Positions 1 through 35,020 of a stretch of DNA of 35,020 bases are shown here, piece after piece; position 1 is the first letter of the stretch, and each line of letters starts with the position of its first letter. The notes below the pieces were generated by a model. It had not been told where the DNA came from. It was given only the letters and a program-made list of their open reading frames with translations, and ran no database searches. The translations under genes and the position numbers were made by a program. Source of the DNA: a virus; the IMG/VR virus record IMGVR_UViG_3300007776_000030, positions 1 through 35,020 of that record; one strand, 5' to 3'.

Positions 1-206
1 TCAGTTTCAATCTTTTCTGTATTCAACTCTTGTTGCATAGTAGCCGTTACTGATTGTTGAACAACTGACTGAAGTGCACCAAGGTACACATTAGCAAATG
101 TGGTTCCAGTTAACCTACCCTTTGTGAACTGATCATTAACTGAAGCATCAACTTTAGCCATTAGCTTATCATATAAATTCTCTATGCTTTCTATGTCTAC
201 TGCCAT
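1..206 (-). CDS. Structural phage protein, N-terminal part only (runs off the window)
   Basis: The reading frame starts at an ATG at 206 behind a clear ribosome-binding site (AAGGAG, about 6 nt upstream on the minus strand) and stays open to the window edge, so about 68 N-terminal residues are visible. The protein begins MAVDIESIENLYDKLMAKVD and continues with a stretch containing KGRLTGTTFANVYLGALQ, then a Gln-rich helix. It is helical and hydrophilic, with no signal peptide. Small proteins of this appearance lie just downstream of capsid genes in podovirus-like head modules, so a virion or tail-joining role fits, but I cannot name it. It is the most distal gene visible in the minus-strand head operon. 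Confidence 0.7.
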   Translation of the reverse strand, partial: MAVDIESIENLYDKLMAKVDASVNDQFTKGRLTGTTFANVYLGALQSVVQQSVTATMQQELNTEKIET

Positions 207-278
207 GTAATCTCCTTTTTTATAATAACTATATTAGAACCAACCACTTATGTCTAAGCGATGATTGGTTCTGTATAA

Positions 279-779
279 CTACTCTTCGTATGATACTCCA
301 TACTTTTTAACTAATTTAGGAACTTTATTTCCAGTTCTCTTTCCATTAAGTACTTCATCTACATGGTGTACGATTTTAGATGCTTTAGCACAATCAATTA
401 ACCCTTGCTCTAACTCTACCACTTCGTCTAATGGAACGACTAGTGCTTTCTCGAAGTATTGGTTCTCAAATGCTAAGTATGCTGTTGTAGTCATATGACT
501 ATCTCTCTTATCGTTATTAGTGATTATAACTTTTCTTTTCTTGAATGCTGCTTTTCTTGCTTCTTTAACTAACTGTTTAAGTCTATCTTTCTTGTTTAGT
601 TTTTGCTTTGGCTCAATAACATCTTCCTCGATTTTCTCTTTAGCAATATCAGCATCCTGTGATGCATTGTCGTAGAATTTATCTATTGCAGCTTGTAGTT
701 TAGCCTTGCTCTTTAACTCGCTTAAATCCAGACCTAAGTCAGTCGCTTCTTTTTTTAATTCATCAAATGATTTTTCCAT
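279..779 (-). CDS. Hypothetical head-module protein with N-terminal HeH/SAP-like helical motif
   Basis: 166 aa. I chose the ATG at 779 (MEKSFDELKKEATDLGL) rather than an upstream in-frame ATG because AAGGAAT lies at the right distance before it. Residues 1-35 resemble the short HeH/SAP-like helix-extended loop-helix seen at the start of many small phage head proteins (FDELKKEATDLGLDLSEL, then SKAKLQAAIDKF). The middle is very rich in Lys and Arg. The C-terminal half (from VIITNND) is a compact, mixed alpha/beta-looking domain with two stretches of Val and Leu. It sits downstream of the capsid gene and its terminator-like hairpin. A virion or head-completion role is inferred from position only. 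Confidence 0.75.
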   Translation of the reverse strand: MEKSFDELKKEATDLGLDLSELKSKAKLQAAIDKFYDNASQDADIAKEKIEEDVIEPKQKLNKKDRLKQLVKEARKAAFKKRKVIITNNDKRDSHMTTTAYLAFENQYFEKALVVPLDEVVELEQGLIDCAKASKIVHHVDEVLNGKRTGNKVPKLVKKYGVSYEE

Positions 780-857
780 TGTATTAATTCCTTTTTGGTT
801 GTTTAATATTGTATCTACCATATTATATCTTGTTAAGGCTTTTGTTTGCCCAGTAAA

Positions 858-885
858 CTATGTAGCCCTTATTGGGACTACATAG
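858..885 (-). terminator. Hairpin after the capsid/HNH region, possible terminator
   Basis: Inverted repeat CTATGTAG-CCC / GGG-a-CTACATAG: 11 paired bases with one bulge and a 5-nt loop. It lies just beyond the second copy of the capsid 3' end. Only a short T run (TTT) follows on the minus strand, so it could be a weak intrinsic terminator or an mRNA 3'-end stabilising or processing hairpin. Confidence 0.5.
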
Positions 886-895
886 TAGTCAATCG

Positions 896-924
896 TTAAG
901 CACTAGCACAAACGTCTACTCGTA
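896..924 (-). repeat. Second copy of the capsid gene 3' end (29 bp, 27 identical)
   Basis: On the minus strand this reads a codon series ending LR-V-DVCASA-stop, almost the same as the true end of the major capsid gene at 2192-2220 (LR-T-DVCASA-stop). 27 of 29 bases match. The only differences are two adjacent bases, changing Thr to Val. The two copies bracket the HNH endonuclease gene. No long frame leads into this copy from the HNH side, so it is a relic gene end, not an expressed C-terminus. Confidence 0.85.
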
Positions 925-951
925 AGAATATTATACTTCACTATACCTCAA

Positions 952-2118
952 TTAATCCTTAAACCCTCTAAATATATAACCCATCAATTGCCGCGGTCTA
1001 ATATTATCAGAGTATTTTGGAGATACAGTCATCTTATTATTGATATTTATGGCTCCTCCTATAGAACTTCTGGCGCAACCATATAGCTTACTAGCTTCTT
1101 TTACGCTGCTGCACATACCTACCTCAACCTCCTTCCACTCTTGCCTATAACCAATACACCCTTTTTCTCCGTTACCTTTCCTCTTGGGTTTCAAATTATC
1201 AGCTGCACAGTTTAGAGGGTTACTATCTTTAAACGCGATACCTGGCCAGTCTTCACGGAATAGCCTAGCAACTACCCTAGCTGTTTTAACTTTCTTGTAC
1301 TTGCCTTTTCCTATTGGTATTGAGTACATTGACACTATACCCCCTGCTCTACTCTCTACACCTTTGTAGGGTTTTAACCACCTCTCTTTCACTTTATTGT
1401 ACATCCTACCATCCTCTGTAACAAGGATGGCAGGATTATCGGGGTGTGGTAACGAGATGGTATCCTCTACTGGTAATTGGTTAGGTACGAAAGCAACTGT
1501 GCCCACCATATTACACTCTTCCGGATGGTATTCTCTCCACACTATCTCGTGTGTTTTGTAAGCCTCTCCGGTATTTGAGGGTATGCTTTTATTGTGTTTT
1601 ATCGTGGCTGATATGCCATGACCAGCTTGCCGTAACGTACCTGTAAAACCTTGACTATATGCAGCTTCTACTAAGCTACTGTATCTACCAACTTCCACTT
1701 CCTTAAATACTAGCTTGGTAACCATAATTCTAGTATACCTTCCACCTACCAGGTTTAATTTATGAGCATGAATAGAATTCTCGCTTGGAGTCATCCACTC
1801 TAAATTACTTATAGCTACATTAGCGGGGTTGCCGTCTATATGATTAACAGTATCTTTATTGTGTGTATTAGTTATAAATGCTTTAGCGAGTAGTCTATGC
1901 AGTAGTACCGTCCTGTCTTTCAAGTTAATAGTGTAATCGTACTTACTTTTAATTGTTTGTGTGTTTCGTCTCCTCATTACTTTATCTAGGTAACGTTTAC
2001 GGCTAAGAGAGTAGACCTCTCCGCAATCGAATATTATGTAGCCGGGAAACTCATCAAGAACGATACCGCCGTCTTGACCACATAAATTTTGTTCTTGTTT
2101 TGTTGTGCTTCTTTTCAT
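952..2118 (-). CDS. HNH homing endonuclease with two NUMOD/HNH-like halves
   Basis: 388 aa. Residues about 20-115 form a NUMOD4 plus HNH module: a FPGYIIFDCGEVYSLSRK strand region, then HRLLAKAFI, VNHIDGNPANVAISNLEW and MTPSENSIHAH, the usual HNH core of phage homing enzymes. A NUMOD1-like DNA-binding segment follows (VEVGRYSSLVEAAY, residues about 140-200). The second half repeats the layout in degenerate form (ILVTEDGRMYNKV, KTARVVARLF, NPLNCAADNLKPK, VEVGMCSSVKEASKLYG), with the HNH His replaced, so probably only the first site is catalytic. The gene lies immediately 3' of the capsid gene between duplicated capsid ends and looks like a mobile insertion. Its start has a good AAGGAAT site, which is buried in a hairpin at 2121-2150. 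Confidence 0.9.
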   Translation of the reverse strand: MKRSTTKQEQNLCGQDGGIVLDEFPGYIIFDCGEVYSLSRKRYLDKVMRRRNTQTIKSKYDYTINLKDRTVLLHRLLAKAFITNTHNKDTVNHIDGNPANVAISNLEWMTPSENSIHAHKLNLVGGRYTRIMVTKLVFKEVEVGRYSSLVEAAYSQGFTGTLRQAGHGISATIKHNKSIPSNTGEAYKTHEIVWREYHPEECNMVGTVAFVPNQLPVEDTISLPHPDNPAILVTEDGRMYNKVKERWLKPYKGVESRAGGIVSMYSIPIGKGKYKKVKTARVVARLFREDWPGIAFKDSNPLNCAADNLKPKRKGNGEKGCIGYRQEWKEVEVGMCSSVKEASKLYGCARSSIGGAININNKMTVSPKYSDNIRPRQLMGYIFRGFKD

Positions 2119-2120
2119 AT

Positions 2121-2150
2121 AATTCCTTATATTTATATTTATAAGGAATT
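2121..2150 (-). promoter_or_regulatory. Perfect hairpin enclosing the HNH gene ribosome-binding site
   Basis: Arms 2121-2130 and 2141-2150 are exact reverse complements (aattccttat / ataaggaatt), extendable by one more pair, with an 8-nt loop. On the minus-strand mRNA the 3' arm holds AAGGAAT, the Shine-Dalgarno of the HNH gene, 2-3 nt before its ATG. Folding would hide the site. This resembles the hairpin control of T4 homing endonuclease genes, where only transcripts starting inside the hairpin are translated. Confidence 0.7.
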
Positions 2151-2190
2151 ATAGTGTAAAACTACTTAAAGAAGTCTTATGTGGGAATCA

Positions 2191-3360
2191 CTAAGCACTA
2201 GCACAAACGTCTGTTCGTAAAAGTGCTTTTTCATCCAAAATAATTCCAGCATACCAGAAGTTATATGAGAAGAATCCAAGTGTACCATATGGGTTTTCAT
2301 TTGAAACCACTGCAGGAGACTTAGAGTTGAATTTAATCTTACCATGACCTTTTAGTCCTACAGTCGAGAATGAACCTTGAGTAGGGAATAAGATAGGGAA
2401 AGCATCAAACTTACCGTCAGTATGTGATAATGAACCTTCGTAATCTGTAGGGATAGCAGCACCTTTTCCAGCTTCAATTACAGCAGTTTCAGATTCAATG
2501 AATCTTACATCGTGCATAGCTCCAACTTCACCTTCAGCAACATTCGTAGCAGAAGCATATTTGTAGAATGGAATGTAAGCAAACTCTTCAGCAGCTCCAC
2601 CACCTCTAGTTAATGTTTCTAAATCAAACTTAACCTCAGGCCCAATAATCGCATAGTACGCTTTATTGATAGTTCTAGTGTCAATTTTAGTTGAACCAGT
2701 TACTGCTGAAGTATTCTTTTTAGCTCTATTTCTAACTAATTTTTTAGCAGCTTTTCTGATTACATCATAATCAACTTGGAATAAGCTATCATCTGAACCA
2801 TCAGCCGCAATACCTGCACCTAATCCATCAACTGAAGTCGCAGTACCAGCAAACATTCTGTTGGTTGTACCTAGCATATCTAATTGAATTAAATCTTCAG
2901 TTCTTCTGTTAGCTAATCTTCCTAATTCTTCTCTGTATCTAGTTTGAATAACATCTTCAGAGAACATTTCAACTTCGTCAGTATAGTCAATCATTTCACC
3001 ATATCTAGCAAATGAAGTTTCAAATGTAACTTTTTTGATTCCAGTTTTATTAACCGCTCCAGCACCTTCGCCTAATGCAACATTAGCATTTAGTTCAGCA
3101 GACACAGCTTCTAAATCTCTTGAAGATAAGTACCCTTTTGATGCAAAATCAGGATTACTAGTTTCTCTATCATATATGTGTAGGAATTTTGAAATTTTAA
3201 ATGTCTTACCTTGTTTTAATGGCATAGATTTTCTATCAACTAATTGTCCATAGATGTTAGTTTCATTAGCAGCTTTAATCCCCGCCTTGTCATAATAATG
3301 TGTTATCGTGTTTGCACCAGCTGATGCAGTTGTTGTACCGTTTCCGTAAATTTGTGGCAT
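2191..3360 (-). CDS. Major capsid protein, N4-gp56-like family
   Basis: 389 aa. It forms the icosahedral shell. The N-terminus (MPQIYGNGTTTASAGANT, then ITHYYDKAGIKAANE) and the block TFETSFARYGEMIDYTDEVE with RYREELGRLANRRTEDLIQLD are typical of N4-gp56 family capsid proteins. The frame runs from an ATG with AAGGAA 6-7 nt upstream to a TAG. It lies directly after a scaffold-like gene, the standard head-gene order. The last 9 codons are repeated, with one codon changed, 1.3 kb downstream on the far side of the HNH gene, so the present C-terminus was probably restored when the endonuclease gene inserted. I am confident about the capsid role and less sure of the exact subfamily. Confidence 0.88.
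   Translation of the reverse strand: MPQIYGNGTTTASAGANTITHYYDKAGIKAANETNIYGQLVDRKSMPLKQGKTFKISKFLHIYDRETSNPDFASKGYLSSRDLEAVSAELNANVALGEGAGAVNKTGIKKVTFETSFARYGEMIDYTDEVEMFSEDVIQTRYREELGRLANRRTEDLIQLDMLGTTNRMFAGTATSVDGLGAGIAADGSDDSLFQVDYDVIRKAAKKLVRNRAKKNTSAVTGSTKIDTRTINKAYYAIIGPEVKFDLETLTRGGGAAEEFAYIPFYKYASATNVAEGEVGAMHDVRFIESETAVIEAGKGAAIPTDYEGSLSHTDGKFDAFPILFPTQGSFSTVGLKGHGKIKFNSKSPAVVSNENPYGTLGFFSYNFWYAGIILDEKALLRTDVCASA
2192..2220 (-). repeat. Capsid gene 3' end, partner of the repeat at 896-924
   Basis: These bases encode the end of the capsid protein (LRTDVCASA and the first two bases of its stop, minus strand). The same segment recurs at 896-924 with two base differences. Together the copies define the borders of the inserted HNH gene. 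Confidence 0.85.
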
Positions 3361-3393
3361 ATTTTTTCCTTATATTTGCTTAATCACAAGACC

Positions 3394-4554
3394 TTACGAC
3401 CTTGCTTCCAATTGCTTATACCATTCGTTAAACGATTCGTCGTTATCATCTAGGTAGTCCACAACACCTTTAGCAGCTCCTGCTGTTTTAGTAGTTGCTG
3501 CTGCTTTTCTTGCTTCAGAAGCCTGCTCTGTAGCTATTCTGGTAGCATCTGCTTTTTTCGCATCGTCTACAGCTTTAGCATTTGCCTGAGCATCTTTTGT
3601 TTTAGTTTTAGCTTGAAGTTCCGCAGCCTTGCCCTGTTGTTCTAGGTCAGCATAGTACATACTACCAGCTTCCATATAGTACTCAAGGTCAGTTTTACTG
3701 CCGTCTCCATATATTTTCATCTTCATTGCCATAGGTGCTACTTTATCGTACACACCATTTTTGACATCTGAATGCAGTGCCTGTATCATCTTTGGGTCGG
3801 ACACTAGTTTTGCCCTAGATGCCTCATCCCATTGATTGCTTACGACATGCTGTGTAATTGTACCTTCTGGGTCAGAATCTATAGATGTTAGTACATCTAT
3901 TAATTCCAACTCTTCATTACTCTTACCATAATTTTTAGGTGAATATTCTTCTGCTTTTTCGTCACTAATATCAAGTGCATCTATGCCTGCTTGTTTCAGT
4001 AGTGCCGCCGCAGCATCTTTATCTCCCTTTAGTACATCAATCACAGTATTAATTTGGTCAGTAGTTATGCCATTCTCTTCCATTGCACTGATAGTCTTCC
4101 TCCACGGAGCAATCGTTTGCATTTTCTTAGTATAGTCCATACTCTGTCCAAACATTTTACCAAAATTAGCTTTCATTTCATCAACTGTAAATTCAAATTC
4201 TTGACCATTAGCCTTGAATTTATGTATATCCTTGGTTGGTTCTTTTATTTCTAATTCTTTTTTTTGATCTACATCACCCGTAGATGCCTCAGTTTGAATA
4301 GTAGCTGTTTCAGGTTTTCCTTTGTCTAACTCTGCCTTTTGTGCAGCTTCATCAGGTTCCTTTGTATCGACAGCCTCTTCTCCCTTGGTATCTACGGCAG
4401 CATTATCGGAATCCATTGTAGGTTGTTCCGTATCAGCCACTTCTCCTGCTTCTAATGCAGATTTAGCTTCGTTAAATGCTGCATCTAATGCATCATCATC
4501 CATGGCATATAGCTCATCATCTGTTGGTTCAGTGTATTTTAATTCATCAGCCAT
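3394..4554 (-). CDS. Acidic scaffold-like protein
   Basis: 386 aa from ATG 4554 (MADELKYTEPTDDELYAMDD). An in-frame ATG six codons earlier overlaps the previous gene, and GGAGAG sits best for the later start. The first 130 residues are strongly acidic and repetitive (Asp, Glu, Thr and Ala, with several DTKEPD-like runs) and look disordered. Residues about 130-290 are mixed (FKANGQEFEFTVDEMKANFGK), and the C-terminal third is a long Lys/Ala coiled coil (KTKTKDAQANAKAVDDAKKA) ending in a basic-aromatic tail. This charge pattern and the position between the portal block and the capsid gene match phage scaffolding proteins. The role is inferred from layout and composition. Confidence 0.75.
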   Translation of the reverse strand: MADELKYTEPTDDELYAMDDDALDAAFNEAKSALEAGEVADTEQPTMDSDNAAVDTKGEEAVDTKEPDEAAQKAELDKGKPETATIQTEASTGDVDQKKELEIKEPTKDIHKFKANGQEFEFTVDEMKANFGKMFGQSMDYTKKMQTIAPWRKTISAMEENGITTDQINTVIDVLKGDKDAAAALLKQAGIDALDISDEKAEEYSPKNYGKSNEELELIDVLTSIDSDPEGTITQHVVSNQWDEASRAKLVSDPKMIQALHSDVKNGVYDKVAPMAMKMKIYGDGSKTDLEYYMEAGSMYYADLEQQGKAAELQAKTKTKDAQANAKAVDDAKKADATRIATEQASEARKAAATTKTAGAAKGVVDYLDDNDESFNEWYKQLEARS

Positions 4555-4555
4555 A

Positions 4556-4882
4556 TTACTCTCCTGGTCCATCTAGTTCCATTAGTTCAGCACGAGCACC
4601 TTCTCCCAGCTGGTGAATCATAAACATAGCATACTTGAAGTTACTAGCCGCAACTAAGTCTTCCATTACATCTGGTCTATGTCCACCTTGTTTTGTTTGA
4701 GGTGCAGCTAATAACCCAACACTGTCAAGCACTTTCTCTTGTAGATACCAACCCTCAACTATTGCTTTATAATCTGGGTTCTTTTCTAGTCTCTCTAACT
4801 TAGTTAGCAAGTCTGCCCAATGCGAAATCTCTATTGTCTCTAATTCTGTATTATCAGAAATACTTTGGTTATTTTCATTCAT
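4556..4882 (-). CDS. Hypothetical head-module protein
   Basis: 108 aa, MNENNQSISDNTELETIEIS at the start, with AAAGGAT upstream of the ATG. The body contains DLLTKLERLEKNPDYKAIVEGWYL, a helical segment common to small uncharacterised proteins found between portal and scaffold genes. The end (ELMELDGPGE) overlaps the scaffold start region, so the two are probably translationally coupled. No catalytic motif, signal peptide or membrane segment is visible. A virion-assembly role is inferred from position. Confidence 0.72.
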   Translation of the reverse strand: MNENNQSISDNTELETIEISHWADLLTKLERLEKNPDYKAIVEGWYLQEKVLDSVGLLAAPQTKQGGHRPDVMEDLVAASNFKYAMFMIHQLGEGARAELMELDGPGE

Positions 4883-4969
4883 CCGAAAATCCTTTCTTTT
4901 TATTGATATTTGCTTTTAAACTCGTTCTTTGGAGCTGACAATTTAGTCCTGTGAACCAATCTATACTGA

Positions 4970-5248
4970 TTAGTAACCTTGTGCGGCTAATCCCTGTGGC
5001 TGTTGAGCCATACCACCCATCTCTGGTGCAACTGGAGGCTGTTGTTCTCCACCACCCATCTCTGCTTGTAGCTCCATAATGGCTTGTTCAATAACCTCTT
5101 GAGGAACACCTTGAGCAATTAACTCATCTGGACTAATTCCATTCATTAATGCTTCTTTTACTTTTGCTACTAGTTGGGGGTCAACCTGAGGAGACATTGC
5201 TCCGCTTGCTGCAAATCCTTGTTCTGCTAATCCCTGTTTATTCATCAT
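4970..5248 (-). CDS. Hypothetical small Gln/Gly/Pro-rich head-module protein
   Basis: 92 aa starting MMNKQGLAEQGFAASGAMS behind AAGGATAA. A central helical stretch (VDPQLVAKVKEALMNGISPD, then ELIAQGVPQEVIEQAIMELQ) is flanked by low-complexity Met/Gly/Gln/Pro segments (EMGGGEQQPPVAPEMGGMAQ). Small proteins of this style often follow portal genes in podovirus-like genomes. Function unknown. It is the third gene downstream of the portal on the same transcript. Confidence 0.7.
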   Translation of the reverse strand: MMNKQGLAEQGFAASGAMSPQVDPQLVAKVKEALMNGISPDELIAQGVPQEVIEQAIMELQAEMGGGEQQPPVAPEMGGMAQQPQGLAAQGY

Positions 5249-5266
5249 ATCTTTATCCTTGTGTTT

Positions 5267-5521
5267 TTATATATTTCTTTTTGTTGCCTGTATATGTGTG
5301 CCTACATCATAAAGCATCCTATCTGACATACGGTCAACAGATGCAGGGTCTATATCTGTAGCATTTGCCACATCTCCCCGAGTAAGCCCAAATCCAACAT
5401 GCTCATTTAGCCATGACTTCTTTCTTAGTTCTTCAGCCCCATATTGAGCTAGCCCCTCCAGATTCGCCTGATACTCTTTCCCTAGTACGGTCTTTTCAAA
5501 TAATTCTTGTATTTTTCCCAT
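5267..5521 (-). CDS. Hypothetical small protein downstream of the portal
   Basis: 84 aa, MGKIQELFEKTVLGKEYQAN at the start. The ATG follows the portal stop by 3 nt, and AAGGATAAC precedes it, inside the portal gene end. It is soluble and predicted helical, with no motif I recognise (DVANATDIDPASVDRMSDRM in the middle). Tight spacing implies co-expression with the portal. Confidence 0.7.
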   Translation of the reverse strand: MGKIQELFEKTVLGKEYQANLEGLAQYGAEELRKKSWLNEHVGFGLTRGDVANATDIDPASVDRMSDRMLYDVGTHIQATKRNI

Positions 5522-5524
5522 ATG

Positions 5525-7600
5525 TTATCCTTTTATCCCTAATTGTTCGTTAGGACCGCCTAAATCCTTTTGCATCTGAACCAGATTAGCACTAGCCATA
5601 AAGTCTAGTTCTTTTTTCTGTACATCCATTTCGTACTGTTGACGAAGCTTAGCGATGTCTGCTTCTAGTTTCAGCTTAGCCTTCTGAGCTTCTTTTTCCA
5701 GTGCTTCTTTGTGAGAATATCCTTCGTCCGCCTGAATGAATTCCATATCAGCCAAATCAGCCTTAGCTTTTACTAACTTAGCATCAGCTAGAACCTTTTG
5801 TGTTTGAGCATCTTTATATCTTGCTTGAGCTGCTTTTTCTTGAGCATCTCCTTGGCTTTCTTGCGAGTCACTATGTACTTTGCCAATATCTGCTTTAAGT
5901 TTAGCATTAGTTAGCTTAGCATTTTCTAATTCTAATTGCCGTAGTTCTTGTTGAATTGGATCTGGCTGAGGTTGGAATGTTTCGATTTCCTTAGCAAGTT
6001 CTGGCATCTTCTGTAGCCTTGCTATCTCAGCTCTAATCATTTTACTCTCTTCTGGATCCATTCCTTGCTGACCTGTTTGCATCATAAATGCTAACTCTTG
6101 AGCTTTAGCTTCATTCTCTTCTGCAGTGGCTACATGAATTTCAATGTCAATTAGTCCAGACAAGTCATCTCTGTTTATAGTTACAAACTCTTCGTTTGTG
6201 TATCGAACAATTTCTTGCTCACTTAGGAACTCAGCATCATATGACAACCATTTTCTCATAATTGGTTTTATCGCATTTTCACTGATATTTCTAACTATAT
6301 TGTTTCTTCTTACCGCTGTAGCATCCAGCACACCTCTAGCTCCGGTTGCACTTTTACTTAATCCGCTGTTACTGATACCGCCACTGAACCCCATTGTTCC
6401 AGTAGCTGATTCAATCTCTTTATTCATTAACCCCAGTGTATCATACGCAGACCCAGGGATCTGATTGTACCCACCAGACCAGAATTGTCCAAATCCTGGG
6501 TTGAATTCGAATATTGAGCCACTCAGGAATTTCTTCATATTGTGGGCATCTAGTGCTCCTTTGGGAACACCAACTTGCCCATTATTACTTTGAGCCATAT
6601 TATCCATAATACCTCTAAGTATACCAGTTTTGATCTTTTGTTGATCACTAATTAAGTTTCTGGTTGGTTCTCCGTGCATTTTGAACGGTACTGCATTATT
6701 TGGTACAATTACAAAAGGTATCTTTTTGTCTGGGTATGGATTTCCCTGCAGTCTTATTATTGTATCATTGACCCAAGCACACACTATCGGTTCAGCTATC
6801 CCATCTTCATCGACATCGTAATTTCCCCAATATTCATAAACTACTAGCTTTTTTCGAGGATTATCTTCGTATTTAAACACAGTATCGTCTTCTGGTTCAT
6901 AGTCAACATCTGTATTATCTAACGAAGTGCTGTGTAGTTTTTCTAGATTCTTGTATCTGCCATCATTTTTTAATGTGCTTAGGTCGCTTTCATATCTATA
7001 AATTATAAATTGACAATTATCAATATCATCTTGGCAGGTTGGATCTATGTATATGTCTTCTATTCTGCATACTTTAGCGGTAGGCTTGTTTTTCAATATC
7101 TTAATAGTTTCTACTATTTGTTCACCGGCAATGTATTCTTGACCAGTAATTGGATCTGTAGCTATTACTTTTTGAGCAGCCTCTGATTTTTCTTCTTCAT
7201 ATTCCCATCCTGTTTGAATTATTGCAGTACCATCCCTATCTAACACTTTAGCTAGTTTGCTTACGAAATTGTATCTGGCGAATTGTCTACAGAATTGAGT
7301 ATTTAGTAGTATTTCTGCTTGTCTCGCACCTTTGCCATCTTCATATGTTATTGGATTTGCTTTTATTATATCAGGTTGCGATACGAATGGATCTATTATT
7401 GATGGAATCAGCCAATTGTGTTGTCTCTTTATGTCTCCAGAAACTACTGCTGATTTTCCTTTTACTTCGTTACCGTAGGGCTTTTGATCAAACTCATCTC
7501 TAGCTGCATACACTTCAAGCATAATATCATTATGATACCTCTCTGCTGAGCTGTAATCTGCTTTCAAAGCTTTAAGTATGGCTGTCTTGTTGAGCTTCAT
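5525..7600 (-). CDS. Portal protein
   Basis: 691 aa, the usual size of a podovirus portal. The portal forms the dodecameric ring at the capsid vertex through which DNA enters and leaves. The N-terminal part has SAERYHNDIMLEVYAARDEF and NWLIPSIIDPFVSQPDIIKA; the middle has VCRIEDIYIDPTCQD and YEYWGNYDVDEDGI, hallmarks of the P22/N4-like portal superfamily. Then IPFVIVPNNAVPFKMHGEPT and LISDQQKIKTGILRGIMDN follow. From about residue 500 it becomes a long charged coiled coil (QELRQLELENAKLTNAKLKA onward), consistent with a barrel extension. The start is an ATG with AAGGGAAG upstream. It heads the head-gene block and is preceded by a 300-base structured gap. Confidence 0.88.
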   Translation of the reverse strand: MKLNKTAILKALKADYSSAERYHNDIMLEVYAARDEFDQKPYGNEVKGKSAVVSGDIKRQHNWLIPSIIDPFVSQPDIIKANPITYEDGKGARQAEILLNTQFCRQFARYNFVSKLAKVLDRDGTAIIQTGWEYEEEKSEAAQKVIATDPITGQEYIAGEQIVETIKILKNKPTAKVCRIEDIYIDPTCQDDIDNCQFIIYRYESDLSTLKNDGRYKNLEKLHSTSLDNTDVDYEPEDDTVFKYEDNPRKKLVVYEYWGNYDVDEDGIAEPIVCAWVNDTIIRLQGNPYPDKKIPFVIVPNNAVPFKMHGEPTRNLISDQQKIKTGILRGIMDNMAQSNNGQVGVPKGALDAHNMKKFLSGSIFEFNPGFGQFWSGGYNQIPGSAYDTLGLMNKEIESATGTMGFSGGISNSGLSKSATGARGVLDATAVRRNNIVRNISENAIKPIMRKWLSYDAEFLSEQEIVRYTNEEFVTINRDDLSGLIDIEIHVATAEENEAKAQELAFMMQTGQQGMDPEESKMIRAEIARLQKMPELAKEIETFQPQPDPIQQELRQLELENAKLTNAKLKADIGKVHSDSQESQGDAQEKAAQARYKDAQTQKVLADAKLVKAKADLADMEFIQADEGYSHKEALEKEAQKAKLKLEADIAKLRQQYEMDVQKKELDFMASANLVQMQKDLGGPNEQLGIKG

Positions 7601-7898
7601 TTATCTTCCCTTATTCGTTTTCTATGCCAAGTATAACCAAGAAATTCTTAATCATTCCTTACGAATGCAACTGCATATGGTATGTATAATCATCCACATT
7701 ATGCCATTCAGCTACATCTGTCTGGATGCATGGCTAATGTGGACTGGTATAAATACCTATTTACTACTATTTAAGTTGTATCACAATCTATTTTTATTTT
7801 ATTATAAAGGAGGAAAAAATGAAAACTGAATTAAGTCGGCTAGTAGTCACACCGGGTTATTCAATTCTATCTATTTCTCTTTTACCTCTTTATGCTAA
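7601..7898. other. Structured intergenic region upstream of the portal gene
   Basis: About 300 bases without a convincing minus-strand gene. It holds a long hairpin (7679-7757, listed separately), an AT-rich stretch, and on the plus strand a strong GGAGG ribosome-binding site before a 65-codon frame at 7819. On the minus strand a weak sigma70-like pair can be read (TTGTGA, 17 nt, TAAATA, around 7758-7786) that could drive the head operon. I see no tRNA. Confidence 0.5.
7679..7757. ncRNA. Long imperfect hairpin, candidate structured RNA or leader
   Basis: Arms 7693-7707 and 7730-7743 pair over 14 bases with one bulged T (TCCACATTA-GCCAT). An outer GGTAT (7679-7683) pairs with ATACC (7753-7757), and the apical 22 nt can fold further. 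It lies 79-157 bases before the portal ATG on the minus-strand transcript. It could be an mRNA processing or stability element, a leader, or the start of an antisense RNA. I found no known riboswitch signature. Confidence 0.4.
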
Positions 7899-8204
7899 TT
7901 ACTTTTTGGCATTACAGCAATGTTTGTATGTTGTACACGACAATGCTCTACTTAGTGTAGAATTGCTTACATTCATTTTAACCGACAAACTTCTTATGCT
8001 CTCTCCATTTTTATAATGGTTTCTGCACCAAATTATGTCTTTACATGATAACTTGTTGCCTCTGCCAGTTTTCTTTGGTTCTTTCATTGCCTCTGCAACT
8101 ATTCTATCTTTATGTATTTTTGCTTTAGGCTGTTCTTTTTCAACTTCTATTTGTTCTCCAAACAGCCAGTTCTTTACATATTCAATTATACTTTCTATCA
8201 TCAA
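7899..8204 (-). CDS. Small helix-turn-helix protein
   Basis: 101 aa. Residues about 50-90 (LSCKDIIWCRNHYKNGESIR, then SLSVKMNVSNSTLSRAL) form a resolvase/Hin-like helix-turn-helix: a helix, NGES turn, second helix with SVKMNVS and the recognition helix NSTLSRAL. The first 45 residues include a short hydrophobic N-terminus (MIESIIEYVKNWLFGEQ) and a basic Lys-rich linker. It follows the endolysin gene and precedes the portal, so it may be a late-gene regulator. The Shine-Dalgarno is weak (AGAGAAAG). The start could be either of two adjacent ATGs. Confidence 0.65.
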   Translation of the reverse strand: MMIESIIEYVKNWLFGEQIEVEKEQPKAKIHKDRIVAEAMKEPKKTGRGNKLSCKDIIWCRNHYKNGESIRSLSVKMNVSNSTLSRALSCTTYKHCCNAKK

Positions 8205-8240
8205 TATATCTTTCTCTTATCGTAGTTTTAGCATTATTTA

Positions 8241-8858
8241 CTATGCTAACCTATCCATTCTATTTATCCATCCCTCTAAATACTTAAAATATTTATCTGG
8301 ATTTCTTTTTACTAGTCTAACATAATTAGACTTCATAGCACTTAACATAAATGACTTCAGAAGTAATCCTTCATTCGCGTCAGATACAACTAATAATGCA
8401 CCTCTTGTTTTTGAACCATAAGCCCCGTCTATGGTGCTCAAAGCATCGAAGTTACTAATAGGATTAAGGTCTAATTTAATCAATGCTTCCTGTATTGACT
8501 TAATCGCCATTTTGGGACTATTAGTGAACATATCAGCATATGCAACCACACATTCTTTTGGGAAATCATCTAGTCGAGCACCAGCTAGATATTCAGAATA
8601 GAATTCGTATGCTAATTCTCTTACTTTGATACTCTCCATCGTGCTGTTAATTATGAATAAATCAGTTTCTGTCCATTCGCTAGTATCTTTAGTAATTCCA
8701 TTTAACTTTGCAACCTCTTCTAGGTATTCAAATATACTTGCATCTTTGTGTCTATATTTGTATATGCCGTAAGGAGCTGTAATGTCTTTTTCACCTTTAT
8801 TGTAATGTGTTTCTATTCCTTCTGCTTTCGCTAGATGGTCTAATATTACACCTGTCAT
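8241..8858 (-). CDS. Endolysin, GH108-like N-acetylmuramidase with peptidoglycan-binding C-terminus
   Basis: 205 aa. It degrades host peptidoglycan at lysis. The N-terminus (ILDHLAKAEGIETHYNKGEK, then APYGIYKYRH) matches the GH108/secretion-activator lysozyme pattern, in which the Glu of an EGG-like motif is catalytic; here it is Glu13 in AEG. The C-terminal part (QEALIKLDLNP, IDGAYGSKTRGAL and the closing RNPDKYFKYLEGWINRMDRL) matches the peptidoglycan-binding_3 domain normally fused to this family. There is no signal peptide, so export depends on a holin. Its ATG overlaps the stop of the upstream holin-like gene (ATGA). Confidence 0.85.
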   Translation of the reverse strand: MTGVILDHLAKAEGIETHYNKGEKDITAPYGIYKYRHKDASIFEYLEEVAKLNGITKDTSEWTETDLFIINSTMESIKVRELAYEFYSEYLAGARLDDFPKECVVAYADMFTNSPKMAIKSIQEALIKLDLNPISNFDALSTIDGAYGSKTRGALLVVSDANEGLLLKSFMLSAMKSNYVRLVKRNPDKYFKYLEGWINRMDRLA

Positions 8859-9304
8859 TTTTTATCCTTGTCTGCTTCTGTTTTACTACTTCCGTAGTAG
8901 AAGCTTAATATTTGCGATACATATCCACCAACAAATCCTACAATAATAGCTACTGTACTATTTTCTATACTTAGTGTTCCGTTTAATAGTAGCACAAACA
9001 ATATGAATGAACTTACTACCGTGAAGATACCTATAAGACTACCAGTATTCTTTAGTAACCAACTATCACTTTTGCTTAATTCTATCGTCATGTTCCTTGC
9101 GTTTTGCTTATCCATATATATAAGTTCCATTTCTTTCGCTAATGCGACTTCGTTTCTTCTTATGGTTGCAATATCACTTTTGTTTAATTCTCTTTTCTTT
9201 GACAAATCGAGACCCGTAACTTTCCTAATTCCTTCAAGTGCTACCTCTTCGGTAGCATTCTTGAATATACTAATACCTGCTTCTAATAAAGCTTCTACTA
9301 TCAT
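8855..9304 (-). CDS. Holin-like membrane protein (3TM/GTA-holin style)
   Basis: 149 aa. The N-terminal half is amphipathic and charged (EVALAKEMELIYMDKQNARN), followed by two strong membrane helices at about residues 88-108 and 116-138, and a short charged tail (YYGSSKTEADKDKK). This arrangement, including the YxGSS end, matches the 3TM holin family found next to endolysins. Its stop overlaps the endolysin start by 4 nt, and its own start overlaps the response-regulator stop by 4 nt (ATGA), so all three are translationally coupled. Holin function is inferred from topology and context. Confidence 0.75.
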   Translation of the reverse strand: MIVEALLEAGISIFKNATEEVALEGIRKVTGLDLSKKRELNKSDIATIRRNEVALAKEMELIYMDKQNARNMTIELSKSDSWLLKNTGSLIGIFTVVSSFILFVLLLNGTLSIENSTVAIIVGFVGGYVSQILSFYYGSSKTEADKDKK

Positions 9305-9930
9305 TTATTGCTCCTTGTTATTCCATTCTGTTTCTTCGCTGTAGTATGAGCACTATCATCAACATCATCTTTATGAAGTAATGACATAGCCAGTAAGTGG
9401 CACTCGTTACAAACATCAACAATGTCACTGTCGATACATTCTAATGTTGCCTTGTCTTTTATTAATTTTAACATTGAGTTAATCTTAATAAGTTTAGCAT
9501 TGTTTTCTTTGTCTTCAGCTTCATTATGGAAGAATTTATTATGAAGTTCAACAATATGAACAACACTTTCTATAATCTTCTTAGGGTTTATCGGTTTAGT
9601 GAAGTATCCGTTTACACCAATTGATACAGCTCTTTTCAGCCAATCAACATCACCGAAGGCTGATAAGACTATTATAGGAACATAATAATTCCTTCTCTTA
9701 ATCATCCTAGCCATTTTTAAACCATCCATAAATGGCATATTTATATCGGTTATCACACAATCTATTTCATCTCTAAATTGTGTAAATTTCTCAACACCTT
9801 CTTTACCGTTTGTAGCTATATGAACTGTTTTAAAATACAACACAAACATATCAGAAAACATTGTTCGCGTTACTTTATCGTCCTCAACATATAAAATAGT
9901 TATGTTTTTAGTTATTTTAGTTTGTTCCAT
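9301..9930 (-). CDS. Single-domain response regulator (REC) with CxxCH-containing helical tail
   Basis: 209 aa. Residues 8-125 form a complete receiver domain: acidic pocket E16-D17-D18 (ILYVEDD), phospho-acceptor D62 (VITDINMPFMDG), S90 (IIVLSAFGD) and K112 (GYFTKPI) are all present, so phosphorylation should be possible. No DNA-binding or enzymatic output domain follows. Residues 126-209 are a charged helical tail containing VDVCNECHLLAMSLLH, a CxxCH arrangement that in a cytoplasmic protein is more likely metal- or redox-related than haem c. The receiver style is common in Campylobacterota. It overlaps the cytochrome-like gene upstream by 19 nt and the holin-like gene downstream by 4 nt. 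A receiver protein inside a phage lysis cassette is unusual. Confidence 0.88.
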   Translation of the reverse strand: MEQTKITKNITILYVEDDKVTRTMFSDMFVLYFKTVHIATNGKEGVEKFTQFRDEIDCVITDINMPFMDGLKMARMIKRRNYYVPIIVLSAFGDVDWLKRAVSIGVNGYFTKPINPKKIIESVVHIVELHNKFFHNEAEDKENNAKLIKINSMLKLIKDKATLECIDSDIVDVCNECHLLAMSLLHKDDVDDSAHTTAKKQNGITRSNK

Positions 9931-10436
9931 ATTTTATGAAGCTCCCTCTCACTTATTCCATTTTCATCAATCGCTGGCATTAAGGGATTATTGATTGGAT
10001 TTCTAACATATGTTGCAAATTGCTTAAAATCTTTAAATCTATAACTTAAATCCTTTAACATATTATTTGGGTTATTGTGACATTTAATACATAATTGATT
10101 TGATAATGTTGTAATATTATTGATAAATGCATCATCTTTTAAAATAATATATCTTATATCATTTTTTAGATTACTCATATTATCCTTAACATTATTCATT
10201 GAAACAACACCGTAGCCAACCAGCCCTGCCATAACTACTAAATAAAAAGTTAATAATCTAATATTTGTATCAGATACCTTATTTTCTATTTTTAGAATAC
10301 TCTCTTTAATATTTGTAATCTTTTTACTAATTTCATTATAAATGCTACTTTGCTGAACGCTCTGACTATCCATAATCTCTTCGAGATTTTTAAACTCATG
10401 TGTTATCTTTTCACTTTCAGCAGAAGTTAGTCCCAT
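9912..10436 (-). CDS. Membrane-anchored monohaem cytochrome c-like protein
   Basis: 174 aa. Residues 1-58 are charged and coiled-coil-like (IYNEISKKITNIKESILKIE); residues 60-80 form one membrane helix (RLLTFYLVVMAGLVGYGVVS). The C-terminal 95 residues should then be periplasmic and carry a haem c site, C116-I-K-C119-H120 (LCIKCHNNPN). They end like a class I cytochrome: NPLMPAIDENGISERELHKI, with Met153 in an MP context as a plausible distal ligand. The closing helix matches the LSxxEL...I pattern of small cytochromes. Haem attachment would need the host's Ccm/Ccs system. It lies between a holin-like gene (10-nt overlap) and the response regulator (19-nt overlap). The function is unknown; redox or energy-state sensing linked to lysis is only a hypothesis. 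Confidence 0.75.
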   Translation of the reverse strand: MGLTSAESEKITHEFKNLEEIMDSQSVQQSSIYNEISKKITNIKESILKIENKVSDTNIRLLTFYLVVMAGLVGYGVVSMNNVKDNMSNLKNDIRYIILKDDAFINNITTLSNQLCIKCHNNPNNMLKDLSYRFKDFKQFATYVRNPINNPLMPAIDENGISERELHKIWNKLK

Positions 10437-10780
10437 TTTAAATCCATTCCGTCAATATCTGATTCTTTGCTTTTTAATGCTTTATTCTTTAATTTTTCAG
10501 CATATATCATAACCATATCTCTACCAAGTATACCTGATAATCCAGCCAGTATATAAGTTATAACTTCACTTGCACCTATTTCTGCAGCGGTTAATCCAAC
10601 ACCAACTGAGGAGATACTTGCAAATAGCATTACACTTATATATAATGCGATTGTTCGACCCTTATCAATTGAACCATCATCTTTTATAGGATGGTCCATT
10701 GTTTTTCTAGCATAGGTATCAACCGCCATAGTGAGGCCCATCACTAGACCAATCCCTAGGAGCTCAATTAATCTACTCAT
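10427..10780 (-). CDS. Holin-like small membrane protein
   Basis: 117 aa from ATG 10780 (MSRLIELLGIGLVMGLTMAV), chosen because AAGGAG lies 9 nt upstream; an in-frame ATG ten codons earlier has no such site. Three hydrophobic segments at about residues 4-20, 43-68 and 72-92, with the last carrying ITYILAGLSGILGRDMV, a glycine-rich pattern seen in class I (LydA/lambda-S-like) holins. The tail is charged (KALKSKESDIDGMDLKWD). It opens the lysis cluster, directly after a tail gene. It is probably a holin or antiholin partner of the membrane protein at 8855-9304. Confidence 0.7.
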   Translation of the reverse strand: MSRLIELLGIGLVMGLTMAVDTYARKTMDHPIKDDGSIDKGRTIALYISVMLFASISSVGVGLTAAEIGASEVITYILAGLSGILGRDMVMIYAEKLKNKALKSKESDIDGMDLKWD

Positions 10781-10793
10781 TTTATTCTTCTCC

Positions 10794-11750
10794 TTATAAG
10801 TCTTGAACAATTCCAGGAGTTAATCCGAAATTATAATCATCAGGAAATCTCATTGCTCCATCAGGGAATATAACAGTTTCTTCTAATTCTCTTTTGCATA
10901 TGTTAATCATCCTCATAACATCTTCAATTGGTACAGGAGCTAAAGTTCCTCGACAACCATTATGTCTAGCTTCTTTAACTATCACATAAGCCATATCATC
11001 ATTTTCCAAGAAATAGAAATGCGTTCTTTTTTCACTACCTCTATTGTATGCATAATTACCTCTATGATCTGGATGGAAGCTCCAAGCAGATTCATTTTTT
11101 TCGTAGTTATCTGAACGCAGGGTACGCCATTTTTTATCTCTCATATATTCTCTTTCTACATCAGTTATATAAGAAAGATATACATGATCTTTGTAAGCCA
11201 TACAAAGACCGTCCAATTCTTCTTGATTATGTTCTTTTAATGCTCTTTTGTAATTATTGTAACCTTTAAGGCGAGTATTGATTATTCCTAATTTTCTTCT
11301 TTGATAACCTTCGATTTCAATCTTACCCATATCTTGAACTTTTATTGGCAAAGCACAAGGAACCCATTCAACCCAACCTAGTATATTTTCGCCCCATCTA
11401 CCTAGAAGTGGATCAATTCCATATCTCTGAAATGTAGAACCAACTGCACTACCAGATTTACCCATAGATGAAGAAGCTTGTTTAATCTTTTCATCAACTT
11501 CTGACTTAATTGCTATCTTATCAAAATCCAATTCACTGTAAATACTCTGTGATAATTTGTATTTTTTCTTACTACTATCACTGAATATTTTATATGTATT
11601 CTTCGTTTTCATATCTAGTACATTAGCAAATAAATCATTATCTGATGTATTTTGCTGCTTATTCAACCACTCAACGCTTTTGCTAAGCATTTCGTCAAGA
11701 GTGAAGGGTGAATTATCACCCCTCATTATATTTTTAACTTCTAAACCCAT
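10794..11750 (-). CDS. Tail-module protein sharing an N-terminal attachment module
   Basis: 318 aa. Residues 1-90 (MGLEVKNIMRGDNSPFTLDE, DLFANVLDMKTKNTYKIFSD, KKKYKLSQ) are clearly homologous to the N-termini of the proteins at 12700-13410 and 13479-15608. The remaining 230 residues are unique, aromatic- and charge-rich (GRWGENILGWVEWVPCALPI; RTHFYFLENDDMAYVIVKEA), and end EDVMRMINICKRELEETVIF then FPDDYNFGLTPGIVQDL. I read the first part as a shared docking module for the virion (or for a common carrier) and the rest as an interchangeable effector or fibre domain of unknown function. There is no signal peptide. It starts 3 nt after the preceding coiled-coil gene ends, with a poor ribosome-binding site, so coupling is likely. 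Confidence 0.75.
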   Translation of the reverse strand: MGLEVKNIMRGDNSPFTLDEMLSKSVEWLNKQQNTSDNDLFANVLDMKTKNTYKIFSDSSKKKYKLSQSIYSELDFDKIAIKSEVDEKIKQASSSMGKSGSAVGSTFQRYGIDPLLGRWGENILGWVEWVPCALPIKVQDMGKIEIEGYQRRKLGIINTRLKGYNNYKRALKEHNQEELDGLCMAYKDHVYLSYITDVEREYMRDKKWRTLRSDNYEKNESAWSFHPDHRGNYAYNRGSEKRTHFYFLENDDMAYVIVKEARHNGCRGTLAPVPIEDVMRMINICKRELEETVIFPDGAMRFPDDYNFGLTPGIVQDL

Positions 11751-11753
11751 AAT

Positions 11754-12497
11754 CTATAAAATAAGTCCATCAGAAGCAGACCCATCACCACTCTCTGTAT
11801 CTTTACTTCCTGAACCAACTGGTTTAATACTTGTTGTTGCTTGTACCGTTCCTCTAAGGGCTGCACGAAAGTCTAAAGTAACTTCATCAATATCATCTGA
11901 TGTTAATGTAGTGGCTTCTTTAATGGCACTTGTAAGCTTATTATCAAGGTCTGTTAGCTTCTTTAATGTATCAGCTATATCTGTTGAATTTTTACCAATC
12001 TTACTGTCTGTAGTAGTTTTAATCTCGTCAAATTCTTTCTTGAAGTCAGCAAGTCCAGTATCACTACTTAATGAACCAACTTTATCTTCTAAGTCAGCTA
12101 ATTTGCTATCAACAACTACAAGTGCATCTTCTCTTGCTTTCTTCTCATCAGCTATTAACTTCTCAAGGTCTATCTTGATTTGCTCAGTAGCTTTGTCATT
12201 CTTAGATAATCTACTATCTAAAGCATCAATATCTTGTGTATTTTTATCAGCGGCAGTCTTTAAATCAGTAATAAATCCAATTAAGTTTTCTATACTGTAT
12301 TCGTCATCTACATCACCATCGAACATTTTAGATAAAGCATTAATTCTACCTTCTACTGCTTTAAACTGTTCTTCTGATATACTATTAGCTCCTGCTAAAC
12401 CTTTCTTTAACTCTTCTTCAATATATAATTTTACTTCCGTACCAAACTTGGTTCCGATAACTTTTAATATTGATTTTAATCCGTTGATTTCTTGCAT
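11754..12497 (-). CDS. Coiled-coil tail-fibre-like protein
   Basis: 247 aa, good AAAGGAA site before ATG 12497. Most of the protein (residues about 35-195) is long heptad-like coiled coil with repeated NTQDIDALDSRLSKND / DSKLADLEDKVGSLSSDTG / LTDLDNKLTSAIKEAT style segments. The last 30 residues are Gly/Ser/Asp rich (KPVGSGSKDTESGDGSASDG). This looks like a trimeric fibre shaft or chaperone-type stalk. It is sandwiched between genes carrying the shared N-terminal module, so it probably belongs to the same appendage. No enzymatic motif seen. Confidence 0.72.
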   Translation of the reverse strand: MQEINGLKSILKVIGTKFGTEVKLYIEEELKKGLAGANSISEEQFKAVEGRINALSKMFDGDVDDEYSIENLIGFITDLKTAADKNTQDIDALDSRLSKNDKATEQIKIDLEKLIADEKKAREDALVVVDSKLADLEDKVGSLSSDTGLADFKKEFDEIKTTTDSKIGKNSTDIADTLKKLTDLDNKLTSAIKEATTLTSDDIDEVTLDFRAALRGTVQATTSIKPVGSGSKDTESGDGSASDGLIL

Positions 12498-12508
12498 TGT
12501 GTATTCCT

Positions 12509-12685
12509 TTACTTGCAGTATGTTTTGTTGTTTATTATAACTGGACTTTTACATTCAGTTATCTCTATAGTCTTCTTTATGTCACATATATTATTTTTGT
12601 AACTATTACAAGTTGCCAATGTTTTGGTGTTTGCACAGCCAGTTAGCACAAAACTTATAATTAGTGATATTAACATTATTTTCAT
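12509..12685 (-). CDS. Very small Cys-rich lipoprotein
   Basis: 58 aa, read directly from the minus strand: ATG 12685 preceded by AAAGGAATATCAA. The N-terminus is a lipoprotein signal peptide (MKIMLISLIISFVLTGCANT) with a lipobox LTGC, so Cys17 should be lipidated. The mature part is only about 42 residues and holds four further Cys (C26, C34, C45, C57). Candidates are an outer-spanin-like lipoprotein (it is 1.7 kb upstream of the lysis cluster) or a superinfection-exclusion lipoprotein that masks the phage receptor. The sequence does not decide between them. Confidence 0.75.
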   Translation of the reverse strand: MKIMLISLIISFVLTGCANTKTLATCNSYKNNICDIKKTIEITECKSPVIINNKTYCK

Positions 12686-12699
12686 TTGATATTCCTTTC

Positions 12700-13410
12700 T
12701 TATAATAATCCTTTAGCCATTTTTCTTTTATAGTCTTCTTTTAACCAATCTTCTATATGCTTATTCATTCTGTAAAAGATAGCATTGATTTCTGATTCTG
12801 TCGCTCTAAAGCTCCTAACCATATATGTCGTAGCATAACCAGTATTATAAACAGCCTCACGTGTTATTTTATTTCTCTCATTAAAAGAAACAAATACTTT
12901 ATCTTCATGTAGTTTTCTATACCTATATCCATAAGTATCTTCAAAGTCTTCTGGCTTTTTACCTAGTTCGCTTCTAGGTGTTAATTCATATAGTGGTTCC
13001 CATGATGCAAATCTGGTTCTGCGTCCATAATTAAAGTCAAACACTAAATCGTCTAACGGGTCTACAACAGTATTACTATTACTTGTTTCTATGTTTTTTA
13101 TTTGCTGCTCCATACTTTTTACCTTATTATTGACATTTGTCTCAATTTGTTTTTGAACATCATCTTTTATTGCTATATTTTGAAAGTCTAGCTCAGGAAA
13201 TACATTTTTTGATAGTTTGTATTTTTCCTTGCTTTGGTTGCTGAAAATTTTGTACGTATTTCCAGTCTTCATATCCATTACATTGGCAAACAAATCGGAT
13301 GCATCAGTTTTTTGAGCCTTGTTTAGCCACTGTAGGCTTTCATTTAATACTTCAGATAGAGATAAGTTGGACCTATCACCATTCAGTATCGTTTTTAACT
13401 TTAACCCCAT
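12700..13410 (-). CDS. Tail-module protein sharing the N-terminal attachment module (second copy)
   Basis: 236 aa from ATG 13410 (MGLKLKTILNGDRSNLSLSE), with AAAGGAT upstream; an earlier in-frame ATG lacks a site. Residues 1-85 match the module of the genes at 10794 and 13479 (DLFANVMDMKTGNTYKIFSN, EKYKLSK). A short coiled coil follows (KVKSMEQQIKNIETSNSN), then a C-terminal domain of about 120 residues rich in Arg and aromatics (FDFNYGRRTRFASWEPLYEL; YRYRKLHEDKVFVSFNERNK) with no family I recognise. Probably a virion or tail accessory protein using the common docking module. Confidence 0.75.
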   Translation of the reverse strand: MGLKLKTILNGDRSNLSLSEVLNESLQWLNKAQKTDASDLFANVMDMKTGNTYKIFSNQSKEKYKLSKNVFPELDFQNIAIKDDVQKQIETNVNNKVKSMEQQIKNIETSNSNTVVDPLDDLVFDFNYGRRTRFASWEPLYELTPRSELGKKPEDFEDTYGYRYRKLHEDKVFVSFNERNKITREAVYNTGYATTYMVRSFRATESEINAIFYRMNKHIEDWLKEDYKRKMAKGLL

Positions 13411-13436
13411 ATTGTATCCTTTCATTTTTTACTAGA

Positions 13437-13466
13437 ATATTGTAAGGAACAAAGTCCTCACAATAT
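13437..13466 (-). terminator. Hairpin 3' of the lectin-type adhesin gene
   Basis: ATATTGT (13437-13443) pairs with ACAATAT (13460-13466). After one mismatch, AGGA pairs with TCCT, leaving a 6-nt loop. It lies 12 bases beyond the adhesin stop on the minus strand. No T tract follows, so mRNA processing or stabilisation, or the inverted repeat seen downstream of some DGR variable regions, is as likely as termination. Confidence 0.45.
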
Positions 13467-13478
13467 AATATCAATAGC

Positions 13479-15608
13479 CTAAGCTACATATCTACATAGA
13501 CGAACGCCTAATGTGCCAGCACTATCGTCTCTAGCTGAACCAATTGCAGTTCTAAATATACCGCCATCAATTCCATCGAACTCATTCCATCTACCACCAA
13601 CAATAGGTAGTACATTTGCTTTTTCTCTTATGTAATTTAGGTCATTACCAAATTCAACAGTACCATCTTTACTTTTTCCAGTAGGTAATGCTAATCCTAT
13701 AGCTGTTTTCTTGTATCCATCGCCAGATGTATGGCTACTAAATACTTGTTTTGTACTGTTGCCTAGATAATAACTTTTTGTTTTTAAGTCTTTAATATAT
13801 AAAATATCATAACCTTCTATAGTTTCCAAATTAGCCGCAGTTAAATCTTTTAGCCTTTGAGTAGGTTGTAAAACAAGAACACTATCTGCAATACATTTAT
13901 TTAAGTTACTAACTCCACTAGCAATTTCATAACAGTTACCAGATAAATCTATAACACCACATTCTTGACCATTGTGAGATGTTTTAGCTAAGTTACTTGC
14001 ACTACCTGTTAGTGCTAATTTAGCATATCCTGCACTTTTATATGTAACTGAGCTATCAGTTCTGTCACCTAAGTCATCATTATTATTACCCTTCGGCAGG
14101 TATGGCTTTCTGTCTTTGTAAGCACAGTATGTAGCATCTACACTTGCTTGACTATGTGCTAATGCCATTCTTGCTAACATACTATATATGAATGATGAAG
14201 TTACAGCATAATCGGCACCTCTTGATTTACAAGCTTCAAATACAGCACCATTAGTAGAGCCTGAAACTCCAGTAATTTTATCAATACCATTATAATCTGT
14301 ACCACTCTTTGTTGATACTGGTCTTTGATTTTGTAATGATACCAATATACCATCAACTCCATCAACTCCATTAGAATTACTATTAGTAAATTTATCTACA
14401 AATACCCCATCTTGTTCTATTCCACCATCCATAAATGCTCTTTCTAATACATATCCTGTAACAGGAGCACCTTTATAGTCTATTCTATTTTTAGTTGTAC
14501 CATCATCATATATTTTATAATACGATTTAGGTATCCATACCATTATAGAACCTGTAAGTGGATGTATATAATTACCATAATTTGGACTTGACTTATCATT
14601 TGTTCCTTCCATTTCTGCCATATCTGATGGAATGTTAGGACAGATACCTACAGAAAATCCTTGAGTTCCACAGTCATTAAATATAACAGCTTTAATTGTT
14701 ACATTTACTGTTGTTACTTCGCCTTTAGCTCCCATATCGCCTATTGCATACACAGTATATGTAAAGCTTCCGCCTATTTTAGTGTCACCTGCAACTTCAA
14801 ATCTTATAGTGTTAGAGTTTCTAGTTGAAGTTGTAACAGTCACACCATTAGCACTTACTATTTCACCAATTTCATATCTTGATATTTCGCCATCTGCATC
14901 TGTAGAACCACCAAACACTACATCAGTAGTTCCTATCAACATTTTAGTGTCAGGCACTGAAGGTGCTGTTGCGATATGATTATCTTTATATGTAAATGTA
15001 TGAACTGATTTAATACTACTATTTCCTAAATTGTCTATACCATAAACTTTTATATCTACGGTTGCTCCATCTGGTTTATCTTCAGGATATGTATGTGCAA
15101 CCGAAGCTCTGTTCCCATTTGCCGGTACAACTTCTAAATCGCTTCCGTCATTCCAGCCAACCTTAAAGTCAGTTATGTTTCCTTCAGTTAATAAAGAAGA
15201 AGCACTCATAGAAATTTCTACATTTCTAAAGCCGTTAGCAATAGTGTCTGAACCAGTTATGATAGGTACAGTTACAATTTTTGAACCTCCGCCATTCGCC
15301 TCAGCTCTTACTTCTTCTATCTCGATTTGACTTTCTTCAAGCTTTTTGGCTACGTCTTGTAGCTGAGTCTCTAAGTCTTTCTTGTCTAGCTGAACATAAT
15401 AGTTTTTCTTTAATTTGTATTTTTCTTTAGTTTTATCACTAAATATTCTATATGTGTTACCAGAAGCTATGTCCATTACATTAGCGAATAGATCGGCAGA
15501 GTCAGTTTTTTGAGCTTTGTTTATCCATTGTAAACTTCTTGATATAACTTCATCTAGTGTTAACGTTGAATTATCACTATTCATTATCGTTTTTACTTTT
15601 AATCCCAT
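13479..15608 (-). CDS. Receptor-binding adhesin: shared N-module, Ig-like domains, FGE/C-type-lectin fold (DGR-target paralogue)
   Basis: 709 aa, ATG 15608 with AGGAGAC upstream. Residues 1-85 are the module shared with the genes at 10794 and 12700. A short coiled coil follows, then two Ig/PKD-like domains (about 115-310; FKVGWNDGSDLEVVPANG; VTVNVTIKAV). The C-terminal 400 residues (DCGTQGFSVGICPNIPSDMA; GSIMVWIPKSYYKIYDD; HNGQECGVIDLSGNCYEIAS) are a formylglycine-generating-enzyme/C-type-lectin-like fold as in DGR targets. Its last 41 residues (LPIVGGRWNEFDGIDGGIFR ... LGVRLCRYVA) correspond to a variable region but do not match the template repeat at the DNA level. It is a close paralogue of the DGR target at 18080-20170 from the Ig domains on, with a different N-terminus. 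Confidence 0.85.
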   Translation of the reverse strand: MGLKVKTIMNSDNSTLTLDEVISRSLQWINKAQKTDSADLFANVMDIASGNTYRIFSDKTKEKYKLKKNYYVQLDKKDLETQLQDVAKKLEESQIEIEEVRAEANGGGSKIVTVPIITGSDTIANGFRNVEISMSASSLLTEGNITDFKVGWNDGSDLEVVPANGNRASVAHTYPEDKPDGATVDIKVYGIDNLGNSSIKSVHTFTYKDNHIATAPSVPDTKMLIGTTDVVFGGSTDADGEISRYEIGEIVSANGVTVTTSTRNSNTIRFEVAGDTKIGGSFTYTVYAIGDMGAKGEVTTVNVTIKAVIFNDCGTQGFSVGICPNIPSDMAEMEGTNDKSSPNYGNYIHPLTGSIMVWIPKSYYKIYDDGTTKNRIDYKGAPVTGYVLERAFMDGGIEQDGVFVDKFTNSNSNGVDGVDGILVSLQNQRPVSTKSGTDYNGIDKITGVSGSTNGAVFEACKSRGADYAVTSSFIYSMLARMALAHSQASVDATYCAYKDRKPYLPKGNNNDDLGDRTDSSVTYKSAGYAKLALTGSASNLAKTSHNGQECGVIDLSGNCYEIASGVSNLNKCIADSVLVLQPTQRLKDLTAANLETIEGYDILYIKDLKTKSYYLGNSTKQVFSSHTSGDGYKKTAIGLALPTGKSKDGTVEFGNDLNYIREKANVLPIVGGRWNEFDGIDGGIFRTAIGSARDDSAGTLGVRLCRYVA

Positions 15609-15619
15609 ACTGTCTCCTA

Positions 15620-15910
15620 TTATCCAAGCATTATGCTATCATCGCTATATTCTGGGTCAGTATTAGTACTTCCCGCGCTTGTTTCAACCGTTTCTACTTT
15701 TACACCCATTTCGTCAAGTGCATGTTTGCTGTCAATAGCTAATTTTGCTATTTCAACAAAATTCATCCACCAACCACTTTCTCCGGTATCCTTATCATAT
15801 CCCTTGTATCCTTCTCCGTAGATTTTATGACCACGGTATTCGTTTACTTGTGCAGGTTTTACATCAAATGTAAAGCCATCCACGGTAGGCATTGTCATTG
15901 GTCTAAGCAT
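15620..15910 (-). CDS. Hypothetical tail-module protein
   Basis: 96 aa, MLRPMTMPTVDGFTFDVKPA at the start, with a strong AAGGAAT site. A conserved-looking core (EYRGHKIYGEGYKGYDKDTG, then ESGWWMNFVEIAKLAIDSKH) is followed by an acidic, flexible tail (DPEYSDDSIMLG). It lies between the DGR and the paralogous adhesin. No family recognised; a small structural protein or fibre chaperone would fit. Confidence 0.7.
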   Translation of the reverse strand: MLRPMTMPTVDGFTFDVKPAQVNEYRGHKIYGEGYKGYDKDTGESGWWMNFVEIAKLAIDSKHALDEMGVKVETVETSAGSTNTDPEYSDDSIMLG

Positions 15911-15931
15911 TTTAATTCCTTTATGTATAAC

Positions 15932-15962
15932 ACAGATATAGAGATTTATTCTCTATATCTGT
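15932..15962. promoter_or_regulatory. Perfect 13-bp hairpin in the leader of the 96-aa gene
   Basis: ACAGATATAGAGA (15932-15944) and TCTCTATATCTGT (15950-15962) are exact reverse complements with a 5-nt loop. The hairpin lies 22 nt before the ATG at 15910 and just ahead of its Shine-Dalgarno, on the minus strand. No T tract follows, so an RNA processing or stabilising element is likelier than a terminator. Confidence 0.6.
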
Positions 15963-16016
15963 TAAGTGTTAGTAGAGTAATAACCTATATTATTCTACGA
16001 CATATTTTGTTGTATT

Positions 16017-16424
16017 TTAATATCCAACTTCTGCTTTTAATCCATTGCAAATAGCAAGACATTCAGCTTTGTGTGCTTTGTATTTTATAACCTTAGCATC
16101 ACTACTATCTTTATTTATCATAGCTAATTCATCGGCAAAATCGTATTTTTTAGCAATATGTTCTTTACATATTGTTCTGCATCTATTGATTTGTGCAGAA
16201 TTGCTAACTAACTCTTTAAATTCAGTCTTATCTATAATTTTACAATCAATTCTTGTATCTTGTGAAGCAATAAGTGCATCTATCTTAGCTGTATCTTCAC
16301 ATTTAACTGATACTACTGGCACATCAAATTGAAACACCTGAATATCATCATCTACTGGATTTCCATTAAACTGTAATACTGTATATTCAGTTTCTACTTT
16401 ATTAAATTTTACATATTTAAACAT
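16017..16424 (-). CDS. Hypothetical protein following the DGR reverse transcriptase
   Basis: 135 aa, ATG 16424 with AAAAGGAAT upstream inside the reverse-transcriptase gene end; the two overlap by 16 nt. It opens MFKYVKFNKVETEYTVLQFN, with a beta-rich first half (VFQFDVPVVSVKCED) and a helical, Cys-containing second half (NRCRTICKEHIAKKYDFADE). Its place and size would suit a tail-fibre assembly or chaperone protein, but I see no diagnostic motif. It could also be a DGR accessory gene; no known accessory family matches by eye. Confidence 0.7.
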   Translation of the reverse strand: MFKYVKFNKVETEYTVLQFNGNPVDDDIQVFQFDVPVVSVKCEDTAKIDALIASQDTRIDCKIIDKTEFKELVSNSAQINRCRTICKEHIAKKYDFADELAMINKDSSDAKVIKYKAHKAECLAICNGLKAEVGY

Positions 16425-17446
16425 TTTTTTATTCCTTTTGGTAATATTTTACCCATATTGTTTGAAATTAATATTCTTTTATAATATGGAATTGTTGCAG
16501 TTCCTACTGCGTGACCAATACTTGATACAACGGAATTTATATCAAGTTGCTTTACTGACTTTTTAAACTTGTATAAGCTATGTTTTCTTACAAACTTAAT
16601 GCTTCTCCAGGTTCTATATCCTACAAAATTAATACCTTTTTTAATTGGTTCTATAGTCCAGTGTGATAATTCCAGATTTAATTTACTTTTTGCAAACTTC
16701 TCACACTCATTTTTAAATAAGACTGCTTCATTTTTTGTTAATCCTATGGCAACAAAATCATCAACATATCTTACATAAGATTTTATTTTTAATGTCCTTT
16801 TAACAAATTGGTCAAGTTCATTTAAATAAATCAGAGCATAAAGTTGAGATAATAGATTTCCAATAGGTATTCCTTTTGGTGTATCCATCTTTGCGAACCT
16901 AACCATAATATCTACAAAACGTTTATCTTTAATTTTCTTTTCAAACAGCTTTCTTAAAATATCTCTATCTATTCTATAGAAAAACTTCTTAATGTCAAGT
17001 TTAGCATAATATAAGTCTCCACTATATTTTTTCATTTCGGACTGAGTATATTTACTAGCCTTATGTGTTCCACTATTTTTTCTACAAGCAAAACTTGTAT
17101 CAATAAAAGATTGATTAAATATATTATAGATTGTTCTATATATAGAATGCTGTATAATTATATCTCTAAAGTTTGGAGCATATATAGTTCTTTCTTTAGG
17201 TTCATAAATAGTAAATTTATTATATTCTGAAATTTCGTAAGTGCCTTGTTGTAATTCTTGGTAAAGCAAGTCAAGGTTACTACCTAAATGCTTTTCAAAT
17301 TCCATAACTTTAGGCTTATTTCTTTTGCCTTTTCTAGCATCAAGATAAGCATAGTAGATATTGTCTCTACTGAATGCTATCTCATATATATTCCCAATTA
17401 ATTTAGAAGTTCTAAGATTTTCAACTCCAAATTTAACATTTTTCAT
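16409..17446 (-). CDS. DGR reverse transcriptase
   Basis: 345 aa. It reverse-transcribes the template repeat RNA with errors at adenines to diversify the target gene. Motifs: SFACRKNSGTHKA (about 118-130), palm Asp in AKLDIKKFF (D151), IPIGNLLSQ (193-201), the Gly-Asn-x-x-Ser-Gln form typical of DGR enzymes (group II intron and retroviral types have other residues there), and catalytic YVDD at 227-230 (SYVRYVDDFVAIG), followed by FVGYRTWRS. The length and absence of maturase or endonuclease domains fit DGRs. All catalytic residues are intact. It is downstream of avd and the template repeat on the same strand. A GAGGGG sequence lies rather far (about 14 nt) from the ATG, so expression may be low. 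Confidence 0.95.
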   Translation of the reverse strand: MKNVKFGVENLRTSKLIGNIYEIAFSRDNIYYAYLDARKGKRNKPKVMEFEKHLGSNLDLLYQELQQGTYEISEYNKFTIYEPKERTIYAPNFRDIIIQHSIYRTIYNIFNQSFIDTSFACRKNSGTHKASKYTQSEMKKYSGDLYYAKLDIKKFFYRIDRDILRKLFEKKIKDKRFVDIMVRFAKMDTPKGIPIGNLLSQLYALIYLNELDQFVKRTLKIKSYVRYVDDFVAIGLTKNEAVLFKNECEKFAKSKLNLELSHWTIEPIKKGINFVGYRTWRSIKFVRKHSLYKFKKSVKQLDINSVVSSIGHAVGTATIPYYKRILISNNMGKILPKGIKKCLNM

Positions 17447-17673
17447 TACTCAAATTATCCCCTCTGGTATGATTTCGCTTATCGCAGGAACTTGCCTCCC
17501 TATTATTCCAGTAGCTTCATCGAAGTATCAGGATGGAATAAAAGTCGAGCGCCCACATTGTTGTTGTTATTCGCACGAGAATTGTTAGCATTAACCTGGA
17601 AAACTCCAGCATCGGTACTATTGTTCCAATTCCCACCAAGGATAGGCACTTTAAGGCAATGCCCCAGAGAAGA
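17447..17673 (-). ncRNA. DGR template RNA region between avd and reverse transcriptase
   Basis: 227 bases without a gene, holding the template repeat (17546-17646) plus about 100 bases of spacer before the reverse-transcriptase ATG. In the Bordetella phage DGR the equivalent avd-TR-spacer RNA is the substrate bound by Avd and the reverse transcriptase; the same organisation here implies the same role. In frame with the target, the repeat would read a line of Asn codons. Confidence 0.8.
17546..17646 (-). repeat. DGR template repeat (TR)
   Basis: 101 bases matching the 3' end of the adhesin gene at 18102-18202 with no gaps: 86 identical, 15 different. Ten of the 15 differences are at template adenines (coding strand), changed to G, T or C, the signature of adenine-directed mutagenic homing. 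Read in the target frame it encodes many Asn codons (GGNWNNSTDAGVFQVNANNS, RANNNNNVGAR). The 3' end differs at two C positions (GGGCGCTCG versus GGGTGTTCG), as expected for the IMH*/IMH pair. Confidence 0.93.
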
Positions 17674-18069
17674 TTACTTAAATTTATCTTCGTTTTTTAG
17701 TTGATTAATCCAACCACCTATTAATTTACCAACTTCATCTATCATTTTAGATATAGATAAATATCTATCATTTGCTGTTTTACTCACTTTTTTACCATCT
17801 TTAAAATGAAAATAATCTAATTCATTAGCTAAATATATCTTCATTCTAAGCTGTTCGTGCTTGACATCCAAATTTGTTAAAGTTGTCTTCTTGTAATACT
17901 TTTTCTGACCTTCTGTTATTAAATCAAATAATTCATAAGCAGTTACTCTTATAGACTGTGATAATCCATATTTTTCGTGGTTAGGAAAATGATTTAAATA
18001 AATATTTAAAAGCTTTAGTAACTCTATATATTTTCTATATAAAGTTACTTCGGCTTGATTAGTAGCCAT
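17674..18069 (-). CDS. avd: DGR accessory variability determinant (Avd)
   Basis: 131 aa, basic and all-helical, matching Avd, the pentameric four-helix-bundle protein that binds the reverse transcriptase and template RNA. Recognisable segments are LLKLLNIYLNHFPNHEKYGL, SQSIRVTAYELFDLI, LRMKIYLANELDYFH and the C-terminal IDEVGKLIGGWINQLK. Its ATG lies 10 nt after the target stop with no clear Shine-Dalgarno, so it probably relies on coupling to the target gene. The template repeat follows it directly. Confidence 0.9.
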   Translation of the reverse strand: MATNQAEVTLYRKYIELLKLLNIYLNHFPNHEKYGLSQSIRVTAYELFDLITEGQKKYYKKTTLTNLDVKHEQLRMKIYLANELDYFHFKDGKKVSKTANDRYLSISKMIDEVGKLIGGWINQLKNEDKFK

Positions 18070-18079
18070 TCGCTATCAC

Positions 18080-20170
18080 TTAGGCTACATATCTACATAG
18101 GCGAACACCCACAGTATTGCTGTTATTCGCACGAGAAGTGCAAGCATAAACCCGGAAAACCCCAGCATCGCCACTATTGCTCCACTTCCCACCAAGGATA
18201 GGTAGCATATTAGCATTATCATTTACATACCAATAATCTAAACCAAATTCGGTAGTACCATCGCCATCTGTTCCAGTTGCTAATGGAAAACCTAAAGAAG
18301 TTCTAATGTAGCCATCTCCAGAAGCAGAACTATCAAATACTTGATTAGTGCCTTCTCCTATACGATTACCACTAGCATTTGCTTTAATATCTGCTATATT
18401 GATTGTGTCGTACCCTGCATCACTTGATAAATCACCTGCCACTAAATCTTTTAGCCTTTGGGATGGTTGTAAAACAAGAACACTATCAGCTATAGCTGAA
18501 TTTAGATTAGTTAAACCACTTACTACTTCATGCATATTACCAGATAAATCTATAACACCACATTCTTGACCATTATGAGATGTTTTAGCTAAGTTACTTG
18601 CACTACCTGCTAATGCTTGATTACTATATCCCGAACTTGTAAAAGTAACACTTGTGTCATCAACATCAGCTAAAGCATTATTATTACAACCTTTAGGTAA
18701 ATAAGGTGCTACATCTTTGTAAGCACAATATGTAGTAGAACTTGAAGCCTGACTATGAGCTAATGCCATTCTTGCCAACATACTATATATAAATATAGAA
18801 GTTACAGCATAATCAGCACCTCTTGATTTACAAGCAACAAATAGATTATCATAATTAGCAGTAGAAACACCTGTAATTTTATCAATACCATTATAATCTG
18901 TATCAGCAGCTGTTGACACAGGTCTTTGATTTTGTAATGATACCAATATTCCATCTACTCCATTAACACCTTTAGAGTTACTATTAGTAAATTTATCTAC
19001 AAATACCCCATCTTGTTCTATTCCACCATCCATAAATGCTCTTTCTATTACATATCCTGTAACAGGAGCACCTTTATAATCTATTCTATTTTTAGTTGTT
19101 CCATCATCATATATTTTATAATACGATTTAGGTATCCATACCATTATAGAACCCGTAAGTGGATGAATATAGTTACCATAATTTGGACTTGTTTTGTCAT
19201 TTGTACCATCCATTTCTGCCATATCCGATGGAATACTTGGACAAATACCTACTCCAAACCCTTGAGTTCCACAGTCATTATAAGTTACAGCTTCAATTGT
19301 TACATTTACTGTTGTTGTATCACCTTGTGCTTCTTCATTATCTACAGCATATACATTATAAGAAAAACTTCCACCTTGTGTTACATCTCCTGTAACTTCA
19401 AATCTTATAGTGTTAGAATTTACAGTTGAAGTTGTAACAGTTACACCACTTTCGTTTGATATATTATTGACTTCATATCTGCTTATTGTACCATCTGCAT
19501 CTGTAGAACCTGAAAAAGTAACATCAGTAGTTCCTATTGATATTTCAGTAGTAGGTTGTGATGGTGCTGTAGGTACTTGATTATCTCTATAAGTAAATGT
19601 ATGAGAAGCACTAACACTTTCATTACCTGCATTATCTATAGCTATTACACTAATATCTAATGTTGTACCATCAGTTTTATCTGTAGAGTAAGTGTGAGTA
19701 GCTGTAGCTGTATCATTATTTGCTGTTACAACTTCAATAGCACTACCATCATTCCAATCAACTTTAAAGCTTGATATGCTACCACCAACTAACAAAGATG
19801 AAGCACTTAAATTAATACTTACATTTCTTGTACCATTTGGTATAGTGCTTGAGCCTGTTACTGTGGGCAATGTTACTACATTAGTATTACTACCAACATT
19901 TTCAAGTTTATCATCAATATCTGTCTTAGTATAAGTATCAACTTTATCTGCCTTGCTTGCAATATCTATTTTTATTCCAGTGTCATCGTATACTGTATCT
20001 GTAAATACTGCTCCTACTGGAACATCTGTTTTAACTTTATTATTAATTTCTATCTTAGTATATACATCAGCAATATTAGCTTTATTAGCCTCTAGTCCTT
20101 CGTCCACTAATCTTTGTTTCTTAAATTCTCCTCCGACTTTCTGTCCGAGAAGTTCCATTGTGCTACTCAT
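18080..20170 (-). CDS. DGR target: tail adhesin with Ig-like domains and FGE/C-type-lectin variable domain
   Basis: 696 aa, ATG 20170 with AAGGAG upstream. The N-terminal 95 residues (MSSTMELLGQKVGGEFKKQR; VYTKIEINNKV; VPVGAVFTDTVYDDT) are tail-fibre-like attachment and shaft sequence, unlike the N-module of the paralogue at 13479. Two Ig/PKD-like domains follow (about 97-295), then the formylglycine-generating-enzyme/C-type-lectin fold used by DGR targets (DCGTQGFGVGICPSIPSDMA; GSIMVWIPKSYYKIYDD; HNGQECGVIDLSGNMHEVVS). Residues 657-690 are the variable region, giving a surface-exposed, diversifiable binding site; the protein closes GVRLCRYVA. Probably the phage's receptor-binding protein, with receptor range altered by the adjacent avd/TR/RT. 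Confidence 0.93.
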   Translation of the reverse strand: MSSTMELLGQKVGGEFKKQRLVDEGLEANKANIADVYTKIEINNKVKTDVPVGAVFTDTVYDDTGIKIDIASKADKVDTYTKTDIDDKLENVGSNTNVVTLPTVTGSSTIPNGTRNVSINLSASSLLVGGSISSFKVDWNDGSAIEVVTANNDTATATHTYSTDKTDGTTLDISVIAIDNAGNESVSASHTFTYRDNQVPTAPSQPTTEISIGTTDVTFSGSTDADGTISRYEVNNISNESGVTVTTSTVNSNTIRFEVTGDVTQGGSFSYNVYAVDNEEAQGDTTTVNVTIEAVTYNDCGTQGFGVGICPSIPSDMAEMDGTNDKTSPNYGNYIHPLTGSIMVWIPKSYYKIYDDGTTKNRIDYKGAPVTGYVIERAFMDGGIEQDGVFVDKFTNSNSKGVNGVDGILVSLQNQRPVSTAADTDYNGIDKITGVSTANYDNLFVACKSRGADYAVTSIFIYSMLARMALAHSQASSSTTYCAYKDVAPYLPKGCNNNALADVDDTSVTFTSSGYSNQALAGSASNLAKTSHNGQECGVIDLSGNMHEVVSGLTNLNSAIADSVLVLQPSQRLKDLVAGDLSSDAGYDTINIADIKANASGNRIGEGTNQVFDSSASGDGYIRTSLGFPLATGTDGDGTTEFGLDYWYVNDNANMLPILGGKWSNSGDAGVFRVYACTSRANNSNTVGVRLCRYVA
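18102..18202 (-). repeat. DGR variable repeat (VR) in the target gene
   Basis: 101 bases aligned without gaps to the template at 17546-17646. Coding-strand changes at template adenines alter Asn/Gln/Ser codons to Ser, Gly, Arg, Tyr, Cys and Thr (protein GGKWSNSGDAGVFRVYACTS, RANNSNTVGVR). Five non-adenine differences exist, two of them in the 3' IMH-like end. The repeat stops just before the constant end LCRYVA. Confidence 0.93.
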
Positions 20171-20289
20171 ACAATCTCCTTGTATTTTTATTTATTCTGT
20201 CATCTTTGACAACTCTGATTATTTTATCAATCAGCTCACAAATAGTTTATCCGACATTTCGGTCGAGTATCCAGTTTGCTAGTGCTTAA
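20171..20289 (-). other. Short gap with three small hairpins before the DGR target
   Basis: No gene. Three small inverted repeats can be read: TGTCA-tctt-TGACA, CTGATT...AATCAG and CCGA-catt-TCGG. They may terminate or process the upstream mRNA. The target's Shine-Dalgarno is at the left end. Confidence 0.35.
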
Positions 20290-20523
20290 TTATAATGCAC
20301 TTGCGAAAGCACTATTAAAATCAGAAATAGCACCAATGTCGCTAGAGTTTACTTTTGTGGCAATTTCGGTATCTAGTTTATCTACCAATGTTACGAAATT
20401 TTGCTGAATTGGCTTATTCCAGTCAGTTGAATCCCTACCTACTAAATCTAAGTTCTTATATCTAATTATTGTATTGCTGGGTATTTGAATGCCACCAGCC
20501 GTAGCATTTAAACTATATGTCAT
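20290..20523 (-). CDS. Small fibre-base-like protein
   Basis: 77 aa, MTYSLNATAGGIQIPSNTII at the start behind AAGGATAA. It reads like the N-terminal piece of a tail fibre (GRDSTDWNKPIQQNFVTLVD, KLDTEIATKVNSSDIGAISD) ending FNSAFASAL. The end resembles that of the 70-aa protein at 24359 (YSDFETEFNAANS), so both may be short adaptor proteins that form joints between fibres. It lies between the long coiled-coil fibre and the DGR adhesin. Confidence 0.65.
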   Translation of the reverse strand: MTYSLNATAGGIQIPSNTIIRYKNLDLVGRDSTDWNKPIQQNFVTLVDKLDTEIATKVNSSDIGAISDFNSAFASAL

Positions 20524-20550
20524 TTAAGTTATCCTTGTGTATGAATTATG

Positions 20551-20580
20551 AAAAATAAACAGAAAAATCTGTTTATTTTT
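20551..20580. terminator. Bidirectional terminator-like hairpin
   Basis: AAAAATAAACAGA (20551-20563) and TCTGTTTATTTTT (20568-20580) pair perfectly over 13 bp with an AAAA loop. T-rich arms stand on both strands. It sits between the long fibre gene and the 77-aa gene. The stem is AT-rich, so termination may be partial. Confidence 0.6.
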
Positions 20581-20656
20581 ATATTGTCCTAGCCAACAGC
20601 AAGAAATAATCTAATATTGACCAGGAAAGCATTAAATCTTATTGGCAAGCTAAAGA

Positions 20657-22822
20657 CTATGCTCCAGCTCCACCAGAACCTGCAGCTCCTTGGCTTGCTC
20701 CAGTTTGATCTGCATTCAAGAACATATAAAATACTTTACATTCTTTTCCGTCAAATTCACCAGCAGTTACAACATCTAGTTTAATTGTAGTGCCAGAGAT
20801 ACTAGCAACATTAACAGATAGTGCTTCAGAGTCATTATCGCCACCATAAACGATAACTTCGCCCATTACTACACCATCAGGCATAGGAGCATAAGTAACT
20901 GAAATCTCATCACCAGAAATAGTATTAGTACCAGTTAGTACTTCTAATTTACATCTTGGAATCCATTTATCTGCATAAGCTTGAGCATCTAATTGAGCTT
21001 TCTTGATTGAACCGACTGTTTGATCGTCACCTTCTATAATATCCACTCTGCCAACAATTGCTGTTTCTTCAGTAGTTGCTCTTAATTCTTCAGCATCTAC
21101 ATCAGCAATTCTGTCAGAAATTTCTTGAATAACTTTAGCATCAATAATACCTTCAGAAGTCATAGATCTAGTTTTTTCAACCAGCACAGCTTCCTTGATT
21201 GAGCCAACTGTTTGATCGTCGCCTTCAATTATAGTAATTCTAGTATTATGCCCATCTTCTACAGATAATGCTCTTGTAGTCTCTACTTTAACTTTAGAAT
21301 CAACTGAACCAGCAGTCTGATTGTCAGCATTTAATGTAGCAATAGCTCCAGTATTTGCTGTTTCGACAGTTGTAGCCCTATTGATTTCATTAGTTAATGC
21401 TGTGTTTATTGCAGAATCATTTGAAGTAATAGTACTGTTTAATGTAGCAACTTCAGTAGTAACTCTATTATCTACAACTAAATCGGCAGCAATATAAGCA
21501 GCAGTCATAGCAGTATCAGCAGATTTATAGTCAGCATCTAGCTGAGAGATAGCATTAGCATTTACAACTTCAGCCGCTCCAGCTCTAGTAGCTTCAGTAG
21601 TAAGCAAACCTTCAACTCTAGTGATTTCAGTTCCTCTAGTAGTAGCTTCAGTAATAATTGCAGAATTATTAGCAGACTCAGCAGCCAATGCTCTGTTTTT
21701 CTCAGCAGTAACTAAACCAGTTAACTCAGCGAAATCAGCGATTTTAAGGAATGATTTATTACTGAAAGTTGACGGAACATAATCTCCACCTTGATCTGGT
21801 AATACAACATATACATCTTTTTCAGCAGATACATAGTAAGCTTGTCCAGCAACCAAATCAGCTTCAACTAAATTATCAATTCCAGCTAAATCAGCTACAG
21901 AACCTTTCCAAGAAACACCACCAACTAATGTACCTTCAACAGCTGCCATTCTATCAGATAATGTAGTATCATCAGATAATCTAGTAGCAGCTTCAGCAGC
22001 CAATGCATCAGTAATAGTTGTATTGTTTGTAGCAACAACTCCTGACAATGTAGAAATATCAGTATCTACTCTAGTAATTTCATTACTTCTTGTGGTTACT
22101 TCATTAGTGATAGCAGTAGTATTTGCAGCCTCAATACCTTCAGCTCTAGTTTTTTCAGCAAGCACGGCAGCATCAGCATAGGCTTCAACAGCAGTATCAG
22201 CAGCGATTCTGTCTAATTTTTCTTGGTCGCCTTTAGCTTCAATTCTTGCTTCTTCAGCAACAGATCTAGTTTTCTCACCTAGTACTGCATAAGCAACTGA
22301 ACCAGATACAGTATCAGCACTTTCTAATGTGTCTAATCTGCCTTTGTGACCAGCCTCAATACCTTCAGCTCTAGTTTTTTCAGCAGCAATATCAGTATTG
22401 ATTTTTGAAGTCAAGTTAGCAACATCATTTTGTCTGCTAGTAGTCTCTGTTGCGATGTCGTTAGCATTAACTAACTCGGTAGCTTTTGCTCTAGTTTCTT
22501 CAACTAAAATAGCAGCATCTCTGTCTGTAACTTCATCAGTTATAGCTTGAACTCTGTTGGCTATTTCAGCATTTAAATTAGTTTCTATCTTCCCTAATGT
22601 ATCATTAGCGGCAGTAACATCACCTTTCAAATCTGTAATAGCTTGTGAAGAATCTCCAGTCGTATTAGCAAGATCTGTCGCTAATTTTTTACCCATTTCT
22701 GCAGATAAAGGCATACCTGTTCCACCAGTAGTAACATCATTTACAATATCAGTAAACTGAACTTTATCTTTAAGCGTTGGTATCGCTCTATTTCCATAAT
22801 TTCTTATTTTATTAATTCCCAT
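20657..22822 (-). CDS. Long coiled-coil tail fibre
   Basis: 721 aa. The N-terminus (MGINKIRNYGNRAIPTLKDK, VQFTDIVNDVTTGGTGMPLS) looks like a fibre attachment head. Residues about 55-270 and 360-620 are heptad-like coiled coil with recurring units such as AEKTRAEGIEAAN, EVTTRSNEITRVDTDI and a repeated IIEGDDQTVGSIK. A globular insert near 285-355 (VGGVSWKGSVADLAGIDNLV; AGQAYYVSAEKDVYVVLPDQ) interrupts the shaft. The C-terminal 100 residues are beta-rich (LEVLTGTNTISGDEISVTYA) and end in a Gly/Ala tail (GASQGAAGSGGAGA). Typical trimeric fibre architecture. It lacks the FGE/lectin domain, so it may be a shaft or structural fibre carrying other tips. Confidence 0.82.
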   Translation of the reverse strand: MGINKIRNYGNRAIPTLKDKVQFTDIVNDVTTGGTGMPLSAEMGKKLATDLANTTGDSSQAITDLKGDVTAANDTLGKIETNLNAEIANRVQAITDEVTDRDAAILVEETRAKATELVNANDIATETTSRQNDVANLTSKINTDIAAEKTRAEGIEAGHKGRLDTLESADTVSGSVAYAVLGEKTRSVAEEARIEAKGDQEKLDRIAADTAVEAYADAAVLAEKTRAEGIEAANTTAITNEVTTRSNEITRVDTDISTLSGVVATNNTTITDALAAEAATRLSDDTTLSDRMAAVEGTLVGGVSWKGSVADLAGIDNLVEADLVAGQAYYVSAEKDVYVVLPDQGGDYVPSTFSNKSFLKIADFAELTGLVTAEKNRALAAESANNSAIITEATTRGTEITRVEGLLTTEATRAGAAEVVNANAISQLDADYKSADTAMTAAYIAADLVVDNRVTTEVATLNSTITSNDSAINTALTNEINRATTVETANTGAIATLNADNQTAGSVDSKVKVETTRALSVEDGHNTRITIIEGDDQTVGSIKEAVLVEKTRSMTSEGIIDAKVIQEISDRIADVDAEELRATTEETAIVGRVDIIEGDDQTVGSIKKAQLDAQAYADKWIPRCKLEVLTGTNTISGDEISVTYAPMPDGVVMGEVIVYGGDNDSEALSVNVASISGTTIKLDVVTAGEFDGKECKVFYMFLNADQTGASQGAAGSGGAGA

Positions 22823-22862
22823 AATTAATCCTTGTTTGTTTTATTGAGCTGAGCATATCAAG

Positions 22863-22891
22863 GGGCAATAGTCGCTCTACCTCTATTGCCC
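22863..22891. terminator. Hairpin between the 73-aa gene and the long fibre gene
   Basis: GGGCAATAG (22863-22871) pairs exactly with CTATTGCCC (22883-22891), 11-nt loop. It lies 10 bases beyond the stop of the upstream gene on the minus strand. There is no T tract, so it is either a weak terminator or a processing/stability hairpin. Confidence 0.5.
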
Positions 22892-22900
22892 GGAAGCTAG

Positions 22901-23122
22901 TTACAATACTGTTTTAATTGAAGATAATTTGTTTTTTATTTCAAGTATCTCTAATTCCAGTTCGTTTATCTTGCTTATTACATTTACAGGAGTTGGACTT
23001 ACTCCCAAATGAGATGCTCTATCATCTTTTAAGATAGCAAACGAATCCCTAGTTGAGACAAATTGTTCAGGAATTATTTTTTCTACCATATTTCTTTTTT
23101 TTATTTTTCTTCTTTCATTCAT
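22901..23122 (-). CDS. Hypothetical small tail protein
   Basis: 73 aa. ATG 23122 overlaps the upstream stop (TAATG) and has AGGAG 6 nt before it, better than the internal Met at residue 12. Very basic start (MNERRKIKKRNMVEKIIPEQ), then a C-terminal coiled-coil segment (VISKINELELEILEIKNKLS). Unknown function; part of the run of small tail genes. Confidence 0.65.
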   Translation of the reverse strand: MNERRKIKKRNMVEKIIPEQFVSTRDSFAILKDDRASHLGVSPTPVNVISKINELELEILEIKNKLSSIKTVL

Positions 23123-23415
23123 TACTCTGCTCCTATTATATATTTTATTTCACACTGTCTTCCAGTGAGAACCTCGTCTGGCAAAAATTCTACCCTTGTT
23201 AAGACCATATTGAACTTACCGTCAAGCGACAAATCTTCTCCATTAACTCCATATATCACCAATGATATAATTTCACCTTTTGGAAGGTACGTTAATTTGA
23301 CAAAATTAACTACTCCGTCATTGTATACTGTCTTATTGTCAACTATCACCCTAGTAGTATCATTGGTTCTATGCGTACTATTGTTAATGCTTCTAGTTGA
23401 TGTTCTGTATATCAT
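23122..23415 (-). CDS. Hypothetical beta-rich tail protein
   Basis: 97 aa, MIYRTSTRSINNSTHRTNDT at the start. Alternating hydrophobic/polar segments (VVNFVKLTYLPKGEIISLVI; FNMVLTRVEFLPDEVLTGRQ; CEIKYIIGAE) suggest a small beta domain. The start overlaps the previous gene by 4 nt. The end resembles the C-terminal beta domain of the long fibre at 20657 (GEFDGKECKVFYMF), so both may carry a related small fibre-tip domain; this is inference. Confidence 0.65.
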   Translation of the reverse strand: MIYRTSTRSINNSTHRTNDTTRVIVDNKTVYNDGVVNFVKLTYLPKGEIISLVIYGVNGEDLSLDGKFNMVLTRVEFLPDEVLTGRQCEIKYIIGAE

Positions 23416-23690
23416 TGTTGCACCTGGCTTTCGTCAGCAGCTATAGTAAAATCAACACCGTCAATAATAAATTTATCTCCATTTGACAGAAATATTTTTG
23501 TGTTCAAAAATACAGTCTCTTTTGGCTCCAGTGTCATTTCCATTAACTGACTTCTCTCAATGCCCTGATAATCTTGTATATATGCAGTTGCTACTGCTTG
23601 TTCTGTTGATTTATTGAACATACTGATACCTACTATGGCTATTGCTGTTGTCTCTGATGTTGATATATCGCCTGTGAAAGTTTTAATCAT
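23412..23690 (-). CDS. Hypothetical small tail-module protein
   Basis: 92 aa, MIKTFTGDISTSETTAIAIV start. Beta-rich and compact (AYIQDYQGIERSQLMEMTLE; FLSNGDKFIIDGVDFTIAAD). Overlaps the next gene by 4 nt. The pattern (short Ig-like domain with PKETVFLNTKIFLSNGDKF) recalls small tail adaptor or decoration proteins; no family is named. Confidence 0.65.
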   Translation of the reverse strand: MIKTFTGDISTSETTAIAIVGISMFNKSTEQAVATAYIQDYQGIERSQLMEMTLEPKETVFLNTKIFLSNGDKFIIDGVDFTIAADESQVQQ

Positions 23691-23696
23691 ATCACT

Positions 23697-23975
23697 TTAC
23701 CCCATTATTATTGTTTTTGCTAAAGCTATAGAAGATGCTTCTTCTCTAGTTGTATAATTTTTTTCTATGTTTGTAATTCTTCCATTTGCCTCAGAAGCCA
23801 AATCTACAATGTCATTTGTTGACCTAACGACAATTAGTGTATCAGTTAAACCATCATCTATGCTACCGGATAAAGCATCATCGGTTTCAGGCAGAATTGC
23901 ATCCTTGCCTGCCATTATTGCTGCTCTTATTTTTAATGTCTCTTCTCTGCTCATTGTAACGGTTTGATTTGCCAT
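23697..23975 (-). CDS. Hypothetical small tail-module protein
   Basis: 92 aa, MANQTVTMSREETLKIRAAI start, 3 nt from the preceding gene. A helical start and a middle with DDALSGSIDDGLTDTLIVVR end in TREEASSIALAKTIIMG. Unknown; consistent with a short structural or chaperone protein. Confidence 0.62.
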   Translation of the reverse strand: MANQTVTMSREETLKIRAAIMAGKDAILPETDDALSGSIDDGLTDTLIVVRSTNDIVDLASEANGRITNIEKNYTTREEASSIALAKTIIMG

Positions 23976-23978
23976 ATA

Positions 23979-24338
23979 TTATCCCTGTGCATTTGTAACT
24001 GTATCATGAACCAACACTACGCCTTCAGCTATTGTTGATATTCTACCAGTTGATATTTCAATCATTTTGCAATCCCATATTCCTTTATTAAATATTAATG
24101 AATTTGTGATGTCCGGAGGAATTGATAGAACCAATATACCACTGTCAGCTAATAGTTCAATATCTATGTACGGAGTAATGTCTAATAATATCCTAATATC
24201 ACCTTTGGCATTAACAATGTTAGAAGCAACAGCATATCCTGACAGATTTAAAGCTGTCCCGTCATTGTCCATCATATATAATGTGTGCTCATAAGTATCA
24301 CCTCTTCTTATGTCTAATGGTTCATTCATCAATATCAT
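23979..24338 (-). CDS. Ig-like fibre/baseplate protein (BppU N-domain style)
   Basis: 119 aa. Residues about 8-60 (LDIRRGDTYEHTLYMMDNDG, TALNLSGYAVASNIVNAKGD) follow the RGDT...LxGY pattern of the BppU-type N-terminal domain that fixes fibres to phage tails. The rest is beta-rich (GILVLSIPPDITNSLIFNKG, IWDCKMIEISTGRISTIAEG). I use the upstream ATG at 24338, since AGAGG lies 7 nt before it; an internal Met at residue 4 is possible. Probably a stand-alone adaptor domain. Confidence 0.65.
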   Translation of the reverse strand: MILMNEPLDIRRGDTYEHTLYMMDNDGTALNLSGYAVASNIVNAKGDIRILLDITPYIDIELLADSGILVLSIPPDITNSLIFNKGIWDCKMIEISTGRISTIAEGVVLVHDTVTNAQG

Positions 24339-24358
24339 ATAATCGCCTCTTCTATGTA

Positions 24359-24571
24359 TCAGCTATTAGCAGCATTGAATTCTGTCTCAAAATCTGAGTA
24401 GCTTCCTATCGGGTTCGCAGCTTCTGCGACCAGAGGTATTCCTCCAGCAGTAGCTCCATCGTGAACTACCACTACATTTTTAGTTGTATCTATTGTTATC
24501 TCGCCCACTACTCCTGTAAAGTTAGTATGTTCGTCCGTAGTTCCTCTTCTGAACTGAATTTGTTTTGCCAT
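24359..24571 (-). CDS. Stand-alone Mtd N-terminal-like fibre domain
   Basis: 70 aa. MAKQIQFRRGTTDEHTNFTG, VVGEITIDTTKNVVVVHDGA and TAGGIPLVAEA match the small N-terminal beta-prism domain of Bordetella phage major tropism determinant and many tail fibres (RRGTxxEH...GExxxDTxKxxVVVHDG). Here it ends after 70 residues (SYSDFETEFNAANS) instead of continuing into a fibre. AAAGGAT precedes the ATG. In this phage the domain is thus encoded separately from the DGR adhesin and may serve as an adaptor. Confidence 0.8.
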   Translation of the reverse strand: MAKQIQFRRGTTDEHTNFTGVVGEITIDTTKNVVVVHDGATAGGIPLVAEAANPIGSYSDFETEFNAANS

Positions 24572-24753
24572 ATTTTATATCCTTTCTTTGTGTTTAAACA
24601 TCAACAGATAACTTACCTGAATCCGTTTTGTTGCTTAGAACCTATTTTGTTCTATTTTTTTAACCCATAATCACGAAGGGTTAACTCAGCGCCTGTATTG
24701 TCCAAAATTAACCGGATTTTAAGTTTACAGACTTTTTAGGTCTACTGTATTTC
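24572..24753. other. Short non-coding gap with a terminator-like hairpin
   Basis: No gene seen. TTAACCC (24659-24665) pairs with GGGTTAA (from 24677) around an 11-nt loop, and a shorter imperfect hairpin lies nearer the fibre stop. These could end the upstream transcript or process it. Confidence 0.35.
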
Positions 24754-25992
24754 TTAGATAGTTCCACAGTCAATAGTACCTGAACTGACAGCAAAGTCCG
24801 TTCTCTCCTCTTCTATTACATATTTTTCTATAGCAAATGCTGAAGCATTAACTATTAACATGCCAAAGTCCTCAGCGGTAGTATTATCATTGCTAACGTA
24901 TTCTCCATTATGATAACTCGTACTTTTCATATTGTAAATAATCTCTACTTCGCTCTTGAGCGCCTTGGCTTGGTCTTTATAGTCTCTAGCCAAGTCCACG
25001 TTGGTGCTAGTTACAGTGCTATCTAGTTCGGTTTGTATCCTATTTACTGCCGTAGTTACCACATCCCGAGCAGTCGCATTAGCGTTAGCAGTAGAAGTTG
25101 CTTTACTAATACTTGCACTAGTCTCGCTATTCTGTGCATTCACTTCTGACTGGTGGGCGTTATTTTCACTTGTTAGAGCACTTGATGCACTTGCGTTAGC
25201 CTCTAGCGCCTTGGTTGTAGCTATTACGGCATTATCAGCAGCAGCATATATCTCCACTCTGTTATTGTATACCTCATTAATAGCGATAGTGTCAGCAGCG
25301 ACTACGGATACCTCGTTAGCTATACCTGCTACGGTAAGTATTGAACTTGTTATTCCGCTCACAGCAATAACATTAGATATGTTATTACCTACAGCATCGA
25401 CATTATCTATTGAGCTAGCTATTATGTCTACACTACCTACTGACTGATGTACTCTATCTAGGTTATCTATACTGTCGTAGACTCTATTTAGGTTGCCTAG
25501 ACTATCGTATATTCTATATATATTATCTATTGCGTTAGCCAGTCTATCTACATTTACTATGCTTTCTCCAACAGTATTTACATTATCTATATCAGCAGCT
25601 ACTATCTCTATTTCAGATATAACTTCATTTAAATCATTAGCTACTGTAGTAACCTCACTAACTGACTCTAGCAAATCATCAGCTACGACTATAACTTTTG
25701 ATAAGTTATCTCCAACCTCATTGAAGTTGTGGTTCTCAATTGAGTCTGCAATAGAGTCTATAGCATCATAATGAGAGCTAACTAGTGCTTCTTTCTCTAC
25801 GACAACACTATGGAGTTCTCTAACCTCTGCAGTATTACTACTTACTTCCGCAGCATTGTTGTCCATTGCTTCTTTCATATAGACAGTATGTCCATACATA
25901 CCATCTTCTGCAGTAAGGGTTTCAGAAGGAAGTCCTCCTCCTGGTCTACTACCGTGTATTCTTCTAACTATATCACCAAAATCCATTGCCAT
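24754..25992 (-). CDS. Repetitive coiled-coil/beta-helix tail fibre
   Basis: 412 aa, ATG 25992 with AAGGAT, overlapping the upstream stop by 1 nt. Start MAMDFGDIVRRIHGSRPGGG. Residues about 60-240 are an array of roughly 14-residue units of the VAxDIxNVNxVGxSIxNV type (DIDNVNTVGESIVNVDRL, ASSIDNVDAVGNNISNV), common in phage fibre shafts. Ala/Ser-rich coiled coil follows (ASASSALTSENNAHQSEVNA), then a short distinct C-terminus (EERTDFAVSSGTIDCGTI). It lies next to the connector genes, so it may be the tail-proximal fibre. Confidence 0.78.
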   Translation of the reverse strand: MAMDFGDIVRRIHGSRPGGGLPSETLTAEDGMYGHTVYMKEAMDNNAAEVSSNTAEVRELHSVVVEKEALVSSHYDAIDSIADSIENHNFNEVGDNLSKVIVVADDLLESVSEVTTVANDLNEVISEIEIVAADIDNVNTVGESIVNVDRLANAIDNIYRIYDSLGNLNRVYDSIDNLDRVHQSVGSVDIIASSIDNVDAVGNNISNVIAVSGITSSILTVAGIANEVSVVAADTIAINEVYNNRVEIYAAADNAVIATTKALEANASASSALTSENNAHQSEVNAQNSETSASISKATSTANANATARDVVTTAVNRIQTELDSTVTSTNVDLARDYKDQAKALKSEVEIIYNMKSTSYHNGEYVSNDNTTAEDFGMLIVNASAFAIEKYVIEEERTDFAVSSGTIDCGTI

Positions 25993-26381
25993 TATATATC
26001 CTTACATTCATCCCAAGTATGGGTACTTGGATCAGAGTTAATTTCTTCATTATTCTTGCATTCAACACTATTCACAAGCCAATCATCAATCAACTCTACC
26101 AAGTTTCCTGCTTTCGTTGTGTTTCTTGATGCTATTTTACCAGTAGATTGATATACTATAAAATCATCAAATAGCTGATATGCTTGTCTGCTCATAGTGG
26201 CAGTATTTCCAGTGGATAATGCATATCTAACTTCTCTGATGAAATCAGGATCAAATATGACCTTATGTCCATCCATTTTCGTAACCATTGTATATATACT
26301 ACTTCCTTGGACATATCCTCTAGCAAAGTCTTGACTTCCGCTCTTAATTGGTTCTGTTACAAATGTAGATGCTATCTTCAT
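25992..26381 (-). CDS. Hypothetical connector-region protein
   Basis: 129 aa, MKIASTFVTEPIKSGSQDFA start, 1-nt overlaps with both neighbours. It is soluble and mostly helical (DPDFIREVRYALSTGNTATM, SRQAYQLFDDFIVYQST), with a Cys- and Asp-rich end (NSVECKNNEEINSDPSTHTW). Its position between the adaptor-like gene and a fibre fits a tail-completion role, but no family is recognised. Confidence 0.65.
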   Translation of the reverse strand: MKIASTFVTEPIKSGSQDFARGYVQGSSIYTMVTKMDGHKVIFDPDFIREVRYALSTGNTATMSRQAYQLFDDFIVYQSTGKIASRNTTKAGNLVELIDDWLVNSVECKNNEEINSDPSTHTWDECKDI

Positions 26382-27001
26382 TATATGAATCCTTTTGCGG
26401 TTATGCTAGGGGCTATATAGGTGTCACAATTGGTTAATCCGCTAGTAGTTATTCTTTTACATGAAGCTTCAAATCTCTGGTAATGAGTATTATTTTCTGC
26501 TTCCACGTTGCCATTTACTGCTCCATGTGCTCTGTATCCAATATAGTGAAGTAGCGCCTCTAACATTGTCAGTGGAACTTCTACCTCATCATCTATATGA
26601 GAACATAGTTCTGGTTCAGCAACAAACGAAACACCTATTCTTTCACCATCAACTGGAACTGGTATTTGTACCGTATTATATGATGGTGTCATTACTGATA
26701 TTCCGCCATCATTTACAGTGTTAATTACTATTTCTTCACCTGACTGGTCGTAAGCTGATAGTATGTATAGTAGTCTTTTCCTACCCATATCTACTGAAGA
26801 ATCTTTACTATTCATCATATATCTAGTCTTACCAGACTTCATAGTTACAATTGCTTCGTGAGTAGTTATAGTAAATCTCTTATACAACTCTATTACAGCT
26901 AAGTTGATATAGTTAATAATGGTAGTATCAGAAAATGCTTCTTCTGATAGGTTACTCAGTTCACCAGACCTAGCTTGTGCAATAACTTGTCGTACATCCA
27001 T
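26381..27001 (-). CDS. Putative head-tail connector/adaptor protein
   Basis: 206 aa. MDVRQVIAQARSGELSNLSE, EEAFSDTTIINYINLAVIEL and YKRFTITTHEAIVTMKSGKT resemble the phage adaptor family that sits beneath the portal (DUF6682-like: N-terminal helices with SDxxIIxxINxAxxELY, then a beta part). Residues 130-165 (FVAEPELCSHIDDEVEVPLT, MLEALLHYIGYRAHG) are the usual helical close. It is directly downstream of the large terminase. Confidence 0.6.
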   Translation of the reverse strand: MDVRQVIAQARSGELSNLSEEAFSDTTIINYINLAVIELYKRFTITTHEAIVTMKSGKTRYMMNSKDSSVDMGRKRLLYILSAYDQSGEEIVINTVNDGGISVMTPSYNTVQIPVPVDGERIGVSFVAEPELCSHIDDEVEVPLTMLEALLHYIGYRAHGAVNGNVEAENNTHYQRFEASCKRITTSGLTNCDTYIAPSITAKGFI

Positions 27002-27062
27002 AGACTTACCCTCATGTTTTTATTTATCTCAGTATACAATATTCAGCCTTAATGTAGTCTTA

Positions 27063-28952
27063 TTAAAATATAGTGGAACCTCTAGTTGTGTCCGAATCAT
27101 CATCTATCGACCCCCATATTGGATCATTCGTACTAGCAAAATTATCTTCATCCTTATTGCTTCCGCCTACAGATGGATAGCTTACATTCATTGCTGTTAT
27201 CATACTTATCACATCTATCGCATCATCGTGCTTACTTGTAATGTCAGACCAAGTCACATATTTAAGCTCCTCCAGTAGTTCTTCCATATATGGAGTATCT
27301 TTTAATTCTTCTGCGAAGAATATTTTGTGGTTCTGGAATAATGAATGAGTTCTCATAAATTGACTATGTTTGTCTCCTCCAGCTCTTCTTCTGTTAATCC
27401 CTTCCTTGTCTGGTCTCTCTCCTATTTGACTGGCAAAAGTGAAGAATATATTTTTTTCAACCTGAAGTTTTCTAAGTGAGTGTATTGATTGTTGCTGCTG
27501 TCCATCTGTTTCAACTCCAACCGTTATATGAGCACCCTTTTTTCCCCATTGTTGAACCATCCCTATCGTCTTCTCGAATTGTTCATCTATAGTCATCTTC
27601 TTAACTACTAAATCCATAAGAAACCAATCCTCATTATTACCTACTGCCCATACTGCTATACAACTGAAGTCTCCATTCAATTCATTACTCGCTGTATAAT
27701 CCGTAGTAAAGTAAATATTGTAGTAGCCTATATTCTTCATCATTGCCTGTCTACTGAACCATTGTAGACTGTCTTCTTTGATTAATCGTTCTTCTTCATT
27801 TGCAATTCTCAAATAATGCTCCTGTGTTAATTTTCTCATTTTGTAACTGTCACCATTATTCTGAGCCTTTTTTGCATTAGTGTATTCTTTTTTACATTTT
27901 TTATATGTATGTCTATCTATCCACACACTTTCAAATTCATCTTCCTTTAGTCCAGCCACTGGCATTGTAGCAGCTCTAGGAAACACTACTGGTAACATTA
28001 GTCCTTCCTCTACCCTCTTATACACAGGGTCTACTTTATTATATGGAGTACCTATAATTACCATAAAATATCCACTACCACTTAAACCACCTCGTATATC
28101 TGCTTCGATTGTAGATTCAATTGAATCCATTATTATCTTACTCGATGCATCTACTTCGTTGGCGACCATATCGTCTCCAAATACAAATTGAGGCCTAGTT
28201 AATCCGTGCGAAGCCCCTCTTGAACTCGTACTAGCTCCAAGTCCATCTACCCTAAATGTTCTTTTCATTCTACCTGGTACCTGACTTGGTCTTAATCCTT
28301 GTTTTACGACATATTCGTCATATAATGCTCGTTCACGCTTACTTCTGGGGGGTCTAATAAATGTAGCCTCTTCTTGTGTTATATGAACTTCTTCAAATCT
28401 GCTTCGCAAGTACGGTGACTCATTATATAAACTATTTATCCTCCCCATCATTTTTTTCACACCATTTCTCATCGAATCACTAACATATAATCCATAATTT
28501 ATTTTACCAAAGTGTTCCAATTCGCCTCTATCTGCCATAAACAATATCAAATATGTCATAATTAAACTTTTTCCAAACTCCCTTGAGCACAGAACTACAG
28601 TCTCTCCTACCAATCCATCAAAATCAATTCCTCTAGCCATAAAGAATGGAACTACATTTGGACTTTGAAATATACAATCAACAAGGAAATAATGTGGCTT
28701 TGGATTACTATTCTCTGGCTCTTCTCCTAGAACCAACCTTATGAACATAATAAACTCTATTGCATTGATACTAGGCACATACCAGTCTAGTGTTAAATCC
28801 ACATAGTCTAATAGCTTATCTACAGTTACTACTCCATCTTTGAATGCTTCAAATACTATACCATCTTCACTTACAGGATATTTTCTATGGACATCAGCAC
28901 CGTCTGGATATATCGCTCTAACATCTGCTGGTAATTTACTAGCTTCTATCAT
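27063..28952 (-). CDS. Terminase large subunit
   Basis: 629 aa. The ATPase-nuclease motor that packages DNA through the portal. The ATPase centre has a variant Walker A, SREFGKS (123-129), and Walker B FVFGDD (256-261), with a C-motif-like VIIGTPYNK (298-306). The nuclease domain has an acidic triad: D418 (YFTTDYTAS), E481 (VGVETDG) and D576-D577 (SKHDDAIDVISM). This is the arrangement of N4-like large terminases. It follows the putative small terminase with a 1-nt overlap. Confidence 0.92.
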   Translation of the reverse strand: MIEASKLPADVRAIYPDGADVHRKYPVSEDGIVFEAFKDGVVTVDKLLDYVDLTLDWYVPSINAIEFIMFIRLVLGEEPENSNPKPHYFLVDCIFQSPNVVPFFMARGIDFDGLVGETVVLCSREFGKSLIMTYLILFMADRGELEHFGKINYGLYVSDSMRNGVKKMMGRINSLYNESPYLRSRFEEVHITQEEATFIRPPRSKRERALYDEYVVKQGLRPSQVPGRMKRTFRVDGLGASTSSRGASHGLTRPQFVFGDDMVANEVDASSKIIMDSIESTIEADIRGGLSGSGYFMVIIGTPYNKVDPVYKRVEEGLMLPVVFPRAATMPVAGLKEDEFESVWIDRHTYKKCKKEYTNAKKAQNNGDSYKMRKLTQEHYLRIANEEERLIKEDSLQWFSRQAMMKNIGYYNIYFTTDYTASNELNGDFSCIAVWAVGNNEDWFLMDLVVKKMTIDEQFEKTIGMVQQWGKKGAHITVGVETDGQQQQSIHSLRKLQVEKNIFFTFASQIGERPDKEGINRRRAGGDKHSQFMRTHSLFQNHKIFFAEELKDTPYMEELLEELKYVTWSDITSKHDDAIDVISMITAMNVSYPSVGGSNKDEDNFASTNDPIWGSIDDDSDTTRGSTIF

Positions 28953-29821
28953 TACTCGTATTCCCCCTCTATAACATCATCATCACTAACCTCTGTAACT
29001 GTTAAATTTAATCTCTGTATGTCAGAAATATTTCCACCTCTAGATATTAATTCCTGTTGTTGTTTTGCAATCTGAGCTAATGTATTGAATGTACGATCAT
29101 CTTGTTCTCTAGCACTATCCGTTTTACCAATCTTCAACTCTATCTCTTGAGTTTCTTTGCTTACAGTTCTTTCGAGTATTTCTTTAGCGCACAAATATAT
29201 AACCATTGGACTAACTTTGCCTCCAGTAGGCGAGTTACCCATCATCATATTACTAAGTATACTCATTGCTTTATGCCCATGTGCGGAGTATTGCAAACCG
29301 AATGGCATAATCATTTGTTTATCTATTTCAACTACCAGTACAGTCTTATTGTACATACTGGCGAAGTTATCAATAGTTAACCCCCTCTCCATTCGCTCAT
29401 TAGCTTTCTTAGGGAACACTATGCTCCAAGCTTTACCAATACCCATAAATCGTTTTAAGTTACAGAACTTTACAGCATTAATTAAGTCATTTAATCCTAC
29501 GCCTTGCCTGTTCCCAATTAAGTGCATATAGCTCATTAAGTCTTCTTCTAATAAATTTTGAGGAAGGTCTGTTGAATCTTCCATCTCTCTAATCTTCTGT
29601 AGTATTTCTTCTGTTACTTGAGTAGCAACTCCCTTAGGTAGGAATTTCTTTAGTTTTTCTGCAGTGATACCTTGTGGCTCTGAGGGAACCAACCTGAAGT
29701 CGTCATCACTTTTCCTATCAATGTCTTTTATCGCTGCTTTAGCTAGCTTCTTAGCTTTGACATCTGCAATTGGTTCTTTACCTTTGCCATTGTCAGTGTC
29801 TCTTAATTTATCATCAATCAT
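28952..29821 (-). CDS. Putative terminase small subunit or packaging accessory protein
   Basis: 289 aa. It lies immediately upstream of the large terminase (shared base at 28952), where the DNA-recognition subunit normally sits. The N-terminal 60 residues are charged and look flexible (MIDDKLRDTDNGKGKEPIAD; KAAIKDIDRKSDDDFRLVPS). A helical core follows (KFLPKGVATQVTEEILQKIR; LMSYMHLIGNRQGVGLNDLI; NAVKFCNLKRFMGIGKAWSI), then Met-rich helices and an acidic tail (VTEVSDDDVIEGEYE). No clear helix-turn-helix is seen, so the call rests on position. Preceded by an extended -10 promoter candidate. Confidence 0.5.
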   Translation of the reverse strand: MIDDKLRDTDNGKGKEPIADVKAKKLAKAAIKDIDRKSDDDFRLVPSEPQGITAEKLKKFLPKGVATQVTEEILQKIREMEDSTDLPQNLLEEDLMSYMHLIGNRQGVGLNDLINAVKFCNLKRFMGIGKAWSIVFPKKANERMERGLTIDNFASMYNKTVLVVEIDKQMIMPFGLQYSAHGHKAMSILSNMMMGNSPTGGKVSPMVIYLCAKEILERTVSKETQEIELKIGKTDSAREQDDRTFNTLAQIAKQQQELISRGGNISDIQRLNLTVTEVSDDDVIEGEYE

Positions 29822-29855
29822 TACGATATTCCTTGCTTTATTATTTATTAAGCAA

Positions 29856-29864
29856 AGTATACCA
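29856..29864 (-). promoter_or_regulatory. Extended -10 promoter candidate before the terminase genes
   Basis: On the minus strand TGG-TATACT (TG at n-2, hexamer 29856-29861) lies 35 bases before the ATG at 29821. No good -35 is seen, which is common in Campylobacterota promoters. TTGCTT...AAGCAA forms a small hairpin just after it. Confidence 0.4.
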
Positions 29865-29934
29865 TAATTATTGTAAATTTTTATGAAGTCATTGAATTGT
29901 AGTTATTGATTTTTGTACTTTTTCATCATTCTGA

Positions 29935-30687
29935 CTAGAATCTCCAATTGTAACTAGCCATTAAATCTTTGTTTCCATTAATGCTAATATTTGCATTACT
30001 ATTTTTTCCTTTGTATCCTAGTGAATAATTAGCCCCATGTTCTCCTCTTCTGCCTCGCACTGATGCTACGACATCTCCTCCCATACTTATTGGAAACTTG
30101 TACTTCATTCCTCCAGATAGTTCCTGAGCAGGAGGAACACCACGATTAGCTAGTCCGTCAGAGGGAGTCCATCTACTATTCATTACATCAAAGCCAAAAC
30201 CATCCCCTCTTCTATTGTATCCGACATTAACTCTTTTGTTTGTTCCATTTCTATTCTGAACATTTTCTCCTGTCATATCGAAATCATTACCATGATACCC
30301 AGCAAACAATGATGTATTCCCCGTCGTATCCAGACCATTATCAGTAATGAAATCTTGAGCAACCCCTCCACTGTATGGTCCTTCCCTATATGAAACCCTT
30401 GCATTTCCACCACCATGAAGGTTACTAGACACCGCAGTACGTACTCCGTTGACATTGTTCTCTGTTCTAATATATCCACGATCTTGTAGCATACCTTTAA
30501 GTTCCATCATACTTTTAGCTCTTTGCATATCTGGTACATCTTCCGTCCCAACTGAAAGCCTATTATGTCTATCTGAACCAACACTTACTCCCAGTTCATC
30601 TTTTCTTCTATAGCCGTGAAATATAGGTTCATCTCTCAATGGAGCAAACCCAGTGCTCTCTGCTACGAACCTTCTTGTATTCTGCAT
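29935..30687 (-). CDS. Beta-rich protein with outer-membrane-like C-terminus, unknown function
   Basis: 250 aa, MQNTRRFVAESTGFAPLRDE start, no signal peptide. From about residue 70 it is made of alternating polar/aromatic short strands rich in Gly and Asn (GGGNARVSYREGPYSGGVAQ; NTSLFAGYHGNDFDMTGENV; NKRVNVGYNRRGDGFGFDVM; GDVVASVRGRRGEHGANYSL; GYKGKNSNANISINGNKDLM). The final strand ends ASYNWRF, an aromatic C-terminal residue as in outer-membrane barrel proteins. It may be a virion protein that inserts into the host envelope on ejection, or simply a beta-repeat structural protein. It has its own extended -10 promoter candidate and sits between the ParB-like and terminase genes. Confidence 0.72.
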   Translation of the reverse strand: MQNTRRFVAESTGFAPLRDEPIFHGYRRKDELGVSVGSDRHNRLSVGTEDVPDMQRAKSMMELKGMLQDRGYIRTENNVNGVRTAVSSNLHGGGNARVSYREGPYSGGVAQDFITDNGLDTTGNTSLFAGYHGNDFDMTGENVQNRNGTNKRVNVGYNRRGDGFGFDVMNSRWTPSDGLANRGVPPAQELSGGMKYKFPISMGGDVVASVRGRRGEHGANYSLGYKGKNSNANISINGNKDLMASYNWRF

Positions 30688-30707
30688 ATGTTATCCTTTT
30701 TGCTTTA

Positions 30708-30716
30708 ATTATATCA
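30708..30716 (-). promoter_or_regulatory. Consensus extended -10 promoter for the beta-rich gene
   Basis: Minus strand TATGATATAAT: TG-A-TATAAT, hexamer 30708-30713, 21 bases before the ATG at 30687 with AAGGATAA between. No clear TTGACA-like -35, as often in AT-rich Campylobacterota-type promoters. Confidence 0.5.
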
Positions 30717-30725
30717 TACTGTTAT

Positions 30726-31427
30726 TTAATTTGTTTGTCTTTCTCTGTATTCAGCAATCATTTGTTCGTATACATACATTATCTGATCACTTTTGGCTAT
30801 CTTTCGCATATGTCTATCAGTGATATGCATAAGGCTGAATATCTCAGCCAATGTTTTATCGCCATCTTCTTCTGCATCCTCATATTCTTCTGACACTCTC
30901 TTTTCTTCTTCTGCACATATGCTCGCTAGGAATCTTGGACTATTTGACATTTTGCCTCCGTCTCCATATTCAACTTTGTCTCCAAGTTGAAGAGTTTTAA
31001 ACCACTGCGGTCTAATTCTAAGTATGGTTTTCAATCTCTTTATATAGTCAGGACTTAGCTTTGGATATATGCTTACAAGTCTTTTTGCAGTATCTTTTGT
31101 ATTTGCTAAGTATACAACTGCCTCGCATGCAATTTCCACCCTCCCAGCACTTTTATTACTCAATTGCAAATCCAATACTATTGCTGGGATATTTTCTTCA
31201 GTTATCGTTTCAGGCAATTTAATAACCTTTAGCTTTATCCCTAGAAGGTTACAGGCTCTTTGTCTATGAACTCCATCTACTATTACCCATCTTCCTCTTT
31301 TATTCTTCCATAGTATAGCTGGAGATAGCTGACCTAGCTCCTTTATTCTCTCTGCTAATTGTGTTACATCATATTGAACCGTTTTCTTTGTATAAGGATG
31401 AACTTGATAATTATTTACATTTGCCAT
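30726..31427 (-). CDS. ParB/Spo0J-like nuclease-fold protein
   Basis: 233 aa. Residues about 20-70 carry the ParB N-terminal fold: QLAERIKELGQLSPAILWKN, RGRWVIVDGVHRQRACNLLG, with the VDGVHRQRA form of the GxxR-type nucleotide-binding motif. A helical middle follows (CEAVVYLANTKDTAKRLVSI; KLSPDYIKRLKTILRIRP), which could be a DNA-binding helix bundle, and the C-terminus is acidic then helical. It starts 3 nt after a ribbon-helix-helix gene, as segregation or regulatory pairs often do. Phage ParB-like proteins serve as regulators, DNA-modification partners or segregation proteins; the sequence does not decide. Confidence 0.82.
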   Translation of the reverse strand: MANVNNYQVHPYTKKTVQYDVTQLAERIKELGQLSPAILWKNKRGRWVIVDGVHRQRACNLLGIKLKVIKLPETITEENIPAIVLDLQLSNKSAGRVEIACEAVVYLANTKDTAKRLVSIYPKLSPDYIKRLKTILRIRPQWFKTLQLGDKVEYGDGGKMSNSPRFLASICAEEEKRVSEEYEDAEEDGDKTLAEIFSLMHITDRHMRKIAKSDQIMYVYEQMIAEYRERQTN

Positions 31428-31430
31428 ATC

Positions 31431-31571
31431 CTATCCCTCCAATTCTTGCTTACTATATTTCTTAATCATCACTCTAATCGTTGCACTAAGAGAACCGTAT
31501 CCCTTTTCCTTTGCTATCTCTAGCAATACATCCTTTAACTCTTTATCTATTGATAAGCTTATTCTATTCAT
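31431..31571 (-). CDS. Ribbon-helix-helix (Arc/CopG-like) DNA-binding protein
   Basis: 46 aa, read from the minus strand: MNRISLSIDKELKDVLLEIA, KEKGYGSLSATIRVMIKKYS, KQELEG. The pattern (basic beta strand RISLSID, helix A ELKDVLLEIAKEKG, turn with SLS, helix B ATIRVMIKKYS) is a typical ribbon-helix-helix repressor. The ATG has AAGGAAT upstream, and a TATAAT box lies 32-37 bases before it. The stop is 3 nt from the ParB-like ATG, so the two are co-transcribed. Likely a repressor of its own promoter, in the non-coding block just upstream. Confidence 0.82.
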   Translation of the reverse strand: MNRISLSIDKELKDVLLEIAKEKGYGSLSATIRVMIKKYSKQELEG

Positions 31572-31602
31572 TTTAATTCCTTTTTGTTGTTTTATAATTA
31601 GA

Positions 31603-31608
31603 ATTATA
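31603..31608 (-). promoter_or_regulatory. TATAAT -10 box for the RHH-ParB transcription unit
   Basis: Minus-strand TATAAT 32-37 bases before the RHH start. No good -35 hexamer at 17 bp. Likely the main promoter of the structural transcript on this side of the terminator block, and a candidate target of the RHH protein. Confidence 0.45.
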
Positions 31609-31713
31609 CTACCAATAAGCTTAAAATATGCTTAATCGATGTAAGTTTGATGTAGTCAAATCGGGATCCACCGGTGTATTTTCGGTTATATATAGATAGT
31701 GAAAAGTCGCACC

Positions 31714-31728
31714 AAGCCCATCAAATGG
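31714..31728 (+). repeat. 15-bp direct repeat, copy 1 (AAGCCCATCAAATGG)
   Basis: Identical to 31941-31955; the core CCCATCAAAT also occurs inverted at 31806-31815. Possible binding site or iteron. Confidence 0.6.
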
Positions 31729-31744
31729 ACCTTTTGCTTCTACA

Positions 31745-31765
31745 GAGGGGGTCATTTACCCCCTC
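31745..31765. terminator. GC-rich perfect hairpin
   Basis: GAGGGGGT (31745-31752) and ACCCCCTC (31758-31765) pair fully around a CATTT loop. Strong stem in AT-rich DNA, but no T tract on either side; may block RNA polymerase or protect an RNA end. Confidence 0.5.
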
Positions 31766-31873
31766 GCATTATTATATGGGCAAAACAGAATTGGGTCAAA
31801 ATAATATTTGATGGGAGGGTAAGTTGCCCCTCATCAGATATATTTGTTGGAGCAGAATAATAAATTCAAAGCA

Positions 31874-31910
31874 CAAAAGGGGGCTATATATATACTATAG
31901 CCCCCTTTTG
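31874..31910. terminator. Bidirectional intrinsic terminator
   Basis: CAAAAGGGGGCTATA (31874-31888) and TATAGCCCCCTTTTG (31896-31910) are exact reverse complements around a 7-nt loop, with A/T tracts on both sides. It should stop transcription from the antirepressor side before the RHH-ParB unit. Confidence 0.8.
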
Positions 31911-31940
31911 AACCTAAAAGGAAACTTAAATTTGCTCACA

Positions 31941-31957
31941 AAGCCCATCAAATGGGC
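31941..31957. repeat. 15-bp direct repeat, copy 2, inside a small palindrome
   Basis: Second AAGCCCATCAAATGG; here it extends into GCCCAT-caa-ATGGGC (31943-31957), a 6-bp hairpin or operator-like dyad. Confidence 0.6.
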
Positions 31958-31970
31958 ATTCCTTCATGCG

Positions 31971-31998
31971 AAAAACATGCAATCTACATGTTTTTTTT
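31971..31998. terminator. Intrinsic terminator with T8 tail (plus strand)
   Basis: AAAAACATG pairs with CATGTTTTT around a 7-nt loop, followed by a run of T up to 31998. It also has a T tract on the minus strand, so it may act both ways. Confidence 0.65.
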
Positions 31999-32038
31999 GC
32001 AGAATTATAAATTTTACATGTAATTTACCGTATACACG

Positions 32039-32074
32039 AAAACATGTAATAGTATATATATTACATGTTTTTTT
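32039..32074. terminator. Second ACATGT-type terminator hairpin
   Basis: AAAACATGTAATA (32039-32051) and TATTACATGTTTT (32059-32071) pair over 13 bp, with seven T at the plus-strand end. Related in sequence to the hairpin at 31971. Confidence 0.65.
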
Positions 32075-32270
32075 ATATGAACCAACACAGACACATATGC
32101 TGTCAATCATTACTTAAAATATCTTCTCTCGCCACCGCCTTCCCATTTATGGTGGCAGCAACTTTACTAAACCATCCAGCGGCCGCCAGGCAAGCTGGAT
32201 ATGTTAAACAATCGCCTATATTCGTTGCTGACAGAATAACATATAGTATTTATTTAATAAATTCATTTTG

Positions 32271-32328
32271 ATTTTGGGGCTCTTGGCTTCGCCTCGCCCC
32301 AAAATGGGTCGGCACTGTTTACAGACCC
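32271..32328 (-). terminator. Double hairpin just after the antirepressor gene
   Basis: GGGTC...GACCC (32306-32328), followed on the minus strand by ATTTT, begins 4 bases past the stop. Next to it ATTTTGGGGC (32271-32280) pairs with GCCCCAAAAT (32296-32305), with an inner GGC/GCC pair. Likely termination of the antirepressor transcript. Confidence 0.6.
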
Positions 32329-32331
32329 GTT

Positions 32332-33069
32332 CTATTTAATCAGCACCATACTCTTTATCTTATCAACTAAATATACTTGTCCCTTTCCTGTCACTTTCGT
32401 AGTAATCACAGTTGCCACACTTCCATCTGGATTTCTAACAACTCTTTCTATAGTTTCAAAAACATCATTGTCTATATATTTTTGTAGTGGTTGATTCTTT
32501 CTAGTACCATTCTTGTGCAAGTATCCGTTCCTTCTTAGTAATGCAAACAATCTATTCTGACCTATCACAAAGCCTTCTTTCGATATTAACTTAGCATATT
32601 CGCCTATTAGGATACTATTCTCACTTGAGGATACATTATCTGCAAATAGTGCCTTGGGCTTCATTATTTCGTTGTCATTTTTTAGGATTAAATTTTCTTT
32701 TTTGATTGTTTCGATAACCTTTACATTATAAGCTAATAGCTCATCAATGGTCATAGCCTTTGGCTGATTAAGTTCTTTTTCGCACTTAATAAAGTATCTT
32801 CTTGTTTCTTTACCTCTATCATTGTTCTCTGTCATCGCTAATTCTTTAGCCATATCTAAAGCAATAATATAATCTTTGAAAGTCTGACGACCGTCTTTTT
32901 TGTCAATCGTCAAATAATCTTCATCCCTCACAAAGCCATATCTCTCAATTGCTCTTTTTATCCAGTGACTAAAATCTGTTTTAACTTCCATATGAGAATG
33001 CAAATCTCTCGCATTTACCGAATTAACATTTTCCGTACCTATATCACTCTTCATTATTTCTAATAACAT
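32332..33069 (-). CDS. Phage antirepressor, AntA/AntB N-domain plus KilAC C-domain
   Basis: 245 aa from ATG 33069 (MLLEIMKSDIGTENVNSVNA). The open frame extends to a TTG at 33120, but that overlaps the -35 of the promoter, so the later start is preferred. Residues about 15-85 are an AntA/AntB domain (NARDLHSHMEVKTDFSHWIK, RAIERYGFVRDEDYLTIDKK). The C-terminal 120 residues are a KilAC/ANT domain (KPKALFADNVSSSENSILIG, EYAKLISKEGFVIGQNRLFA, LLRRNGYLHKNGTRKNQPLQ). Such proteins inactivate a phage repressor and usually mark a temperate or prophage-derived lineage. No repressor or integrase is seen in this window. Confidence 0.9.
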   Translation of the reverse strand: MLLEIMKSDIGTENVNSVNARDLHSHMEVKTDFSHWIKRAIERYGFVRDEDYLTIDKKDGRQTFKDYIIALDMAKELAMTENNDRGKETRRYFIKCEKELNQPKAMTIDELLAYNVKVIETIKKENLILKNDNEIMKPKALFADNVSSSENSILIGEYAKLISKEGFVIGQNRLFALLRRNGYLHKNGTRKNQPLQKYIDNDVFETIERVVRNPDGSVATVITTKVTGKGQVYLVDKIKSMVLIK

Positions 33070-33091
33070 AATTTTCTTTCTGACAATATAA

Positions 33092-33120
33092 ATTTTAAGG
33101 GGAATAATTTGAAGTGTCAA
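33092..33120 (-). promoter_or_regulatory. Near-consensus sigma70 promoter of the antirepressor gene
   Basis: Minus strand TTGACA (33115-33120), exactly 17 nt, TAAAAT (33092-33097). Predicted start near 33085, giving a leader of about 16 nt before ATG 33069. The best promoter match in the window. Confidence 0.75.
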
Positions 33121-33148
33121 GTTTCATACTATTCAGTAAACCCTTAAC

Positions 33149-33198
33149 AAATAGTAGCATAGTATAGGTACTTGACAAACCATTGGTTGCTACTATTT
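33149..33198. promoter_or_regulatory. Inverted-repeat operator candidate upstream of the antirepressor
   Basis: AAATAGTAGCA (33149-33159) and TGCTACTATTT (33188-33198) are exact 11-bp reverse complements, 28 bases apart. Between them on the plus strand lies another TTGACA (33172-33177), with TATTTA 16 bases later, overlapping the right arm. This may be a paired operator or a plus-strand promoter running against the neighbouring small gene. Confidence 0.5.
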
Positions 33199-33227
33199 AT
33201 TAAAAGTTCTAATGTATTATATCAGCA

Positions 33228-33428
33228 TTAGCCTGTGTGGTTCTTTAACTTATCGAACAGCTTATCTTCTATCAACTTGTTAATCGATGGATGAAGCACA
33301 GCTCTGTCCTCATAATATTGTATATCCAACATTCCGCCGAACCATATGTACTTCTTCATCTCTTCCCACTCTTTGGGAGGATATACCCATTCAGGACATA
33401 TATCTTCTAGAATCATATCACTATTCAT
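33228..33428 (-). CDS. Hypothetical small protein downstream of the GIY-YIG gene
   Basis: 66 aa, MNSDMILEDICPEWVYPPKE start, overlapping the upstream gene by 4 nt (ATGA). Acidic and aromatic (EEMKKYIWFGGMLDIQYYED). No motif recognised; co-expressed with the GIY-YIG-like gene and possibly a partner or inhibitor. Confidence 0.65.
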   Translation of the reverse strand: MNSDMILEDICPEWVYPPKEWEEMKKYIWFGGMLDIQYYEDRAVLHPSINKLIEDKLFDKLKNHTG

Positions 33429-34015
33429 TTCACAACCTGCATATCCACGAACTCTTTCCTAACTCCTATTGAACCAAGAACACCTTTGGGTTTATTATCT
33501 CCACCGTTGATGTATGCTTGTGTGTCTGTTGGTTCAATCTTCTGTAGCTTCTTCTTCAATATGTCGTAATTCTCCAATAGCTCGTCCTCGTCGATGTTAA
33601 TGAAGAATTCTGTATAACCACTAACCCTATTCCATTTCGCACCGTGGGACTTATATGAACCAATATAAATGTTCTGTTTATTATCTGTGTCTTGTCTGTG
33701 TGTCTGTGATTGGTTCATTAATATCCGATGATAGTTATTCTTCTCGTAGAATTTGTGCATAACCTTTTCCATCTTCCTGTATCCGTTAACTGTAGAATAC
33801 CTTTTGATAGTTGCTTCGGGTACAAATCTAAACTGATCGTACATCGACATCAGTACTTCGCTGAACCTTTCCTTCACCCTTCTATCAGTAATACCTATCT
33901 TATATGCCAGAAATTCTTCGTGCAGTAATTCTCCATCGTCATCTCTAACTTCGGGGAATTTGAATCTCATAACATATACTATAGCCTTGTCTGTGTTGGT
34001 TCTATCATTGTTCAT
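33425..34015 (-). CDS. GIY-YIG superfamily (T5orf172/MUG113-like) nuclease-like protein
   Basis: About 196 aa from ATG 34015 (MNNDRTNTDKAIVYVMRFKF); a GTG two codons earlier is possible and no good ribosome-binding site is seen. The pattern IVYVMRFKFP, EFLAYKIGITDRRVKERFSE, FVPEATIKRYSTVNGYRKME, KVMHKFYEKNNYHRIL and VSGYTEFFINIDEDEL follows the T5orf172/MUG113 branch of GIY-YIG nucleases (VYV, KIGIT-x-R, E-x-x-x-H, G-x-x-E-x-F). May be a homing nuclease, a DNA-processing enzyme or a defence-type protein. Confidence 0.75.
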   Translation of the reverse strand: MNNDRTNTDKAIVYVMRFKFPEVRDDDGELLHEEFLAYKIGITDRRVKERFSEVLMSMYDQFRFVPEATIKRYSTVNGYRKMEKVMHKFYEKNNYHRILMNQSQTHRQDTDNKQNIYIGSYKSHGAKWNRVSGYTEFFINIDEDELLENYDILKKKLQKIEPTDTQAYINGGDNKPKGVLGSIGVRKEFVDMQVVK

Positions 34016-34021
34016 AACCAC

Positions 34022-34293
34022 ACCATAGTGAAAGTATGGTTAAGTTTAGCTGAATATTGTGTTTTACATTTCGCCTTATAGGGGAAAATATTAATATTTT
34101 TTTTTGGGGTTTTGGTATTTGGGAGGATAGGGGAGGGGGGGCTTGTGATATTTATATTTGCATTTCTTGCAAAGGGGAATTTTATAATGGAATTTTTATA
34201 TTTTCTTGTAAGATGGAGGTATCACACAAATTCACATAAACAGAAAATGACTCCCCCCCCTATGTGAACCGTGAAATAATTAATTAACTTTTT
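34022..34293. other. Divergent intergenic region with G-quadruplex-like tract and palindrome
   Basis: Minus-strand genes lie to the left and plus-strand genes to the right, so this is the only divergent gap in the window. It holds ACCATA-n7-TATGGT next to the GIY-YIG start, a 16-bp palindrome AAAATATTAATATTTT (34085-34100), and four G runs on the plus strand at 34106-34109, 34121-34123, 34130-34133 and 34135-34141. A C8 run at 34253-34260 could pair with the last G run. It may be an origin, a promoter region or a transition point. No convincing gene is seen. Confidence 0.6.
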
Positions 34294-34340
34294 GTACCTA
34301 CTAGCGTAGGTATCTACTGTTAGCATATTATATTATATGT
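34294..34340 (+). promoter_or_regulatory. 47-bp repeated upstream element with inverted repeat, copy 1
   Basis: Contains TACCTAC-tagc-GTAGGTA, a perfect 7-bp inverted repeat, then TATCTA and an AT-rich TATA-like box (CATATTATATTA). It ends 30 bases before the ATG at 34371. The same element precedes the next gene. A phage-specific promoter, an operator-promoter unit or a hairpin promoter are all possible. Confidence 0.65.
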
Positions 34341-34370
34341 AAATTAACTTATTACCTGAGGAGGTATATT

Positions 34371-34592
34371 ATGGCAACTAAAAGACCAACACCAGCATCA
34401 GTAAATCGAGCCGTTCAAGTAAGAAGCAACATTGGCGATACATTCGTCAACATTACGGAAATTGCAGCTATCATTACTGAGGATGCAAAGCCCTTAGTAA
34501 AGAAAGGTATATTGTTCGCTGACAAAGCAATGGATATGTCTATCGTGATTATGGATGCCGTTGGGAAGGGTGTTAAAGACTCTTTTCAATAG
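34371..34592 (+). CDS. Hypothetical small plus-strand protein
   Basis: 73 aa, MATKRPTPASVNRAVQVRSN start, with a strong GAGGAGG site. The rest is helical and mildly amphipathic (FVNITEIAAIITEDAKPLVK, KGILFADKAMDMSIVIMDAV), ending GKGVKDSFQ. No family recognised. As the first gene of a divergent plus-strand cluster with its own repeated upstream element it is probably expressed early, as an inhibitor of a host function or an accessory to replication; this is inference. Confidence 0.72.
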   Translation: MATKRPTPASVNRAVQVRSNIGDTFVNITEIAAIITEDAKPLVKKGILFADKAMDMSIVIMDAVGKGVKDSFQ

Positions 34593-34600
34593 TAAGTTAG

Positions 34601-34647
34601 GTACCTACTAGCGTAGGTATCTATTGTTGGCATACTATATAGTGTGT
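34601..34647 (+). promoter_or_regulatory. 47-bp repeated upstream element with inverted repeat, copy 2
   Basis: The first 23 bases are identical to copy 1, including TACCTAC-tagc-GTAGGTA, and most of the rest matches (CATACTATATAG for CATATTATATTA). It ends 29 bases before the ATG at 34677, almost the same spacing as copy 1. Confidence 0.65.
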
Positions 34648-34676
34648 GAACCTAATTAATATCTAAAGGATAAATA

Positions 34677-34994
34677 ATGTCTACTACTACTAAAACTTTC
34701 GTACTGTGCTCTTCTGCAAATACTACTAACCCATATGTTAACTATAAAGGTGATAAACCTAAGGTTAATAGTGTATTGAACTTAAAGTTTGATAATAAAC
34801 CTTTCGTATCTGAAAAGACTGGAGAAGTATGGGTTAAGTTTATTGGTTCTTATGAAGGTGGAACTGTATGGAAGAATTGTCTTCAAAGTGAAATCTCAAC
34901 TGTATTCGAAGATGAATATGGTAAATGGATTAAATGTACTGTCATTCCAGAAGGACCTTCTAGTGATGCTAAGGTTGTACCTTTTGCGGTATAG
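34677..34994 (+). CDS. Hypothetical small plus-strand protein
   Basis: 105 aa, MSTTTKTFVLCSSANTTNPY start, with AAAGGATAA. Mixed and beta-rich (PFVSEKTGEVWVKFIGSYEG, GTVWKNCLQSEISTVFEDEY, GKWIKCTVIPEGPSSDAKVV). Not recognised. A small beta protein such as an OB-like nucleic-acid-binding protein would fit, but this is a guess. Expressed from the second copy of the repeated element, with a UUCG terminator after its stop. Confidence 0.75.
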   Translation: MSTTTKTFVLCSSANTTNPYVNYKGDKPKVNSVLNLKFDNKPFVSEKTGEVWVKFIGSYEGGTVWKNCLQSEISTVFEDEYGKWIKCTVIPEGPSSDAKVVPFAV

Positions 34995-35002
34995 CCCAAC
35001 TT

Positions 35003-35019
35003 CTCCCTTCGGGGAGTTT
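35003..35019 (+). terminator. UUCG tetraloop terminator
   Basis: CTCCC-TTCG-GGGAG (35003-35016) is followed by TTT where the window ends. It lies 9 bases past the stop of the preceding plus-strand gene, the common very stable cUUCGg hairpin form. Confidence 0.75.
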
Positions 35020-35020
35020 C

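Follow-up and report, generated by a model that had tools for sequence, protein, structure and literature searches.

How phages choose the moment at which to lyse their host is a classic question, and to our knowledge few lysis systems outside T4 take an external signal. The stretch of DNA analyzed here (35,020 bases, hereafter the window), a fragment of an N4/AD45-like podovirus, carries among its lysis genes a gene encoding a membrane protein with a CxxCH motif and another encoding a lone receiver-domain protein. What might a receiver and a CxxCH protein be doing between two holin-like proteins and an endolysin?

A five-gene cassette in the lysis slot

The portal protein of the window, which served as the anchor for finding relatives, is of the SU10/N4 type, and since this is so, the cassette located between the tail genes and the portal sits in the usual lysis-gene slot of such phages. 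The same slot holds an annotated endolysin in Vibrio phage K479. All five cassette genes are on the minus strand. The order given in the preliminary description made from the letters of the window (holin-like protein, CxxCH protein, receiver, second holin-like protein, and endolysin) is borne out by the ORF coordinates (Table 1), as are the overlaps of 10, 19, 4, and 4 nt between successive genes. Scanning the cassette for promoters and terminators gave no excess over shuffled sequences, and the Rfam and tRNA scans were empty.

Table 1. Positions of the cassette genes, their sites of interest, and the portal gene in the window.
Feature	Position	Strand	Evidence
Portal protein	5525..7600	-	SU10_portal E 5e-130; 55% identical to the Alteromonas phage AD45-P1 portal
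Endolysin, 205 aa	8241..8858	-	PG_binding_3 (PF09374) E 1.1e-6, above cut-off; phrog_315 endolysin E 2.8e-9
Second holin-like protein, 149 aa	8855..9304	-	phrog_1544 E 9e-6 (function unknown); phrog_565 holin E 0.04
Lone receiver-domain protein, 209 aa (receiver 12-123 plus tail of about 85 residues)	9301..9930	-	PF00072 E 1.3e-23
Second CxxCH, CNECH (C174-NE-C177-H178), receiver tail	9397..9411	-	Sequence, ORF scan
Predicted phospho-acceptor D62 of the receiver	9745..9747	-	Sequence and alignment
Membrane CxxCH protein, 174 aa	9912..10436	-	ORF; local rule (coiled coil plus single TM)
Met153, candidate distal haem ligand (LMPAI, preceding the final helix)	9978..9980	-	Sequence and host-cytochrome alignment
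CxxCH motif CIKCH, residues 116-120	10077..10091	-	Sequence
Membrane helix of the CxxCH protein (approximate), about residues 61-80	10197..10256	-	Hydropathy scan, first passing window from residue 57
First holin-like protein, 117 aa, at least two hydrophobic helices	10427..10780	-	ATG start at 10780

Hydrophobic helices and PHROG holin matches weakly suggest that both holin-like proteins are holins. The first shows weak matches with the holin families phrog_785 (E 0.0037) and phrog_6384 (E 0.015) and with the LydA-type Phage_holin_3_3 (E 0.03). The second, of which no close relatives were found in IMG/VR, is homologous to proteins present in the same slot in two portal relatives, L041 (a membrane protein, phmmer 3e-8) and L037 (1e-7). 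The endolysin does not match the GH108 catalytic model, although it matches both PG_binding_3 and phrog_315.

The receiver scores 83.7 bits against the PF00072 model, the curated cut-off of which is 30.2, and the complete active site previously attributed to it (E16/D17/D18, D62, S90, and K112) is present in the sequence and in the alignment with the receiver of another phage, L048. It therefore has the fold and active site of stand-alone CheY-like response regulators, from which it differs in being carried by a phage within a lysis cassette, in having a long CxxCH-bearing tail, and in the absence of any kinase gene nearby. No output domain was recognized in this tail, and its CxxCH motif had been overlooked in the preliminary description. 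No close relatives of the receiver were found in IMG/VR, and the best matches among the sampled Campylobacterota receivers are 42-45% identical to it. Since these are its best matches, and since PAS proteins of sister phages match Campylobacterota sensors (see below), the host is probably a member of the Campylobacterota, the only group sampled in a comparable manner. Two of the host response regulators that the window receiver matches are encoded directly upstream of cbb3 oxidase genes in Campylobacterota (L263 3138-3818 and L265 2949-3674).

The membrane CxxCH protein consists of a helical N-terminal half, which is probably a coiled coil and probably cytoplasmic, one membrane helix, and a C-terminal CxxCH domain of about 90 residues, which probably lies on the periplasmic side; the positive charges around the helix leave the topology unsettled. 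The single helix (near residues 57-80), the C116-x-x-C119-H120 motif, and M153 are all as first described. The Cytochrome_CBB3 profile (PF13442) aligns with residues 98-174 (E 3e-4), and its score of 21.4 bits lies under the cut-off of 27; the profile is covered almost entirely, its Met-Pro and final helix included. The domain is thus weakly cytochrome-like and may belong to the monohaem class I cytochrome type, with a putative haem. It shares with the Campylobacterota class I monohaem cytochromes the correct succession of CxxCH, Met-Pro, and final helix, whereas it differs from them not only in its subthreshold Pfam score but also in its short His-to-Met spacing (33, versus mostly at least 37 in the host cytochrome set) and in its fusion to a coiled coil and a membrane helix.

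Whether this motif binds haem at all has to be weighed against a rival explanation, that the CxxCH serves zinc binding or thiol redox chemistry and that the protein has a structural role in lysis, for instance as an unusual spanin or an accessory to the holin. We give this explanation, which concerns only the CxxCH half and is compatible with all the others, somewhat less than an even chance. It is favored by the Pfam score and the His-Met spacing mentioned above, by the fact that 11 of 1000 motif-keeping shuffles reach the score of the domain against a host-cytochrome profile (12.8 bits), and by the presence in the cytoplasmic receiver of a CxxCH that is impossible there as a normal haem attachment site; what speaks against it is that both cysteines of the CxxCH protein fall in the motif and that the cytochrome profile is aligned over nearly its full length. 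Only three CxxCH motifs occur in the 336,026 aa encoded by the ORFs of the portal relatives and the window, and since two of them fall in the CxxCH-protein/receiver pair, their presence in adjacent genes is more than chance; the third belongs to a zinc-type HNH protein of L048.

The CxxCH protein has no close relatives in IMG/VR and only chance matches among the named phages, and its CxxCH domain has no counterpart among the portal relatives. The search for Cytochrome_CBB3 in the 50 relatives, which was also negative, had low power, as the window's own domain falls under the translated-search threshold. The structure prediction initially proposed as a check gave no usable fold: the AlphaFold model of the protein, built without relatives, had a pLDDT of 49 and its Foldseek matches were meaningless; no solved structure convincingly resembles the CxxCH domain.

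Sensory genes are linked to the lysis slot

The set searched comprised 50 portal-related contigs (2.14 Mb). Within this set, PF00072 was confined to the window and L048, in both cases in the lysis slot between the tail genes and the portal. L048 carries a coiled-coil membrane protein gene, then after a 4-nt overlap a receiver gene, followed by an M15-type endolysin gene and the portal gene. A third lysis-region receiver was identified in a further search in a P2-like phage, L223, where the order is coiled-coil membrane protein, receiver, holin-like protein, and amidase. All three receivers thus directly follow a protein with a coiled coil and a single membrane helix. Receiver matches in L219, L221, L222, and L224 were not counted, as they resemble genes of a cellular type situated near contig ends or outside a lysis slot.

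The receivers of L048 and L223 share 37% identity from end to end, including the tail, whereas the window receiver is only 28-29% identical to them. Since it resembles them less than it does its best host receivers, it may have been acquired separately. A search of 298 Campylobacterota genomes (E 1e-22), made without a positive control, detected no chromosomal member of the L048/L223 receiver family.

PAS domains show the same location. Eight PAS_4/PAS_3 domains were found in seven of the 50 contigs (L022, L037, L041, L045, L061, L065, and, twice, L049), all of them in the lysis slot, and an alignment search yielded additional PAS genes in the lysis regions of L171, L172, L173/L174, and L175-L177. 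In nearly every case, the soluble PAS genes directly precede a gene encoding a coiled-coil membrane protein. The PAS gene of L173/L174 is flanked by spanin-like genes on one side and the endolysin gene on the other, and the first PAS gene of L049 adjoins spanin-like genes. The L049 genes form part of an apparent duplicated block (595-5047), with two portal and two PAS genes in tandem, the first copy of which seems to be decaying. Roughly half of the PAS proteins encoded by phages carry a cysteine pair in a tail like that of the window receiver with its CNECH. A PAS gene is also present in a T4-like phage, L167, where the PAS/membrane-protein pair has no recognized lysis genes nearby; these two genes (5272-6155), the membrane protein being small and coiled-coil, are on the strand opposite to their neighbors, and the phage has a T4-type helicase.

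Membrane-bound sensors occur in the slot as well. In L061 (5129-7150), the genes encoding an M15 endolysin, a holin-like protein, and an Aer/NifL-type PAS membrane protein overlap in this order by 4 and 14 nt. The latter protein matches PAS_3 (E 1.7e-16) and the NifL model (E 8e-15) as Aer/NifL redox PAS sensors do, and contains RHPDMP...YWVDA, which we take to be an Aer sequence; it differs from these sensors in having no recognized chemotaxis or NifA-binding output and in its position after endolysin and holin-like genes. Three other contigs (L044, L050, and L075) carry in their lysis slot a two-helix membrane protein, the model of which (pLDDT 66) is similar (best E 1.3e-3) to the Cache/PAS domains with which WalK, TlpB, and PctA sense on the periplasmic side; this is suggestive of Cache-like membrane sensors.

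The preliminary description had proposed that the window couples lysis timing or superinfection sensing to the redox or respiratory state of the cell. The signalling half of this reading is strengthened by the recurrence of receivers, PAS, Aer/NifL-type PAS, and Cache-like genes in the lysis slot, next to holin, spanin, and endolysin genes. The CxxCH half finds no such support, its Pfam score being subthreshold and no relative having a counterpart. Many of the portal relatives lack both genes of the window pair; conserved linkage is not lacking, however, since a receiver and a coiled-coil membrane protein occur together in two further phages. Sensors of this kind are present in only about a quarter of the 50 contigs and are therefore dispensable.

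The neighbor of the sensory genes was compared with that of the other genes in the slot using a mechanical rule. A coiled-coil membrane neighbor was present in the case of six of the eight sensory genes versus 34 of the 302 others (Fisher p 7e-5; 0.0025 once redundant cases are left out), p-values that are indicative only, as the pattern was already known when the rule was drawn up. The two sensory genes failing the rule miss it on thresholds and by eye are like the others. Since no sequence homology was detected between the coiled-coil half of the window protein and the L048 or L223 partners, only a shared architecture is claimed for these membrane proteins.

Possible coupling of host signals to lysis timing

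On our best reading, interchangeable host-derived sensory proteins would act on lysis timing via a small membrane partner, in a manner comparable to RI and RIII of T4. The cassette of the window would then be a signal-responsive lysis module, in which a membrane regulator of the holins is coupled to a host-derived signalling protein, a proposal that we regard as only just short of evenly balanced. The regulator would be the coiled-coil, single-helix membrane protein and its soluble partner, here, a phosphorylatable receiver. A host histidine kinase would phosphorylate the receiver and/or the outer CxxCH domain would sense the redox or respiratory state, and the coiled coil would relay the signal to the holins, so that triggering would be advanced or delayed. 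The regulation of the holins by the membrane protein, the binding of the receiver to the latter, the nature of the signal, and the haem are points that we infer.

The main rival to this lysis-timing reading is that the host-derived receiver and PAS proteins are host-signalling cargo, that is, phosphate sinks or decoys rewiring host kinases late in infection, which merely occupy a permissive late slot by the portal. The relatives of the PAS proteins are indeed sensor domains of histidine kinases and diguanylate cyclases from Campylobacterota, a lone receiver lacking an output domain would serve well as a phosphate sink, and the slot holds many unrelated small genes. Yet coiled-coil membrane neighbors are commoner for sensory genes than for the other genes in the slot, the gene order is the same in unrelated phages, and a short tail motif common to several phage PAS proteins is absent from the host homologues inspected; we hold this explanation to be unlikely, though a serious competitor. 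A superinfection or lysis-inhibition sensor of the RI/RIII type, in which the outer CxxCH domain would detect envelope damage or the arrival of a further phage and the receiver would be the cytoplasmic partner, seems quite improbable. Its two-sided layout resembles that of T4 (PMC9636201), but neither protein matches an antiholin family in PHROGs, and the signals read elsewhere by PAS, Cache, and receiver domains are small molecules, redox, or phosphate.

In T4, periplasmic and cytoplasmic antiholins respond to superinfection, and RI (periplasmic) and RIII (cytoplasmic) together with the holin T provide the two-sided sensor shifting holin timing on a signal to which the lysis-timing reading likens the window pair (PMC9636201). 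The parts are different: there is no family match, and the window has a two-component receiver and a CxxCH domain, replaced elsewhere by PAS or Cache domains. In the mycobacteriophages Girr and NormanBulbieJr, two holin-like membrane proteins per cassette, LysF1a and LysF1b, one of them single-helix, set the timing of lysis, which is altered by deletion of a single-TM lysis protein (PMC13056207); they differ from the window proteins in having no reported sensory domains, the opposite predicted topology, and a Mycobacterium host. Signal-responsive lysis is thus known as a kind, and the receiver, PAS, and cytochrome-like parts are new to it; searches of the open-access literature turned up no lysis cassette described as having such parts.

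The presence of sensor genes at this location in related and unrelated phages suggests that the state of the host cell may tune the timing of bursting. More broadly, signal-gated cassettes combining a coiled-coil membrane regulator with a swappable sensor (receiver, PAS, Aer-type PAS, Cache, or fused periplasmic cytochrome domain) could be carried by many phages, among them several with a probable Campylobacterota host, and would set the moment of the burst according to the host's redox or respiratory state, a generalization that we put forward tentatively and with more doubt than confidence. If sensors do gate lysis, phages of chemolithotrophic bacteria would time their burst directly by respiratory or redox state, and a locus at which one sensor type is exchanged for another would offer a naturally occurring collection of parts with which to test this.

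Other features of the window

A 58-aa ORF at 12509-12685 with a lipoprotein-type signal (LTGC) is a candidate outer spanin. Long direct repeats (13777-14445 and 18378-19046), which are 76-88% identical, occur in the 709-aa and 696-aa tail-region genes. The reverse transcriptase of a probable diversity-generating retroelement is encoded at 16409-17446, beside a 104-nt template repeat (17543-17646), an 85% identical copy of which (18099-18202) lies at the 3' end of the 696-aa tail-region gene (18080-20170); 11 of the 16 differences between the template and this copy fall on template adenines.
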